Shown: in pieces, positions 1 through 63,410 of the stretch
Layout: every line of letters starts with the position of its first letter
How positions within the stretch are numbered: position 1 is the stretch's first letter
Assembly: GCA_903933915.1 (NCBI GenBank)
Contig: CAIZLW010000102.1
Span: forward strand, 1-63,410
DNA: 63,410 nucleotides
Origin: an uncultured beta proteobacterium
Lineage (GTDB): Bacteria; Pseudomonadota; Gammaproteobacteria; Burkholderiales; SG8-41
Direction: 5' to 3'
Notes under the pieces: model-generated
Told to the model about the DNA's origin: nothing
Databases searched by the model: none
Seen by the model: only the letters and a program-made list of their open reading frames with translations
Made by a program: the position numbers and the translations under genes

Positions 1-993
1 GCCACCATGATGAAAGCCGGCGTGCCATTGCTGCAAGCCTTTGAGATCGTCGGCAAGGGCGCCAGCAATGCGGCGGTCGGCAAACTGCTGACAGACATCA
101 AGACCGATGTCGAGAGCGGTTCCAGCCTGACCCAGGCCTTCCGCAAATATCCCCTGTATTTCGATGCACTGTTCTGCAACCTGGTCGGCGCCGGCGAAGC
201 CGCCGGTATTCTGGAAAGCCTGCTTGACCGCCTGGCGACGTACAAGGAAAAGATCCTCGGCATCAAGGCCAAGATCAAATCCGCCCTGTTCTACCCGATC
301 GCGATCATCGTGGTGGCCGTGGTGATTACGGCCATCATCATGATTTTCGTGATCCCGGCGTTCAAGGAAGTGTTCAAGAGCTTCGGTGCGGATCTGCCGA
401 CGCCGACGCTGATCGTCATGGCGATGTCCGACTTCGTCGTCGCCAACTGGTTCATTCTGTTCAGCACCATGGGCGGCAGCATTTATGCATTCTTCTGGAC
501 CTGGAAACGTTCGGTGAAAATGCAGATGTTCATGGATCGCGTAGTGCTTAAAATTCCGGTTTTCGGCGATCTGATCCGCAAATCGTCGATCGCGCGATGG
601 ACGCGCACGCTGGCCACGATGTTTGCCGCCGGTGTGCCGCTGGTCGAGGCACTGGGCTCGGTAGCCGGCGCATCGGGCAACTATGTGTATTACGTGGCCA
701 CCAAGAAAATCCAGGCCGAGGTTTCGACCGGTTCGAGCCTGACCTCATCCATGCAGGGCACCGAAGTGTTCCCCAGCATGGTGATCCAGATGGCGATGAT
801 CGGCGAGGAAGCCGGCTCGCTCGACGCGATGCTCGGCAAAGTCGCCGACTTCTTTGAACAGGAAGTCGATGACACGGTCGAGGCGCTGGCCAGCCTGATG
901 GAACCGATGATCATGGTGGTACTGGGCACGCTGATCGGCGGCATGGTGATCGCGATGTATCTGCCCATTTTCAAACTCGGCTCCGCCGTATAA
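1..993 (+). CDS. pilC: Type IV pilus inner-membrane platform protein PilC (5' partial)
   Basis: Inner-membrane platform protein of the type IV pilus (PilC/GspF family), which links the cytoplasmic PilB/PilT motor ATPases to pilin assembly and retraction. The frame is open at base 1: Ala-Thr precede the first Met at base 7, and 330 residues are present against about 400 for the family, so the first 70 or so residues lie outside the window. Two homologous T2SSF halves are visible, one opening with 'MMKAGVPLLQAFEIV' and the second with 'MFAAGVPLVEALGSVAG'. Each ends in a long hydrophobic segment, near residues 95-120 and at the C-terminus ('MIMVVLGTLIGGMVIAMYL'). pilD follows 94 bases downstream, the usual neighbour. 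Family assignment is firm; the true start cannot be seen. Confidence 0.95.
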   Translation, partial: ATMMKAGVPLLQAFEIVGKGASNAAVGKLLTDIKTDVESGSSLTQAFRKYPLYFDALFCNLVGAGEAAGILESLLDRLATYKEKILGIKAKIKSALFYPIAIIVVAVVITAIIMIFVIPAFKEVFKSFGADLPTPTLIVMAMSDFVVANWFILFSTMGGSIYAFFWTWKRSVKMQMFMDRVVLKIPVFGDLIRKSSIARWTRTLATMFAAGVPLVEALGSVAGASGNYVYYVATKKIQAEVSTGSSLTSSMQGTEVFPSMVIQMAMIGEEAGSLDAMLGKVADFFEQEVDDTVEALASLMEPMIMVVLGTLIGGMVIAMYLPIFKLGSAV

Positions 994-1087
994 CCATGAC
1001 GGCGCCGCAAGGCGCCGCTCCCTGCCCGGCGCGCATCCAGCATCGCCGCGACGGCCAACCCGTGAACAGCCAAAGCCGGCTCCAGCC

Positions 1088-1939
1088 ATGATGACCGTAT
1101 TGTCGAACCCGCCCGTTTTCGCCGCCTGCGCCGCCCTGCTCGGTCTGTGCGTCGGCAGTTTTCTCAATGTCGTGATCCACCGCCTGCCCAAAATAATGGA
1201 GCGGCAATGGAAAGCGGAATGCGCGGAACTCACCGGCCAGGAACCTGCGCCGCCTGAACGCTACAACCTGGTCGTGCCGCGCTCCGCCTGTCCGGCCTGC
1301 GGTCACCGCATCAGCGCACTGGAGAACATTCCGGTGTTGAGCTGGCTGGTGTTGCGCGGCCGGTGCGCCGGCTGCAAGGCCCCAATCTCCAGGCGTTACC
1401 CTGCGGTCGAACTGCTGACCGGCGCGTTGTCCGGCTACATCGCCTGGCACTTCGGTTTCGGCATGGCCGCAGCGGGTGCATTATTCTTCACCTGGTCCAT
1501 GATCGCGCTGACCTTTATCGATCTCGACACGTTTTTTCTGCCTGACAGCATCACGCTGCCGCTGCTGTGGCTGGGCTTGCTGTTCAACATCAATGCCACC
1601 TACGTCAGCCTGTCATCGGCGGTAATCGGCGCGGCCGCAGGCTACCTCACGCTGTGGTCCGTGTACTGGGCATTCAAGTGGGCCACCGGCAAGGAAGGCA
1701 TGGGCTACGGTGATTTCAAACTGCTCGCGGCGATCGGCGCCTGGCTGGGCTGGACCATGCTGCCGCTGACGATACTGCTGTCATCACTGGTCGGCGCCGT
1801 CATCGGCATCGGCCTTATCGTTTTCGCGGGCAGAGGGCGCAGTGTCCCGATTCCGTTTGGCCCCTACCTCGCCATCGCCGGCATGATTGCGCTGCTGCAC
1901 GGGCCGGCCTTGACCCGCGCCTATCTCGGCCCCCTCTGA
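1088..1939 (+). CDS. pilD: Prepilin leader peptidase / N-methyltransferase PilD
   Basis: Bifunctional membrane enzyme that removes the leader from type IV prepilins and methylates the new N-terminus. It has 283 residues, normal for the family. The N-terminal methyltransferase domain has the zinc-type cysteine pairs 'CPACG' and 'CAGC' in a cytoplasmic loop of about 70 residues after the first membrane segment. The A24 aspartyl protease domain carries both catalytic Asp motifs, in 'FIDLDTFFLPD' and 'GYGDFKLLAAIG'. About seven further hydrophobic segments follow. A second in-frame ATG lies one codon on (1091). The stop codon shares one base with the coaE start (TGATG), indicating coupled translation. 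Confidence 0.96.
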   Translation: MMTVLSNPPVFAACAALLGLCVGSFLNVVIHRLPKIMERQWKAECAELTGQEPAPPERYNLVVPRSACPACGHRISALENIPVLSWLVLRGRCAGCKAPISRRYPAVELLTGALSGYIAWHFGFGMAAAGALFFTWSMIALTFIDLDTFFLPDSITLPLLWLGLLFNINATYVSLSSAVIGAAAGYLTLWSVYWAFKWATGKEGMGYGDFKLLAAIGAWLGWTMLPLTILLSSLVGAVIGIGLIVFAGRGRSVPIPFGPYLAIAGMIALLHGPALTRAYLGPL

Positions 1940-2556
1940 TGACGTACTGCGTCGGCGTCACCGGCGGCATCGGTTCCGGCAAATCGAGCGCTGCGGCGCT
2001 GTTTGCCGAACTGGGCGCCGGCATTATTGATACCGACGACATTGCCCATGAACTGACTCGCCCGGGAGGTCTCGCGATGCCGGATATCACGACAGCCTTC
2101 GGCGCCGGCATCGTGGCCACCGATGGCAGCCTGGACCGGGCGGCGATGCGGAAACGTGTGTTTGCCGAACCCGCCCAGCGTAAGGTGCTGGAAGGCATCC
2201 TTCATCCGTTGATCCGCGCCGAAGCGCGGAATCGTGTGGCCAGCTCAACGGCCCCTTACGTCATGCTGGTGGTGCCGCTGCTGCTGGAAACCGGCGGTTA
2301 TCCGGACCTGGTACGGCGGGTGCTGGTCATTGATTGCGACGAATCGCTGCAAATCAGCCGCACCATGCAGCGCAGCGGACTGACCGCAGAAGCGGTACAG
2401 GCAATCATGGCCGTGCAGCTGCCCCGACAGCAAAGGCTGGATCGGGCGGATGACGTGCTGCGCAACGACGGTGATATTGCCCGGTTGCGCAGCCAGGTGA
2501 CTCTGCTCCATGACTGCTACCTGAAACTGGCGACTGCAGCCCAAAACCCGCAATGA
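1939..2556 (+). CDS. coaE: Dephospho-CoA kinase CoaE
   Basis: Catalyses the last step of coenzyme A synthesis, ATP-dependent phosphorylation of the 3'-hydroxyl of dephospho-CoA, in the cytoplasm. The P-loop 'GGIGSGKSS' is at residues 9-17, followed by 'DTDDIAHEL', the CoaE substrate-binding Asp region. The 205-residue length matches the family. It starts inside the stop codon of pilD, so it is probably translationally coupled to it. The pilD-coaE-zapD-yacG order is conserved in many beta- and gammaproteobacteria. Confidence 0.96.
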   Translation: MTYCVGVTGGIGSGKSSAAALFAELGAGIIDTDDIAHELTRPGGLAMPDITTAFGAGIVATDGSLDRAAMRKRVFAEPAQRKVLEGILHPLIRAEARNRVASSTAPYVMLVVPLLLETGGYPDLVRRVLVIDCDESLQISRTMQRSGLTAEAVQAIMAVQLPRQQRLDRADDVLRNDGDIARLRSQVTLLHDCYLKLATAAQNPQ

Positions 2557-2644
2557 ATCAGCGCATTAAGCCTTTATTTTTTCCGGTTTTTGCCCGATAC
2601 TCCGGCAACTGCATTCTTACCCTAATCCATCGGGCGCACCGGAC

Positions 2645-3400
2645 GTGATTGTCTACGACCATCCACTGAGCGAGCGCGTGAGAACCCTGCTGCGCCTCGA
2701 GGATCTGTTCGAGCGTATCAACTACTTCGTCGGCAAACCCGATGGTGAAGAACATCATGTCGCGCTGCTGCTGATTTTCGAAATCCTCGAAGTCGCCAGC
2801 CGCGCCGACCTCAAATCCGACCTGCTGCAGGAACTCGAACGCCAGAAGCAAGTGCTGGAGGCGCTGCGCGACAACCCGGACATTTCCGAAGAGGCCCTGG
2901 AAAATGTGCTGTGGCAGATCGATCAGTGTTCTTCGCGGCTGTTCCAGGCGTCGGGAAAAGTCGGTCAGGAATTGCGCGAAAACGAATGGCTGATGAGCAT
3001 CAAGCAGCGCACCGCGATACCCGGCGGCGTCTGCGAGTTCGACCTACCCTCCTATCACTACTGGTTGCAGCAGGAAACGGAAGTACGTCGCCACGATCTG
3101 CAGCAATGGCTGGCACCGTTCCTGCCCACACGCGATGCCATCGGCATCGTATTGCGCCTGCTCCGCGAGAGCGGCAAGACCACCACGCAGATTGCGCAGC
3201 AGGGGGTCTACCAGCAGATGATGGCGGGGCGCATGGCGCAGATGCTGCGCATCGGACTGTCGGGCGACTACGCCTGCATTCCCGAAATCAGCGCCAACAA
3301 ATACGCGCTGAACATCCGCTTCACCACCCAGGAAGGCATGCAACGGCCGAAGGCGTCGGAAACCGACGTCGAATTTGAACTGACCTTCTGCAATCTCTGA
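2645..3400 (+). CDS. zapD: Cell division protein ZapD (FtsZ-bundling, YacF family)
   Basis: Z-ring accessory protein that binds the C-terminal peptide of FtsZ and bundles its filaments. It has 251 residues, the usual ZapD length, and starts at GTG (2645) with 'MIVYDHPLSERVRTLLRLED', which matches the conserved N-terminus of the family; no ATG lies near it. An alpha-helical N-terminal half is followed by a beta-rich C-terminal part. It sits 88 bases after coaE and 3 bases before yacG, so it is probably co-transcribed with yacG. FtsZ itself is encoded about 9 kb away in the same window. Confidence 0.94.
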   Translation: MIVYDHPLSERVRTLLRLEDLFERINYFVGKPDGEEHHVALLLIFEILEVASRADLKSDLLQELERQKQVLEALRDNPDISEEALENVLWQIDQCSSRLFQASGKVGQELRENEWLMSIKQRTAIPGGVCEFDLPSYHYWLQQETEVRRHDLQQWLAPFLPTRDAIGIVLRLLRESGKTTTQIAQQGVYQQMMAGRMAQMLRIGLSGDYACIPEISANKYALNIRFTTQEGMQRPKASETDVEFELTFCNL

Positions 3401-3403
3401 ACG

Positions 3404-3607
3404 ATGGCCGGAAAAATTGTCGTCTGCCCGCAATGTGGCGCCAGCATCGAATGGAATCCCGAGAATCGTTTTCGCCCGTTCTGCTCCGAACGCTGCAAGA
3501 TGATTGATCTCGGCGCCTGGGCAACCGAACGTTATCGCGTACCGGTGTCCGAAAGCGACGAATCTGAAGAACTGCCGACTGCAGACCCCGACTTCAAGCC
3601 AAATTAG
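3404..3607 (+). CDS. yacG: DNA gyrase inhibitor / small zinc protein YacG
   Basis: A 67-residue zinc-finger protein of the YacG family, reported in E. coli to bind GyrB and inhibit gyrase. The four zinc ligands are 'CPQCG' near residues 7-11 and '[10 protein letters not shown]' near 28-37, followed by the family block '[12 protein letters not shown]' and an acidic tail. It starts 3 bases after the zapD stop. Its TAG stop overlaps the stop of the convergent Nudix/ThiE gene by four bases, leaving no room for a terminator between them. Confidence 0.95.
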
Positions 3608-4572
3608 CAGGAAGAAGTAACGGGAAGCCAGGCGCCGCGAATCATTGCAAGGCCGTGTGCGCCGTTGGCCAGCGCCTCTGCACGATCCGTTTCCTGCAAT
3701 CCACCCAGCGCAAAAACCGGGATTCGTGTTGCGGAGACACAATCACTGAATCCTGCCCAGCCCAGCAACGGCACATCAGGATGCGTCGGCGTCGGCAGCA
3801 CCGGACCGAGCACGGCGAAATCCGCTCCAAGCGTTTCCGCCCGGCGCAGTTCTTCCGCGCTGTGACAGGAAGCGCCGACCAGTGCGCATTGCGGTCGGGA
3901 CAGCAGCGTATGCAGTTGCCGTGACGTCAGATGCACGCCGTCAGCACCGCAGCGTTGCGCGAGCCCGATATCGCCATTGATCAGCACGCGCGCGCCGGCG
4001 ACTTTCGCCCGGCTCACAATCTCCCGCGCATAATCGGCAAAAACCTCGGCGGGCCAGTCTTTGCCGCGCACCTGGATCAGCCGCAGCCCGTTGCGCAGCG
4101 CGGCATCCACCGCAGCCAGCGCCCGTGGCCGTTCGGACGCGGCAAATCCGGTAATGCCATAGGTTTCAGGAATGGCCAGTGCATCCAGGATCGGACCGTT
4201 CGCCGGCAGCAGCGGCGCAACGTCTATCGACTCGATACGCTGCCACGCAAAGGCCTGCGCCTCGCGGCCATGCAGTTCACCGCGCCAGCCACGCACGCGG
4301 AAGAAATGCAGCCGCACATCAGCGTGTTCATAGTCGAATTCGCGGATCAGCCAGGGATAGGCCGCAGTGACGTCAATACCCAGTTCCTCATGCAGTTCGC
4401 GGATCAGCGCCTGCAGCGGCGTCTCGCCGGGTTCAACCTTGCCGCCGGGAAACTCCCAGTAGCCGGCGTAGACCTTGCCTTGCGGCCGCTGCGCCAGCAG
4501 GAAACAGCCGTCAGGCTGCTGCAGCACGGCAGCAACGACCGCAATGCGGTGGCGCCCCGTGGACGTACTCAT
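3604..4572 (-). CDS. Nudix hydrolase (MutT-type) fused to a ThiE-like domain
   Basis: Two-domain protein of 322 residues. The N-terminal half is a MutT/8-oxo-dGTP diphosphatase-type Nudix domain with an intact Nudix box, split here as 'GKVEPGET' and 'RELHEELGI' (G-x5-E-x7-REL-x-EELG). The C-terminal half resembles thiamine-phosphate synthase (ThiE/TenI), with 'LIQVRGKDW', '[10 protein letters not shown]', 'ADGVHL' and 'VFALGG'. This architecture recurs in beta- and gammaproteobacteria; the role of the ThiE-like half is not established. I place the start at the ATG at 4572 ('[13 protein letters not shown]'), because the 72 upstream in-frame codons read antisense to the neighbouring ATPase gene and look non-coding. 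It begins 5 bases after that ATPase gene, so the two are probably one operon. Confidence 0.9.
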
Positions 4573-4577
4573 CGGAT

Positions 4578-5480
4578 TTATTTGCGCCGCGCGAGACGCG
4601 TGCGGCCAGCCCAGTCGCGGGCGAACTGCCATGCCACGCGACCGCTGCGCGAGCCACGGGTCAGCGCCCATTGCAGCGCGGCGTGTTCGACTTCGGCGCT
4701 TTTCACACCGGACACCTTGAAGTGCTCCAGCCAGACGCGGACGATGCTGAGGTATTCGTCCTGGTCGAAGGAATGGAACGAAACCCACAGACCGAAACGC
4801 TCCGACAGGGAAACCTTCTCTTCGCTGGTTTCGCCGGGATGGATCTCGTCGCCGACATGCTGGTATTCAAGATTTTCATTCATGAATTCCGGCATCAGGT
4901 GACGGCGGTTGGATGTTGCATAGACCAGGCAGTTCTCGGACGCTGCAGCGACCGAACCGTCGAGCACCACCTTCAGCGCCTTGTAACCGTGTTCGTCCGC
5001 CTCGAAAGACAGGTCGTCGCAATACAGCACAAAACGTTCGGGCCGGGCATGGATCAGTTCGACGATGTCCGGCAGATCAGTCAGGTCGCGCTTTTCGACT
5101 TCGATCAGGCGCAAACCGCGTGACGCATATTTGTTCAGCAGCGCTTTGACCAGCGACGACTTGCCGGTGCCGCGCGCACCGGTCAGCAGCACGTTGTTGG
5201 CAGGCAATCCTGCGACGAACTGGCGCGTATTCTGCTCAACCTGCGACTTCTGCTCGTCGATGCCATGCAGGTCGCGCAGATCGATGTGATGCACGTGATG
5301 TATGGGTTCCAGCGCCGCGCGCTCGCCCTTGCGCCGCCAGCGAAAGGCGATTGAAGCGTTCCAGTCCACTGTCACCGCCGGCGCCGGCAGTAGCTGTTCA
5401 AGGCGCGCCAGCACGGACTCCGCACGACCCAGCAGCGATGCCATGTCGGAGGGCGTGCTAATGGCCTTGGAATTATTCAT
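4578..5480 (-). CDS. DUF815-family ATPase
   Basis: AAA-like P-loop ATPase of the DUF815 family (300 residues), cytoplasmic, function unknown. The Walker A motif 'LLTGARGTGKSSLVKAL' lies near residues 98-114. The Walker B-like 'RFVLYCDDLSFE' and sensor 'LVYATSNRRHLMPEFM' follow in the expected order. The N-terminal helical region of about 60 residues is typical of the family. It is followed closely by the Nudix/ThiE gene, a neighbourhood common in betaproteobacteria. No catalytic role beyond nucleotide binding can be inferred. Confidence 0.9.
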   Translation of the reverse strand: MNNSKAISTPSDMASLLGRAESVLARLEQLLPAPAVTVDWNASIAFRWRRKGERAALEPIHHVHHIDLRDLHGIDEQKSQVEQNTRQFVAGLPANNVLLTGARGTGKSSLVKALLNKYASRGLRLIEVEKRDLTDLPDIVELIHARPERFVLYCDDLSFEADEHGYKALKVVLDGSVAAASENCLVYATSNRRHLMPEFMNENLEYQHVGDEIHPGETSEEKVSLSERFGLWVSFHSFDQDEYLSIVRVWLEHFKVSGVKSAEVEHAALQWALTRGSRSGRVAWQFARDWAGRTRLARRK

Positions 5481-5503
5481 AACTATTTGTTTTTTAACGG
5501 TTT

Positions 5504-6742
5504 TTAACTTCTGTAGTCGGCGTTGATGCTGACGTAGTCATGCGACAGATCGCAGGTCCAGACCGTTGTCGCGGCACGGCCGCGATTGAGCACAACGCGC
5601 ACGGTAATTTCCGCCTGCTTCATCACGCGCTGGCCCTGCGCCTCGTCATACGACGGACTGCGGCCGCCGCGTTCGGCGACCAGCACGTCGTCAAGATATA
5701 GTTCAACGCCTTCGACTTCGAGGTCATTGATGCCGGCATAACCGATGGCGGCAAGAATCCGGCCGAGGTTGGGGTCGGACGCAAAAAACGCGGTCTTGAT
5801 CAGCGGCGAATGGGCAATCGCAAATGCCACTTTGCGACACTCATCCTCGTCGCGGCCTGCTTCCACCTTGATGGTAATGAACTTGGTCGCGCCTTCACCG
5901 TCGCGCACGATGGCCTGCGCCAGCGTCGTCGCCACCGTCGTCACGGCATCGCGGAATGCCAGATATTCCGGGCTTTTCGCATCAGAGATTTCAGCCATCG
6001 CCGCCTTGCCGGTGGCGATCAGCATGAAACTGTCGTTGGTCGAGGTGTCGCCATCGACGGTAATCGCATTGAATGAATGCTTCGCAGCATAAGCAACCGC
6101 GGCCTTGACCAGCGGCTGACTGACTTTCGCATCGGTCGCCACAAAACCCAGCATCGTCGCCATGCCCGGATGAATCATGCCGGCGCCCTTCGAAATACCG
6201 GTCACGGTGACCGTGGCACCGCCGATCGAAAACTGCCGCGACACCGCTTTCGGCACCGTATCCGTGGTCATGATCGCTGACGCAGCGTCCGCCCAGGCAT
6301 CCGCCTTCAGCGCCGCGATGCATTGCGGCAGGCCGGCGACGATGCGATCAACCGGCAGCGGCTCCATGATCACGCCGGTCGAAAACGGCAGCACCTGTGA
6401 AGCATTGCAGCCGAGCAGTTGCGCCGCATCGGCGCAGGTCTGACGCGCACGGGCAAGACCTTCGGCACCGGTGCCGGCGTTGGCCACGCCGGTATTGATC
6501 ACCAGCGCACGCACGCCCTTACCGGGGTCGATCATCGACAGATGCTGGCGCGAAACAACGACCGGCGCCGCACAAAAACGGTTTTGGGTGAAAACACCGG
6601 CGACATGGGCGCCGTCATCAATACTGATCAGCAGCAGATCCTTGCGCCCCGCCTTGCGCACGCCCGCCTGCGTGATGCCCAGCCTGACACCGGCGACCGG
6701 CAGCAGTGATTTCGGATCGGGCGGATTCAGATTGACGGGCAT
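5504..6742 (-). CDS. argJ: Bifunctional ornithine acetyltransferase / N-acetylglutamate synthase ArgJ
   Basis: Transfers acetyl from N-acetylornithine to glutamate, giving the cyclic arginine pathway; bifunctional members also use acetyl-CoA. It has 412 residues. The self-cleavage site is clear in '[18 protein letters not shown]', where the chain is cut before the Thr of 'ATML' to give alpha and beta subunits and the nucleophilic Thr. 'KGAGMI' and the substrate-binding '[13 protein letters not shown]' are also present. A good ribosome site (GGAGGG) precedes the ATG at 6742. It follows secA by 16 bases on the same strand. Confidence 0.96.
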
Positions 6743-6758
6743 GACGATCCCTCCAAAC

Positions 6759-9566
6759 TCAGCTCAGCTTGCCGTGGCACTGCTTGTATTTTTTGCCCGA
6801 ACCGCAGGGGCAGGGATCGTTGCGGCCGACTTTCTGACCGTCGCGCACGTAGGGCTGCACAGGGTCGCTTTCTTCCTGCGCCGCAGCCTCGGGCTCGGCA
6901 ACGGCCGGCTCGGTCGTTCCGGTCAGCGCATCGGCGTGCTGGTACTGCACGTTCTGCAGCGCTTCGTGGTCCTCGGCCGCGCGCAATTCCTCCGCACTGC
7001 GGATCTGTACCGTCATCAACGTACGCGTGACGTCGGTCTTGATCATGTCCAGCAGCAGGGAGAACAGCTCAAACGCTTCGCGCTTGTACTCCTGCGTCGG
7101 ATTCTTCTGCGCGTAACCGCGCAGATGTATGCCCTGACGCAGATGATCGAGCGCCGAGAGATGTTCACGCCAGTGCGAATCCACACTTTGCAGCATGATC
7201 GCGCGTTCGTACTGCCGCATCGCCGGCTGGTCGACCGAACCGGTTTTTTCAATGTAACGCGCGTGCGCCGCCTCGACCACGCGCTCGCGCAGCACGGTCT
7301 CTTCCATATCCGGACTGTTCTGCAGCCACTGCTGGACCGGCAGATCCAGGCCCAGTTCACCGCGCAGCACGGTCTCCAGTCCGGGAATGTCCCACTGCTC
7401 CTCAAGACTGCCCGGCGGCACATGCGTGGCCAGATGCCCGTTGACAACATCGGTGCGCATTGCGGCGATCGTCGCTGAAATATCGGAACTCTCGAGCAGC
7501 TCATTGCGCTGCTGATAGATGACCTTGCGTTGATCGTTGGCCACATCGTCATACTCAAGCAGATGCTTGCGCATGTCGAAGTTGCGCGCCTCGACCTTGC
7601 GCTGCGCGTTTTCGATCGATCGCGTCACCCACGGATGCTCGATCGCCTCGCCATCCGGCATTTTCAGCCGCTCCATGATCGCGGAGACGCGGTCGGAAGC
7701 AAAAATGCGCAGCAGCGAATCGTCAAGCGCCAGATAGAAACGGCTGGAACCCGGATCACCCTGGCGGCCGGAACGGCCGCGCAACTGGTTGTCAATCCGC
7801 CGTGATTCGTGACGCTCGGTGCCGATGATATGCAGACCGCCGGATTTCAATACCTGGTCGTGACGCAGTTGCCATTCAGCACGCAACGTGGCCACGCGCT
7901 GCTCGCGCGCCGCCGGATCAAGGCTTTCGTCGGCCAGCACGCGGTTGATTTCCGGCTCGGGGTTGCCGCCGAGCACGATATCCGTGCCGCGGCCCGCCAT
8001 GTTGGTGGCAATGGTGATGACCTGCGGCCGGCCGGCCTGGGTGATGATCTCGGCTTCGCGCGCATGCTGCTTGGCATTGAGCACGTTGTGGGGCAGCTTC
8101 TCTTTCTGCAGCATGCCGGCGATGTACTCGGAGTTCTCGATCGAGGTCGTGCCGACGAGCACTGGCTGGCCGCGCTCGTAGCAACCGCGAATGTCATTGA
8201 TGATCGCCTGGTATTTTTCCCGCGACGTGCGGAACACCTGGTCCATGCGGTCGTCGCGGATCATCGGATGATGCGTCGGGATGACCACCGTCTCCAGCCC
8301 GTAAATCTGCTGGAACTCGTAGGCTTCGGTATCCGCCGTGCCGGTCATGCCGGCAAGCTTGCCGTACATGCGGAAGTAGTTCTGGAAGGTAATCGTGGCG
8401 AGCGTCTGGTTTTCCTTCTGGATCTCCACGCTTTCCTTGGCTTCAATCGCCTGATGCAGCCCTTCCGACCAGCGACGGCCCGGCATCAACCGCCCGGTGA
8501 ACTCATCGACAATGATGATCTCGTTGTCCTGCACGACATACTGCTGGTCGCGGTGGAACAAGCTGTGCGCCCGCAACGCCGCATTCAGATGATGCATCAG
8601 CGAGATATTGGCGGCGTCGTAGAGGCTACCGCCCTCAGGCAGCATGCCCGCCTGCGCCAACAGCGCTTCGGCGCGCTCGTGTCCGTCCTCGGAGAGGACG
8701 ACCTGGTGGCCCTTCTCGTCGACCCAGTAATCACCCGGGTCTTTTTCATCCTTCTGCCGCACCAGCTTCGGCGCCACGACATTCATGCGCACGTAGAGAT
8801 CGGTGGTGTCCTCCGCCTGACCGGAAATGATCAGCGGTGTGCGCGCCTCGTCGATCAGGATCGAATCGACCTCGTCGACGATGGCGTAGGCCAGCCCGCG
8901 CTGCACTTTTTCGGACAACTCGTAGACCATGTTGTCGCGCAGGTAATCGAAGCCGAATTCGTTGTTGGTGCCGTAGGTAATGTCGGCGCGGTAGGCTTCC
9001 TGCTTGAGCGTGTGCTCCATCTGCGACAGGTTGACGCCCACGCTGAGGCCGAGGAAACGGTAAATGCGGCCCATCCAGTCGGAATCGCGCTGCGCCAGAT
9101 AGTCGTTGACGGTCACGATGTGCACGCCGGTGCCGGCGAGCGCATTGAGGTAAGCCGGCAATGTCGCCATCAGGGTCTTGCCCTCGCCGGTACGCATTTC
9201 CGCAATCTTGCCGCTATGCAGCGCAAGGCCGCCGACCAGCTGCACATCGAAATGACGCATGCCCATTACGCGCTTGCCGGCTTCGCGAACTACGGCAAAA
9301 GCTTCGGGGAGCAGCGCATCCAACGCTGCACGGCGACGGCGGTCGATATCGGCTGACTGCGCAGCCGCTTCGACAGCCGACTCAGGCGCTGCTACAGCCT
9401 GGCGAATGCGCTCGCGGAATTCTTCGGTCTTGGCACGTAACTGATCGTCGGACAGGGCCGAGATCTGCGGCTCCAGCGCATTGATGGCGCGTACTGTTCG
9501 CCGATATTGCTTGAGCAGCCGTTCATTGCGGCTGCCGAATACTTTCTTCAATAAACCGGTAATCAT
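6759..9566 (-). CDS. secA: Preprotein translocase ATPase SecA
   Basis: Motor ATPase that drives unfolded preproteins through SecYEG at the inner membrane. It has 935 residues, full length. Visible features: Walker A '[20 protein letters not shown]', the DEAD-like box '[20 protein letters not shown]', helicase domain 2 '[15 protein letters not shown]' and '[19 protein letters not shown]', and the C-terminal SecB-binding zinc motif '[15 protein letters not shown]'. It starts with the canonical '[16 protein letters not shown]'. It sits between argJ downstream and an M23 peptidase upstream, with a strong terminator between the peptidase and secA, so secA needs its own promoter within about 20 bases or some read-through. 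Confidence 0.98.
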
Positions 9567-9579
9567 GAACTTCCCGAAT

Positions 9580-9606
9580 AAAAAAGGGGTGGGATAATCC
9601 CACCCC
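9580..9606 (-). terminator. Rho-independent terminator between the M23 peptidase gene and secA
   Basis: Perfect 9-bp stem (GGGGTGGGA at 9586-9594 pairing with TCCCACCCC at 9598-9606) with a 3-base loop. On the minus strand it is followed by six T residues (A run at 9580-9585). It lies 30 bases past the stop of the M23 gene and 13 bases before the secA start. Confidence 0.9.
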
Positions 9607-9635
9607 CTTGCAATCCTTGCGTTTGGTGCAGCCGG

Positions 9636-10553
9636 TCAGCCGGGCAACTGCAGAAACCGCGCGGGGTTCAAAGCGGCACCGCGCTGGCGCACCTCAAAAT
9701 GCAGATGCGAGCCTGTTGCGCGACCGGTCCGGCCAACATCGGCGATCCGGGATCCGCGGAAAACCACATCACCGACTTTCACGTATTTCTTCGATGCGTG
9801 GGCATAACGCGATATCAGATCGTTGCCGTGATCAATCTCGATCATATTACCATATTGAGGGTGAAACTCGGCGTAGACAACCACCCCTGCAGCCGCTGAA
9901 AACACCGGGGTGCCTTCCTCGGCCATGAAGTCGATGCCCTCATGAAATGCACGCTGGCCGGTGAACGGATCAATGCGCCAGCCGAAGTTCGAGGAATACC
10001 AGCCACCCTCGACCGGCAGCTTGGTCGGGATCAGTTTCTTGCGCGCGCTTTCCTGCGTATACATCGACTCCAGCAGGCCGAGTTTGTCGCCGCGGTCTTC
10101 CAGTTGGCGGGTCAACTCATCAATCTGCTGTGTAAAGTCGCTCAGCGAAAGGTTCTGGCTGGGAATTGAAGACGGCGCGCCGCCGCGCCCGGGCACCTCG
10201 TTGAACATCAGGTCCTGGGGCTTGAATCCGGCGAGTTTGGCCAGACGCTCGCCCAGAGTTTCGAGACGCAGCAACTGCGCCTGCATCTGACCCAAGCGGA
10301 CAGCCATCGCATTCAGGTTATCCTGCAGGTAAGATTGGTTTTTTTCCTGCTGCTGGCGCTGGATGGAAACCAGCACGTCCCGCACATAGGGAATATTCAG
10401 TTCGGCGGCAAAACGCAGGATGCCGTAATTGAGCGCCCCGGCCAGCAAGATCACCAACCCGAACATGGCCATGCCTGAAGCAATCAGGTGCGGCCAGCCC
10501 AAAGTAATGGTCCGCGCCTTTGGCAGCTTCTCGGAAACCAGAATAATATTCAT
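9636..10553 (-). CDS. M23 family peptidoglycan metallopeptidase (LytM domain)
   Basis: Envelope peptidase of 305 residues, anchored by an N-terminal membrane segment at about residues 25-50. A coiled-coil-rich periplasmic region (about residues 60-165) and a C-terminal LytM/M23 domain follow. The zinc ligands are present: His and Asp of 'FHEGIDF' and the His pair of 'GSHLHFEV'. It could be an active DD-endopeptidase, or an EnvC/NlpD-like activator with intact ligands. This gene next to secA is a recurrent betaproteobacterial arrangement. Its ATG is only 21 bases from the divergent DciA-like ATG, so both promoters must overlap the opposite gene. Confidence 0.92.
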   Translation of the reverse strand: MNIILVSEKLPKARTITLGWPHLIASGMAMFGLVILLAGALNYGILRFAAELNIPYVRDVLVSIQRQQQEKNQSYLQDNLNAMAVRLGQMQAQLLRLETLGERLAKLAGFKPQDLMFNEVPGRGGAPSSIPSQNLSLSDFTQQIDELTRQLEDRGDKLGLLESMYTQESARKKLIPTKLPVEGGWYSSNFGWRIDPFTGQRAFHEGIDFMAEEGTPVFSAAAGVVVYAEFHPQYGNMIEIDHGNDLISRYAHASKKYVKVGDVVFRGSRIADVGRTGRATGSHLHFEVRQRGAALNPARFLQLPG

Positions 10554-10574
10554 GGTCTACATCCCCTTTTCGCC

Positions 10575-11015
10575 ATGTCCAACCGCAAACTAAGCGCCCT
10601 GATCGGCAACACCACGGGCTTATCAGCTCTCAATCGGACCATGCAGCGCATTGCTGCACTGCAAAGGCTATATGAAGTCTGCACGCCCCCTGAACTGATC
10701 CCGGCAAGCCGTGTGGTCGGAGACCGCGGCGGCATACTGATGATAGCGGCAGACAACGGTGCAATCGCGGCAAAACTGCGCCAGTTGGCGCCCCGACTGC
10801 TCAAGAATCTACAAAAGCAGAGGGCGCAGGTTACTGGAATTCACATCCAAGTTCAAGTTTTCCAGCCTGCCCGGCGGCCCGCGCCGGTGCCGAAAAAATC
10901 GCCATTAAGCATTGATTCTATTGAGTATTTTGAGAAATTGTCGCAGCGCATCAAAGATCCCGGTTTACGGTCTGCGCTGTCCAGATTCGCCGCCAGGCGG
11001 CGCGCCGGGGCCTGA
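10575..11015 (+). CDS. DUF721 / DciA-like protein
   Basis: A 146-residue protein with a DUF721 (DciA-type) domain; DciA members load the replicative helicase DnaB, but short DUF721 proteins vary and the role here is inferred. The recognisable block runs from 'MQRIAALQRLYEVCTPPEL' to 'LMIAADNGAIAAKLRQLAP', with hydrophobic strands and helices as in the family, followed by a basic tail ('FAARRRAGA'). I chose the ATG at 10575 because the frame further upstream is antisense to the M23 gene and carries no family similarity. It is convergent with the small membrane gene at 11039-11224. Confidence 0.75.
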   Translation: MSNRKLSALIGNTTGLSALNRTMQRIAALQRLYEVCTPPELIPASRVVGDRGGILMIAADNGAIAAKLRQLAPRLLKNLQKQRAQVTGIHIQVQVFQPARRPAPVPKKSPLSIDSIEYFEKLSQRIKDPGLRSALSRFAARRRAGA

Positions 11016-11038
11016 ACAGGCCGCGGCGTCGATCACCT

Positions 11039-11224
11039 TCAAACCACCATCAACAGCCGCTCCACGGCATAAAACGCCACCAGCGCCAGCGCAAAGGCCA
11101 GCGTGGCCAGGAAAACCCGCCACGCGAAACGCAGGTAGCGGGGCTCCCGGTACCAGGCATAAAGCCCCAGCGAAACCCCGATGGTGATCAGCGCGAGAAG
11201 GCCAAACAGGCGAAGCAGCAACAT
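11039..11224 (-). CDS. Small two-helix membrane protein, function unknown
   Basis: A 61-residue protein with two predicted transmembrane segments: 'LLRLFGLLALITIGVSLGLY' and the C-terminal 'VFLATLAFALALVAFYAVE'. They are separated by a short basic loop with 'WYREPRYLRFAWR'. It lies 31 bases after lpxC on the same strand, at the end of the dcw-lpxC run, so it is probably the last gene of that transcription unit. I do not recognise a function. The coherent membrane topology and the position support a real gene. Confidence 0.7.
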   Translation of the reverse strand: MLLLRLFGLLALITIGVSLGLYAWYREPRYLRFAWRVFLATLAFALALVAFYAVERLLMVV

Positions 11225-11255
11225 AGACTAGGGATGGGACTGCAGCGCCCGGACC

Positions 11256-12167
11256 TCAGGCCGCCTGCGGTTGCCAGGCGAGGAAGGCGGGAGCGTCCTC
11301 GATGCGGTCAAAACTGACGTATTCCCAGGCCTGCGGCTGCTCCAGCAGATGCCGCAGCAGCCGGTTGTTCATCGCGTGGCCGGATTTGTGTCCGCTGAAG
11401 GCACCGATCAGCGGATGCCCCAGAAGATAAAGGTCGCCGATGGCATCCAGCACCTTGTGTTTGACGAACTCGTTGTCATAGCGCAGGCCGTCGTTGTTCA
11501 GTACCCGGTACTCATCCATGACGATGGCATTGTCGAGGCTGCCGCCAAGGGCCAGCCCCTGCGAGCGCATGCTCTCAACGTCCTGCATGAAGCCGAATGT
11601 CCGCGCCCGCGCCACTTCCTTGACGTAGGAGGTGGAAGCAAAGTCGACCACCACTGTCTGCGCGCTGGCGTCGAACACCGGATGCGCGTAGTCGATGGCG
11701 AGTTCCAGCCGGAACCCGTTGTAGGGCTCGAAACGCACCCACTTGTCGCCGTCGCGAACCTCCACCGGTTTCAGAATGCGGATGAATTTTTTCGGGGCAT
11801 CCTGCTCCTCGATGCCGGCGGACTGCAGCAAAAACACGAACGGACCGGCGCTGCCATCCATGATCGGCACTTCCGGCGCCGTGACATCGATCCAGACGTT
11901 GTCGACGCCGAGACCCGCCAGCGCCGACATCAGGTGCTCGACCGTCTGCACCCGTGCGCCGTCCTTCTCCAGGCAGGAGGACAACCGTGTGTCATGCACC
12001 GCATACGGATCGGCCTTGATATCGACCGGCTCCGCAAGATCCGTACGCCGGAAAACGATCCCCGTATCCGGCTGCGCCGGGCGCAAGGTCAGGTGAACCT
12101 TTTCGCCCGTGTGCAGACCCACGCCGGTGGCGCGGATCACGTTCTTCAATGTGCGTTGCTTGATCAC
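11256..12167 (-). CDS. lpxC: UDP-3-O-acyl-N-acetylglucosamine deacetylase LpxC
   Basis: Zinc deacetylase catalysing the committed step of lipid A synthesis in the cytoplasm. It has 303 residues, the family length. It starts '[20 protein letters not shown]', as expected. The zinc and catalytic residues are visible: the His of 'VEHLMSAL', 'MDGSAGPF', and '[18 protein letters not shown]' with the catalytic His. It follows ftsZ by 144 bases, the standard end of the proteobacterial dcw cluster. The presence of the gene implies a Gram-negative outer membrane with lipid A. Confidence 0.98.
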
Positions 12168-12261
12168 GTTCAGTCAGCTTGCGATGGTTGTCCAAAAGTC
12201 CGGCCAATTGCCAATGGCGGCGGCATCAAGGATTTTACCATGATGCCGCACCGCAACACCC

Positions 12262-12286
12262 GCGCCCAGCCCGGTTCGGCTGGCGC
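12262..12286. other. GC-rich hairpin between ftsZ and lpxC
   Basis: GCGCC + AGCC (12262-12271, with one unpaired C) pairs with GGCT + GGCGC (12278-12286) around a 6-base loop. There is no T run on either side, so it is not a classical terminator. It lies in the 144-base ftsZ-lpxC gap and might attenuate or stabilise the message. Confidence 0.3.
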
Positions 12287-12311
12287 GCGCCGCCTTCGCT
12301 CAACCGCCGGG

Positions 12312-13478
12312 TCAGTCCGCCTGTTTGCGCAGGAACGCCGGGATATCAAGCATTTCCACCCCGGACTGGCGCATCGCTTCAATCGTTGCATCCCGGTTGC
12401 GGCGACGGATCACCGCCGGTTGCTCCAGCGCACCGTAGTCAACGTCTTGGGAAATCGCCATGTTGTCGGTGCCGGTCTTCTGCGACACCACGATCATCGG
12501 CTTCGAAGCGTGGCGCACCAGCGGCTTGCCCAACCCCGTGGCAACGATGGTCACGCGCAGGCTGTCTTCCAGGCTGTCGTCGTACACCGTGCCAACAATG
12601 ACCGTCGCCGAATCCGCCGCAAACGCCTTGATGGTTTCCATGACGTCGTACATTTCCTGCAACTGGAAGGTCGCCTTGCTCGCCGAAATGTTGACCAGCA
12701 CGCCGCGCGCATCGGAAATATTGATGTCTTCGAGCAACGGGCACGCCACCGCTTGTTCCGCAGCCTCGCGCGCGCGGCCGGTGCCGGCCGCCTTCGCCGA
12801 ACCCATCATCGCCATACCCATCTCGCCCATCACCGTGCGCACGTCGGCAAAGTCGACGTTGATCATGCCCGGGCATTTGATGATTTCCGCGATGCCGGCA
12901 ACCGCGCCGTGCAGCACATCGTTGGCGGCACGGAAAGCTTCGTCGAGCGTGATCGAATTGCCCAGCACCTGCATCAGCTTGTCGTTGGGAATGACGATCA
13001 GTGAATCGACATGCTGCGCCAGCGCGTCGAGTCCTTCCTGCGCCAGCCGCTGCCGTTTGCCTTCAAATGCAAACGGCTTGGTCACTACGGCCACGGTCAG
13101 GATGCCGAGTTCCTTGGCGATTTCCGCCACCACCGGCGCAGCGCCGGTGCCGGTGCCGCCGCCCATGCCTGCGGTCAGGAATAGCATGTCGGCGCCGGAG
13201 ATCATCTCGGCGATGCGCTCGCGGTCCTCAAGAGCGGCCTGGCGGCCGATCTCGGGATTAGCACCGGCGCCCAGACCTTTGGTAATGCCGGTGCCGAGCT
13301 GGATCTGGGTCTTGGCCTGATTGCGCTTGAGCGCCTGAGCGTCGGTGTTGGCGCAGATGAACTCCACGCCCTCCACGCCATGGACGATCATGTGATCCAC
13401 CGCATTGCCGCCGCAACCGCCGACACCGATCACCTTGATTACTGCTTCCTGCGCTTGTGCATCAATCAGTTCAATCAT
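12312..13478 (-). CDS. ftsZ: Cell division GTPase FtsZ
   Basis: Tubulin-like GTPase that forms the division ring. It has 388 residues from the ATG at 13478 ('MIELIDAQAQEAVIKVIGVG'), preceded by AAGGAG six bases upstream; an upstream in-frame Met has no such support. The GTP-binding signature 'GGGTGTGAAPVVAEIAKELG' and the T7 catalytic loop 'NVDFADVRTVM' are present. The C-terminal conserved peptide 'DIPAFLRKQAD' is intact, the docking site for FtsA, ZipA and ZapD. It lies between ftsA and lpxC; the 99-base gap after ftsA may hold an extra promoter. Confidence 0.98.
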   Translation of the reverse strand: MIELIDAQAQEAVIKVIGVGGCGGNAVDHMIVHGVEGVEFICANTDAQALKRNQAKTQIQLGTGITKGLGAGANPEIGRQAALEDRERIAEMISGADMLFLTAGMGGGTGTGAAPVVAEIAKELGILTVAVVTKPFAFEGKRQRLAQEGLDALAQHVDSLIVIPNDKLMQVLGNSITLDEAFRAANDVLHGAVAGIAEIIKCPGMINVDFADVRTVMGEMGMAMMGSAKAAGTGRAREAAEQAVACPLLEDINISDARGVLVNISASKATFQLQEMYDVMETIKAFAADSATVIVGTVYDDSLEDSLRVTIVATGLGKPLVRHASKPMIVVSQKTGTDNMAISQDVDYGALEQPAVIRRRNRDATIEAMRQSGVEMLDIPAFLRKQAD

Positions 13479-13577
13479 GTGAATCTCCTTTTTCTGCAAG
13501 CAAAGTTATGTTGAAAAATCCCGCAACCAAAAACCAAAAATCCCTCAATCCGCAAATTCCTGTCATCGACGCCATTT

Positions 13578-14816
13578 CTAAAAATTTCCCGTGAACCACG
13601 TTTTCATGCGGTCCATCACCTGTTGGAAACTGCTGACATGCATGCGTGCGACATCGCGCTGGCGATGCTCGTCGGCGCCGGCCATCAGCAGACCGACCCC
13701 GGTCGCATAACGCGTGCTGCGCACCACTTCGGCCAAGCCGCCGGCGTACTGCGGCATGCCGATGCGCACCGGCATGTGGAATATCTCTTCGCCCAGTTCG
13801 ACCATGCCCTGCATTGAGCTGGAGCCACCGGTCAGCACCACACCTGACGACAGCAGTTCCTCGTAGCCGCTGCGCCGCAACTCGGCCTGCACCAGCGAAT
13901 AAAGTTCTTCGACGCGTGGCTCAATCACCTCGGCCAAGGTCTTGCGCGACAGCTGGCGCGAGCTGCGGTCGCCGACCCCCGGCACATCGACCATCTCCTG
14001 CGGATCTGCAAGTTGCGACAGCGCGCAACCGAAACGCTGCTTGATGTCTTCCGCATCCTTGGTCGGGGTGCGCAAGGCCATCGCGATGTCATTGGTAATC
14101 TGGTCACCGGCAATCGGGATCACCGCGGTATGACGGATCGCGCCGTTGGTGAACACCGCCATATCGGTGGTGCCGCCGCCGATGTCGACCAGGCACACGC
14201 CGAGATCTTTTTCGTCTTCGGAAAGCACCGCGACTGAAGAAGCCAGCGGCTGCAGGATCAGGTCATTGACTTCGAGTCCGCAGCGCCGGACGCACTTGAT
14301 GATGTTCTGCGCCGCCGACACCGCGCCGGTGACGATGTGCACCTTGACCTCCAGCCGCACACCCGACATACCCAGCGGCTCGCGCACGTCTTCCTGACCG
14401 TCGATGATGAACTCCTGATTCAACACATGCAGGATCTGCTGGTCGTTGGGAATCTGCACGGCTTTCGCGGTCTCAATCACGCGATCGATGTCCATCTGCG
14501 CGACCTCCTTGTCCTTAATCGCGACCATGCCCTGCGAATTGAAGCTCTTGATATGGTTGCCGGCGATTCCGGTGTAGACCTCGCTGATCTTGCAGTCGGC
14601 CATCAGCTCAGCTTCTTCCAGCGCGCGCTGGATGGCATTGACGGTGGTCTCGATGTTGACCACCACGCCTTTTTTCAACCCGCGCGACGGGTGACTGCCC
14701 ATGCCGATGATCTCGAAGCCGCCCTCCGGCTTGAGCTCGGCGACAATCGCGACGATTTTCGATGTGCCGATATCCAGGCCCACCACCAGTTTTTTGCTTT
14801 CTCTGTTCTTGCTCAT
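13578..14816 (-). CDS. ftsA: Cell division protein FtsA
   Basis: Actin-like ATPase that tethers FtsZ filaments to the membrane. It has 412 residues from the ATG at 14816 ('MSKNRESKKLVVGLDIGTSK'). The ATPase elements 'GLDIGTSKIVAIVAE', 'CLVDIGGGTTDMAVF' and 'VVLTGGSSSMQGM' are present. The C-terminal amphipathic helix ('FQQVMDRMKTWFTGNF') is the membrane anchor. It begins 34 bases after ftsQ. The 36 in-frame codons upstream of 14816 run through the end of ftsQ and are not part of the protein. Confidence 0.97.
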   Translation of the reverse strand: MSKNRESKKLVVGLDIGTSKIVAIVAELKPEGGFEIIGMGSHPSRGLKKGVVVNIETTVNAIQRALEEAELMADCKISEVYTGIAGNHIKSFNSQGMVAIKDKEVAQMDIDRVIETAKAVQIPNDQQILHVLNQEFIIDGQEDVREPLGMSGVRLEVKVHIVTGAVSAAQNIIKCVRRCGLEVNDLILQPLASSVAVLSEDEKDLGVCLVDIGGGTTDMAVFTNGAIRHTAVIPIAGDQITNDIAMALRTPTKDAEDIKQRFGCALSQLADPQEMVDVPGVGDRSSRQLSRKTLAEVIEPRVEELYSLVQAELRRSGYEELLSSGVVLTGGSSSMQGMVELGEEIFHMPVRIGMPQYAGGLAEVVRSTRYATGVGLLMAGADEHRQRDVARMHVSSFQQVMDRMKTWFTGNF

Positions 14817-14850
14817 AGTCCGTTTTTCCCTGACCTGTTTTCCCGTGCGC

Positions 14851-15585
14851 CTAAACGCCGCGCTTCGGCTTGGTTTCCGCCGCCGGTGGCAATCCCGGTA
14901 CCCTTGCAGCAAACCCGTTGGCATAACGCAGATCGACCCGGTCCACTGGCTTCGTCATGCGCGCAATCGTGCGCGGATACGTCGACACGAAGCGCCGCAG
15001 GCGATCCTCGACATGTTCACGTCCAAAATCCACGGTCATGCCGTCGTCGAGCCGGATCTGCCAGGCGCGACGCGGCGATACATTGAGTTCGCCGGGCATC
15101 TTGCCGATCACCGCCAGGCTGCGCCGGAACAACTCGTACTGAATAGCCATCTCCTTCGCCGCGCCTTCAGGGCCGTTGAACAGCGGCAGCGCGCCGTCGA
15201 AAGCCGCCTCAAAAACTTCGCCATGCACATTCACCAGCCCCGCCTTGCCCCAGCGTGCCAGCGGCACATGTTCGGTGAGCACCACTTCCAGCGCACCGGG
15301 CCACTGGCGGCGCACATCCGCGCGCCGCACCCACGGCAGCTTCTCGAATGCGGTGCGCGTCGACGCCAGTTGCAGCGTGAAAAAATTGCCGCGAACTTCG
15401 CGCCGCACAATGCTTTCCACCTGTTCGGGCGTGACATGAGTCAACGGCGAAACCACGCGCACCTCGGTAATTGGAAACACCGGCAGGCGCACGATCCACA
15501 AGGCGCCGCCATACAACAGGCCGAGCAGCGCCGCCACGACCAGCAGGTCGGACAGACGATTGAGCGCGGCGGGCTTATCCCACAT
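14851..15585 (-). CDS. ftsQ: Cell division protein FtsQ
   Basis: Bitopic inner-membrane divisome protein that recruits FtsB and FtsL. It has 244 residues: a short cytoplasmic N-terminus, one transmembrane helix ('[19 protein letters not shown]'), a POTRA domain beginning '[20 protein letters not shown]', and a beta domain up to the C-terminus. The start overlaps the end of ddl by 11 bases. The order ddl-ftsQ-ftsA-ftsZ is the canonical distal part of the dcw cluster. Confidence 0.96.
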
Positions 15586-16486
15586 GAGCCAGCTCCAGAA
15601 TGCGCAGCACGAGATCGTTGAATGACAGACCGGCCTGACGCGCCGCCATCGGCACCAGGCTGTGCCCGGTCATGCCGGGCGAGGTGTTCATTTCCAGGAA
15701 CTGCACGCTGCCGTCGGCGCGCCGGATCAGGTCGGCACGCCCCCAGCCGGCACAGCCCAGCGCCTGCGCACTCCTCATCACCAGCGCGCGGATGCGCAGC
15801 TCTTCCGCCTCCGGCAGACCACAGGGGCAGTGATACTTCGTCTCGTCGCTGAAATACTTGTTCTGATAGTCGTAATTACCCTGCGGCGCCTCGATGCGGA
15901 TCAGCGGCAAGACCTGGTCCCCGAGAAAACCGGCTGTCAGTTCTTCACCGGCGATGAACTCTTCCGCCATCACAAACGCGTCGTGAAGCGCCGCCAGCGC
16001 ATAGGCTTGCGGCAGTTGCGAAGCGGCAGTCACCTTGGTCAGACCGATGGTCGATCCCTCGTGCGCCGGCTTGACGATCAACGGCAGACCGAGACGCTGC
16101 GCAACACCGGCCCAATCGCTGCCGGCATCAACCACCTCGAATCGCGGCGTCGGGATGCAGGCCGCGGTCCACACCATTTTTGTGCGCACCTTGTCCATCG
16201 CCAGCGCCGAAGCCATTACGCCGCTGCCGGTATACGGAATGCCCATCAGTTCCAGCGCGCCCTGCACCGTGCCGTCTTCGCCGTAACGGCCGTGCAATGC
16301 AATGAACACGCGAGCAAAGCCGTCGCGCTTGAGCTCAAAAATCTCACGTTCGGCCGGGTCAAAGGCATGGGCATCGAGACCGCTCTGCTGCAGTGCTTTC
16401 AGCACATTGCCGCCGCTCATCAGTGAAATTTCACGCTCTGCGCTGCGTCCGCCGAACAGCACCGCGATTTTCCCTGGGCTGCTCAT
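15575..16486 (-). CDS. ddl: D-alanine--D-alanine ligase Ddl
   Basis: ATP-grasp enzyme joining two D-alanines for the peptidoglycan pentapeptide. It has 303 residues. It begins '[19 protein letters not shown]' with the family '[11 protein letters not shown]' block. The ATP-grasp region '[20 protein letters not shown]' and the metal-binding end '[19 protein letters not shown]' follow. It overlaps murB by 4 bases (ATGA) and ftsQ by 11, so the block is tightly coupled. Confidence 0.97.
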
Positions 16487-17451
16487 GCGCGCTCCCCGAC
16501 CACGCGCACTTCGCGCTCCAGATGGATGCCGAACTGCTGCTGCACACTTTGTTGCGCCAGTTCAATCAGCGCTTCGATATCGGCCGCGCTGGCACCGCCG
16601 TTGTTGACAATGAAGTTGGCGTGTTTCGCCGAAATCGACGCGCCGCCGATGCAGCGGCCCTTCAGCCCGCAAGCCTCGATCATCCGTGCCGCATGATCCC
16701 CGGGCGGATTGCGGAACACCGAACCCGCGTTAGGCATGCCCAGCGGCTGCGCGGCAATGCGCTGCGCCAGCAAAGTCTTGATTCTTGCGCGCGCCTGCCC
16801 GCCATCGCCATGGGGCATGCGGAAGGTCGCCGCCACAAACCATTCCTCGATGCCGTGATACACGGAGCCACTCGTCATGCTCGACATCTGGTGGGAACGC
16901 CGCTCGACGCTGCGATAGCCGATGGTGTAGTGCTGCGGCGTACGCACATGCCGCATTCCGGTACGGTCCAGCGTTTCGACCTGGGCCACCAGATTCCAGG
17001 TTTCCCCGCCATAACAGCCGGCGTTCATCGCCAGCGCGCCGCCGATGGTACCGGGGATGCCGGCAAGAAACTCGGCTCCGGCCAGATTGTTGATGGCCGC
17101 TGTGCGCGCCACTTTGGGGCAGGCGACACCCGCCTGAACCCAGATTTCGCCGCCGGTCTCATCGCTGGGCACGACGCGCAGACCGCGCAACGCCCAGTGC
17201 GTGAAGATCACGGTGCCGTCGAGACCGCCGTCGCGCACCAGCAGATTGCTGCCCAGCCCGACTACATGCACCGGTTCGCCATCCGGCAGTCCGCGCAGAA
17301 ACAGCGCCATATCGTCGAGGTCGGCCGGCGTGTAGGCGCGGCGAACCGGTCCGCCGGCGCGCCAGCTGACATGCCGCGCCATGGGCTCGTCGTTGCGCAA
17401 TTCCCCGCGCAGTCCGTGAGCCGATAGTTGTTGTTGGTCGCTCATATTCAT
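16483..17451 (-). CDS. murB: UDP-N-acetylenolpyruvoylglucosamine reductase MurB
   Basis: FAD enzyme reducing UDP-GlcNAc-enolpyruvate to UDP-MurNAc. It has 322 residues from the ATG at 17451; a second ATG two codons on (17445) is equally possible. FAD-binding blocks '[20 protein letters not shown]' and '[20 protein letters not shown]' are visible. The catalytic Ser motif is '[19 protein letters not shown]'. One base separates its start from the murC stop. The long in-frame extension upstream is antisense-like sequence from murC and is excluded. Confidence 0.96.
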
Positions 17452-17452
17452 G

Positions 17453-18844
17453 TCAGCCCTGCACCAGCCTGCCGGCCACGGTGCCGATCGAGCCGGCCCC
17501 CATCGCCAGCACCACATCGCCGTCGCGAACCGCGCCGCGGATCGCAGCCGGCAGTTCAGCCACCTGCTCGACGAACACCGGCTCCACCTTGCCCAGCACC
17601 CGCACCGCGCGCGCCAGCGCCCGGCCGTCGGCGGCAACGATCGGCGACTCGCCGGCTGCATACACCTCGGTCAGCAGCAACGCATCAACGCTCGACAACA
17701 CGCGCGCAAAATCCTCGAAACAGTCACGCGTCCGCGTATAACGGTGCGGCTGGAATACCATGACCAGACGGCGTCCCGGGAAAGCGCCACGCGCCGCGGC
17801 AATGGTTGCCGCCATCTCGACCGGGTGATGACCGTAGTCATCAATCAATTCGAAAGTGCCGCCCGTCGCTGCCGGTACCGGACCGTAACGCTGGAAACGC
17901 CGGCCCACGCCCTTGAATTCGCCCAGCGCACGAACAATTTTTTCATCGGGCACACCGACTTCCATGCCAATCGCAATTGCCGCCAGCGCGTTCAACACGT
18001 TATGCACCCCGGCCAGGTTCAGCGTGATGTCGAGGTCGGTCAGGCGCCGGCCGTTCTTGCGCTGCACGCGAAAACGCATCTGTCCGGCGGACGCGGTCAC
18101 CGCATACGCACGAATCTGCGCACCCTCCTCCAGCCCGTAGGTGACCACGGTCTTGGTCAGACGCGGCATGATCGAACGCACGTTGATGTCGTCATTGCAC
18201 AGCACGACCACGCCGTAGAACGGCAAACGCTCGACAAAATCGACAAACGCCTGCTTCAGCTTGTCGAGCGAGTGGTCATACGTTTCCATGTGATCAGCGT
18301 CGATGTTGGTCACCACCGAGATCACCGGCTGCAGATGCAGGAACGACGCGTCCGATTCATCCGCTTCGGCGACGATGAATTCACCGCCACCGAGCCGCGC
18401 ATTGGCGCCGGCGCTCTCCAGCCGGCCGCCGATCACGAACGTCGGATCCAGGCCGCCCTCGGCCAGCACGCTGGCGACGAGGCTGGTGGTCGTGGTTTTG
18501 CCGTGAGTGCCGGCAACCGCAATCCCCTTTTTGAGGCGCATCAATTCAGCGAGCATCATCGCCCGCGGAACTACCGGCACCAGACGGCCGCGGGCCGCAA
18601 GCACCTCCGGGTTGTCCGCCTTGACCGCGCTGGAAATCACCACGACGTCGGCATCGCTGACGTTTTCAGCGGCATGGCCGATGCGCACCTGCGCACCCAG
18701 CCCGGCCAGCCGGCGCGTGGCGTTGCCTTCGCTCAGATCAGAACCGCTCACCGCATAACCGAGATTCAGCAGCACCTCGGCGATGCCACTCATGCCGGCG
18801 CCGCCGATGCCCACGAAATGCACGTTGCGGACCTTATGTCTCAT
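17453..18844 (-). CDS. murC: UDP-N-acetylmuramate--L-alanine ligase MurC
   Basis: First Mur ligase, adding L-Ala to UDP-MurNAc. It has 463 residues. The N-terminal Rossmann '[18 protein letters not shown]', ATP loop '[20 protein letters not shown]', central-domain '[14 protein letters not shown]' and '[14 protein letters not shown]' are characteristic of MurC. It overlaps murG by 4 bases (ATGA) and precedes murB. Confidence 0.98.
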
Positions 18845-19941
18845 CGATTCACCGTCATCGATTCGTCTCGTGCCGGCGCCAGCTCCATGCAGATGTCGGC
18901 GACTTTCTGTGCTGCATCCGGCTTGCCCACGCCGCGGGCGGCACGTGCCATTTCGAGAAGCTTCGCCCTCGTCATGCCGCGCAGCTCTTCAGCCAGCGAT
19001 TGCGGCGTCAGCGTCGGCTGCGGCATCAGCAGCGCGGCGCCGCGGTCGGCCAGGTAACGGGCGTTACGGGTCTGGTGGTCATCAACCGCTTGCGGGAAAG
19101 GCACCAGAATGCTGCCGACGCCAGCAACAGCAAGTTCAGTCACCGTCGTTGCGCCGGAGCGGCAGATGATCAGATCGGCTTCGCCGTAACGCGACGCCAT
19201 GTCCTCGACAAACGCCAGCACTTCCGCATCGACACCGGACTGCCGGTAGCTCTGCCGCACCGAATCGGCATGGGCAGCGCCCGCCTGATGGACAACGATC
19301 GGACGTTCGGCAACAGGCAGCAACGCCAGCGCTTGCGGCACGATTTCATTCAAACCCCTCGCCCCCAGACTGCCGCCGAGGATCAACAACCGCAATCGTC
19401 CGCTGCGATTGGCAAAGCGCGCTTCCGGCGGTGCGAGATTGACAATCTCGGTGCGTATCGGGTTGCCCGACCAGATCACGTCAACCCGCCCTTCAAAAGC
19501 ATCGGGGAACGCCGACAGCACGCGGTCCGCAACACCGGCCAGCACCCGGTTGGCGAGTCCCGGCACCGCGTTCTGCTCATGGATCACCAGCGGCTTGCCG
19601 AACAGCGCCGCCATCATGCCGCCGGGAAACGCGGCGTAACCGCCCATGCCCAGCACTACATCGGGACGGTAACGGAAAATCGCGGCGGCGCTCTGCCAAA
19701 AGGCAATCAGCAAAGCCACGGGCAACACCAGTTTACGCAGCAGCCCCTTGCCGCGGACACCGCCGAAACTGATCCATGTCGCCGCATATCCGCGCGGCGG
19801 CACCAGGCGTTCTTCCATGCCGCCCTTGGCGCCCAGCCAGACTACGTTCCAGCCACGCGCGCGCATCACATCAGCCACATCAAGCCCGGGGAAAATGTGA
19901 CCGCCGGTACCACCGGCCATCACGAGCAGGGTCTGTGTCAT
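18841..19941 (-). CDS. murG: UDP-GlcNAc:lipid I N-acetylglucosaminyltransferase MurG
   Basis: Peripheral membrane GT28 glycosyltransferase converting lipid I to lipid II. It has 366 residues from the ATG at 19941 ('[20 protein letters not shown]'), with G-loops '[17 protein letters not shown]' and '[15 protein letters not shown]' and acceptor motif 'GGYAAFPGG'. The reading frame continues 54 codons upstream, but that part lies entirely in the 95-bp repeat tract at 19944-20157 and has no MurG similarity. The start overlaps the stop of the second repeat-encoded mini-frame (ATGA), so ribosomes probably arrive by coupling from upstream. The repeat provides AGAGGG as a weak ribosome site. Confidence 0.96.
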
Positions 19942-20036
19942 ACCGTGAACCCTCTCGCAAGCTGCCGGTTGTGGCTGCGCCGAAACCAGCAGCCGGTTGT
20001 GCTGACAAAAGCCATGGCGAGGGCTCGCGTCGTCAT
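19938..20036 (-). CDS. Mini-frame 2 in the ftsW-murG repeat (32 codons), possibly translated
   Basis: Second copy of the mini-frame. Its ATG overlaps the stop of mini-frame 1 and its TGA overlaps the murG ATG, again as ATGA. It differs from the first copy at three residues (Met8, Ser12 and Val32). Together with mini-frame 1 it forms a chain ftsW-ATGA-mini1-ATGA-mini2-ATGA-murG. Translation is inferred only from the preserved overlaps. Confidence 0.35.
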   Translation of the reverse strand: MTTRALAMAFVSTTGCWFRRSHNRQLARGFTV

Positions 20037-20157
20037 ATCGTGAACCCTCTCGCAAGCTGCCGGTTGTGGCTGCGCCGAAACCAGCAGCCGGTTGTAATGA
20101 CAAAAGCCGTGGCGAGGGCTCGCGTCGTCATATCGTGAACCCTCTCGCAAGCTGCCG
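19944..20157. repeat. 95-bp tandem duplication at the ftsW-murG junction (two full copies plus 24 bases of a third)
   Basis: Copies begin at 19944, 20039 and 20134, exactly 95 bases apart; the first two differ at only three positions, and the third stops after 24 bases inside the ftsW 3' end. The shared core is CGTGAACCCTCTCGCAAGCT plus the following 75 bases. Each full copy contains an inverted pair GGCTGC / GCAGCC that could form a hairpin. The repeat includes the last codons of ftsW, its TGA, the overlapping ATG and the AGAGGG ribosome site, so the junction itself has been multiplied. The spacing and sequence do not resemble CRISPR. Confidence 0.95.
20033..20131 (-). CDS. Mini-frame 1 in the ftsW-murG repeat (32 codons), possibly translated
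   Basis: Starts at the ATG overlapping the ftsW stop (ATGA, 20128-20131) and ends at the TGA at 20033-20035. It encodes 32 residues ('[10 protein letters not shown]' ... 'RQLARGFTI'). The last nine residues repeat the C-terminus of FtsW because the repeat unit carries that segment. It is preceded by the AGAGGG ribosome site of the original junction. It looks like a by-product of duplication that keeps ribosomes moving towards murG; no function for the peptide is implied. Confidence 0.35.
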
Positions 20158-21294
20158 ATTTTCCCAGTCAATACGCATTAGTATCGCGAGCGCACAGCAG
20201 GTGGCGAGGATCGCACTGCCGCCGAACGACAGCAGCGGCAACGTCAGCCCCTTGGTCGGCAACACACCCATGTTGACGCCCATATTGATGATCGCCTGCA
20301 CGCCGATCCACAGGCCGATGCCCTGGGCAACCAGCGCCGCAAACGGCCGCTCGAGTTCAGTCGCGCGCCGGCCGATGGCAAATGCCCGCCACACCAGCCA
20401 CGAGAACAACAGCACGATGGTCAGCACGCCGACGAATCCGAGCTCCTCGGCAATCACTGCAAGCAGAAAATCGGTATGCGCCTCGGGCAGGTAGAACAGC
20501 TTTTCAACGCTCGCACCAAGACCGACGCCGAACCATTCGCCGCGGCCAAATGCGATCAGGGCATGGGACAGCTGGTAGCCCTTGCCGTAAGGATCTGCCC
20601 ACGGATCCATGAAACCGATCACGCGCTGCATGCGGTACGGGCTGGTCCAGATCAGCAGCAGGAAGCCGATCAGCAGCATCACGATCAATCCGGCGAACAG
20701 CCGCCAGTTCATGCCGCCGAGGAACATGATACCCATGGCAATCACGGTGATCACCGCGAAGGCGCCGAAGTCGGGTTCGCGCAGCAGCAGTCCGCCGGTG
20801 AGCAGCATCACACCGAACATCGGCATGAAGCCCTTGCGCAGGCTGTGCATGAACGCCGCCTTGCGCACCGTGTAGTCGGCCGCGTACAGCACCGCGGCAA
20901 TCTTCATCAGTTCCGAGGGCTGCAGATTGATCACAAACAGAGACAGCCAGCGCCGGCTGCCGTTGACCTCGCGGCCGATGCCCGGCACCAGCACCAGCGC
21001 CAGCAAACCCAGCCCGGCAAGAAACAGGAACGGCGCCGCCGGCTGCCACACCCGGATCGGGACCTGGAACACCATCGCCGCAGCGAACAAGCTGACCAGT
21101 ACGAATATCGCGTGGCGGATCAGGTAATACATCGTGTTGTTTCCGGTCGCCCGGCTGGCTTCGGCGCTGGCGATCGACGCCGAATACACCATCACCAGAC
21201 CCAGCGCGAGCAGCAGCACCGTTACCCAGATCACGCTGTGATCGTAATCCGCGCCGACGCCGCGCTGGTTCATCGTGGCGAAATACTGGCTCAC
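20128..21294 (-). CDS. ftsW: Peptidoglycan polymerase FtsW (SEDS family)
   Basis: Divisome SEDS glycosyltransferase polymerising lipid II, paired with FtsI. It has 388 residues and about ten transmembrane segments. Family landmarks include '[20 protein letters not shown]' near the N-terminus, '[20 protein letters not shown]', '[19 protein letters not shown]' and '[20 protein letters not shown]'. It overlaps murD by 4 bases. Its final residues ('[10 protein letters not shown]') are encoded by the first part of the 95-bp repeat, so the extreme C-terminus may have been altered by the duplication. Confidence 0.97.
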
Positions 21295-22760
21295 GCGCGC
21301 CTCCGCTGGAGTTCAGCCACCGCTGCAGCAAACACTTCGGCGCGGTGCACGTAATTGCGGAACATGTCGTAACTGGCGCAGGCCGGTGACAGCAGCACGG
21401 CATCGCCGGACTGTGCAACATCAAATGCCATCGCAACCGCCTGCGTCATGTCCGCAGCGTTGAGCACCGGAACGGCATCGCTGATCGCCGCAGCAATCAG
21501 CGGCGCATCGCGGCCGATCAGCACCACGGCCCTGGCGCGTCTGCGCGCGGCTGCGGCAAGCGGCGCAAAGTCCTGACCCTTGCCGTCACCACCGGCAATC
21601 AGCACCACCGGCTCGCGCATTCCCGTCAGCGCAGCAACTGTGGCGCCGACATTGGTGCCTTTGGAATCATCATAAAAACATATATCGTTGATTTTATTGA
21701 TGTTTTTTACGCGGTGCGGCAGCCCCTGAAAATCCTGCCAAGCCCGCGCAATTACCGCATCGGATACCCCCAGCACACGGCACAGCGCCCCTGCGGCCAG
21801 CGCATTCGCGGCGTTGTGCAAACCGGCGATACGTAAAGCCGATACAGGCGCCACGATCTGCGAGCCGCGCTGAAGAGCCGCCGCAGCATCGTGACCGGAC
21901 AAACCCCAGTCTTCTTCGGCACGCGGTACATCAAGACCAAACGTGACCACAGAGCGACCCTGGCACTTCATGCCGGCGCTGCGCATGTCTTCGCGGTTGA
22001 GCACCTGCACGCCGTCCCCGGAAAAAATTCGCGCCTTGGCCGCGGCGTATGCCTGCAGGTCGTCGTAACGGTCGAGGTGGTCTTCGGAAATATTCAGCAC
22101 TGTCGCCGCGCGCGGCTGCAGCGAAATCGTACTCTCCAACTGAAAGCTCGACAGTTCGAGCACAAAGGCGCCGGGCATCGTCGCACCGTCCTCGATCGCG
22201 GCCAGCGCATCCAGCACTGGCAGGCCGATGTTGCCGGCGACCACCGGACGCAAGCCGCCCGCCGCGCAGATCTCCCCGGCCATCGCCGTCACTGTGCTTT
22301 TGCCGTTGGAACCGGTAATCGCGATCACCGGCGGCGCATCACCGCGCTGTGCCAGCGCCTGCGCAAACAGTTCAATGTCACCCACCACCGGTACGCCGTG
22401 TTTAGCCGCCTGCGCGATTGCTCCGGTGCGTCGATCAACGCCTGGACTCACTGCAATGATGTCGGCTGCGGCAACCGCTTGATCCGGCGCAACACCCAGC
22501 ATCAGCTGCACGTCGGGGAATTCGCGGCTCAGCGCGCCGGCCTGCGGCGGAGTCTGCCGGGTGTCAGTGGCGCACACGTTCGCGCCATGACGCTGCAGCC
22601 AGCGCACCAGCGACAGACCGGTGTCGCCGAGACCAACCACCACCACCCGCGCACCTTCGAGGGCGCGCATCAGCATGACCTCCAATGCGGCTGCACCGGC
22701 CACCGCAGCAGGCAGGGCTGCGGCAGATGGCATGGTCGATATTGCGCTTGCGTCATGCAT
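21291..22760 (-). CDS. murD: UDP-N-acetylmuramoylalanine--D-glutamate ligase MurD
   Basis: Second Mur ligase, adding D-Glu. It has 489 residues if started at 22760, about 50 more than E. coli MurD. The first 30 or so residues are Ala-rich and precede the family start '[20 protein letters not shown]', so a start at the ATG at 22676 ('MLMRALEG') is possible. The ATP loop '[17 protein letters not shown]', '[20 protein letters not shown]' and '[17 protein letters not shown]' are present. The ATG at 22760 is one base after the mraY stop, which favours the longer form. Confidence 0.95.
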
Positions 22761-22761
22761 C

Positions 22762-23847
22762 TCATCTCAGCTTCAATGTCGAAAGCCCGACGAGCACCAG
22801 CATCATCGTGATAATCCAGAAGCGAACGACGACCTGATTTTCTTTCCAGCCCTTGAGTTCGTAGTGGTGGTGCAGCGGCGCCATTCGGAATATCCGTTTT
22901 CCGGTCAGCTTGAACGACGCCACCTGCAGCATTACCGACAGGGTTTCGACGACAAATACGCCGCCCATGATGAACAGCACGATTTCCTGTCGCACGATTA
23001 CCGCGATGGTGCCCAGCGCAGCGCCCAGCGCCAGCGCACCGACATCGCCCATGAATACTTCGGCGGGATAGGCGTTGAACCAGAGAAACGCGAGTCCGGC
23101 ACCGGCGATCGCACCGCAGATCACCGTCAGCTCGCCGGCGCCGGGGATGTACGGGAACGCCAGATATTTGGCGAACACCGCATTGCCGGCAACGTAGGCA
23201 AACACGCCGAGCGCGCTGCCGACCATCACCGTCGGCATGATCGCCAGTCCGTCAAGACCGTCAGTGAGATTCACTGCGTTGCTGGTGCCGACGATGACGA
23301 AATAGGTCATCACGATGAAACCGATCCCACCCAGCGGATAAGCTACCTGCTTGACGAACGGCACGATGAACGCCGTCTGCGCCGGCAGGTTGGTCGAATA
23401 AGCGATGAAAAAGGCTGCGCCCAGACCGAGCACCGACTGCCAAAAGAATTTGGTCTTTGCCGAAAGCCCTTTCGGATTGCGATGCACCACCTTGCGGTAA
23501 TCATCGACCCAGCCGATAGCGCCAAAACCGACTGTGACGACGAGCACCACCCAGACAAAGCGGTTCTGCAGGTCGGCCCACAGCAGCGTGGTAACAATGA
23601 TCGACACCAGAATCAGCGCACCGCCCATGGTCGGCGTTCCGGCTTTGACCAGATGGGTCTGCGGGCCGTCATCGCGCACCGCTTGGCCGATCTTGTAGGC
23701 GGTCAGCTTGCGGATCAGCGTCGGCCCGATCATGAACGAGATCAACAGTGAAGTCAGGCAGGCCAGCACCGCGCGCAGCGTCAGGTAACTAAAGACGTTG
23801 AAGGCACGGACATACTGTTCCATCCATTGCGCCAGATCGAGCAGCAT
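22762..23847 (-). CDS. mraY: Phospho-N-acetylmuramoyl-pentapeptide transferase MraY
   Basis: Integral membrane enzyme making lipid I from undecaprenyl phosphate and UDP-MurNAc-pentapeptide. It has 361 residues and about ten transmembrane helices. The catalytic Asp motifs 'GWVDDYRKV' and '[13 protein letters not shown]' are present, as is the His-rich C-terminal loop '[15 protein letters not shown]'. It begins 3 bases after murF and ends 1 base before murD. Confidence 0.98.
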
Positions 23848-23850
23848 CGC

Positions 23851-25212
23851 CTAGGCTCCCGCCGTTGAGTCTTCGAAACTGCGCACCACGCGTTCCATCT
23901 GCATGAAACGCGACCCTTTCACCAGCACCGTGGCCTGCGGCCCGAGCGCGGCGCCGACATCGACCAGCAGCGTCTCGATGGCTGCGTAATGCCGCGCGCC
24001 TTCGCCGAACGCACGTACGGCATGTGCAGCCAATTCACCCAGCCCATACAGCGCATCAATACCGCGTTCATGCGCATACATGCCGATCTCGGTGTGAAAA
24101 TCCCTGCCCTGATCGCCGACTTCGCCCATATCGCCAAGCACCAGCAGCTTGCGTCCCGGCGTACGTGCGAGCACGTCGATGGCGGCGCGCACCGAATCGG
24201 GATTGGCGTTATAGGTATCGTCGATCAGCAGCGCGCCCTGCCGACTGCGCTTGATCTGCAACCGGCCCTTTACCGCGGCGAATCCGGACAGCGCGCGGAC
24301 GCAGGATTCCAGCGTGGCGCCGGCGGCCGTGGCCGCTGCAATGGCGGCCAGTGCATTGCGCGCGTTGTGTTCACCTGCAACCGGCAAATTTAACGTTGCA
24401 ACCGCTTCCGGCGTACGGACTGCGAGTAGCGCGGAAGCCGCTTGCAACTCGCAGGTCGCACTGACTGTTGCTTTCGGGTCAAAACCGAAATCACGCACCT
24501 CGCGGTGACCGGCGGCCGCGCGCCAGACCGCAGCATGCGCATCATCGGCATTGATGACTGCGATGCCGTCAGCAGGCAGCGCCTTGATCAGGCTGGCATG
24601 TTCGTCGGCAACATCAGTGACCGATCGCATGAATTCCTGGTGCTCGCGCTGCGCGTTGTTGATGACAGCGATGGTCGGCCCGGCGATCTGCGCCAGTTCC
24701 GCCGTTTCACCCGGATGATTCATGCCAACCTCGACCACACCCACGCGATGCGCAGCACGCAACGTCAGCAGCGTCAGCGGCAGGCCGATGTGGTTGTTGA
24801 GATTGCCCTGCGTCGCCAGCACATGCGCGTCACCGAAATGCGCACGCAGACAGGCCGCAATCATTTCCTTGACCGTGGTCTTGCCGTTGGAACCAGCCAC
24901 TGCGACCAGCGGTATGTCGAACTGCCGGCGCCAGTGCGCAGCGAGCGCGCCCAGTGCGACGGTGGTGTCTTCGACTGCGGCAACGGGCAGCGGCACAGCC
25001 TGCGCATGGCCGCAGTCAATCAGCGCCGCGACGGCGCCGGCAGCCGCAGCCTTGGCGACAAAATCATGGCCGTCGTAGCGTTCGCCGCGCAATGCAACAA
25101 ACAAATCGCCGGATTTCAGCGTGCGGCTGTCCGTGCAGACATCCGAAAACCGCACATCACTGCCGCGCAATTCGCCGCCGAGTACGGTCGCGGCCTGACC
25201 CAGAGTCATCAC
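23851..25212 (-). CDS. murF: UDP-MurNAc-tripeptide--D-Ala-D-Ala ligase MurF
   Basis: Adds D-Ala-D-Ala to the UDP-MurNAc-tripeptide. It has 453 residues. The substrate domain 'VCTDSRTLKSGDLFVALRGE', ATP loop 'GSNGKTTVKEMIAACL', 'MNHPGETAELAQIAGPTIA' and the C-terminal 'DDTYNANPDSVRAAI' are typical. It overlaps murE by 4 bases. The first two codons are both ATG. Confidence 0.98.
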   Translation of the reverse strand: MMTLGQAATVLGGELRGSDVRFSDVCTDSRTLKSGDLFVALRGERYDGHDFVAKAAAAGAVAALIDCGHAQAVPLPVAAVEDTTVALGALAAHWRRQFDIPLVAVAGSNGKTTVKEMIAACLRAHFGDAHVLATQGNLNNHIGLPLTLLTLRAAHRVGVVEVGMNHPGETAELAQIAGPTIAVINNAQREHQEFMRSVTDVADEHASLIKALPADGIAVINADDAHAAVWRAAAGHREVRDFGFDPKATVSATCELQAASALLAVRTPEAVATLNLPVAGEHNARNALAAIAAATAAGATLESCVRALSGFAAVKGRLQIKRSRQGALLIDDTYNANPDSVRAAIDVLARTPGRKLLVLGDMGEVGDQGRDFHTEIGMYAHERGIDALYGLGELAAHAVRAFGEGARHYAAIETLLVDVGAALGPQATVLVKGSRFMQMERVVRSFEDSTAGA

Positions 25213-26678
25213 CGCACCCCCCCCGCCAGCACGGCACGCACCACCGCAGCGTCACTGTAACGCCGACGCACGCCGCAGATTTCCTGATATTGCTCATGCC
25301 CTTTGCCGGCCACCAGCACGATGTCGCCGCGCCGCGCTTCGGTCAGCGCGCGACGTATCGCCTGCCGCCGGTCGATGATCTGTTCATGTTTGCCGCGAAC
25401 GCCCCCGGCGATCTGCATGATGATCGCCGCCGGATCTTCGCTGCGCGGATTGTCGCTGGTGATGATCAGGTGATCGGCATGGCGCGAGGCGACCTCGCCC
25501 ATCAACGGCCGCTTGCCGCGGTCGCGGTCGCCGCCGCAGCCAAACACGCAGAACAGACGGGCCTTGCCGCCCGCCACCGCACGCAGGCTGTCGAGCACTT
25601 TTTCCAGTGCGTCGGGGGTATGTGCGTAATCGACAATGACCAGCGGCGCGCGGCCGCCGCCGTAACGTTCGGTGCGTCCCGGCACCGGCGCGACCTTTTG
25701 CAGCGCTGCAACGGATTGCTCAAGTCCGATATCGCTGACCAGCAACGCCGCCAGCGAACCCAGCAGGTTGGTCGCATTGAAGCGGCCGATCAACGGGCTT
25801 TCCAGCGTCGCCCGTCCCCACGGTGAGACGATATCAAATGAAATGCCGTCCAACCCCAGGCGCAGGTTGCTGCCCTCGACACAAGGACCGCGCAGCCGCG
25901 CACTGCGACGGACGAAGCCGTAGCCGAGCAGCGCGCTGCGACGGTGTTTCCAGCATTGCGCCAGTTCGCGGCCAAACGCGTCGTCGATGTTGACGACAGC
26001 GTGACTCAACGTCGGCCAGCGGAACAACCGCGCTTTTGCCGCCGTATAGCGTCGCATCGTACCGTGATAGTCGAGATGATCGCGCGTCAGATTGGTCAGC
26101 ATCGCCACGTCAAACTCGACACCGGACAGGCGACCCTGCGCGAGACCGTGCGAAGACGCCTCCATGCACACCGCTTGCGCGCCGGCACGCACGAACGAAC
26201 GCATGCGCGCATGCAGCGACACCGCATCGGGCGTGGTGTTGGCCTGCGCATCAAGACGGCCGGGAAAGCCGCTGCCCAGCGTGCCGATCACCGCGCACTT
26301 GCGCCGGGTGCGGGTCAGCGCCTGCGCAATCCACTGGCTGCACGAAGTCTTGCCGTTAGTGCCGGTGATGCCGATGGTCCACAACCGCGCACTGGGTTTG
26401 CCGTAGATCTCGCTGGCGATGACGCCGGCATGACTGCGCAATTGCGCGATGCCGAGGTTCGGAACTTTCACGCGGCGGCTCCACGCATAACCATCCGCGT
26501 CCCACAGCACCGAGCTCGCGCCGTTCCGCACCGCCTGCGCAATGTAATCCCGCCCGTCGCGGGATTCGCCGGGATATGCAACGAATGTATCGCCCGGCCG
26601 CACCGCACGGCTATCCACCGTCATCCGGCGTACGCCGAGTGCGCGCACAGCCTGAATGTCGGGTCCGCGGGTCGTCAT
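25209..26678 (-). CDS. murE: UDP-MurNAc-L-Ala-D-Glu--meso-diaminopimelate ligase MurE
   Basis: Third Mur ligase. It has 489 residues. The ATP loop is 'GITGTNGKTSCSQWIAQAL'. The motif 'ITSDNPRSEDP' contains the DNPR sequence that selects meso-diaminopimelate over lysine, so the wall is of the DAP type. 'DYAHTPDALEKVL' is also present. It overlaps ftsI and murF by 4 bases each. Confidence 0.98.
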   Translation of the reverse strand: MTTRGPDIQAVRALGVRRMTVDSRAVRPGDTFVAYPGESRDGRDYIAQAVRNGASSVLWDADGYAWSRRVKVPNLGIAQLRSHAGVIASEIYGKPSARLWTIGITGTNGKTSCSQWIAQALTRTRRKCAVIGTLGSGFPGRLDAQANTTPDAVSLHARMRSFVRAGAQAVCMEASSHGLAQGRLSGVEFDVAMLTNLTRDHLDYHGTMRRYTAAKARLFRWPTLSHAVVNIDDAFGRELAQCWKHRRSALLGYGFVRRSARLRGPCVEGSNLRLGLDGISFDIVSPWGRATLESPLIGRFNATNLLGSLAALLVSDIGLEQSVAALQKVAPVPGRTERYGGGRAPLVIVDYAHTPDALEKVLDSLRAVAGGKARLFCVFGCGGDRDRGKRPLMGEVASRHADHLIITSDNPRSEDPAAIIMQIAGGVRGKHEQIIDRRQAIRRALTEARRGDIVLVAGKGHEQYQEICGVRRRYSDAAVVRAVLAGGVR

Positions 26679-28408
26679 ACGTCCTCCCGCACAACTGGCG
26701 CTTGTTCCGGCGCCAGCACGGTGGTTTTGCCCGGCGCATCCGGCGGCACTGCCAGCAAGCGCAAGGTTCCCGCCGCCACCAGACTGAACACCGGCGCCGC
26801 CACTACGCCGCCGTAATGCTGGCCCGCCGACGGCTCGTCGATCATCACTGCGATGATCACGCGCGGTTTGGAAGCGGGCGCCATGCCGACAAACGAGGAT
26901 ACGTAACGGTTAGCGGCGTAACCCTTGCCCTCGAGTTTGTGCGCAGTGCCGGTCTTGCCGGCCACCGTGAATCCTGCAACCTGTGCGCCCGGGGCCGTGC
27001 CGCCGGGCTGCGCAGCCATCTCCAGCATGCGCCGAATCGCCTGGGCTGTTTTTGCCGAAACCACCTGGGTGCCTTCGGGTGGTCCGTCGCGTTTCAACAG
27101 CGTCACCGGATACAGCACGCCGTCCGATGCGAATATCGTATAGGCCCGCGCCAACTGCATCAGCGACACCGAAATGCCATAGCCGTACGACATCGTCGCC
27201 TGTTCGATCGGCTTCCAGGTGCCGTGCGCGCGCAAGCGGCCCGAGACTTCGCCAGGAAACCCCGAGCGCGGCGGTGCACCGAAACCGGCGCGACTGAACA
27301 TGCTCCACAGCATTTCCGACGGCATCGTCAGCCCCATCTTCGCGGTGCCGACGTTGGAGGATTTCTGGATCACCTGCGCGACCGTCAATGCGCCCTGCGG
27401 ATGCGCATCATGAATGGTGTGGTTGCCGATGGTCATGCTGCCCGGCGCGGTCTGGATCACCGTACCCGCCTCGAACAGCCCCCCCTCCAGTGCCGCTGCC
27501 GCCGTGAACGGCTTCAGCGTCGACCCCGGCTCGAACAGGTCGGTGACCACGCGGTTACGGGTGCGCTGCGCATCCACCTTGCCGCGGCTGTTCGGGTTAT
27601 AGGTCGGCAGGTTGGCCATCGCCAGCACCTCGCCGCTCCGCGCATCAAGCACGACGATGCCGCCGGCTTTCGCGCGATGCGCGGCCACCGCTTCTTTTAA
27701 TTCACGGAACGCCAGATACTGGATGCGTGCATCGATCGACAGCTTGAGGCGTTCGCCGTTCTGCGGCACGCGGATGCTTTCAACGTCCTCGACAATGCGC
27801 CCCAGCCGGTCGCGGATCACGCGCCGGCTGCCCGGTTTGCCGGCCAGCCGGTCTTCGAATGCAAGCTCCAGCGCCTCCTGGCCTTTTTCATCGACACCGG
27901 TGAATCCGATGATGTGCGCCATCACGTCGCCCGCCGGGTAGTAGCGACGGTGCTCGCGTTGCAGGAACACGCCCGGGATGCCGAGCTGTACCACGCGCTC
28001 CGCCTGTTCGGGCGGCAACTGACGTTTAAGGTAGACGAATTCACGCTTGGTGTCGGCCAGCTTGCCGCGCAGATCTTCCTCCGTAACGCCGAGCAACTGC
28101 GACAGACGACGCAGGTCGGCGGGCTCAGCCTCGAGATCGGCGGGACTGGCGGCGACGGATTCAACCGGCGTGGAAATCGCCAGCGGTTCATTATTGCGAT
28201 CGACGATCATGCCGCGGCTGGCACCGATCTCGATCACGCGGGAATAGCGCGACTCGCCTTTGCGTTGCAGGAAATCGTTGTTCAATGCCTGCAGCCACAG
28301 CGCACGTCCGGTGAGACCGATGAACCATGCGCCGATGACGATCAGCAGAAAATTGGCGCGCCAGGTTGGCAGGCTGGGAGCCGGGTCGCGCTTCATTGCA
28401 GGCTTCAC
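26675..28408 (-). CDS. ftsI: Septal transpeptidase FtsI (PBP3)
   Basis: Class B penicillin-binding protein cross-linking septal peptidoglycan. It has 577 residues: a short cytoplasmic tail, one transmembrane helix ('FLLIVIGAWFIGLTGRAL'), a dimerisation domain, and a transpeptidase domain. The active-site triad motifs are present: 'FEPGSTLKPF' (SxxK), 'KSSNVG' (SxN) and 'VAGKTGTA' (KTG). It starts inside the end of ftsL (ATGA) and overlaps murE. Confidence 0.98.
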   Translation of the reverse strand: MKPAMKRDPAPSLPTWRANFLLIVIGAWFIGLTGRALWLQALNNDFLQRKGESRYSRVIEIGASRGMIVDRNNEPLAISTPVESVAASPADLEAEPADLRRLSQLLGVTEEDLRGKLADTKREFVYLKRQLPPEQAERVVQLGIPGVFLQREHRRYYPAGDVMAHIIGFTGVDEKGQEALELAFEDRLAGKPGSRRVIRDRLGRIVEDVESIRVPQNGERLKLSIDARIQYLAFRELKEAVAAHRAKAGGIVVLDARSGEVLAMANLPTYNPNSRGKVDAQRTRNRVVTDLFEPGSTLKPFTAAAALEGGLFEAGTVIQTAPGSMTIGNHTIHDAHPQGALTVAQVIQKSSNVGTAKMGLTMPSEMLWSMFSRAGFGAPPRSGFPGEVSGRLRAHGTWKPIEQATMSYGYGISVSLMQLARAYTIFASDGVLYPVTLLKRDGPPEGTQVVSAKTAQAIRRMLEMAAQPGGTAPGAQVAGFTVAGKTGTAHKLEGKGYAANRYVSSFVGMAPASKPRVIIAVMIDEPSAGQHYGGVVAAPVFSLVAAGTLRLLAVPPDAPGKTTVLAPEQAPVVREDV

Positions 28409-28689
28409 TGCCGCACCGCCGCGCGCGGCGGCTGCACCACTTCAACCCGTCCAGCCACCGGCAGCCGCATGTTCAATTCGCGCGTCGCGATGCGTTCGAC
28501 GCGCGCATGCGTCGACCACGTGCCCTGCTCAAGCTGCAACTGGCCCCATTCAACATCCAGCTGCTTGGCAATCGCCTGTTCCTTCTGCAGCTCGACATAA
28601 AGCTTGCGCGCCTTGTGCTGCGAAGCGACCACCGCCATGGCGCAGAGCACCAGCGCGGCGAGCAACAGAAAAGTGATGCGTGCGGTCAT
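28405..28689 (-). CDS. ftsL: Cell division protein FtsL
   Basis: Small bitopic divisome protein (94 residues) that pairs with FtsB and FtsQ. It has one transmembrane helix ('[19 protein letters not shown]'), then a heptad-rich periplasmic coiled coil ('[20 protein letters not shown]'). Its position between rsmH and ftsI, with 4-base overlaps on both sides, makes the call secure despite low sequence conservation. Confidence 0.95.
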
Positions 28690-29624
28690 GCCGCGAGCGC
28701 CTCCGTACGTTCGGCCACACGCATCACGGCGCTGCGCGCGCGCGGATTCGCCGCCGTTTCACGATCGCTGGCGCGCACCGCTCGTCCGATCAGGCGCATC
28801 TGCGGCTGCGGCAGGTCGCGGGCGCGCACCGGCAGGCGTGCCGGCAGCGCATCAGCCTGCGACTGCGTGCGCATGAAGCGTTTGACGATGCGGTCTTCAA
28901 GCGAATGAAAACTGATCACCACCAACCGTCCGCCCGCCCCGAGCAGGGCTACGCACTGTGGCAGCACTACCGCAAGCTCCTCAAGCTCCTGATTGACGTG
29001 AATCCGTAGAGCTTGAAACGTGCGCGTCGCCGGATTCTGGCGTGGCTCGCGCGTGGGAACGGCATCTGCCACGAGCGCGGCAAGTTTTCGTGTGGTGTCA
29101 ACAGCTCCCCGCGCCCGAGCCGCAACAATCGCTGCTGCAATCTGTTTAGCAAACCGTTCTTCGCCATGATTCCTGATGACCTCCCTGATCTCTGATTCTT
29201 CCGCCGTTGCCAGCCAATCAGCCGCGCTGAGGCCGTGGTCCGGATCCATGCGCATGTCGAGCGGTGCATCACTGCGGAAACTGAAACCGCGGCGCCCGTC
29301 GTCGAGCTGCGGCGACGAAACACCAAGGTCGAGCAGCATCCCGTCCACACCCGCCACACCCAGTTCCTGCAACACATCGCGCACACGGCTGAACGGGCTG
29401 CGCATGGCCATGAATCGCGGATCACGCAGCGCCTTGGCCGCCTCAATCGCCTCAGGATCGCGATCAAGCGCGATCAGCCGCCCGCCCGTACCCAGCTTTT
29501 CCAGTATCAAACGGCTGTGACCGCCACGGCCGTACGTGCAATCGACATAAGTGCCGTTGGACCGGATGTTCAATGCCTCTATGGCTTCCTGCGCGAGCAC
29601 CGCGACATGCGCGCTGCTGGTCAC
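28686..29624 (-). CDS. rsmH: 16S rRNA (cytosine1402-N4)-methyltransferase RsmH
   Basis: SAM-dependent methyltransferase modifying C1402 of 16S rRNA. It has 312 residues. '[20 protein letters not shown]' is the SAM-binding motif; '[20 protein letters not shown]' and '[17 protein letters not shown]' are family blocks. RsmI, which modifies the same nucleotide's 2'-OH, is also in this window (32.6 kb). It overlaps mraZ and ftsL by 4 bases each. Confidence 0.98.
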
Positions 29625-30067
29625 AAGGAGAAATCCTCCAGCTCCGTTGGCAGGCCACCGGCGCCGAAACCGCCGGCGTTGTCGATGAGTTGCGTCCAGC
29701 GCTCGTCATTCCACAGTTCGAATTTTTTGCCTTGCCCGACCAGCACCACGTTTTTCTCGAGCTGCGCGTAGCGGCGCAGTTCCGGCGTGATCAGCATGCG
29801 GCCCGCGCCGTCCATATCGACGTCGACGGCAAATCCGATCAGGCGACGCTGCAGTTCGCGCACGCGTGGATCGAGATTCGACAGGCCTTCGAGTTTTTGC
29901 TGGATCAGCTCCCAGTCGGGGAGCGGATAGATCAGCAGGCAGCGGTCGGCGTCCGCGGTGATGACGAGATGGCCCGCGCAACGTTCGAGCAGCGAATCGC
30001 GATGGCGTGCCGGTACGGCAAGCCTGCTTTTACTGTCGAGATTGAGTTGTGCGACCCCGCGGAACAC
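29621..30067 (-). CDS. mraZ: Transcriptional regulator MraZ
   Basis: AbrB-fold dodecameric repressor of its own dcw operon. The start is set at GTG 30067, giving 148 residues beginning '[20 protein letters not shown]', which matches the family N-terminus; AAGGGGG lies upstream. A longer frame (to 30130) would run through the promoter boxes and is rejected. The two SpoVT/AbrB repeats are visible, the second as '[20 protein letters not shown]'. MraZ-type boxes lie 58 bases upstream, pointing to autoregulation. Confidence 0.95.
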
Positions 30068-30124
30068 TTGCGCCCCCTTGCCAGGCGGAAAATCAGCACT
30101 GCCGGACCCTTCCGGCGACTTTTT

Positions 30125-30150
30125 TCCCACTTTTTACCACTTCGCCCCAC
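30125..30150 (-). promoter_or_regulatory. Three MraZ-type boxes upstream of mraZ
   Basis: On the minus strand GTGGGG, GTGGTA and GTGGGA follow one another with an exact 10-base period (plus-strand positions 30145-30150, 30135-30140, 30125-30130). MraZ is known in E. coli to bind GTGGG(A/G) repeats separated by about 5 bases. The middle box is imperfect. The first box begins inside the -10 element, so binding would block RNA polymerase. Confidence 0.85.
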
Positions 30151-30177
30151 TATAAATAAGCAGGGCAGCAAGGTCAA
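30149..30177 (-). promoter_or_regulatory. Sigma70 promoter of mraZ and the dcw cluster
   Basis: On the minus strand: -35 TTGACC (30172-30177), 17-base spacer, -10 TATAGT (30149-30154). This is close to consensus with ideal spacing. It precedes the MraZ boxes and the mraZ GTG start at 30067, leaving a leader of about 75 bases. The 18-gene run below it could be driven from here. Confidence 0.85.
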
Positions 30178-30395
30178 GTGTCGATTTAGCAAATTCCTTT
30201 TTTACGACAACGACTTACGCGCACTTGTTGAGGTCTGGATTAACCATTTTTTGACGCTGAAATAATCCAATCAAAACAAAGGGATATTACGCGTACTGAA
30301 AGTAGCGCATTAAGTAATTGTGCTTAAAAATCAGGCGATTAGGCGCGTTGGCCGTCGCCAGACCCCGACACGGCCGAAAAATACGCAGGAAAAGT
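30178..30395. other. AT-richer gap between the mraZ promoter and the rnpB 3' end
   Basis: With the mraZ leader this makes about 330 bases without a protein gene. Beyond the promoter and boxes I see only AT-rich stretches (for example around 30190-30300), no convincing reading frame, and no clear terminator hairpin for rnpB. The AT-rich part could act as an UP element for the mraZ promoter. Confidence 0.5.
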
Positions 30396-30760
30396 GAAGC
30401 TGGCCGTTAAGCCGGGTTCTGTCGTGGACAGCCATTCCTCTGGGCCGCGCATTACTGCACGGCTCTAGCCACCTACCCGCAAGCTCGGCGGGACGCGTCA
30501 ACGCTTGCCTATTCGGTGTTGCTCCGGGTGGAGGTTACCGCGTTTCACCCCGCTGAACGGACCGGAGCAATGCGCACGTTGCCGTACACACGCCTCGACC
30601 TGATCAGCGGACTCGTCTCTGTGGCCCTATTCCTCGCCTCACGGCGGACGGGCGTTACCCGTCACCCTACCCTATGGAGCCCGGACTTTCCTCTATGCAC
30701 GGCACGCACGGGTTGCCCCGTCCGGTTTGTTCCGCACACAGCGGCTGCCTGGCCAGCTTC
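30396..30760 (-). ncRNA. rnpB: RNase P RNA (bacterial type A)
   Basis: Catalytic RNA of RNase P, which matures tRNA 5' ends. On the minus strand it starts GAAGCTGGCC and ends with the complementary GGCCAGCTTC (helix P1). It contains the universal 'GAGGAAAGTCCGGGCTCCAT' block (plus strand around 30673-30693) and, near the 3' end, 'ACAGAACCCGGCTTA' (30408-30422). The length of about 365 bases suits type A. Ends are placed by P1 pairing and may be off by a few bases. A weak -10-like GATACC lies about 10-15 bases upstream. Confidence 0.96.
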
Positions 30761-30806
30761 ACCGTCGATGGTATCACGCGGCCCTTGCGCCCCTCGTGAA
30801 ACGACG

Positions 30807-31433
30807 TCAGCGCACAACAACCTTTTCGCATGCACGCACCCGTGCCAGCAGTTGATGCAGATGATGATCACGCACACCGAGCGCATCAAGATGGCGCATT
30901 GTGTACACGAGGTAGTCCACATTCGGCCCGCGTTCGCCGCAACACATCGCGATAATGCGTGCAGCATCATCGACCGCCATGCGTCCGGCATAACCTTTGT
31001 GGGTGCGATTGGCGACAAACGCCAGGGCGATGCGCCGTCCGTTGGGCGTGGCCACCGGCAGCAGCCGCGGCAGATACACGCCGCGGCGCATCTCGCGCTG
31101 CCACAACGCCTCCAGGGCCACGGCTTTCCCCGCAGCAGCGATCCGGTAAACGATGCCCTTGCAGGCCCCGCCGGGATCCAGGCCCAGCACGAGACCCGGT
31201 TCAGCGACGGTGCCGCGATAACGGCTCGAGTAAATACAGAACGTGCGGTGATACCCGCGCAGCAATCCTGGTTCGGCGGCGATGTGCGCGAAGCCGGGGT
31301 CCCACATCAGCGAGCCGTAGGTAAACACCCACAGATCGCCGCGCGGAAAATCAACACTGCGGTAATGAACTGGATCGGGTTCCGCCGCCCCTGCGGCGGC
31401 TGGACGACCGCACTGCGGCTGGCGTGGCCTCAA
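30807..31433 (-). CDS. ChaC-type gamma-glutamylcyclotransferase
   Basis: Probably cleaves glutathione to 5-oxoproline and Cys-Gly. The diagnostic substrate loop '[13 protein letters not shown]' is followed by '[17 protein letters not shown]' and '[19 protein letters not shown]', all ChaC landmarks. No ATG fits upstream of that loop. I propose the TTG at 31433, which overlaps the pyrC stop (TTGA) and has GGAAG upstream, giving 208 residues. A GTG at 31328 just before the loop is the alternative. The family call is good; the start is uncertain. Confidence 0.85.
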
Positions 31434-32494
31434 GTGCCGGCGATCTTCCAGTCCACTGCCGCGCCGGCGCGCAGCGGCACCAGCGTGTCGGGACCGAAGG
31501 GCACGCTGGCGGGAACCGCCCATGATTCTTTGACCAGCGTCATTTTTTCGGTATTGCGCGGCAGACCGTAATAATCAGCGCCGAAGAAACTGGCAAATCC
31601 TTCCAGCCGGTCCAGCGCATTCTCTGCGGCGAACGCTTCGGCGTAAAGCTCTATGCCGGCATGCGCGGTGTACATGCCAGCGCAGCCGCAGTCGTTTTCC
31701 TTGGTGTGCCGTGCATGCGGCGCGCTGTCGGTGCCGAGGAAAAATTTCGGGTTGCCGCTGATCGCCGCGGCCATCAGCGCTTCGCGATGAATCTCCCGCT
31801 TGAGGATCGGCAGGCAATACAGGTGCGGCCGCACCCCGCCGGCGAACATCGCATTGCGGCTCATCAGCAGATGGTGGGCGGTAATCGTTGCTGCGACCCG
31901 CGGCGGCGCCGCTGTCACGAACTGCACAGCCTCACGCGTGGTGATGTGTTCCATCACCACCTTCAATTTCGGAAAGCGCTCAACCAGCGGCGCCAGCGTG
32001 CGGTCGATGAACACGCGCTCGCGGTCGTAAATATCCACCGCGGCATCGGTCACTTCACCATGCACCAGCAGCGGCATGCCGGCCTGCGCCATCGCCTCCA
32101 GCACCGGGAAACATTTTTCGATCGCGGTTACGCCGGAATCCGAATTGGTGGTCGCGCCTGCGGGGTAATACTTGACGGCATGTACCGCGCCGCTCTGCTT
32201 CGCCCTGACGATTTCGTCGGGCTGCGTGTTGTCGGTCAGATACAGGGTCATCAGCGGTTCGAAGCGGCTGCCGGCGGGCAGCGCCGCGCGAATGCGGTCG
32301 CGATAGGTCAGCGCCAGCGCCGTCGTGGTCACCGGCGGCTTGAGGTTGGGCATGACGATGGCACGGCCAAACCGTGCGGCCGTGTGCGGCAGCACATCGC
32401 GCATCGCGGCGCCGTCGCGCAGATGCAGATGCCAGTCGTCGGGCCGGGCAATGGTGACGGAGGTGGTGGAGGTGATGGAAGCGGTGGAATTCAT
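31430..32494 (-). CDS. pyrC: Dihydroorotase PyrC
   Basis: Zinc amidohydrolase of pyrimidine synthesis, closing carbamoyl aspartate to dihydroorotate (class II, E. coli type). It has 354 residues. The metal motif '[13 protein letters not shown]' is near residue 20, with 'MPNLKPPV', '[12 protein letters not shown]', 'HGEVTD', '[10 protein letters not shown]' and '[14 protein letters not shown]' further on. The first 15 residues are Ser/Thr-rich, so the true start may be slightly internal, but no better ATG is seen. It is followed by the overlapping ChaC-like gene. Confidence 0.96.
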
Positions 32495-32557
32495 ATCAGC
32501 CCGATGTTAAACGCTGTGCGACCTGCCGTAAATTCGCAATTGTCGGCGCACAACCGG

Positions 32558-33406
32558 TCACGCATCACCCTTGAGCGCCAGCGCGCGCTGATAGAGCACA
32601 TTGCGGCTGCCGCCGGTAAGTTTTACGGCCAGTGCGACCGCCTGCTTCAGCGGCAGTTCCTCGAGCAGGATCTTCAGTGTCCCGTCGTAATCAACCTCAT
32701 CGCTGGCGTGAACTTGCGCTGCGCCGGCGACCACCAGCACGAATTCACCGCGCCTATGGTTGTCGTCGGCCTCCAGCCATGCCACCGCTTCAGCAAGCCG
32801 GCAGCGATGGATGGTTTCGTGGATTTTGGTCAGCTCCCGGGCAATAACAATTTCGCGCTCACCGCCGAGGATTGCACACAGATCGGCCACGCATTCGACC
32901 ACGCGATGCGGCGCCTCATAGAACACCAGCATCGCCGGCTGGGCCACAAGATCCGTCAGCATGCCGCGCCGTTCGGCGCCGCGCGCGGGCAGGAACCCGC
33001 AGAACAGGAAACGGCTGTTTTCAAAACCGCTGGCCGATAACGCTGCGACAACTGCGCTGGGACCCGGCACCGGCACTACCGGGTAACCCGCGGCGCGCAC
33101 GGCGGCAACCACGCAGGCCCCGGGATCCGAGATCGCAGGAGTGCCCGCATCGCTGACCAACGCCACCGATTTGCCTTCCGCCAGCATGCCGGTGATGCGC
33201 TCCGCGGAAGCGCGCTCATTGTGTTCATGGACCGCAACCATCTTGCCGGCAATACCGTGGCGGTCGAGCAGGCGCGCCGTCATCCGCGTATCTTCGGCGG
33301 CAATGACATCCACCGCGCGCAGCACCTCGAGCGCGCGCAGCGTGACATCGGAGAGATTTCCGATCGGGGTTGCGACTACATATAATGTCGCGGTGCCTGC
33401 CTTCAT
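32558..33406 (-). CDS. rsmI: 16S rRNA (cytidine1402-2'-O)-methyltransferase RsmI
   Basis: SAM-dependent methyltransferase acting with RsmH on C1402. It has 282 residues from the ATG at 33406 ('MKAGTATLYVVATPIGNLSD'); a GTG four codons upstream (33418) is possible. 'TLYVVATPIGNLSDVTLRAL', 'EDTRMTARLLDRHGI', 'ALVSDAGTPAISDPG' and 'VPVPGPSAVVAALSASG' are the family blocks. It is divergent from the LpoA-like gene with 36 bases between starts, and lies next to yraN as in many proteobacteria. Confidence 0.97.
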   Translation of the reverse strand: MKAGTATLYVVATPIGNLSDVTLRALEVLRAVDVIAAEDTRMTARLLDRHGIAGKMVAVHEHNERASAERITGMLAEGKSVALVSDAGTPAISDPGACVVAAVRAAGYPVVPVPGPSAVVAALSASGFENSRFLFCGFLPARGAERRGMLTDLVAQPAMLVFYEAPHRVVECVADLCAILGGEREIVIARELTKIHETIHRCRLAEAVAWLEADDNHRRGEFVLVVAGAAQVHASDEVDYDGTLKILLEELPLKQAVALAVKLTGGSRNVLYQRALALKGDA

Positions 33407-33442
33407 TTGCGTGCCCACGCCGTGTCCTGTTGCCGGATTCCG

Positions 33443-34517
33443 ATGATCGATGCCCGCCTGTTGCGCCGTATTGCCGTCAGCAGCTTCGTTTTGGCTGCGC
33501 TGGCGCCCGTACTATACGGAGCACCCACCGCATTGGCCAGCGAAGCGGCAACAACGCCCGCCCCCGTCGCTCAGACGCCGCACATCGCCCTGCTGCTGCC
33601 CACACGCGCCAAAGTCTTTGCCCGCCATGCCAACGCGCTGCGTGACGGTTTTCTGGCGGCCGCCAAAGCCCAGGGCAAGCCCATGCTGCCGGTGCGCGAG
33701 TATCCGGTGAACGAGGACGTCAGCGATGTCCTGAGCAACTATCGCGCCGCGGTCAGTGCAGGGGCCAAAGTCATCGTCGGGCCGCTGACCCGCGACGCTG
33801 TCACGGCGCTGGCTTTCGGCGAACCGGTGCCGGTGCCGACGCTCGCGCTCAACATCCCTGACCAGACCGGCCGCGCACCTGAAAATCTGTACATGCTGAG
33901 CCTGCAGGTCGAAAGCGAGGCACGACAGGCGGCGCAACTGGCTTACCGTGACAACCGGCGCAATGCGCTGATCATCGCCGGCACCCATGCAGTACAACGG
34001 CGCATGCAATCCGCCTTTTCCGCTGAATTCTCGCGCCTGGGCGGCACCGTGCTGGCGGAGGCGATCCCGCCCGACCCCGCGCGCTTGAAATCCGCGATGC
34101 GCCCCGAGGCGGACATGGTGTTCCTGGCGCTGGATCATGACGAAGCCCGCGCCATCCGCGCTTACCTCGGTGCAAACGCGACTTATGCGACTTCCAGCGT
34201 CTACGCCGGGGAGCGCGGGCCGCTGGCGGCGTTTGATCTCGCCAACGTCACTTTCGTCGACATGCCCTGGCTGATCGAACCCGATCATCCGGCGGTGATG
34301 AGCTACCCGCGCCCCGAACCCGGCGCTGCCGAATTCGAACGCCTGCATGCGCTCGGCATCGATGCCTGGCGCATCGCCCAGTTGCTGCTGTCGGGCGCGC
34401 GCAGCCTGAAACTCGACGGAGTCACCGGCGAATTGACCCTGGGGCCGGGCGGCATCATTGATCGCACGTTGCGTGCCGGCCGCTTCATCGACGGCAAAGT
34501 ACGGCTCGCGGAACCCG

Positions 34518-34540
<23 letters not shown>
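33443..34540 (+). CDS. LpoA-like periplasmic protein (PBP activator / leucine-binding fold)
   Basis: A 365-residue exported protein with the periplasmic-binding fold found in the C-terminal half of LpoA, the outer-membrane activator of PBP1A. The signal sequence is at about residues 8-34 ('IAVSSFVLAALAPVLYGAP') but has no lipobox Cys, so unlike LpoA it is probably soluble in the periplasm. 'HIALLLPTRAKVFARHANAL', 'VIVGPLTRDAVTALA' and 'NALIIAGTHAVQRRMQSAF' match the family. Its place between rsmI and yraN is the conserved lpoA position. The N-terminal TPR domain of E. coli LpoA is missing. Confidence 0.8.
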
Positions 34541-35503
<963 letters not shown>

Positions 35504-36070
35504 ATGCGAAAACTGCTTACGTTGACCTGCATCGCGCTGTTGCCGGTGGTATCCGGATGTGCCGCGGTTGCGATCGGGGGCGCGGCAGCAACTGGCGTCA
35601 TCCTCGCGGAGGACCGTCGCACCGTCGGCACCATCACCGAGGATCAAGGCATTGAGCTGAAAGCGGCCTCAAGAATCGAGGAAAAGGTCAAAGCCGCCCA
35701 CGTCAACGTCACCAGCTACAACCGCGTCGTGCTGCTGACTGGCGAGGTTGCGACGGAAGCCGCCAAGACCGACGCCGAGCGCATCACACGTGCCGTCGAA
35801 AACGTACGCAATGTGTTTAATGAACTCAAAGTCGGCGGCAACAGTTCATTGCAGGCGCGCACCAACGACTCGGTCATTACGTCAAAGGTCAAAGCCCGCT
35901 TCGTCGATGCCAACAAGTTCAGCGCGGTGCATGTCAAAGTCGTCACCGAAGACAGCGTTGTATACCTGCTGGGCATGATCAAGAAACAGGAAGCCACGGA
36001 TGCCACAGAAGTCGCGCGCACCACCGGCGGCGTCAGCAAGGTTATCCGGGTCTTCGAATACCTTGACTAA
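35504..36070 (+). CDS. BON-domain outer-membrane lipoprotein (DolP/YraP-like)
   Basis: A 188-residue lipoprotein with a type II signal peptide ending in the lipobox 'LPVVSGC' (Cys19), then two BON domains: about residues 45-112 ('VTSYNRVVLLTGEVATEAAK') and 120-188 ('VVTEDSVVYLLGMIKKQEA'). The double BON layout and the position after the SIS gene match DolP (YraP), an outer-membrane integrity protein. Its ATG directly follows the TAA of the previous gene, so the two are coupled. Confidence 0.9.
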   Translation: MRKLLTLTCIALLPVVSGCAAVAIGGAAATGVILAEDRRTVGTITEDQGIELKAASRIEEKVKAAHVNVTSYNRVVLLTGEVATEAAKTDAERITRAVENVRNVFNELKVGGNSSLQARTNDSVITSKVKARFVDANKFSAVHVKVVTEDSVVYLLGMIKKQEATDATEVARTTGGVSKVIRVFEYLD

Positions 36071-36091
36071 AATATAAATAAAAACAATGGC

Positions 36092-36535
36092 TTACAAGGG
36101 CGCCTTCGGACGCCCTTGTTGTTTCAGCAGTCGCAGCAGCGCGCCGAGCAACGGCAGTTTTTCATACAGCTCTTCGGCCGCATCCCAGTAATCGCGATGC
36201 ACCGCCACCAGCCCTGCCGCATCAAGAGTGATCAGGCTGGCGCCATGAATGTTCTGGGTGACTTGCGGTCGCCAGCCGCGGAAATGGAACTCGAAATCCC
36301 AGGTCAGCATCACGCGCGCGCCGTCAACCATGCGCTCGCGCACCAGGAATCGCGGCGCATCAAGACGCTCGAACATGTGTTGAAAAATGGCCGTCACCGC
36401 CGGAATCCCTTTTACGTCGCTGAAGGGATCGCGGAAACGGCAGTCCGCCGCGTAGTATTCCGGCAACTCCGCAATCGACTGCAGGGTCAGTGTTTCAAAG
36501 AAGCGGACCAGCGCATCCACCCGTTGCTGCGTCAT
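36092..36535 (-). CDS. SnoaL/NTF2-like protein (last gene of the light-regulon operon)
   Basis: A 147-residue protein of the NTF2/SnoaL-like cone fold from the ATG at 36535 ('MTQQRVDALVRFFETLTLQS'). 'YYAADCRFRDPFSDVKGIPA' and 'FHFRGWRPQVTQNIHGASLI' are typical strands of the fold; such proteins may be isomerases, hydrolases or binding proteins. Its start overlaps the SDR stop (ATGA). Proteins of this kind recur with the same partners (SDR, DUF3833, MFS, Cfa, DUF1365). No substrate can be read from sequence. Confidence 0.85.
   Translation of the reverse strand: MTQQRVDALVRFFETLTLQSIAELPEYYAADCRFRDPFSDVKGIPAVTAIFQHMFERLDAPRFLVRERMVDGARVMLTWDFEFHFRGWRPQVTQNIHGASLITLDAAGLVAVHRDYWDAAEELYEKLPLLGALLRLLKQQGRPKAPL
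36095..36118. terminator. Terminator hairpin between convergent BON and SnoaL-like genes
   Basis: CAAGGGCG (36095-36102) pairs with CGCCCTTG (36111-36118) around CCTTCGGA. TTGTTT follows on the plus strand. It overlaps the last codons of the minus-strand SnoaL-like gene, whose stop is at 36092-36094, so it ends the plus-strand message and may serve both directions. Confidence 0.8.
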
Positions 36536-37308
36536 AAACCCGTCCCCTTGTGTACCAGCGCGAAATACCAACGATACGGCAGCAGGCGCAGCAGCTTGAG
36601 CCACAGCGTGAAGCGCTTTGGAAAGTGGATCTCGAAATCACCGCGGGCAAACCCGGCAATGATCGCAGTCGCCGCCGCTTCCACGCTGATCAGCGCCGGC
36701 ATCGCAAACGTATTGCGGTCGGTCAGCGGGGTTTTGACGAAACCGGGATTGATCACATAAACGCCGATGCCGCGCGGCGCAAGATCCAGATACAGCGTCT
36801 CGGAAAGATTAATCAGTGCTGCCTTGGTCGCACCGTAGACCAGGGCCGTCGGCAATCCGCCATAGCCGGCAACACTGGATACCACCGCGACACCACCGGC
36901 TCCTTGCTGCAGCAACTGGTTTATAACCGGCGCCAGGCAGTTGATTACGCCATTGATATTGACGTCCACCAGACGCCGGGCGTCCGCGGCGTCAAGATCC
37001 CAGGCCCGCACCGGCTGGTGCGCGCCCGAACACAACACCACCAGATCAACACCGCCCCAAGCGGAAACCACGCGCCGCAAGGCCGGCAGTACGGCAGCCG
37101 CATCCGTTACATCCAGCGGCACCGCCAGCGCCTGCGCGCCATGCGCGGCCGCGAGCCGCTCCAACTCACCGGCTCGCCGGGCCGACAGCGCAACGCGGGC
37201 GCCGCGCGTGAGCAGCGCCATGGCCAGCGCCTCACCGATGCCGCTCGATGCGCCGACCACCCACACGCGCTGGTCCCGCCATTCAAGGATGCGACGGTTG
37301 AGGCTCAT
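36532..37308 (-). CDS. Short-chain dehydrogenase/reductase
   Basis: A 258-residue SDR: NAD(P)-binding 'VVGASSGIGEALAMALL', 'VVLCSGAH', and the catalytic Ser-Tyr-Lys as 'VVSSVAGYGG' and 'LVYGATKAALINLSE'. The C-terminus has a hydrophobic, basic stretch ('FTLWLKLLRLLPYRWYFAL') that may contact membrane lipid, unusual for a soluble SDR and fitting a lipid substrate. It overlaps the DUF3833 and SnoaL-like genes by 4 bases each. Confidence 0.93.
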   Translation of the reverse strand: MSLNRRILEWRDQRVWVVGASSGIGEALAMALLTRGARVALSARRAGELERLAAAHGAQALAVPLDVTDAAAVLPALRRVVSAWGGVDLVVLCSGAHQPVRAWDLDAADARRLVDVNINGVINCLAPVINQLLQQGAGGVAVVSSVAGYGGLPTALVYGATKAALINLSETLYLDLAPRGIGVYVINPGFVKTPLTDRNTFAMPALISVEAAATAIIAGFARGDFEIHFPKRFTLWLKLLRLLPYRWYFALVHKGTGL

Positions 37309-37835
37309 GGACGTCGCCTGAAACTCAGCGTCACTTCGCCGAGGCGTACGCCGAACTTGCTCATCACCGAGCGGTTGAGCATGACCTGTTCGTCCATCAG
37401 ATACATCCAGTCGTCAAAATCCACTTCCCAGACGCGGCCATCGACCTCCAGCTTCAGCACATACTGCCAGCGCAATGCATTGCCATGCAGTTCGCCGATC
37501 GCCTCACCGATCACATCGTCGGCCGTGCCGCGATAACGATGTTCGTCGATGCGCTCCAGCGTCCACACCCTGCGGCTCTTGCTGCCGTCAGAATACTCGA
37601 AATGCTCATCCAGAATCCCTGTATTGCCGGACCAGCGGGCATCGATGCGCACGGTAAACCGTTTAACCACTTTGCCGCTGCGGTCCTGGAAAACGCCCCA
37701 TGCATCGATGGTGCCGTCGAAATAACGCTGCAGATCGAGTGCCGGCCGTTCATCGCGGTACTGTTCGACCGCTACCGATCCGCAGCCCGCAAGACTCATC
37801 AACAACAGCGCGAACACACTTCGCAATAAACTCAT
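37305..37835 (-). CDS. DUF3833 lipoprotein
   Basis: A 176-residue lipoprotein of the DUF3833 family: lipobox 'LMSLAGCGS' (Cys18), then a lipocalin-like beta-rich domain with 'LQRYFDGTIDAWGVFQDRSG' and 'WSGNTGILDEHFEYSDG'. The start at ATG 37835 has AAGGAG nine bases upstream. The fold suggests binding of a hydrophobic ligand in the periplasm; the activity is unknown. It overlaps the MFS and SDR genes by 4 bases each. Confidence 0.92.
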   Translation of the reverse strand: MSLLRSVFALLLMSLAGCGSVAVEQYRDERPALDLQRYFDGTIDAWGVFQDRSGKVVKRFTVRIDARWSGNTGILDEHFEYSDGSKSRRVWTLERIDEHRYRGTADDVIGEAIGELHGNALRWQYVLKLEVDGRVWEVDFDDWMYLMDEQVMLNRSVMSKFGVRLGEVTLSFRRRP

Positions 37836-39130
37836 TTCACCACTCCTTTCAAAGACATCGCTGTATGCCGCGTGTCGGTCAGGGTCAACGCCAGCATCGC
37901 CGCTGCCGCCAGCTTGATGGCGCAAGGCAGCAGTGCGTAAACCAGTGACAAGGCCGATCCCGAACCTGCCGCCGATCCCGGCTGATAACCCAGCCATTGC
38001 AGCATCGGCAGCGCGACACCCGCGGCCAGCGCCAGCGCCAACTTTTCCAGCAGATGCCACAGCCCGAAGTAAGCCCCGTCGGGACGACCGCGATCATCTT
38101 CATCGTCATCAATCAGGTCGGCGAGCAACGAGGCCGGCAGCGCAAGGTCGGCGCCGAAGGCGATCCCGGAGAGCACGCACACTGCGGCAAATGCCGCCGC
38201 GTCACCCGCGCCCAGAAACCATGTCCAGACAAACGCCGCCACCGCCAGCACCATCGCCACCAGCCAGGCGCGGACTTTGCCGGCGCGATCCGCAAGGCGC
38301 ACCCACAGCGGCATCCCCGCAGCGCCGGCAGCGAAATACAGGATCAGGAACAACGGCGTCAGATCCGCACGCTGCAATACATCGGCGGCAAAAAACAGCA
38401 GCAGCGTCGCCGGCACGGCTGCGGCCATGCCGTTGACCAGGAACACCGCGGCCAGCCGGCGGAACCGCGCATTACGCAAGGGCAGCATCAGCGCTGACAA
38501 TGAAACGGCGCGCGCGGGAGCGCGGGCGACAGGAGATGGGCCGGCGAGCAGCGTGACACCCGCGGCAAACACCAGCACCGGCGCATAACCCAGCGCAAAC
38601 GTGGCGAGACCGTCTGCTGCGCCCTGCTGCCGAACCAGCAATTCCGGAATGGCGGCGGCACAAAGCACGCCTGCCAGCGCGGCAACACCACGCGTCGCGG
38701 TGATCCGGGTGCGTTCGACGTAATCGCGCGACAGCGCGCTGCCCAGTGCGAGGTGGCCGATGCTGGCCGCGCTCAGACCCAGATAAGCGAGCACCAGCGC
38801 AGCCACCAACCAGGGCACCAGCAGCGTCATTGATGCCGGCGGATTGAATAGCAGCCAGAGTCCTGCGGCCAGCGCGGGCACGGCGCCGGCGATCATCACC
38901 TTGTGCCCGCCGTAGCGCGGTGGAATGCGATCGGCCAGCGCGCCGAGCAACGGATCACTGACGGCATCAAGCAGACGCACGCCGAGCAGCACCGCGCCGA
39001 TTACCGCGAGGTCCAGACCGAGTGCCGAGTAGAACTTCGGCATCTGCACATGCACCGGCAAGGCCGCCGCCGCAAGCGGCAGCGCTACCGCGGCATAAGC
39101 CGTCAGCTCGAATTTAGTCAGCGCGGCCAT
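37832..39130 (-). CDS. MFS transporter of the GPH (glycoside-pentoside-hexuronide:cation) type
   Basis: A 432-residue protein with about twelve membrane segments. 'LLDAVSDPLLGALADRIPPR' and the following 'YGGHKVMIAG' are the GPH-family signature between helices 2 and 3. Although the family is named for sugar transport, this branch travels with Cfa/DUF1365/FAD genes and its substrate is unknown; lipid or fatty-acid export is a guess from context. It overlaps the chalcone-isomerase-like gene by 17 bases and DUF3833 by 4. Confidence 0.9.
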   Translation of the reverse strand: MAALTKFELTAYAAVALPLAAAALPVHVQMPKFYSALGLDLAVIGAVLLGVRLLDAVSDPLLGALADRIPPRYGGHKVMIAGAVPALAAGLWLLFNPPASMTLLVPWLVAALVLAYLGLSAASIGHLALGSALSRDYVERTRITATRGVAALAGVLCAAAIPELLVRQQGAADGLATFALGYAPVLVFAAGVTLLAGPSPVARAPARAVSLSALMLPLRNARFRRLAAVFLVNGMAAAVPATLLLFFAADVLQRADLTPLFLILYFAAGAAGMPLWVRLADRAGKVRAWLVAMVLAVAAFVWTWFLGAGDAAAFAAVCVLSGIAFGADLALPASLLADLIDDDEDDRGRPDGAYFGLWHLLEKLALALAAGVALPMLQWLGYQPGSAAGSGSALSLVYALLPCAIKLAAAAMLALTLTDTRHTAMSLKGVVK

Positions 39131-39659
39131 TGCCGCTCAGCAGCGCGGCGCGCAGATCGGGCGTCTGGGTGCGCGGATCCAGCCAGATCTCGAAAAAGCG
39201 GCGCGCAAACTCAGGGTCGTCGATGGTGCCGAGCAATCGCGTGGCGGAGTAAAACTGCGCGCCGCGCTGCGGCCGGTAAATGCCGATCAACCGGCTGCCG
39301 GTCTGCACGTCGGGAAAGGTGCTGCGCATTGCCGCGTCCCAGCGCGCCAGTTTGGCCTCATCCCTGACGCCGAGCCGGCGCATTTCGTCAATGCTGGTTT
39401 CAGCCAGTTGACCGGACGTCGCCTGGCGCGCATAAACGATATCCAGCACATACGGCGCATCGGCCTGCCAGCGCCCGTCGCGCGTCCACAGCGCAGCGTC
39501 ATAAACATGGAACCCCCACCAGCGCAAACGACCCTTGCCGACCATGCGGCAGGTTTCCAGCGCGCTGCACACCGCTGGCGGCAATTCGGCCGGCACGTTG
39601 ACGGCCGCGGCAGGCGCTGCGAACACCAGCACCAACGCAAATGCTGCGGCGTTACGCAT
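39114..39659 (-). CDS. Chalcone-isomerase-fold exported protein
   Basis: A 181-residue protein with a cleavable signal peptide ('NAAAFALVLVFAAPAAAV') and a chalcone-isomerase-like domain: 'RMVGKGRLRWWGFHVYDAAL' and 'VYARQATSGQLAETSIDEMR' match the bacterial branch of that fold, which binds fatty acids rather than chalcones in several members. It was set to start at ATG 39659, overlapping the cfa-like stop by 8 bases. A fatty-acid-binding role would fit its operon. Confidence 0.87.
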   Translation of the reverse strand: MRNAAAFALVLVFAAPAAAVNVPAELPPAVCSALETCRMVGKGRLRWWGFHVYDAALWTRDGRWQADAPYVLDIVYARQATSGQLAETSIDEMRRLGVRDEAKLARWDAAMRSTFPDVQTGSRLIGIYRPQRGAQFYSATRLLGTIDDPEFARRFFEIWLDPRTQTPDLRAALLSGNGRAD

Positions 39660-40863
39660 GAACCAGCACCGCCTGCACCACATCCGTGGCGCGGGCGCGG
39701 AAACCGGCTTCGCAATAGGCGAGATAAAAACGCCAGGTACGCATGAAGGGCTCGTCGAAACCCTGGTCGCGGACTGCAGGTGCCGCGCAATCAAACATCT
39801 GGTGCCAATGCCTCAGCGTCTCCGCGTAATCCAGTCCGAAATGATGCATGTCTTCGACGCTCATGCCCTGCCCGGCGGCGACCTCACCGAAACGCTGCGG
39901 CGACGGCAGCATGCCGCCGGGGAAGATGTATTGCTGGATGAAATCGGTGCCCGTGCGATAGCGCTCGAACTTGGACTCGGCAATGGTGATGCTCTGCACC
40001 AGCGCGCGGCCGCCCGGCTTCAGTCGTTCACGCAGCATGCTGAAATAACCCGGCCAGTAGCGTTCCCCTACCGCCTCGAACATCTCGATCGACACCACAT
40101 GGTCAAACTGTCCGTCGAGATCGCGGTAATCCTGCAGCCGGAGTTCGACACGGTCCTGAAGGCCCGCTGCAGCGATGCGGCGTTGCGCATATTCCAGCTG
40201 GGCCGCGGAAATGGTGATGCCCGTAACTCGGCAACCAGCACGCGCGGCATGTTCGGCAAAACCGCCCCAGCCACAGCCGACTTCAAGAATGTGCTGGCCG
40301 GGCTGCACATTGAGAGCCCGCAGAATGTGGGCGTATTTCGCCGACTGCGCATCAGCCAGACTGCGCGTGAGATCGCCTTCAAACAAGGCCGATGAATAGG
40401 TCATCGTCGAATCCAGCCACAGCCGGTAGAAGTCATTACCAAGATCATAATGGGCGTGGATGTTCTTGCGGCTGCCGCTGCGCGTGTTCGGGCGCAACCA
40501 GTGACGCAAGCGGTAGGCCAGCGTGGCCCACCAGCGGCCATGGATAGCCGCTTCAATCGCCTGCTCGTTCATTGCAGCCAGCAGCAGCAGTTGCGTCAGA
40601 TCATCGGTTTGGGCACGACCGGCAATATAGGCTTCGGCGAGTCCGATGTCGCCGCGCCCGAGAATGTCGTTGCATACCCGCCAGTCGGTGATCCTCAGTG
40701 CCGCATGAGGGCCGGGCTGGGCACCGGAAAACTCCTGGCAACGCCCGTCCGGGCAATGCAGCGTGATCTTTCCGCAGCGCAGCTGCAAAAGCAGTTTGAA
40801 CATCCAGCGTGCGGAGGCGGGTTCGGTGCGCAGCAGCGCGCGGTTGGTCAGGACGGTCGTCAT
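39652..40863 (-). CDS. Cyclopropane-fatty-acid synthase family SAM methyltransferase
   Basis: A 403-residue Cfa-family enzyme methylating the double bond of phospholipid acyl chains. The N-terminal domain is followed by 'AHYDLGNDFYRLWLDSTMTY' and the SAM site 'HILEVGCGWGGFAEHAA'; 'VVSIEMFEAVGERYWPGYFS' and 'QYIFPGGMLPSP' are family motifs. It may make cyclopropane lipid or, like Rhodobacter UfaM in a similar gene set, a methyl-branched unsaturated chain on the way to furan fatty acids. The start overlaps the DUF1365 stop (ATGA). Confidence 0.93.
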   Translation of the reverse strand: MTTVLTNRALLRTEPASARWMFKLLLQLRCGKITLHCPDGRCQEFSGAQPGPHAALRITDWRVCNDILGRGDIGLAEAYIAGRAQTDDLTQLLLLAAMNEQAIEAAIHGRWWATLAYRLRHWLRPNTRSGSRKNIHAHYDLGNDFYRLWLDSTMTYSSALFEGDLTRSLADAQSAKYAHILRALNVQPGQHILEVGCGWGGFAEHAARAGCRVTGITISAAQLEYAQRRIAAAGLQDRVELRLQDYRDLDGQFDHVVSIEMFEAVGERYWPGYFSMLRERLKPGGRALVQSITIAESKFERYRTGTDFIQQYIFPGGMLPSPQRFGEVAAGQGMSVEDMHHFGLDYAETLRHWHQMFDCAAPAVRDQGFDEPFMRTWRFYLAYCEAGFRARATDVVQAVLVHA

Positions 40864-41633
40864 CGTGTGGTGTCTTCTGCGGGGGGTAGCGGTTTGGCAA
40901 AAAAGGGTACGCGCTTCAGCCACAGCCGCAGCGCGTGGTAGTGGATGCGCAGCATCACGCCCAGCGTCATCCACGGGTAACGGAAAAATGCGCACAACAG
41001 CGCCGCCGTGGTCACCGCCTGTGCGGTGCCGCTGACGCTGGTGACGAGGCTGTTACCCCGCCCGTCTTCATAGTCGATGCGGAACGCGCAACGCTGCGGA
41101 TGATCGGCAAAGCGGAAACGGTATTCACCGCTGACCGGAAAAAACGGCGACACATGGAAGACCTTGCGGGCGCTCAGCCAGTCCCCGCCCGCAATCGGGC
41201 GCGCATCGGCGTGCGCCACCAGATAGTTGTGATGTTCGCCGAAGGTGTTGCTGACCGCCGCAAGCACGGCGCGCAATGCACCGGTGCGGTCATGGCATAG
41301 CCAGAAGCTGACGGGATTGAACACGTAACCCAGCACCCGCGGAAATGTTTGCAGCCAGATCGCGCCGTCAGCGCAGGCCAGCCCGTGACGAGCCAGCAGG
41401 CCGCGAATCCACGGCTCCAGCGGGCTGCCGTCGCGCGGACCGTGATCCGCATCGTAAAAGCCGCACAGGTTCCAGCGGTTTCTTGAACACAATGCCGGCA
41501 GCGGCTGTTCGGGCCCGTCGATGCGCAGACGCAGAAAAAACACGCCCTGACGGAAAGCATGCACGGCGGGTGCCAGCCGGCGATGCAGCACTTCGCCGCA
41601 ATACAGCCGCGCGGCTGAAACCGTCGTGCTCAT
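40860..41633 (-). CDS. DUF1365 protein
   Basis: A 257-residue DUF1365 protein. Recognisable blocks are 'RLYCGEVLHRRLAPAVHAFR', 'LQTFPRVLGYVFNPVSFWLC', 'VSNTFGEHHNYLV' and 'KVFHVSPFFPVSGEYRFRF'. The family is found almost always between an FAD oxidoreductase and a Cfa-like gene, as here, with 4-base overlaps to both. This suggests joint action on the same acyl chain; no reaction has been shown as far as I know. Confidence 0.93.
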   Translation of the reverse strand: MSTTVSAARLYCGEVLHRRLAPAVHAFRQGVFFLRLRIDGPEQPLPALCSRNRWNLCGFYDADHGPRDGSPLEPWIRGLLARHGLACADGAIWLQTFPRVLGYVFNPVSFWLCHDRTGALRAVLAAVSNTFGEHHNYLVAHADARPIAGGDWLSARKVFHVSPFFPVSGEYRFRFADHPQRCAFRIDYEDGRGNSLVTSVSGTAQAVTTAALLCAFFRYPWMTLGVMLRIHYHALRLWLKRVPFFAKPLPPAEDTTR

Positions 41634-42940
41634 GCTGCGGCTTTCAGCGCTTCGGATTGGGCAATCCAGGGCGCCGTCACGCCCAGACCTGCAGCAACAG
41701 CCATGCCGGCCTTGAGGCCGTCTTCGTGAAAACCATAACCGGCCCAGGCCCCGCAATACCAGGTGTGATGCCGGCCCTGCATCTGCGGCAGCCACGACTG
41801 CGCGGCAACGGCGCCGAGATCGAACACCGGGTGGGCGTAATGATAACGCTCGATGACATGGCCGGGCCGCGGCTCGCGGATCGGGTTGAGCGTGACGATT
41901 ACCGGACTGCTGAACGGCAGCGGCTGCAGCTTGTTGATCAGGTAGCTCACGCCCACGGGCCGTCCGCCATCCGCGGCGTGATCGGCATGGTAGTTCCACG
42001 CCGACCAGGCCGAGCGGCGACGCGGCAGAAACTGCTCGTCGGTATGCAGAACGACTTCGTTGTACTGATAGCCGATCGCGGCCAGCATGCGACGCTCGAC
42101 GGCATCGGCATCCGCGAGCAGTCGCAGGGTCTGATCACTGTGGCAGGCCAGCACGACCTCGTCAAAATGTTCCACGGCACCATCGGCAAATTGCAGTTCG
42201 GCCCCGGCCGTATTGCGCCGGACTTCAGTCACCGGCCGGTTCAGCCGCACATCGGACAGAACTGCCGCCAGCTTGTCGACATAGCTTCGCGCGCCGCCGT
42301 TGACGGTGCGCCATTGCGGACGGTCACTGACCTGCAGCAGCCCGTGATTGGCGCAAAACCTGAAAAACGTTCGTGCCGGATACTGCAGCATCGTCGCAGT
42401 CGGGCAGGACCAGATGGCGCCGGCCATGGGTAGCAGATACCAGTCGCGAAATGCACGGCCGTAGCCGCCGGCAACAAGAAACTCCCCCAGCGACTGCGCA
42501 GCATCACCTTGCGCCTGCGCCAACGCACCGGCCTCCCGGTTGAAGCGAAGGATATCGCCGAGCATGCCCCAGAACGCCGGACGCAACAGATTGCGCCGCT
42601 GCGCAAATACCGTCGACAGGCTGCTGCCAGCCCACTCCAGGCGCTCGGCTTCGAGTTTCACCGAGAACGACATGTCGCTGGCAGTGGAAGTCACCCCGAG
42701 GTAATCAAACAGCGCGATCAGATTCGGATAGGTACGCTCGTTGAACACCAGAAAACCGGTATCCACCGGCGCAGTGATGCCGTCCAGTTTGACGTCAACG
42801 GTATGGGTGTGCCCGCCAAGATAGTCGTTGGCCTCGAACAACGTCACTGCATACGCGCGCGACAGCAGCCACGCCGCCGACAGCCCGGCAATGCCGGAGC
42901 CGACAACGGCGATGCGTTTCGCGGGCGCCTGCCGGTTCAT
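41630..42940 (-). CDS. FAD-dependent amine-oxidase-fold oxidoreductase
   Basis: A 436-residue flavoprotein: dinucleotide-binding 'RIAVVGSGIAGLSAAWLLS' at residues 9-27, 'YLGGHTHTVDVKLDG', substrate-domain 'MAGAIWSCPTATMLQYPART' and C-terminal FAD site 'YCGAWAGYGFHEDGLKAGMA'. This is the amine oxidase/phytoene-desaturase superfamily branch that pairs with DUF1365 and Cfa-like proteins. A desaturase or oxidase acting on methylated acyl chains is the likely role. It overlaps folE2 by 4 bases. Confidence 0.93.
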   Translation of the reverse strand: MNRQAPAKRIAVVGSGIAGLSAAWLLSRAYAVTLFEANDYLGGHTHTVDVKLDGITAPVDTGFLVFNERTYPNLIALFDYLGVTSTASDMSFSVKLEAERLEWAGSSLSTVFAQRRNLLRPAFWGMLGDILRFNREAGALAQAQGDAAQSLGEFLVAGGYGRAFRDWYLLPMAGAIWSCPTATMLQYPARTFFRFCANHGLLQVSDRPQWRTVNGGARSYVDKLAAVLSDVRLNRPVTEVRRNTAGAELQFADGAVEHFDEVVLACHSDQTLRLLADADAVERRMLAAIGYQYNEVVLHTDEQFLPRRRSAWSAWNYHADHAADGGRPVGVSYLINKLQPLPFSSPVIVTLNPIREPRPGHVIERYHYAHPVFDLGAVAAQSWLPQMQGRHHTWYCGAWAGYGFHEDGLKAGMAVAAGLGVTAPWIAQSEALKAAA

Positions 42941-43743
42941 GCCGCGAATGGCTTGATGCGTTCAACCAGGGCGTAGGCCGAATGGTTGTGGATCGATTCA
43001 AAGTTCTCCGCCTCGACCTTGTAACCGCGCACCCGGGAGTCGGCATCCAGCCGCAGCGCAATGTCGCGCACCAGGTCTTCGACAAACTTCGGATTGTCGT
43101 AGGCGCGTTCGGTCACATACTTTTCATCCGGGCGCTTGAGCAGTCCGTAGACCTCGCAGGAAGCCTCCTGCTCGGCGATGCCGGCGATTTCCTCAATGGT
43201 CAGCGTTGCAGAAGCTTCCACGGTGATCGTGATGATCGAACGCTGGTTGTGCGCGCCGTAATCGGAAATCTCCTTGGAACAGGGACAGAGGCTGGTCGCC
43301 GGTGCCGATACCTGGGTGGTGAACACGCTGCCGCCCGCCTTGCGTTCCCCGCGCAGCATCACCTGGTAGTCGAGCAGGCTGGACACGCCGGACACCGGCG
43401 CCCGCTTGCTGATGAAATAGGGGAAGCGCATTTCGATCATGCCGCTATCGGCATCCAGCCGCTGCAGCATTTTCTCCAGCAGCGCAGCGAATCCACCGGC
43501 ATCCAGCGCCTGTTCATGCTGCTGCAGCACTTCGATAAAACGTGACATGTGCGTGCCCTTGACCTCGGGCGGCAGACCGACCGTCATGTCGACGGTGGCC
43601 ACACTGGAGACCACACCACCATCCGCACTGGCGATCCGTACCGGGTGGACCAGCGATTTCACGCCGACCTGGTTGATGTAGATGTTGCGGCGGTCAGCGT
43701 TGGCCTGGACGTCAGGCAACAGCCATTTTTCGGGGGCATTCAT
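42937..43743 (-). CDS. folE2: GTP cyclohydrolase FolE2 (type IB)
   Basis: Converts GTP to 7,8-dihydroneopterin triphosphate, the entry to folate and pterins. It has 268 residues from the ATG at 43743, with AGGAG upstream. 'SLCPCSKEISDYGAHNQRS' holds the catalytic Cys and metal ligands of the COG1469/FolE2 family; 'IEMRFPYFISKRAPVSG' is also typical. It is the first gene of the nine-gene operon. A pterin supply (for example for a photolyase antenna such as methenyltetrahydrofolate) would suit a light-response regulon. Confidence 0.96.
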   Translation of the reverse strand: MNAPEKWLLPDVQANADRRNIYINQVGVKSLVHPVRIASADGGVVSSVATVDMTVGLPPEVKGTHMSRFIEVLQQHEQALDAGGFAALLEKMLQRLDADSGMIEMRFPYFISKRAPVSGVSSLLDYQVMLRGERKAGGSVFTTQVSAPATSLCPCSKEISDYGAHNQRSIITITVEASATLTIEEIAGIAEQEASCEVYGLLKRPDEKYVTERAYDNPKFVEDLVRDIALRLDADSRVRGYKVEAENFESIHNHSAYALVERIKPFAA

Positions 43744-43774
43744 AGGAGCTCCTGTGGAGGGATATACTGTAGTT

Positions 43775-43931
43775 TGTCCATGGCAGATGACTGACATAAA
43801 GCCACGCCGTTTAGCTAATTGGGCGTCAGCACATTGACTTTGTCCAATGTCTGTCCAATAATGTCTTGGTCAAAGATACAGAATGACTGCAGAAATTCCC
43901 ATTTTTAAGCGATAAAACCCAATACTGTCCA
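43775..43931. promoter_or_regulatory. Four TGTCCA half-sites across the divergent folE2 / regulator gap
   Basis: TGTCCA occurs at 43775-43780, 43841-43846, 43852-43857 and 43926-43931 in a 194-base gap. The first lies 32 bases upstream of the folE2 ATG, next to a -10-like TATATC (minus strand, 43761-43766) without a good -35. The last lies just before the regulator ATG. The distribution suggests one protein controls both directions. Confidence 0.55.
43834..43862 (+). promoter_or_regulatory. Promoter of the CarH/LitR-type gene with two 11-bp-spaced direct repeats inside it
   Basis: -35 TTGACT (43834-43839), 17-base spacer, -10 AATAAT (43857-43862). TGTCCAAT occurs at 43841 and again at 43852, 11 bases apart, filling the spacer and the -10 edge. 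On the other strand each reads ATTGGACA. Known CarH photoreceptors bind 11-bp direct repeats overlapping promoters, so this is a strong candidate operator for autorepression. Confidence 0.75.
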
Positions 43932-43937
43932 CGACAA

Positions 43938-44867
43938 ATGAACAATACCCTTATCTCTGCAGGGACTACCCCGGATGTTTGCTACAACATCTCTGCTGTC
44001 GAGCGGGATACCGGTTTGTCCAAGGACACCTTGCGCGTCTGGGAACGCCGCTACGGCTTCCCGAAACCGTTGCGCGACCGCCACGACGAGCGCCTGTATT
44101 CATCGCCGGAACTGGAAAAACTGCGCCTGCTGCGACTGCTGATCGATTCCGGTCACCGCCCTGGCAAAATCATCAACCGCAGCGTTTCCGAACTGACCCA
44201 GCTGATCTCCTCGCGTGCGCCGGCACAGAGCACGCCGCCCGAAATCGAGGCGATCACCGAACTGCTGCTGCGCCACGATGTCGAAAACTTCCGCAACGCG
44301 CTGCAGCAGGCGCTGATGAAGCAGGGCCTGCTGCGCTTTGTCACCGAAACCGTCACCGCTTTGAATCACTGGATCGGCGAAGCCTGGCTCGCGGGACGCG
44401 TCGCCATTTTTGACGAGCACCTGTACGCCGAGCACGTGCAGAACATCCTGCGTAACGCGATCATCGCGCAACCCGGCCGCGGCTCGGCACCTCGCGTGTT
44501 GCTGACCTCGCTGCCCGGCGAAAAACACCGCATCGGCCTGCTGATGGTGGAAGCCGTGCTGACCGCCGAAGGCGCAGCCTGCGTCGCCCTCGGCGCCGAA
44601 ACTCCGGTGATAGACGTCAAGAATGCCGTGCCGGCATATGCGGTGGATGTGGTCGCGCTGTCGTTCAGCAGCGCGGTAACCCAAAGCGCCGCGCTGGCCG
44701 GTTTGAGCGAACTGCGGGGTCTGTTACCCGACGGCACTGAAATCTGGGGCGGCGGCGGCGCCCTGGCACGTGCGCGCAAGGCTCCTGAAGGCATTCTGCT
44801 GCTGCGTTCCTTCGACGACATGCGTTATGCCCTGGAACGCTGGCGCGTCGAACACGCAAGACGCTGA
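43938..44867 (+). CDS. litR: MerR-type regulator with cobalamin-binding domain (CarH/LitR photoreceptor type)
   Basis: A 309-residue regulator. The N-terminal MerR winged helix (residues 16-80) includes 'YNISAVERDTGLSKDTLRVW' and 'ERRYGFPKP'. The helical cap that covers adenosylcobalamin carries the W-x9-EH signature (Trp150, Glu160, His161). The Rossmann domain carries 'GEKHRIG', with His197 as the lower cobalt ligand. These are the residues known to make CarH/LitR light-sensitive: dark tetramer binds DNA, light breaks the Co-C bond and releases it. It is divergent from the folE2 operon and followed by DUF2256 and the diiron gene. Confidence 0.9.
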   Translation: MNNTLISAGTTPDVCYNISAVERDTGLSKDTLRVWERRYGFPKPLRDRHDERLYSSPELEKLRLLRLLIDSGHRPGKIINRSVSELTQLISSRAPAQSTPPEIEAITELLLRHDVENFRNALQQALMKQGLLRFVTETVTALNHWIGEAWLAGRVAIFDEHLYAEHVQNILRNAIIAQPGRGSAPRVLLTSLPGEKHRIGLLMVEAVLTAEGAACVALGAETPVIDVKNAVPAYAVDVVALSFSSAVTQSAALAGLSELRGLLPDGTEIWGGGGALARARKAPEGILLLRSFDDMRYALERWRVEHARR

Positions 44868-44887
44868 ACACCACGGCGAGTCGCGTA

Positions 44888-45016
44888 ATGCGAAAATCCG
44901 AGTTGCCGCTCAAGATCTGCGTGGCCTGCGGCCGCCCGATGGCCTGGCGTAAGCGCTGGGCCAAGGTCTGGGACACTGTGAAATACTGCTCGGAGCGCTG
45001 CCGGCGCAGCCGCTGA
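44888..45016 (+). CDS. DUF2256 small zinc-finger protein
   Basis: A 42-residue protein starting 'MRKSELPLKICVACGRPMAW', with Cys pairs 'CVACG' and 'CSERC' as probable zinc ligands and the family run 'WRKRWAKVWDTVKYCSERCR'. DUF2256 genes usually neighbour photolyase or cryptochrome genes. Here it lies 20 bases after the LitR-type regulator and 49 bases before the diiron gene, on the same strand. It is easily missed because of its size. The function is unknown. Confidence 0.9.
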   Translation: MRKSELPLKICVACGRPMAWRKRWAKVWDTVKYCSERCRRSR

Positions 45017-45065
45017 AGCCGGGGCTCACCAGCAGCAATATTCTGGAAACATTAGGAAGGTCATA

Positions 45066-45968
45066 ATGCAAATACCCGTCACACCGAAATCCCCGGAGCC
45101 TCCGATGCAAGTCAACCCGGAATTCATCACCACCAGTCATATGCTATACCCGGGAATCTTCAAATCCCTGGAACAGATCCGCTGGAACCTGTCCAACGAC
45201 GTGCCCTGGGATACCTTCGACGGCAGCAAACTGTCGGACGAACAGGCGCTGACCATCAAGATGAACGCCATCACCGAATGGGCGGCGCTGCCGGCCACCG
45301 AAATGTTCCTGCGCGACAACCAGCACGACAGTGACTTCTCGGCCTTCATGTCGGTGTGGTTCTACGAAGAACAGAAACATTCGCTGGTGCTGATGGAATA
45401 CCTGCGCCGCTTCCGTCCGGAACTGGTGCCGACACAGGAAGAACTGCAGGCAGTGCGTTTCACCTTCGACCCGGCCCCGCCGCTGGAAACGCTGATGCTG
45501 CATTTCTGCGGTGAAATCCGCCTCAACCACTGGTACCGCTGTGCGATGGACTGGCACACCGAGCCGGTGATCAAACACATCTACAATCTGATTTCGCGCG
45601 ACGAGGCCCGCCATGGCGGCGCCTACCTGCAATACATGAAACGCGCGCTGAACAGCGTCGGCGATACCGCGCGCACCGCCTTTGCCAAGGTCGGCGTGCT
45701 GATGGCCAGCTCGGGACGCAGCGGCAAGCCGCTGCATCCGACCAATCTGCACGTCAACAAGAGCCTGTTTCCCAACGACACCGTGCAAAGCCGCCTGCCC
45801 GACCCCGAGTGGCTGGAGCACTGGCTCGACCAGCAGATCCGCTTCGACCGCGACTGGGAACATAAGGTGGTGACGGTGATCCTGCGCAATCTGTCGCTGC
45901 TGTTCGGTCGCGAGTTTGAGTCGGTGAAGGACCTCAACCGCTTCCGCAAGGAAATCCCGGCGCACTGA
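45066..45968 (+). CDS. Diiron ferritin-like protein, acyl-ACP desaturase-like
   Basis: A 300-residue helical protein with two diiron ligand motifs, 'WFYEEQKHSLVLMEYLRRF' (E-ExxH) and 'SRDEARHGGAYLQYM' (DExxH), plus Glu residues in 'TEWAALPATEMFL' and 'HFCGEIRLNHWY'. Order and spacing resemble soluble stearoyl-ACP desaturases, so fatty-acyl desaturation or oxygenation is likely; AurF-like N-oxygenation is less so. AGGAAGG precedes the ATG; a second ATG is at 45105. It lies in line with the photoreceptor gene, which adds an O2-dependent enzyme to the regulon. Confidence 0.82.
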   Translation: MQIPVTPKSPEPPMQVNPEFITTSHMLYPGIFKSLEQIRWNLSNDVPWDTFDGSKLSDEQALTIKMNAITEWAALPATEMFLRDNQHDSDFSAFMSVWFYEEQKHSLVLMEYLRRFRPELVPTQEELQAVRFTFDPAPPLETLMLHFCGEIRLNHWYRCAMDWHTEPVIKHIYNLISRDEARHGGAYLQYMKRALNSVGDTARTAFAKVGVLMASSGRSGKPLHPTNLHVNKSLFPNDTVQSRLPDPEWLEHWLDQQIRFDRDWEHKVVTVILRNLSLLFGREFESVKDLNRFRKEIPAH

Positions 45969-46027
45969 ACCTGACCGTCCGTGCCGGGGTTTGTCGGCGG
46001 CAACGCGCACGCGTAGACTGCCTGCCC

Positions 46028-46522
46028 ATGCATGACACCCCCGCTTTTGAACGGCACATCGTCGCCCCCGGCGACATCGCCGCCCATGCCGCGCTGCTGC
46101 CGCGCCCGCTGGTGTTCACCAACGGCGTATTCGACATCCTGCACCGCGGCCATGTCACCTACCTCGCGCAGGCCCGCGCCCTCGGCGCCAGCCTGATCGT
46201 TGCGCTGAACAGCGACGCGTCAGCAAAACGCCTGGGCAAAGGCGCCGATCGCCCGGTCAACACACTGGCGGATCGCGCCGCGGTGGTTGCGGCGCTGGGC
46301 TGCGTTGAGCGCGTGACCTGGTTTGAAGCCGACACGCCGCTGGAACTGATCCTCGCGGTCAAACCCGATGTGCTGGTGAAAGGTGGCGACTGGAAGCCCG
46401 AGGCCATCGTCGGCGCGCGGGAAGTGCAGGGCTGGGGCGGCCGCGTACACTCGATCGCGTTTGCCCACCAGCGTTCGACCACCTCGCTGCTCGAACGGGT
46501 CCGCGCCAGCGAACCCCGCTGA
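46028..46522 (+). CDS. rfaE2: Heptose-1-phosphate adenylyltransferase (HldE C-domain / RfaE2)
   Basis: Makes ADP-glycero-manno-heptose for LPS inner core. It has 164 residues, the stand-alone adenylyltransferase form of HldE's second domain. 'VFTNGVFDILHRGHVTYLAQ' holds the HxGH nucleotidyltransferase motif (H-R-G-H); 'LNSDASAKRLGKGADRPVN' and 'KPDVLVKGGDWKPEAIVG' follow as expected. The kinase half of HldE is not in this window. It begins 59 bases after the diiron gene and may have its own promoter. Confidence 0.95.
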   Translation: MHDTPAFERHIVAPGDIAAHAALLPRPLVFTNGVFDILHRGHVTYLAQARALGASLIVALNSDASAKRLGKGADRPVNTLADRAAVVAALGCVERVTWFEADTPLELILAVKPDVLVKGGDWKPEAIVGAREVQGWGGRVHSIAFAHQRSTTSLLERVRASEPR

Positions 46523-46574
46523 GTAACCACTCACTACAAGAGTTATTTTTATAAGTATCTGTTTTTAAAGTACT

Positions 46575-47255
46575 TTATTTTTGGGGTGCTACTTCAGGGC
46601 AGCTCGCCGCTTTAATCTCTGTGGTCGGAAAATCACGCTGCAACTCGGTGATGCGGGCAATCGTCGCAGCGCTGGGTTCGCGCACAAAGTAGCTCACCTG
46701 CTTGAGGAATTTCTCCCGCCGCGTCACCACCGCCGAACGTACACCGAGCTTGCGCAGCCGCTCCAGTTCGGCATTCGCCGCATCCTCGCTTTTGAACAGC
46801 CCCAGCGACACCGCGTTGCGCCACGGACCGGCATCCTGCACCACAAAAAATTCGGTCACGCCCAGCGCTTTCAGTTCACCCAGCTTGCGGTCAACCTCGG
46901 CCTTGGTTTTGAACACCGGCATGTGTACCCAATAGCCGTCAATGTCGAGGACGCGGCGCTGCACCGCCTCGGCCGGCAACGCCAGGGCAAGCAACGCGCC
47001 ATCAGCGCGGGCGACATCAGGTCCGCCGAACGCCCCCCATTCCACACACGCGGTCGGCGACGGCACAGTTGGCGCAGCGGCCGGCGCGGTCGTGGCGACT
47101 GCAGAAGTCGCCGTGGCAGCGACGGGGCGGATTTTTTCAGGGGTGATCTGCAGCGCGGCGATCTGCGCGGACGCATCCACGGTTTCATTGAGAAACCGGT
47201 GGTAGGCAAAGAATCCGAGGTTCACCAGCACCAGCAATATCAGCAATAGTCTCAT
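46575..47255 (-). CDS. Membrane-anchored SPOR-domain protein
   Basis: A 226-residue protein with an N-terminal membrane helix ('MRLLLILLVLVNLGFFAYHR'), an Ala/Pro/Thr-rich linker and a SPOR-like domain at about residues 90-165 ('YWVHMPVFKTKAEVDRKLGE', 'SLGLFKSEDAANAELERLRK'). SPOR domains bind denuded glycan strands at division sites. It is preceded by coaX (10 bases), so coaX and birA are probably in the same operon. It starts at ATG 47255; upstream codons are antisense-like. Confidence 0.87.
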   Translation of the reverse strand: MRLLLILLVLVNLGFFAYHRFLNETVDASAQIAALQITPEKIRPVAATATSAVATTAPAAAPTVPSPTACVEWGAFGGPDVARADGALLALALPAEAVQRRVLDIDGYWVHMPVFKTKAEVDRKLGELKALGVTEFFVVQDAGPWRNAVSLGLFKSEDAANAELERLRKLGVRSAVVTRREKFLKQVSYFVREPSAATIARITELQRDFPTTEIKAASCPEVAPQK

Positions 47256-47265
47256 CAGCGCTCCA

Positions 47266-47997
47266 TCACTCCGTCTGCCGCGCGATCTGCAGCAGACCTT
47301 CCAGCACCAGATTATCCACAACAGTCACCACACCGTTAAGCCGTAGCTCGATCAGGCCCGCATCCCCGCCCGAGAGCAGCACCCGCGGCGCGGTTCCCGT
47401 GCTGTCCTGCAGATTGCGCACCACCTGTTCGACGGCGCCGGCCAGCGCATTGACCGTGCCGCTGAAAATCGCGTCGCCGGTATTGTCGGGAAAAAAACGG
47501 AACGCACCTTCGCGCAGCGCCAGATTCGCGGTATCCCGCGCCAGCGCGGCCCGCATCAGCGCTGCACCGGGCACGATGCAGCCACCGAGAAACACGCCCT
47601 CGCCGCTCAGCGCATCCACGGTCATGGTGGTGCCGGCATTCACCACCACGCAGGCCGCGCCGGTCAGATGCCAGGCGCCGATCAGCGCCGCCCAGCGATC
47701 CGCTCCAAGCGCCGCCGGGTCAGCGTAACTGCTGCGCACACCGCATTGCACGGACGCGCTGACCAGCCAGTGCGGCGGACGCGACGCTGCGGGCAACAAT
47801 GCGGCCACCTGCCCCTGCACCGCAGTGCCGGCGACATTTGCAATCACCATCCGGTCAGGCGCCGGCAAACCCGCCCACTCGTCTTTCAGTTCATCAGGCC
47901 TGGTGGTGGCCACCCAGCCCTGGCGCAACCAGCCGCTGTCCTCGGCCAGGCCCCATTTGATGCGGGTATTGCCGATGTCGACGGCGAGTATGTTCAT
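47266..47997 (-). CDS. coaX: Type III pantothenate kinase CoaX
   Basis: First step of coenzyme A synthesis. It has 243 residues from the ATG at 47997 ('MNILAVDIGNTRIKWGLAED'). 'DIGNTRIKWG' is the ATP phosphate-binding motif, 'LGADRWAALIGA' and 'VNAGTTMTVD' the pantothenate and second phosphate motifs. Its ATG overlaps the birA stop. birA-coaX coupling is common in this group. With coaE at 2 kb, the window holds both ends of the pathway. Confidence 0.96.
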   Translation of the reverse strand: MNILAVDIGNTRIKWGLAEDSGWLRQGWVATTRPDELKDEWAGLPAPDRMVIANVAGTAVQGQVAALLPAASRPPHWLVSASVQCGVRSSYADPAALGADRWAALIGAWHLTGAACVVVNAGTTMTVDALSGEGVFLGGCIVPGAALMRAALARDTANLALREGAFRFFPDNTGDAIFSGTVNALAGAVEQVVRNLQDSTGTAPRVLLSGGDAGLIELRLNGVVTVVDNLVLEGLLQIARQTE

Positions 47998-48980
47998 GCC
48001 GCAACCGCTGCCGCGCGCAGGCTGACTTCGCCGCTGTGGTGGCGGGACAGGCCTGCCGTCGTTTCCAGCAGCAAAGCGCCGTCCTCGGCCACGCCGCGCG
48101 CGATGCCGTCGATGATTTTGCCGTCGGGCAACAGCAACTGCACCGGTTGATCCTGCCGGGCATGCAGTGACTGCCATTCCATGCGCAACGCGGTAAAGCC
48201 TTCCTCGCTGAATACGCCGATCACCGCGGACAGTTCGCGCAGCAGTCCGGCCAGCAGCGCATTGCGATCAATCGCGGCGCCGGCGGCGGATTCCAGATCG
48301 GCGACCGGCTGGTCCACCGCCGCGAGCACCCGTGCATCGGCGCGAACATTGACGCCGACGCCGATGACCGCCGTGCTCGGCCCCAGCACGTCGCCCTGCA
48401 TCTCGATCAGGATACCGGCCAGTTTCCCGGTCGGGAGCACCACGTCGTTGGGCCATTTGAGTTGCGCATCCCGCGCCCCCGCGCCGCGCAGCGCACGCGC
48501 CAGTGCCACGCCGACGGCAAGACTGAGTCCGCCCAGTTCGCGCGCGCCCTGGGCAAAATGCCACAGCAGCGAAAACGTCAGTGTATGGCCCAGCCCAGAA
48601 TGCCACACCCGTCCGCGCCGGCCGCGCCCGGCGGTCTGCACTTCAGCCGCGAGCGCGAGACCGCCGCGCGCACCCTGCGCCGCGCGCTGCAGCAAACGGG
48701 TATTGGTTGAATCGAGGGTGTCGCAAATCTCGATGTCGACAGTCTGCGCCGCTGCGCCCAGCGCAAGCCGCACCTGCGCCGCATCCAGCAGCGACACCGG
48801 CTGCGACAGGCGGTAACCGCGGCCGCGCACTTTTTCGATGACAAACCCGGCGCCGCCGATATCGCGGATGCCGTACCACACCGCGCTGCGGGTCACGCCG
48901 AGCACGCGCGCGATATCCTCGCCGGAGTGAAAGGCGCCGTCCGCCAGTGCGCGCAGGGTCTGAAAGGCCATGGTGTTCAT
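47994..48980 (-). CDS. birA: Biotin--protein ligase / repressor BirA
   Basis: Biotin-[acetyl-CoA-carboxylase] ligase of 328 residues with an N-terminal winged helix ('GEDIARVLGVTRSAVWYGIR'), so it may also repress biotin genes. The ligase core has 'AGRGRRGRVWHS' (adenylate loop), 'LKWPNDVVL' and 'KLAGILIEMQGD'. The start is set at ATG 48980; an ATG three codons later (48971) is possible. The C-terminal domain ends in 'LSRHHSGEVSLRA'. Confidence 0.95.
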   Translation of the reverse strand: MNTMAFQTLRALADGAFHSGEDIARVLGVTRSAVWYGIRDIGGAGFVIEKVRGRGYRLSQPVSLLDAAQVRLALGAAAQTVDIEICDTLDSTNTRLLQRAAQGARGGLALAAEVQTAGRGRRGRVWHSGLGHTLTFSLLWHFAQGARELGGLSLAVGVALARALRGAGARDAQLKWPNDVVLPTGKLAGILIEMQGDVLGPSTAVIGVGVNVRADARVLAAVDQPVADLESAAGAAIDRNALLAGLLRELSAVIGVFSEEGFTALRMEWQSLHARQDQPVQLLLPDGKIIDGIARGVAEDGALLLETTAGLSRHHSGEVSLRAAAVAA

Positions 48981-49111
48981 TGCGGCCCGTAGCATAGCCG
49001 ATTGCACGCCACAGGCGAGATGCGGCGCTTCCGCCGCCCAGGCATCCGCCAGCAGTTTGCGACGGCGGGTCGTCAACGCGAAATAGCAAATAAAAACAAA
49101 AACTTGCGTTT

Positions 49112-49125
49112 GTGATCTGGATTAA
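49112..49125 (+). promoter_or_regulatory. ANR/FNR-like box upstream of the DUF2892 gene
   Basis: GTGATCTGGATTAA differs at two positions from the FNR/ANR palindrome TTGAT-N4-ATCAA (here with CTGG as the spacer). It lies 69 bases before the DUF2892 ATG, a plausible distance for an activator site. Oxygen-responsive control is inferred. Confidence 0.4.
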
Positions 49126-49193
49126 AGACCGCATCCGGCCAAGCGCCTAAGATGCAGCCATGGCAAGTGCCATGTTTATCAAAAGGATCAGCC

Positions 49194-49391
49194 ATGAAAT
49201 CAAACGTCGGTGGTATCGATAAAGTTTTACGCATCGTCGCGGGGCTCGCGCTGCTCTCGCTGGTTTTCATTGTTGACGGTGCTGCGCGCTGGTGGGGATT
49301 GATCGGTATCGTTCCCCTGTTGACCGGGTCGCTGGGCTGGTGTCCGGCCTATCTGCCGTTTGGCATCAGCACCTGCCCGGCAAAAAAATAA
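49194..49391 (+). CDS. DUF2892 (YgaP-type) small membrane protein
   Basis: A 65-residue protein starting 'MKSNVGGIDKVLRIVAGLAL', with two membrane helices and the DUF2892 end 'GSLGWCPAYLPFGISTCP'. The two Cys in 'WCPAY' and 'STCP' are typical; in YgaP such a domain is attached to a rhodanese, and single-domain versions are common. It is followed by a strong terminator, so it is a one-gene unit. Confidence 0.92.
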   Translation: MKSNVGGIDKVLRIVAGLALLSLVFIVDGAARWWGLIGIVPLLTGSLGWCPAYLPFGISTCPAKK

Positions 49392-49412
49392 ACAAAACCA
49401 TCCCGAAAACCA

Positions 49413-49435
49413 CCCGGCACCCGCCGGGTTTTTTT
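49413..49435 (+). terminator. Rho-independent terminator after the DUF2892 gene
   Basis: CCCGGC (49413-49418) pairs with GCCGGG (49423-49428) around ACCC, followed by seven T (49429-49435). Confidence 0.92.
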
Positions 49436-49535
49436 GTGCGTTCACAACACGCCAAACGGGAATATCATGGTTGCGCGCCGCGATTCGCCAGCAAACTCAA
49501 GAGCGGGAGCGGCCCACTTTCCCAGGGAGGGGATC

Positions 49536-50510
49536 ATGCTTCGTGCACTGCTCTTGGCAGTTGTGGCGGTATGTGCCACCGGTTATTGCGGAACCATCGC
49601 CGCGCAATCGTTCCCGGTCAAACCCATCCGCATCATCGTGCCGTTCCCTGCCGGCGGCACTTCCGACATCCTGACGCGACTGATCGGCGCCAAACTGACT
49701 GAGGCCTGGGGCCAGCAGGTGCTGCCCGATAACCGGCCTGGCGCGAACGGCAACATCGGCGCCGACTTTGTCGCACGCGCTGCGCCTGACGGTTACACGC
49801 TGGTATTGATGGATGTCGGCAATCTCGCGATCAGCCCCAGCGTGTTCGCGAAAATGCCCTTCGACATCATCAGGGATTTTGCGCCGATCACCGTCGTCTC
49901 GTACTCGCCGCACATTCTGGCCACCCATCCGAGCATGCCGGTAAAAACGGTCAAGGAAATCATCACCCTGGCCAAAGCCCGACCCGGCAAGCTGAACTAC
50001 GCCACCGGCCTCGGCGGCGCGCCGCACATGGCCGGTCTGATGTTTGCCTACCGCACGGGGATCGACTGGGCCTACATACCCACCAAGGGCGGCTTTGCCA
50101 ACATTCTCATCACCACCACCGGCGAAGCCGACCTGCTGTTCAACGGCATGCTCGCCACACTGCCGCACACCAAAAGCGGCCGCCTGCGCCTGATTGCCGT
50201 TTCCAGCGACAAGCGTTTTCCATCGTTGCCGGATACGCCGGTAGTGGCTGAAACACCCGGCCTCGAGGGGTTTGTCACCGGTTCATGGCAGGGCGTGCTG
50301 GCGCCGGCGAAAACGCCGCCGGAACTGGTGGCGCGGCTACAGGTCGAGATCGCCCGCATCATCCATACGCCGGACATGAAGGAAAAACTGTCCACCCAGG
50401 GCGCAGGTCCGATCGGCAACAGCCCTGCAGACATGGCGAAGTGGTTGGCCGCGGAAAAAGACCGCTGGGCAAAACTGATCAAGGCTACCGGATTCAAACT
50501 CGAACAATAA
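49536..50510 (+). CDS. Tripartite tricarboxylate transporter (Bug/TctC) binding protein 1
   Basis: A 324-residue periplasmic binding protein with a signal peptide ending near 'GTIAAQS' and the Bug signature 'FPVKPIRIIVPFPAGGTSDI', then 'LPDNRPGANGNIGADFVARA' and 'ARPGKLNYATGLGGAPHMAG'. GGGAGGGG precedes the ATG at 49536. Members bind carboxylates or amides for a TctAB permease, which is not in this window; the ligand cannot be read. A second Bug gene follows after 25 bases. Confidence 0.94.
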   Translation: MLRALLLAVVAVCATGYCGTIAAQSFPVKPIRIIVPFPAGGTSDILTRLIGAKLTEAWGQQVLPDNRPGANGNIGADFVARAAPDGYTLVLMDVGNLAISPSVFAKMPFDIIRDFAPITVVSYSPHILATHPSMPVKTVKEIITLAKARPGKLNYATGLGGAPHMAGLMFAYRTGIDWAYIPTKGGFANILITTTGEADLLFNGMLATLPHTKSGRLRLIAVSSDKRFPSLPDTPVVAETPGLEGFVTGSWQGVLAPAKTPPELVARLQVEIARIIHTPDMKEKLSTQGAGPIGNSPADMAKWLAAEKDRWAKLIKATGFKLEQ

Positions 50511-50535
50511 GACTTCACATCGGGGGGATGAAATC

Positions 50536-51504
50536 ATGCGCCATCCATCACTGCCTGCTGCAATTCTCGCCACGCTATGTCTGTTTGCGGCGATTCCACT
50601 GTTCGCACAAAATTATCCGAGCCGGCCGATTCGTGTCGTCGTGCCGTACCCGCCGGGAGGCATCACCGACGTCACCACGCGCATCATCGCGCAGGAACTG
50701 TCGAAGAGCATCCAGCAGAACGTGCTGGTCGACAACCGCCCCGGTGCCAACAGCATTCTCGGCGTGGAAATCGTGTCCAAGGCGAATCCCGACGGTTACA
50801 CGCTGGCCTCGGTCATCGCCGCGCACGCCGCCAACCAGACGCTGTATCCGAAGCTGCCCTACGACGCAGTGAAAAGCTTCGCCACGGTATCCCTGCTCGC
50901 CACCGCGCCGCTGATCGTCTGCGCCAACAACAACCTGCCGGCGAAAGATGCGCGCGAACTGATCGCGCTGGCCAAGGCCAAGCCCGGCACGCTGTCGTTC
51001 GGCTCCAGCGGCATCGGCGCCGCAGCACACCTCACCACCGAACTGCTGATGCTGACCATGGGCGTGAAGATGACCCATGTGCCGTACAAGGGCACCGCAC
51101 CGGCATTGCAGGGGCTGATGACCGGCGAAATCCAGCTGATGATGGACACGCCCTCGTCGATGCTGCCGCATGTGCGGTCAGGCCGCATCAAGGTGCTCGG
51201 CATGGCCTCGGAAAAACGCATCGCCGCCGCGCCCGATATTCCGACGCTGACCGAAACCGGCGTGCCGGTCACCGGCGGCACCTGGGTCGGCTGGCTGGCA
51301 CCGGCAGGTGCACCGAAAGCGGCCGTCGAACGGCTGGGCCGGGAAATCGGCGCGGTCCTGCAGCGGCAGGAAGTGCGTGACCGCCTGACGCAGATGGGCA
51401 CCGATCCGGTCGGCAGCACGCCGGCCGAATTCGCAAAATTCCTCGATGAAGAAGTCGCAAAGTGGGCCAAGGTGATCCGCGCGGCGAATGTCAAAGTCGA
51501 ATAG
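50536..51504 (+). CDS. Tripartite tricarboxylate transporter (Bug/TctC) binding protein 2
   Basis: A 322-residue Bug-family binding protein with a signal peptide ('LPAAILATLCLFAAIPLFAQ') and 'YPSRPIRVVVPYPPGGITDV', 'VDNRPGANSILGVEIVSKA' and 'KPGTLSFGSSGIGAAAHLTT'. It is a clear paralogue of the preceding gene, but the two have diverged well beyond a recent tandem copy. No catabolic enzyme or permease sits beside them, except a peptidase gene 62 bases downstream. Confidence 0.94.
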   Translation: MRHPSLPAAILATLCLFAAIPLFAQNYPSRPIRVVVPYPPGGITDVTTRIIAQELSKSIQQNVLVDNRPGANSILGVEIVSKANPDGYTLASVIAAHAANQTLYPKLPYDAVKSFATVSLLATAPLIVCANNNLPAKDARELIALAKAKPGTLSFGSSGIGAAAHLTTELLMLTMGVKMTHVPYKGTAPALQGLMTGEIQLMMDTPSSMLPHVRSGRIKVLGMASEKRIAAAPDIPTLTETGVPVTGGTWVGWLAPAGAPKAAVERLGREIGAVLQRQEVRDRLTQMGTDPVGSTPAEFAKFLDEEVAKWAKVIRAANVKVE

Positions 51505-51566
51505 CCGGACGTCAAACCGGCTGGCCCGACTTCTGCCGTTTCCGGTAACGCGATAAGCTTCCGGAA

Positions 51567-52271
51567 ATGAAAAAACAGATCATTGCCATCGGCGGCGCCG
51601 CACTGCCGCTCGAACTCGACAACCTGCTGCTGGTCGATTATTTCCTCAAGCAGACCGGCAAACGCAAACCCAAAGTCTGCTTCATCGGTACTGCGCATGG
51701 CGATGCCGATGCCGGGCGCCTGCGCTTCTATGCCGGTTTCGGCCAGTTCAACTGCAAGCCGACGCACCTGCCGCTGTTTGCGCGCACCCCGCTCGATCTG
51801 GCTTCGTTTGTGCTCGAACAGGATGCGATCTTCGTCGGCGGCGGCAACACCCGCAGCATGCTCGCGGTGTGGCGGGACTGGGGGCTGGATGCGCATCTGC
51901 GCACCGCCTGGCAGCAGGGCATCGTGCTCGGCGGCTGGAGCGCGGGTTCGATCTGCTGGTTCGAACAGGGCATCACCGATTCCATCGCCGGGCCGCTGAC
52001 CGCAATCGATTGCCTGGGTTTCCTGCCGGGCAGCAACTGCCCGCATTACAACAGCGAACCGCTGCGGCGCCCGACCTACCGCAAAATGGTTGCACGCGGC
52101 GCCATCGCCGAAGGTTATGCCGCCGATGATGGCGTGGCTTTGCATTTCATCGACGGTAAACTGGCCAAAGTCGTGTCCAACCACAAGTCCGGGCGCGGCT
52201 GGCGGCTGACCCGCAAGGGCGGGGCATTTATCGAACGCCCGTTGCCGACGCGGTATCTCGCAAAACGCTGA
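51567..52271 (+). CDS. Peptidase S51 (dipeptidase E-like)
   Basis: A 234-residue serine peptidase of the S51 family, related to Asp-dipeptidase PepE and cyanophycinase. 'FVGGGNTRSMLAVWRDWGLD' is followed by the nucleophile 'GGWSAGSICWFEQG' (Ser in GWSAG), and 'LPGSNCPHYNSEP' carries the later His. The length is like PepE, so a small cytoplasmic peptidase for Asp-X dipeptides is likely; no signal peptide is seen. Confidence 0.88.
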   Translation: MKKQIIAIGGAALPLELDNLLLVDYFLKQTGKRKPKVCFIGTAHGDADAGRLRFYAGFGQFNCKPTHLPLFARTPLDLASFVLEQDAIFVGGGNTRSMLAVWRDWGLDAHLRTAWQQGIVLGGWSAGSICWFEQGITDSIAGPLTAIDCLGFLPGSNCPHYNSEPLRRPTYRKMVARGAIAEGYAADDGVALHFIDGKLAKVVSNHKSGRGWRLTRKGGAFIERPLPTRYLAKR

Positions 52272-52343
52272 AGTCCCTGCGCGGCACGGGTTAAAATGGC
52301 GCTTTACTCGCCGCTTTACCCGGCAATACCTCCCTCCTCCAGC

Positions 52344-54110
52344 ATGGCAAAAAACGCGAAAACCGGCGCGGAAGCTGTTGCGTCGACATCCAACTTCATC
52401 CGCAGCCACATTGAGGCCGATCTGGCTACCGGCAAATACGCTGCCCGCACTTGGGGCGGCAAGCCAGGGCCTGCGCGCGTGCATGCCGGCGCGGCTGTGG
52501 ATACCGCAAAAATCCGCACCCGCTTCCCACCGGAGCCCAACGGCTACCTGCATCTCGGTCATGCCAAGTCGATCTGTCTGAACTTCGGCCTCGCACTGCA
52601 TTACGCCGGCGCCTGCCACCTGCGCTTCGACGACACCAATCCGGAAAAGGAAGAGCAGGAATACGTCGACTCGATCCGCGATGCCGTGCAGTGGCTGGGC
52701 TTCGACTGGGGTCCGAACGGCTACTTCGCCAGCGATTATTTCGATGATATGTACGAAGCCGCGGAATATCTGATCAGCGCCGGCCACGCTTACGTTGACG
52801 AACAAAGCGCCGAGGACATGCGCGCCAACCGCGGCACACTGACCGAGCCCGGCAAACCCGGCCCGTGGCGCGGCCGGCCGGCCGCCGAGTCGCTGGCCCG
52901 CTTCCGCGAAATGCGCGACGGCAAACATGCCGACGGCGCGATGGTGCTGCGCGCGAAAATAGACATCGCCTCGCCCAACATCAACCTGCGCGATCCGGTG
53001 ATCTACCGCATCCGCAAGGCCACGCACCACCGCACCGGCGACACCTGGTGCATTTATCCGCTGTACACCTACGCCCATCCGATCGAGGACGCGCTGGAAC
53101 AGATCACCCATTCGATCTGCACGCTGGAATTTGAAGACCAGCGGCCGTTCTACGACTGGCTGCTGGCCAAACTCGCCGACGGCGGCCTGCTCGCGCGCCC
53201 GCTGCCGCAGCAGATCGAGTTCGCCCGGCTGAACCTGAGCTATGTCGTGCTCTCCAAGCGCAAACTGATCCAACTGGTCGAAGAAAAACACGTTTCAGGC
53301 TGGAGCGACCCGCGCATGCCGACGCTGACCGGCGCGCGCCGCCGCGGCTACACACCGGAAGGCTTTCGTCTGTTCGCCGACCGCATCGGCGTATCAAAAG
53401 CCGATTCGTGGATTGAATACTCGGTGCTCGAAGACTGCATGCGCGAGCACTTGAACGAGATCGCCGAACGGCGCATCGCCGTGCTCGACCCGGTGAAGCT
53501 GATCATCGACAACTATCCCGAAGGGCAGCAGGAAGACTGCTTCGCCCCCAATCACCCGCAAAAGCCCGACCTCGGCAAGCGCGTGGTGCCGCTGTCGCGC
53601 GAACTGTGGATTGAGCGTGAGGATTTTGCCGAAGAGCCGCCCAAGGGGTTCTTCCGGCTGTTCCCCGGCAACAGCGTGCGCCTGCGTTACGGTTATGTCG
53701 TCAAATGCACCGGCTGCATAAAGGACCATGAAGGACGCCTGGTCGAGGTGCACTGCGAATACCTGCCCGACACCAAGTCGGGCACGCCCGGCGCTGATAC
53801 CGTCAAGGTCAAGGGCAATATCCACTGGGTCAGCGCCACGCATGCGCGCGCCACCGAAGTACGCCTTTATGACCGGCTGTTCAAGGATGCACACCCCGGT
53901 TCCGGCGGCCGCGATTTCCTGCTCGACCTGAACCCGGACTCGGTCAAAACCATCACCGCACAACTCGAACCGGCGCTTGGCACAGCCGAACCCGGTGCGC
54001 GTTACCAGTTCGAACGCCACGGCTATTTTGTCGCCGATACTGCGGATTCACGCCCGAATGCACCGGTATTCAACCGCGCCGTTACGCTGCGCGATTCCTG
54101 GATCAAATAG
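52344..54110 (+). CDS. glnS: Glutaminyl-tRNA synthetase GlnS
   Basis: Class I synthetase charging tRNA-Gln directly. It has 588 residues from the ATG at 52344 ('[20 protein letters not shown]'). The HIGH motif is in '[20 protein letters not shown]' and the KMSKS equivalent in '[20 protein letters not shown]'. '[14 protein letters not shown]' and '[20 protein letters not shown]' are GlnS blocks. A longer frame to 52296 exists, but 'MAKN' fits the family better. Its presence suggests the organism does not depend on GatCAB for Gln-tRNA. Confidence 0.97.
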
Positions 54111-54156
54111 TCTCCGCCCTGCGCGGCGCAATTTACGACACCCCCGGAGGAGCGCC

Positions 54157-54915
54157 ATGAGCAAAACCGAAAAAATTGCCGTTATCACCGGCGCCGGCAG
54201 CGGCATCGGCAAAGCCACTGCACACGCCTTGCTGAAAGACGGCTGGAGCGTGGCCGTCACCGGCCGCCATCAGGACACGCTGGATGCCACGATTGCCGAG
54301 GCCGGCAGTGATGCGGCCCGTGGCCTCGCAGTTGCCGCTGACGTCGGCGATCCGCAGGCGGTAGCCGCGCTATTCGCCAAAGTGCAGCAGCGCTTCGGCC
54401 GCATCGACATGCTGTTCAACAATGCCGGACAGAATGCACCGGGTGTGCCGTTCGAAGATCTGCCTTACGACAAATGGAAATCGGTGGTCGATACCAACCT
54501 CACCGGGTCGTTCCTCTGCGCACAAGCGGCGTTCAGAATAATGAAAATGCAGAGCCCGCAGGGCGGTCGCATCATCAACAACGGCTCGATCTCGGCGCAC
54601 GCACCGCGCCCCGACTCCGCACCCTATACCGCGACCAAACACGCGATTACCGGCCTGACGCGCACGATCTCTCTCGACGGCCGCCAGTACAACATCGCCT
54701 GCTGCCAGATCGATGTCGGCAATGCGATGACCGGGCTGGCCTCGCGCATGGCCAAAGGCGTCAAACAGGCGGACGGCTCGATCAAGGCGGAATCGATGAT
54801 CGACGTCACCGACGTGGCGAATTCGGTACTGTTCATGGCCAATCAACCGCTGAATGTGAACATCTATCACCTGATGGTGATGGCCACCGACATGCCCTAC
54901 GCCGGACGCGGCTGA
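54157..54915 (+). CDS. Short-chain dehydrogenase/reductase
   Basis: A 252-residue SDR with '[20 protein letters not shown]', '[11 protein letters not shown]', catalytic Ser in '[20 protein letters not shown]' and the '[12 protein letters not shown]' Tyr-Lys pair. CGGAGGAG precedes the ATG at 54157. The substrate is unknown; the extended C-terminus '[20 protein letters not shown]' resembles the classical SDRs annotated as 3-oxoacyl-ACP reductase-like. It is followed by a bidirectional terminator. Confidence 0.93.
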
Positions 54916-54936
54916 AACCGCAAATCAACAGCTGCA

Positions 54937-54970
54937 AATAAATATGGCGCCCGAGGGCGCCATATTTATT
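54937..54970. terminator. Bidirectional terminator between the SDR gene and ettA
   Basis: ATATGGCGCCC (54942-54952) pairs with GGGCGCCATAT (54955-54965) around GA, and the stem extends through A/T pairs to about 54937-54970. A and T runs on both sides let it work on both strands between these convergent genes. Confidence 0.9.
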
Positions 54971-54993
54971 AATAATAACAATTACTTACGGAA

Positions 54994-56658
54994 TCACAGC
55001 TTCAGCGGCTTGTAACGCAGCCGCTTCGGCTTGGCGCCCTCTTCACCCAGGCGCCTGCGCTTGTCTGCTTCATATTCCTGGTAGTTGCCGGCGAAGAAGG
55101 TCCACTGCGAATCGCCCTCGGCGGCAAGGATGTGCGTGGCGATGCGATCGAGGAACCAGCGATCATGCGAAATCACCAGCACGCAGCCGGCGAATTCAAG
55201 CAGTGCATCTTCCAGCGCGCGCAGTGTTTCGATGTCGAGGTCGTTGGACGGTTCGTCAAGCAGCAGCACGTTGGCGCCGGTGAGCAGCGTCTGCGCCAGA
55301 TGCAGGCGGCCGCGTTCACCGCCGGACAGCGTGCCGACTTTTTTCTGCTGATCTTGGCCCTTGAAGTTGAAACGGCCGAGGTAGGCGCGTGACGGCATTT
55401 CGAACTTGCCGACATTGATGATGTCGAGCCCGCCGGAGATTGCCTCCCACGCGGTCTTGTCGTCGGGCAGCGCCTCGCGCGACTGATCCACCACCGCGAG
55501 CTTCACCGTCGAACCGATGACCACCTCGCCGGAATCGGGCTTGTCCTTGCCGGTGATCATCTTGAACAGCGTTGATTTACCCGCACCGTTGGGGCCGATG
55601 AGACCGACGATGGCGCCCGGCGGAATCGAAAACGTCAGCTTGTCGATCAGCAGGCGGTCGCCGAAACCCTTGGACACGTCCTTGAATTCGATGACCTGCT
55701 CGCCAAGGCGCTCAGCCACCGGAATGAAAATCTCCTGGGTCTCGTTACGTTGCTGGTAATCAAACGATGACAGTTCCTCGAAGCGCGCGATCCGCGCCTT
55801 CGATTTCGCCTGGCGGCCCTTGGCATTCTGGCGCACCCACTCGAGTTCCTTTTTCAGCGCCTTCTGCCGCGCGGATTCGGTCGCTTCTTCCTTCTGCAGG
55901 CGGTCTTCCTTCTGCTCCAGCCAGGAACTGTAATTGCCTTTCCATGGAATGCCGGAACCGCGGTCCAGTTCGAGGATCCACTCGGCGGCGTTATCAAGGA
56001 AGTAACGATCATGGGTGACCGCAACGACAGTACCCGGGAAACGGTGCAGGAACTGCTCCAGCCAATCAACGCTTTCCGCATCCAGATGGTTGGTCGGTTC
56101 GTCGAGCAGCAGCATGTCGGGTTTGGACAGCAGCAGGCGGCACAACGCGACGCGGCGTTTCTCGCCACCCGACAGCTTGTCGATCTTGGCGTCCCAAGGC
56201 GGCAGGCGCAGTGCGTCGGCGGCGATCTCGAGTTGATGCTCGGTATCGGAACCGGCATTGGACAGCAGCGCCTCGTACTTGGCCTGTTCGGATGCAAGCT
56301 TGTCGAAATCCGCGTCCGGTTCGGCATAAGCGGCATAAATCTCATCGAGCTTTTTCTGCGCGTTGAACACTTCACCGAGCCCCTCTTCCACCGCTTCGCG
56401 CACGGTCTGCTCGGGATTCAACTGCGGCTCCTGCTGCAGGAAGCCGATGTTCAGGTTCGGCATCGGCGTCGCTTCGCCATCGTATTCCTTGTCGACACCG
56501 GCCATGATCTTGAGCAGGCTGGATTTTCCCGAGCCGTTGACGCCGAGCACGCCGATCTTGGCGCCGGGGAAAAACGACAGCGAGATGTTTTTGAGAATTT
56601 GGCGTTTGGGGGGCACCATCTTGCCCACCCGGTTCATCGTGAATACGTACTGAGCCAT
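54994..56658 (-). CDS. ettA: Energy-dependent translational throttle EttA (ABC-F)
   Basis: ABC-F ATPase that binds the ribosomal E site and gates entry into elongation at low energy. It has 554 residues from the ATG at 56658 ('MAQYVFTMNRVGKMVPPKRQ'). There are two ABC domains: Walker A 'GVNGSGKSSLLK' and 'GPNGAGKSTLFK', signatures 'LSGGEKRRVALCRLL' and 'LSGGERGRLHLAQTLL', and the linker about residues 240-320 ('ESARQKALKKELEWVRQNAK'). The 48 in-frame codons upstream are rejected. Confidence 0.96.
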   Translation of the reverse strand: MAQYVFTMNRVGKMVPPKRQILKNISLSFFPGAKIGVLGVNGSGKSSLLKIMAGVDKEYDGEATPMPNLNIGFLQQEPQLNPEQTVREAVEEGLGEVFNAQKKLDEIYAAYAEPDADFDKLASEQAKYEALLSNAGSDTEHQLEIAADALRLPPWDAKIDKLSGGEKRRVALCRLLLSKPDMLLLDEPTNHLDAESVDWLEQFLHRFPGTVVAVTHDRYFLDNAAEWILELDRGSGIPWKGNYSSWLEQKEDRLQKEEATESARQKALKKELEWVRQNAKGRQAKSKARIARFEELSSFDYQQRNETQEIFIPVAERLGEQVIEFKDVSKGFGDRLLIDKLTFSIPPGAIVGLIGPNGAGKSTLFKMITGKDKPDSGEVVIGSTVKLAVVDQSREALPDDKTAWEAISGGLDIINVGKFEMPSRAYLGRFNFKGQDQQKKVGTLSGGERGRLHLAQTLLTGANVLLLDEPSNDLDIETLRALEDALLEFAGCVLVISHDRWFLDRIATHILAAEGDSQWTFFAGNYQEYEADKRRRLGEEGAKPKRLRYKPLKL

Positions 56659-56794
56659 GGTGCGGAGTTCCGGAAGAAAAAGTGAAAAGGGGTCAAAAAG
56701 CAAAGCGCGAGGATAGCCGAAAACGGGGGGATACCGGTGACGGAACTGCAAGTCATGGATAATGGCGGCTTTTCGGCCTAACGGACGCACCAAC

Positions 56795-57541
56795 ATGAGC
56801 ATTGTCAGCCCCTGGCTTACCCTCGGCTATGTCATTCCCCACCTCTACACCGACATGGACGCCTACCAGTTCTACCGCATCGCGCCGGACGGCATGATGC
56901 TGGTGACCACGGGCCTGAACCTCAAGGAATACAGCCTGGCCGCGGTCGAAACCGAGCTGCCGGCGCTGTGGAAAGCCTTTGACCTGCTGAAAAAGAAAAA
57001 CGTTGATCGCATCTCATTGAGCGGCGTGCCGGTCGCTTCGGTGCTGGGGCGAAAGAAGATGCGCGAAATCCTCGACGAAGGTGCGCAGCGCACCGGCATC
57101 TCCTGTGACACCGACCTCGAAGCGCATATCGCGACGCTGCAGCACTTCGGCGTCACCAAACTGGCGCTGGCCACGCGCTGGCCGGAAAACGTCAATACCG
57201 CCCTGTCGAACTATCTGAAGGAAGCCGGCATTGAAGTTGTGTCGCTACGCTCACGCGGCCGCACGCTGGACCAGAACAAGGTGTCGAGCGCCGCCGCCGA
57301 CCATGATCTCGCACTGGAACTCGGCGCACAGGCTTTGCGTGATGCGCCGCAGGCCCAGGCGCTGCTGCTGCCGGGCGGACTCTGGTATGCCATCCACGCG
57401 GTGCCGCTGCTCGAAGCGGAATTCGGTAAGCCGGTGCTGCTGAACATCACCTCGACCACACGCACTGCGCTCGCCGCGGCGCCGCAGCCTTTGAAGGTCA
57501 GGCCTGATCCGAAGTGGGGCAAGGTGATGGGAAGCTGCTGA
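56795..57541 (+). CDS. Asp/Glu racemase-fold protein related to maleate isomerase / arylmalonate decarboxylase, lacking both Cys
   Basis: A 248-residue protein of the Asp/Glu/hydantoin racemase superfamily, closest in layout to maleate isomerase and arylmalonate decarboxylase ('YVIPHLYTDMDAYQFYRIAP', 'EVVSLRSRGRT', 'EAEFGKPVLLNITSTTR'). Those enzymes carry Cys near residue 76 and Cys in a later 'CTN' motif; here the positions read 'ISLSGVPVAS' and 'LLPGGLWYAIHAV', without Cys. It may therefore catalyse a different reaction or bind without catalysis. It is divergent from ettA, 136 bases apart. Confidence 0.75.
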   Translation: MSIVSPWLTLGYVIPHLYTDMDAYQFYRIAPDGMMLVTTGLNLKEYSLAAVETELPALWKAFDLLKKKNVDRISLSGVPVASVLGRKKMREILDEGAQRTGISCDTDLEAHIATLQHFGVTKLALATRWPENVNTALSNYLKEAGIEVVSLRSRGRTLDQNKVSSAAADHDLALELGAQALRDAPQAQALLLPGGLWYAIHAVPLLEAEFGKPVLLNITSTTRTALAAAPQPLKVRPDPKWGKVMGSC

Positions 57542-57848
57542 TTTCTTGCCGGGGTCGTCATTCCGGCGCGCCCCGAAGGGGGTCTCCTTGAACTGACTTG
57601 AAAATCTTCTTGTGGCTAAATTGGATTGCAGTGACTACATCTTAATAATAAGAACAACACTATCGTGTCCGACCCCATTCCTTCGCTTCCCACCTTCGCA
57701 GCCCCATTCCTTCTGATAATTTCAAATAATGAAACAGTGGCTCTGTTTCACTGGATTCCATATCGCAGATGTTCCGGCAGATAACGGTCCGATACCAAAA
57801 CCAAACGGTTAGTATATTGACTCCCATTCATCACTAAAATAATTGCAA
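57542..57848. other. 307-base gap at the left boundary of the low-GC segment
   Basis: The first 60 bases are GC-rich ('GTCATTCCGGCGCGCCCCGA' and a following GAAGGGGGTC stretch) and resemble a dispersed repeat fragment. From about 57600 the sequence turns AT-rich. There is no reading frame of substance. A TTGACT at 57817-57822 with AT-rich sequence 17 bases on may be the promoter of the next gene, which would leave a leader of almost no length. Confidence 0.5.
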
Positions 57849-59498
57849 ATGGCCAACATCACCGGTAACGAACTTGTCGCAGAGACCCTGAAAAGAATCG
57901 GGATCAAGGATTTCTTTTTCATCATGGGCGGGCCGATCAATGATTTGCTGACTCTGACCATGGCAAAAGGTATTCGCGGTATTGACGTTCGCCATGAACA
58001 AGCGGCCGCCATGAGCGCGCATGCATACGCCCGCGTCACCAATATTCCAGGACTTTGCATGGGCGCTTCCGGCCCGGGAACGGTGAACCTGACAACAGGC
58101 CTTGCGAATGCCCTCATTGATTGCTGCCCTGTAGTCGCATTTGGTGGTGCGAGTCCAATCAGTGAATATCTTACTGACGGTTTTCAAGAAATCGATCAAC
58201 TGGCTCTGATGAAGCCAATCACGAAGTGGGCGAGCCGCGTTTATACGACTCACCGAATTCCGGAGATGATCGATCGCGCATTTCGACAGGCAATCGCAGG
58301 AAAGCCGGGGCCGGTTTACCTGGATCTACCCTCGGATGTGATCAACCATGAAATCGATGAGGCCGAGGTCATTTGGCCTGATTTGAGCCGAACTCTGGTA
58401 CGGCATCGTCCAATGGGCGATCCGGATCTGATCGCCCAGGCTATCAAGCTGATGGAGCAATCGAAAAAACCCGTGGTGTTATCGGGGAGCGGTGTATTTT
58501 GGTCCGACGCAGTAAAGGAGCTCAATGAATGGGTTATCAAAAGTGGAATGCCCATCTACACGACTCCTCAAGGTCGAGGCGTTCTCCCGGAAGACCATCC
58601 GCGCGCCTTTCTGAACGCACGATCTGCTGCGCTCAAAGAAGCTGACCTTTTGCTTGTCGTAGGCACTCGACTTAATTACGTATTTGGTCATCTGAAGCCT
58701 CCGCGAATCTCAAAGTCAGCCAAAGTTATCCGCATTGATGTGGATCCATCAGAAATCAGCGCGAGCTCCAGGGTTGACCTGGGAATCCTGGGGGATGCCA
58801 AGACGGTGCTCATGCAGTTAATCAATGCAGGTAAGAGCGTTTTTGATGAGGACAAATACGCATCATGGCGCGACCAACTGGCCGCTATCGATGCGAGCAA
58901 ACAAAAAGACGCCGAGCAGGCGATGTCCACCAACAACTTGCCGATACATCCCCTGCGCCTATGCAAGGAGATTCGTGATTTCATGGATCGCGACGCAATA
59001 CTGGTTGTGGATGGCCAGGAAATTCTCAACTACGGCAGGCAATCCATCCCGACCTTACGTGCTCGCCACCGGATCAACTCAGGAACTTTTGGCACCATGG
59101 GCGTCGGCATGCCTTTTGGAGTAGGTGCCAAGGTTGCACGGCCAGACCAGCAGGTCATTGTGCTGCACGGTGACGGCTCCTTTGGCCTTAATGGCATGGA
59201 AATCGACACTGCTGCAAGACATAATCTGCCGATTATCGTTGTCATCAGTCTCAACGGCGGCTGGACGGCAGATCCAAAGCGCAACAAGCCTGGGCGGGAC
59301 TTGGGCTATACGCGGTTTGACTTGTTTGCCCAGTCGCTGGGGTGCCATGGTGAGCAGGTTGAGAATCCCGCCGATATTCGCCCTGCCCTGGAGCGGGCCA
59401 AGGCTGCGATCAAGAACGGAAAACCTGCCTTGGTCAACGTGGTTACCGATTTTGCGGCACGGGCAGTCACAGTACGGTTCACCAAAACAGCGACTTGA
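57849..59498 (+). CDS. Thiamine-diphosphate enzyme of the 2-hydroxyacyl-CoA lyase / oxalyl-CoA decarboxylase group
   Basis: A 549-residue ThDP enzyme. The activating Glu is Glu50 in 'VRHEQAAAMSAHAYA', and the cofactor motif runs from 'GDGSFG' (441-446) to 'SLNGG' (467-471). The active-site loop reads 'DGFQEIDQ' (110-117), closer to the FQE of 2-hydroxyacyl-CoA lyases than to the YEE/YQE of oxalyl-CoA decarboxylases. The 'NSGTFGTMGVGMPFGVGA' block is typical of both. It is probably a CoA-ester lyase or decarboxylase rather than acetolactate synthase. The start is at ATG 57849; no ribosome site is seen. GC is lower than in upstream genes. Confidence 0.85.
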   Translation: MANITGNELVAETLKRIGIKDFFFIMGGPINDLLTLTMAKGIRGIDVRHEQAAAMSAHAYARVTNIPGLCMGASGPGTVNLTTGLANALIDCCPVVAFGGASPISEYLTDGFQEIDQLALMKPITKWASRVYTTHRIPEMIDRAFRQAIAGKPGPVYLDLPSDVINHEIDEAEVIWPDLSRTLVRHRPMGDPDLIAQAIKLMEQSKKPVVLSGSGVFWSDAVKELNEWVIKSGMPIYTTPQGRGVLPEDHPRAFLNARSAALKEADLLLVVGTRLNYVFGHLKPPRISKSAKVIRIDVDPSEISASSRVDLGILGDAKTVLMQLINAGKSVFDEDKYASWRDQLAAIDASKQKDAEQAMSTNNLPIHPLRLCKEIRDFMDRDAILVVDGQEILNYGRQSIPTLRARHRINSGTFGTMGVGMPFGVGAKVARPDQQVIVLHGDGSFGLNGMEIDTAARHNLPIIVVISLNGGWTADPKRNKPGRDLGYTRFDLFAQSLGCHGEQVENPADIRPALERAKAAIKNGKPALVNVVTDFAARAVTVRFTKTAT

Positions 59499-59553
59499 TA
59501 ACCTTTAAAGACGTCCCCTGCCGCCAATGACATGGGAGGGGAGCTTCCTCAGC

Positions 59554-60525
59554 TTATTCCGGCTTTATGTTGGCGGAGATCACCACTTTCTTCCACATGG
59601 CCAAGTCCCGGTTAATCACTGCGGCAAATTCCTCAGGGGTAATCGGCGACGGTATTGCTGCCTCTCCGGAGAAACGTTGGCGCAAATCAGGCGCAGCTAG
59701 AATTTTTTGCAATTCCGCACTCACTCTCCGGATGATCACATCGGGCGTATGTGCCGGTGCCACCAGTCCCCACCACAGTTCGGCAGAGTAGCCGCTGACC
59801 CCGGACTCCGTCATGGTTGGCAAGTCTGGAACGAACTTCGAGCGCTCCGCGCTGGAGACCGCCAGCGCACGTAGCCGCCCGATCCGCATGTGCTGCAGTG
59901 CCGGCGGCAAACTGCTGATCATCAGCTGAACATGCCCTCCCATGACATCAGTCAACGCTGGCGCGTTGCCCTTGTAGGGGACGTGTGTGAGCTTGATCTT
60001 TGCAATCGACTGAAACATCTCCGTGGCGAAGTGATTAATGCCACCCACACCCGATGTGGCGTAGTTGAGTTCCTTGGGCCGTGCTTTCGCCAGCCGAATC
60101 AGGTCTTGCACATTACGGACAGGCAGAGAAGGATGTACAAACAACCCCAGTGCACTTCTTGCAATCAGCCCGATCGGCGCAAAATCAGTGACCACGTTAT
60201 AGGGAAGATTCGGTTGCATTGCCGCCATCGTGGTCAGGGTGCTCGATACGGTGAGCAAGGTATAGCCATCGGCTGGTGATTTCGCCACAAAAGCTGTTCC
60301 GGTCGCACTTCCGGCACCGGGTCTGTTATCGATAATGGCCTGCTGGCCTAAAGCCGCAGGCAGCCGTTCGCTCACGGCCCGGGCGAAAACGTCGTTGCTG
60401 CCACCGGCGGCAAAGGGCACGACAATCCGGATCATTTTCTGGGGATAGCTCGGTTGTTGGGCATAAGACGGGCCACCAAACAAGAGCGTTGCCAGAAACA
60501 GGGATGGCACCGAGCAGCGGATCAT
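59554..60525 (-). CDS. Tripartite tricarboxylate transporter (Bug/TctC) binding protein 3
   Basis: A 323-residue periplasmic binding protein: signal peptide 'SLFLATLLFGGPSYAQQ', 'YPQKMIRIVVPFAAGGSNDV' and 'QAIIDNRPGAGSATGTAF'. It is the last gene of a minus-strand run caiB-like, Bug 4, Bug 3 (31 bases between the Bug genes). It is convergent with the ThDP gene, 55 bases apart. No TctA or TctB partner is in the window. Confidence 0.93.
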   Translation of the reverse strand: MIRCSVPSLFLATLLFGGPSYAQQPSYPQKMIRIVVPFAAGGSNDVFARAVSERLPAALGQQAIIDNRPGAGSATGTAFVAKSPADGYTLLTVSSTLTTMAAMQPNLPYNVVTDFAPIGLIARSALGLFVHPSLPVRNVQDLIRLAKARPKELNYATSGVGGINHFATEMFQSIAKIKLTHVPYKGNAPALTDVMGGHVQLMISSLPPALQHMRIGRLRALAVSSAERSKFVPDLPTMTESGVSGYSAELWWGLVAPAHTPDVIIRRVSAELQKILAAPDLRQRFSGEAAIPSPITPEEFAAVINRDLAMWKKVVISANIKPE

Positions 60526-60556
60526 GAACGTTCCTTTTAAAAACTTTAGCTTACGA

Positions 60557-61516
60557 TTAGTCGGCGCGGAGCCCGGATTCCTTGACCAGCTTGCCGATCT
60601 TTAAAATATCATTTCTAAGCACGGCGGCCAGTTCTTGAGAAGTGCTGCCGACCACTTCACTGCCTGCGGTGACGAATTTCTCCTTCACATCCGTTTTCGT
60701 CAGGTAGCGCACAAACTCCCGGTTCAGCATATTAATAATTGAACCTGGTGTTTGGGCCGGTGCAAATACGCCAAAGGTCGCCACCGCCTCGTAGCCGCTT
60801 AAGCCGGAATCCGAGACCGTCGGAAAGTTAGGTGCCAGCACGGTAGGTTTCAGACTTGTCACAGCCAGGCCACGCAATTTTCCGGACTGAATATGCGGGG
60901 CCACTGTAGAGGCGTTGTAAAACAGAACCTGAATTTGACCTGAAATGACATCGGTCACCGCCTGCGACGGGTTTTTGTAGTTGATTCGAACGATGCTTAC
61001 CTTCCCCATGGATTTGAATAACTCCGCAGAGAGGTGATTCGATGAACCCGCAGCGCCTGAGCCGTAGTTCAGCTCGCCGGGTCGTGCCTTTGCCAAAGCA
61101 AGCAAATCTTTAACAGACTTTACGGGAAGGGACTGGGGCACCACGAGTATGTTGGGGGACATCGTGGCCAAGGTGATGGGGGCGAAGTCCTTCTCCGCAT
61201 CGTAGGGGACATTGGGTTGCAGCAACGGAGCCAACCATAACGTCGACGCCGACAAAAGCAGCGTGTAACCATCCGGTGCCGCGCGCGAAACCACTTCGCC
61301 CGGAATGGTGCCGACCGGGCGATTGTCCACAATGACTTGCTGTCCCAAGGCGGCTGGCAGTCCTTGTGCGATGAGGCGGGCCGCAAAATCACCGCCGCCC
61401 CCCGTTCCAGGCACGACAATACGGATCGGCCTTGTCGGGTAGTTCTGAGCGACAGCTGTATTTACCGAGATCAGTACGGCTGATAGTGCGACAGCTTTAA
61501 ACAGAGTTGTGACCAT
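60557..61516 (-). CDS. Tripartite tricarboxylate transporter (Bug/TctC) binding protein 4
   Basis: A 319-residue Bug protein with a signal peptide ('VALSAVLISVNTAVAQN') and 'YPTRPIRIVVPGTGGGGDFA'. The usual N-R-P-G-A-x-G loop is changed to 'NRPVGTIPGEVVSR', which lacks the GA pair, so the ligand contact there may differ from the other three Bug proteins in this window. It lies 49 bases after the CoA-transferase gene and is probably co-transcribed. Confidence 0.92.
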   Translation of the reverse strand: MVTTLFKAVALSAVLISVNTAVAQNYPTRPIRIVVPGTGGGGDFAARLIAQGLPAALGQQVIVDNRPVGTIPGEVVSRAAPDGYTLLLSASTLWLAPLLQPNVPYDAEKDFAPITLATMSPNILVVPQSLPVKSVKDLLALAKARPGELNYGSGAAGSSNHLSAELFKSMGKVSIVRINYKNPSQAVTDVISGQIQVLFYNASTVAPHIQSGKLRGLAVTSLKPTVLAPNFPTVSDSGLSGYEAVATFGVFAPAQTPGSIINMLNREFVRYLTKTDVKEKFVTAGSEVVGSTSQELAAVLRNDILKIGKLVKESGLRAD

Positions 61517-61565
61517 GTCAGACTTTCCTGCATATTGATGTCAATGGCGATTACCTGCGCTGCAA

Positions 61566-62801
61566 TCAGCTCGCCGCCTGATTTTGCTTTTGGTAATCCG
61601 CTATTTCCTGTGGATTCATTGCAAGCCATTCGGCAAGGACCTCAGCAGTCTGTTCTCCGAGCAAGGGAGCTGCGCGGACGGGCACTTTGGAATCAGACAT
61701 CTTCACGGGCCAGCCCGGCATGGTTAATTTCCCCCGGCTCGCGTGATCGATTTCGGCAAACATGCCCCGCTCACGCAGGTGCTTGTCTTGCATCAATTCA
61801 CCGGTATCCAGGACGGCACCGGCAGGAACCCCGGCAGTTTGCAGTGTCTCCATAGCTTCGATCTTCGTACGGGTGCTGCACCAAGCCCCAACCAGAGCAT
61901 CCACTTCCTTGGCATTCTTCGCGCGGGCGCCGGGGGTGGAAAAACGGGGATCGTCCTTCAAGTCCTCACGCCCCATCACCTTGAGAAGTCGCTGCCAGTG
62001 CCAGTTTCCAGCGCGAGTGGTGTAGACCATGACGTAATCATTAGGGCCGCCAGGCTGGCAAAGATACAGCTCACTGGGGGCCGCGGCGCCTAAAGAGCTT
62101 TGGTTGCCGGACCGCTCCACTGGTTTTCCAGTCATCAACTGACCGGCAAAAACGATGCGATTGAAGTTGATTACTGCGTCTTGCATGGAAACCTCTACGC
62201 GCTGCCCTTTTCCGGTAATTTCACGCTGATAAATTGCGGCCAATATCCCGATCAGGCAATGCAGCCCTGCTCCAGTGTCACCGACGTGGGGTCCCGGGCG
62301 CATCGGGGGACCACCCGCGTCACCCGTGATGGCAAACGCGCCGCCAACCGCTTGGGCGATCATGTCAAAACTTAAAAAATTGGCGTAAGGGCCGTCTGGT
62401 GCAAAACCCTTGATTTGGGCATAAATCAGACGCGGATTGATTTTACTGACGATGTCGTAGCCAAAGCCCAAGCGCTCTATACCGCCAGGAGACATGTTCT
62501 CGATCAGAATATCTGCTTTCTCGATCATGCGCTTGAGAGTGGCTTTACCTGTTTCAGATTTTAAATCACAGACCACACTGCGCTTGTTCGCATTCATCAG
62601 AATGAAGTAATACGAATCGAGCTTCTTGTCATTTGTCGATGCGAACCTTCCGCTTTCGCCGCTCGGAGGCTCGATTTTTGCCACATCAGCGCCTAGCCAA
62701 GCCAGTGCCTGCGTGCATGAGGTGCCTGCTTCGTATTGAGTCAGGTCGACGACCTTGAGACCTGAGAGGGCAGCTCTTGAACCTGTGGGCAATTGAGGCA
62801 T
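61566..62801 (-). CDS. CaiB/BaiF (class III) CoA-transferase
   Basis: A 411-residue class III (formyl-CoA-transferase type) CoA-transferase from the ATG at 62801 ('MPQLPTGSRAALSGLKVVDL'). The catalytic Asp175 lies in 'RPGPHVGDTGAG', and 'NANKRSVVCDLKSETGK', 'ENMSPGGIERLGFGYD' and 'VEVSMQDAVIN' are family motifs. It would move CoA from a donor such as succinyl-CoA or formyl-CoA to an organic acid. With the ThDP enzyme and two Bug proteins it forms a plausible uptake-activate-cleave module. Confidence 0.93.
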   Translation of the reverse strand: MPQLPTGSRAALSGLKVVDLTQYEAGTSCTQALAWLGADVAKIEPPSGESGRFASTNDKKLDSYYFILMNANKRSVVCDLKSETGKATLKRMIEKADILIENMSPGGIERLGFGYDIVSKINPRLIYAQIKGFAPDGPYANFLSFDMIAQAVGGAFAITGDAGGPPMRPGPHVGDTGAGLHCLIGILAAIYQREITGKGQRVEVSMQDAVINFNRIVFAGQLMTGKPVERSGNQSSLGAAAPSELYLCQPGGPNDYVMVYTTRAGNWHWQRLLKVMGREDLKDDPRFSTPGARAKNAKEVDALVGAWCSTRTKIEAMETLQTAGVPAGAVLDTGELMQDKHLRERGMFAEIDHASRGKLTMPGWPVKMSDSKVPVRAAPLLGEQTAEVLAEWLAMNPQEIADYQKQNQAAS

Positions 62802-63410
62802 TAAAAACCTTTCTTCATTCGAAATTTGTCCGCAATGCGACATTAATCAATCGCACTTATGTTTGGGATATTGCCATGCAATACTGCGCTTGCCCTTACA
62901 TCAGTCCGTAATATGAAAGTAAATCAAGCTGGATTTCGCGTAAAAATTAGGGGGATTCAGGAGGATCCATTTATGTCTACGTATAAGCTCCTGCGCTGTT
63001 ATGTGTTTATGACAATCACAGCGACGGCGGCAACAATGACAAGACATCGCGTGAAATCGAAAAAACATTGGCCGAAATAAAAATCATCCCGACATTAATG
63101 ACGGTGGTGAGCAAGGCCGGCGGTAGCATGCTGATCCGGGCTGCTGGCAGCAGTCCGCGCGACTTGAAAACCGTGGCGTTCAGTACACCCTTGGCCTTTA
63201 CTTGGCGGCTGCTGCGCTAACGCAAGCGTATAAGTGGCTCGATCGCACTACTCCAGTAAAACGCACTGCGTCACTTTTTGTTTTTTGCTTTTGGCATTTC
63301 AGCTCCCCCAGCCGCCGACAATCGAAGCCCGTTAGCTCATTACTTAGGGAAATTATTTCAGAAATTGCTGTGACAGCTATGGCGAGTTGCCGACCCCTGC
63401 TCAGCCAGCA
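62802..63410. other. 609 bases at the right edge without a supported gene
   Basis: A 73-codon frame (62859-63080, +) with no family resemblance and mixed base composition, and an unstarted frame of about 70 codons overlapping it ending with TAA near 63220, are all I find. A third frame lacking a start codon stays open to the window end. This looks like decayed coding sequence at the edge of the acquired segment. No RNA, repeat or insertion-sequence end is visible. Confidence 0.5.

Follow-up and report, generated by a model that had tools for sequence, protein, structure and literature searches.

A CarH-like LitR gene with paired operator-like dyads stands divergent from a conserved, probably furan-fatty-acid-forming operon in a Burkholderiales bacterium

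The window, that is, the whole stretch of 63,410 nucleotides that we analysed, comes from a draft assembly (genome 3.8 Mb, estimated contamination 7.19%). It carries nine minus-strand genes, all with Pfam matches, that diverge from a gene for a regulator with MerR and B12-binding domains (Table 1). With the start codons placed by our best judgement, consecutive genes overlap by 4, 4, 4, 8, 17, 4, 4 and 4 bases, and the count of seven out of eight junctions with 4 or 8 bases, given in an earlier sequence-only reading of this DNA, is exact. The same reading had a DUF2256 gene and a diiron desaturase-like gene follow the regulator, and both are found with Pfam matches 3' of litR.

Table 1. Genes and sequence elements at the litR locus, in window coordinates
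Feature	Position	Strand	Basis or remark
SnoaL-like gene, last of the operon	36092..36535	-	Pfam SnoaL_2, E = 1.2e-13; 4-bp overlap with the SDR gene
Short-chain dehydrogenase (SDR), RSP1087-like by description	36532..37308	-	Pfam adh_short, 8.9e-45; RSP1087 is an SDR
DUF3833, predicted lipoprotein, ten-stranded barrel in model	37305..37835	-	Pfam DUF3833; lipobox LAGC by eye
MFS_2 / GPH-type transporter	37832..39130	-	Pfam MFS_2, 2.1e-61; under the TIGR00792 cut-off
Chalcone-isomerase-fold protein, probably exported	39114..39659	-	Pfam Chalcone_3; signal peptide by eye
UfaM-like phospholipid methyltransferase (Cfa family)	39652..40863	-	Pfam CMAS, 2.3e-86
UfaO-like protein (DUF1365)	40860..41633	-	Pfam DUF1365, 4.5e-76
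UfaD-like FAD oxidoreductase / fatty acyl desaturase	41630..42940	-	Pfam Amino_oxidase, 6.3e-24
folE2, GTP cyclohydrolase	42937..43743	-	Pfam GCHY-1; NCBIfam FolE2 equivalog, 277.6 bits (cut-off 215)
Ribosome-site-like AGGAG	upstream of 43743 (folE2)	-	
O3, operator-like dyad TGTCCATGGCA	43775..43785		before folE2
Sigma-70-like promoter TTGACT-N17-AATAAT toward litR	43834..43862	+	
Two TGTCCA units, 11 bp apart, within the litR promoter	43841..43857	+	
O1, operator-like dyad TGTCTTGGTCA	43862..43872		
O2, operator-like dyad TGTCCACGACA	43926..43936		64 bp from O1, directly 5' of the litR start codon
litR (MerR_1 + B12-binding_2 + B12-binding)	43938..44867	+	Pfam
DUF2256, 42 aa	44888..45016	+	Pfam, E = 1.3e-21
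Photolyase-gene remnant, last codons (NILETLG)	45035..45057	+	alignment to L004, L005 and L006; translation
Ferritin-like diiron protein, distantly FA_desaturase_2 / AurF	45066..45968	+	FA_desaturase_2, E = 9.1e-8; AurF, 1.3e-5, under its cut-off

The regulator is a CarH homologue that falls outside the NCBIfam CarH equivalog: CarH is its best model, though at 136 bits against a cut-off of 400. Unlike class II LitR, it has both B12 subdomains next to the MerR domain (Pfam). Its alignment to Thermus CarH (TtCarH) spans residues 11-249 (E = 2e-26) and the adenosylcobalamin motifs match residue for residue, which upholds the claim that this MerR gene encodes every known adenosylcobalamin-binding residue of CarH/LitR. 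The light signature GxxW, EH, GxxH, GxxxP, as defined for CarH in the available passages of PMC11796333, is complete in the same alignment, with W150, E160, H161, H197 and LGxxTP as the signature residues. The axial His and Wx9EH are unchanged in all 13 aligned LitR proteins, and GxxW-x9-EH is present in 50 of 50 litR loci (45 distinct), a set in which 30 loci are the best 30 of 91 LitR matches. The source genome also encodes a cobalamin adenosyltransferase (PF01923).

Judging from its gene families, the tightly packed operon probably makes light-protective furan membrane lipids. UfaM, UfaD and UfaO occur in it together, assigned at the level of protein family only. DUF1365 had been left unassigned, and this turned out to be wrong, as the UfaO protein of furan fatty acid synthesis contains DUF1365 and UfaD is described as NAD/FAD-binding and phytoene-desaturase-like in the passages available from PMC7380195. 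For UfaO, solved structures searched by sequence yielded no helpful match. Set against three Cfa proteins of known structure, the Cfa-like protein has Ser and Gln where those have the Cys and His of the Cfa bicarbonate site. It also scores under the cut-offs of the three NCBIfam models for cyclopropane fatty acid synthase that were among the matches listed. Rhodobacter RSP1089 is presumably the MFS gene. Single deletions of RSP1087 (an SDR), RSP1088 (whose P. syringae orthologue is annotated as a lipoprotein) and RSP1089 are described, in the part of the source available, as leaving the fatty acid profile unaltered, and those genes therefore need another role.

Because searches of solved structures with the profiles of the chalcone-isomerase-like (CHI-like) and DUF3833 proteins gave nothing useful, both were modelled. 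The models predict a chalcone-isomerase fold for the former and a barrel lipoprotein for the latter. Plant-type fatty-acid-binding proteins of the CHI fold have a conserved ligand-binding Arg after GxG. Such an Arg could not be shown in the CHI-like protein, as the candidate, at a position picked by eye, is replaced by Thr in 2 of 15 aligned sequences. DUF3833 goes unmentioned in the best 30 of 171 literature matches.

Relatives have a photolyase gene flanked by DUF2256 and the diiron gene; two of their loci have a glutathione peroxidase gene as well. The earlier statement that the window contains no photolyase gene stands for the gene itself, the PF03441 and PF04244 matches of the source genome being confined to contigs C14 and C87. 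As a property of the system, however, this absence has to be rejected: the relatives carry the photolyase and the window retains its last codons. To judge from these codons, the absence looks like a loss in the source genome. The diiron gene is found in 17 of the 20 relatives' loci; in L019, L020 and L022 it belongs to the ufa run, 3' of SnoaL. Solved structures, searched by sequence, offered no helpful match for its product.

The sequence-only reading had also proposed a genome search for co-occurrence of these families with CarH/LitR genes, and the search bears the association out. The complete UfaD-SnoaL run lies beside litR in 17 of the 20 relatives' loci, the other three (L003, L006 and L017) being cut by a contig end; a family missing from one of the VIA lists is not thereby excluded. 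Among 250 genomes of the order, LitR is found in 83, DUF1365 in 119 and both in 74, and in 63 of these 74 LitR is at most 15 kb from DUF1365 (51 divergent, 12 on the same strand). LitR is not nearby in 56 of the 119 DUF1365-bearing genomes, and nine LitR genomes are without DUF1365. In a sample of the class, read by eye, LitR is near DUF1365 in 6 of 13 LitR-bearing genomes. The pairing of litR with the operon is more than chance. ChrR (TIGR02451) is above the cut-off in 2 of the 250 order genomes, with 4 further weak matches, and has no match at E <= 1e-10 in the source genome.

A TGTC-N3-GACA dyad recurs 5' of litR in the relatives' loci, mostly as a pair 62-65 bp apart. At least one dyad is present in 50 of 50 litR loci, and 12 of the 50 have a third at a distance of 85-89 bp from O1. 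The regions between litR and the operon hold 96 matches in 6,016 bp, compared with 88 in the other 344,326 bp, and shuffled sequences gave 1.6 on average and 12 at most. In these counts each dyad usually figures on both strands, and the motif was derived from the same regions. The strict pair occurs once in the 3.8-Mb source genome and in 33 of the 250 order genomes, and in 31 of these 33 it is found within 300 bp upstream of litR (21 of the 31 pairs were already in the 50-locus set and 10 are new). The reversed-pair control is found in 1 of 250 genomes.

The litR promoter is constant in 17 aligned sequences (the window and L003-L018) apart from the final position of the TTGACT hexamer, and the paired TGTCCA units within it are conserved in some relatives, not all. 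A TTGAC-N17-TANNNT promoter directed away from litR accompanies 18 of 27 litR-adjacent pairs (shuffled mean 0.08, maximum 1); it is bracketed by the dyads in 18 of 22 pairs of other genera and such a bracketed promoter is missing from all five pairs of the window's own genus. No minus-strand promoter for the operon was found in the window. Two published operator types were tried and rejected, the CarH 11-bp consensus nAnnTnnACAn having zero matches between litR and the operon and the class II LitR TGTACA site having none there either. A wider regulon in the source genome was likewise rejected: a single-dyad search covering the two other photolyase contigs gave four dyad-like places, three intragenic and one between convergent genes, none of them promoter-placed.

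We consider it likely that the locus is a light-gated regulon for membrane and DNA protection, in which a B12 photoreceptor has taken over from sigma-E/ChrR as the switch of the core singlet-oxygen gene set, here UfaM, UfaD, UfaO, the SDR, the DUF3833 lipoprotein and, in relatives, the photolyase. LitR with bound adenosylcobalamin would assemble in the dark on the two (or three) dyads between litR and the operon and repress both. Light would break the cobalt-carbon bond, release LitR and permit expression in both directions. UfaM would then methylate, UfaD desaturate and UfaO oxygenate phospholipid acyl chains, the product being a methyl-furan fatty acid able to quench singlet oxygen. The folE2 product may supply pterin/folate and, in relatives, the photolyase would be co-induced. 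The earlier placing of furan-lipid chemistry under a B12 sensor stands as far as the arrangement goes, a CarH-type regulator being divergent from and conserved with the ufa set; the control itself we infer. A more detailed version appears doubtful to us as a whole. A single Burkholderiales adenosylcobalamin-LitR tetramer would bridge two inverted-repeat sites 62-65 bp (about six helical turns) apart and, in darkness, hold a pair of divergent, overlapping promoters closed, unlike the CarH switch. The genes released would then form the whole furan-fatty-acid cycle, with UfaM, UfaD and UfaO making the quencher and the exported CHI-fold protein, the DUF3833 barrel lipoprotein, the GPH-type transporter, the SDR and SnoaL collecting and processing the spent, ring-opened chains.

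Alternatively, LitR might retain its B12 pocket but act without B12, as is described for Myxococcus CarA with its canonical B12 motif (in part of PMC8156234), or it might sense light through a partner protein, LOV for example; according to the passages of PMC9758184, a LOV protein switches the P. mendocina class II LitR. At L027, the source genome encodes a PAS protein in the neighbourhood of photolyases and another MerR gene. It is, however, encoded on another contig and, by eye, lacks the LOV cysteine motif; no PAS/LOV family was found by Pfam among 15 proteins scanned at the locus itself. As the axial His and Wx9EH are invariant in the aligned LitR proteins, which argues against a B12-independent LitR, both variants seem unlikely. 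The dyads could instead belong to a different regulator, with LitR acting elsewhere. Thermus CarH, as far as the available text describes it, binds 11-bp direct repeats and not dyads, and its consensus is unmatched between the genes here. However, a strict pair so regularly placed directly upstream of litR, and a dyad in every litR locus, make this quite improbable.

The lipid product might also be something other than furan, since the Cfa-like enzyme falls in the Cfa family (Pfam, NCBIfam) and could make cyclopropane or only methyl-branched chains. We give this little credence, as UfaD- and UfaO-type partners adjoin the gene in conserved order and the Cfa Cys and His are replaced. Finally, the operon might answer oxidative stress, not light, with LitR as a regulator responding to redox state or metal. 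In Rhodobacter this gene set answers to singlet-oxygen sigma factors and in Pseudomonas syringae to an oxidative-stress ECF factor, and a V. cholerae MerR has been proposed to be ROS-responsive (PMC5241685; all from partial texts). The complete adenosylcobalamin signature of LitR and the near absence of ChrR from the order make this very improbable.

If the reading as a light-gated protection regulon is true, different lineages have coupled a single conserved anti-singlet-oxygen gene set to different sensors (sigma-E/ChrR, class II LitR with LOV, or a B12 photoreceptor), and B12 light sensing would reach beyond carotenoids into the membrane lipid chemistry of a large environmental bacterial group. 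Furthermore, it would yield a sharp operator and a short set of unassigned, candidate furan-lipid genes, namely those for DUF3833, the chalcone-isomerase-fold protein, SnoaL, DUF2256 and the diiron protein.

The locus was compared with the closest known systems from the available passages of the papers. The RpoE-ChrR core regulon of Rhodobacter sphaeroides, together with the RSP1091-1087 operon and UfaM, has UfaD, UfaO, UfaM, an SDR, a lipoprotein and photolyase in common with the present system. Here, however, LitR takes the place of sigma-E/ChrR and ufaM lies within the same operon, and the window adds folE2, chalcone-isomerase-fold and SnoaL genes and appears to have lost the photolyase. 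A regulator of the LitR family, to which the present one also belongs, is already reported to put ufaM and photolyase under light control in Pseudomonas putida and P. mendocina, where class II LitR (PplR, PmlR) with a LOV partner gives strong light induction of ufaM and phrB and a weaker one of folE and folM (PMC9758184). That region also has SDR and FAD oxidoreductase genes and two operator sites around the promoter, but class II LitR retains the 4-helix part of the B12 domain alone, is switched by its LOV partner and uses the operator TGTACA-N12-TGTACA. CarH of Thermus, Myxococcus and Bacillus (class I LitR) agrees with the window LitR in domain layout and in every adenosylcobalamin signature motif, whereas it controls carotenoid genes from 11-bp direct repeats and the window has dyads. 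The class III LitR of Burkholderia multivorans, from the same order as the source, reportedly needs a non-B12 chromophore (PMC6739363). In Vibrio cholerae, the MerR protein VCA0056 is encoded beside a photolyase and blue light induces a Cfa-like gene, but this is a two-regulator scheme with ChrR and its genes are at separate loci (PMC5241685). No report of a B12-type LitR controlling ufa genes is among the literature matches listed, with Sumi 2018 and 2020 taken into account through PMC9758184 and PMC6739363. In summary, the sensor and the furan-lipid pathway each have close relatives that are already known; what appears to be new is the type of regulator, its breadth and its operator.

The regulator encoded by litR, the gene facing the nine-gene folE2-ufa operon, aligned to Thermus CarH across residues 11–249 (E 2e-26). 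In this alignment, its W150, E160, H161 and H197 coincide with CarH W131, E141, H142 and H177, named as in the accessible part of PMC11796333 for the motifs of the adenosylcobalamin site. These positions and the GxxxP motif, which reads LGAETP in LitR, are invariant among 13 aligned relatives. A larger set combined the 20 loci of one contig scan with the best 30 of 91 order-level LitR matches, and these 50 loci collapse to 45 at 99% identity. GxxW-x9-EH is found in all 50, ExHxxGxLM in 49 and LGxxTP in 48. The best NCBIfam model for LitR is CarH, yet the score is 136 bits against a cut-off of 400, which, judged by sequence, makes LitR a CarH homologue outside that equivalog. The window's genome contains a cobalamin adenosyltransferase of PF01923, which we take to be the PduO type, and one of the PF02572 type was not found there.

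The genome is a 3.80 Mb draft in 246 contigs, of which C102 is the window, with an estimated contamination of 7.19%. The sequence-only reading had seven of the eight operon junctions overlapping by 4 or 8 bases, and this count is correct, as the re-measured overlaps are 4, 4, 4, 8, 17, 4, 4 and 4 bases with start codons set by our best judgement. The RNase P RNA was the sole Rfam match in the window at gathering scores, and no tRNA genes were found in the window.

Features of the window, of its genome and of related loci
Feature	Location	Strand or orientation	Basis
Operon of nine genes, in order: FolE2, FAD amine-oxidase-type, DUF1365, CMAS/Cfa-family methyltransferase, Chalcone_3, MFS_2 transporter, DUF3833, SDR, SnoaL_2	43743 down to 36092	-	Pfam
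litR, MerR plus B12-binding regulator	43938-44867	+, divergent from operon	Pfam
DUF2256, then diiron desaturase/AurF-like protein	both 3' of litR		Pfam
Strict dyad pair	43862-43936 (O1 43862..43872, O2 43926..43936)		
Last codons of photolyase gene	45035-45057		
RNase P RNA, class A	30392-30760	-	Rfam, gathering scores
L027, other contig of the genome: DPRP photolyase, PF03441 photolyase, DCC-like protein, SDR, PAS protein, fasciclin-like gene, MerR gene	G000:C87:1-9145		
L010, photolyase 3' tail	about 10881-10950		by eye
L016, short photolyase piece	11075-11251		by eye
L020, glutathione peroxidase gene	9202-9768		
L022, glutathione peroxidase gene	9178-9741		
G371, ChrR adjoining DUF1365	contig C7, 38535-42102		

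In the accessible part of PMC7380195, UfaM carries out the methylating step of furan fatty acid synthesis on phospholipids, UfaD is an NAD/FAD-binding, phytoene-desaturase-like protein of the desaturation step, and UfaO, which contains DUF1365, is required for O2-derived oxygen to enter the furan ring on phospholipids. According to the same part, the fatty acid profile showed no visible change when RSP1087, 1088 or 1089 was deleted singly. Because the families agree, the FAD-DUF1365-Cfa run of the window can be read as ufaD-ufaO-ufaM, an assignment by family and not by alignment to the Rhodobacter proteins. The Cys of YSC and the His of LIH/LLH in three solved Cfa proteins, presumably bicarbonate-site residues, are Ser and Gln in the window's UfaM-like protein.

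The complete ufaD-ufaO-ufaM-CHI-MFS-DUF3833-SDR-SnoaL run (CHI, the Chalcone_3 gene) adjoins litR in 17 of the 20 loci obtained from one profile scan of genome contigs, and in L003, L006 and L017 a contig end cuts the locus. DUF2256 and the diiron gene are each present in 17 loci, and folE2 is absent beside litR in seven. All 20 titles name Burkholderiales or Betaproteobacteria metagenome genomes, save two labelled Bordetella parapertussis. These two, L006 and L010, are metagenome bins whose LitR is 83–86% identical to that of the window, and their labels look doubtful. A glutathione peroxidase gene separates litR from the ufa genes in both distant loci tested, L020 and L022.

With a LitR threshold of E <= 1e-20, 83 of 250 genomes of the order contain LitR, 119 DUF1365 and 74 both (odds ratio 22, Fisher p 7e-22, kinship ignored). 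The two genes lie within 15 kb of each other in 63 of these 74 genomes, divergently in 51 and on the same strand in 12, and on separate contigs in 9 of the remaining 11. LitR occurs without DUF1365 in nine genomes, and DUF1365 without a nearby LitR in 56 of 119. A class-level sample of 184 genomes, judged by eye, gave DUF1365 in 55, LitR-like proteins in 13 and the pair within 15 kb in 6. ChrR, the anti-sigma partner of RpoE, was above cut-off in two of the 250 genomes, and four other matches were weaker. G371, one of the two genomes above cut-off, has ChrR adjoining DUF1365, and the order-level search found no LitR in it; this pairing is a natural regulator swap.

Between DUF2256 and the diiron gene, a script detected a photolyase-like N-terminus in 12 of 19 loci (L017 excluded). 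The longest frame at this position is on the opposite strand in L009, L012, L020 and L021, and the script found no such N-terminus there in L010, L015 and L016. The L005 photolyase, the sole one scanned, belongs to PF04244. In the window only the last codons of the gene are left, a truncation that may be an assembly error; across the loci compared, there appear to have been at least two losses of the gene. By eye, its 3' tail persists in L010, where DUF2256 is gone as well, and the short piece in L016 has both the beginning and the end of the gene. L027 is a second light-type cluster of the window's genome. Its DPRP photolyase is 57% identical to that of L005, its MerR gene runs past the contig end, and no LOV cysteine motif was found by eye in its PAS protein.

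The regions between litR and the operon are strongly enriched in dyads of the form TGTC-N3-GACA with one base variable: 96 matches in 6,016 bp versus 88 in 344,326 bp elsewhere, each dyad usually being counted on both strands (Markov shuffles: mean 1.6, maximum 12). Since the motif was derived from those same regions, the enrichment is a description and not an independent test. At least one dyad is present in all 50 LitR loci and two or more in 43, and 42 neighbouring pairs are spaced 62–65 bp apart. A strict pair pattern, drawn up after these loci and then searched in the 250 whole genomes, matched in 33, at most 300 bp upstream of litR in 31; 21 of the latter pairs were already among the 50 loci and 10 were new. 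The window's genome has a single strict pair. The reversed pattern, used as a control, matched in one of 250 genomes, and the strict pair is absent from 52 of the 83 LitR genomes.

In 18 of 27 litR-adjacent pairs, TTGAC-N17-TANNNT is oriented away from litR, a direction that leads into the operon at loci where the operon is divergent (core-shuffled mean 0.08, maximum 1). Toward litR, a -10 lies 16–18 bp past the -35-like end of O1 in 18 of 27 (shuffled mean 2.3, maximum 6). Neither promoter type was found in the 5 of these 27 pairs that belong to the window's own genus. O1 of the window and of its close relatives is instead directly flanked by TTGACT-N17-AATAAT, and a promoter driving the operon itself was not found in the window.

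With the CarH mechanism as described in the accessible part of PMC8156234 for a template, B12-loaded LitR would occupy O1 and O2 in the dark, silencing both litR and the operon, and photolysis in the light would release both. The steps beyond gene content and operator we infer from CarH and the Ufa pathway. Novelty is limited because class II LitR control of ufaM is already published (PMC9758184, accessible part); a literature search, incomplete for key papers, found no description of a B12-type LitR on the ufa gene set, of its operator pair or of its spread. The LitR-associated dyads differ both from the 11-bp repeats of CarH and from the TGTACA sites that class II LitR uses. The core RpoE-ChrR regulon, according to the accessible part of PMC5507510, comprises rpoE, chrR, an SDR, RSP1088 (its orthologue annotated as a lipoprotein), RSP1090, RSP1091, a photolyase and a Cfa-type gene. 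Compared with this regulon, the cluster of the window is close in gene set, with the regulator exchanged.
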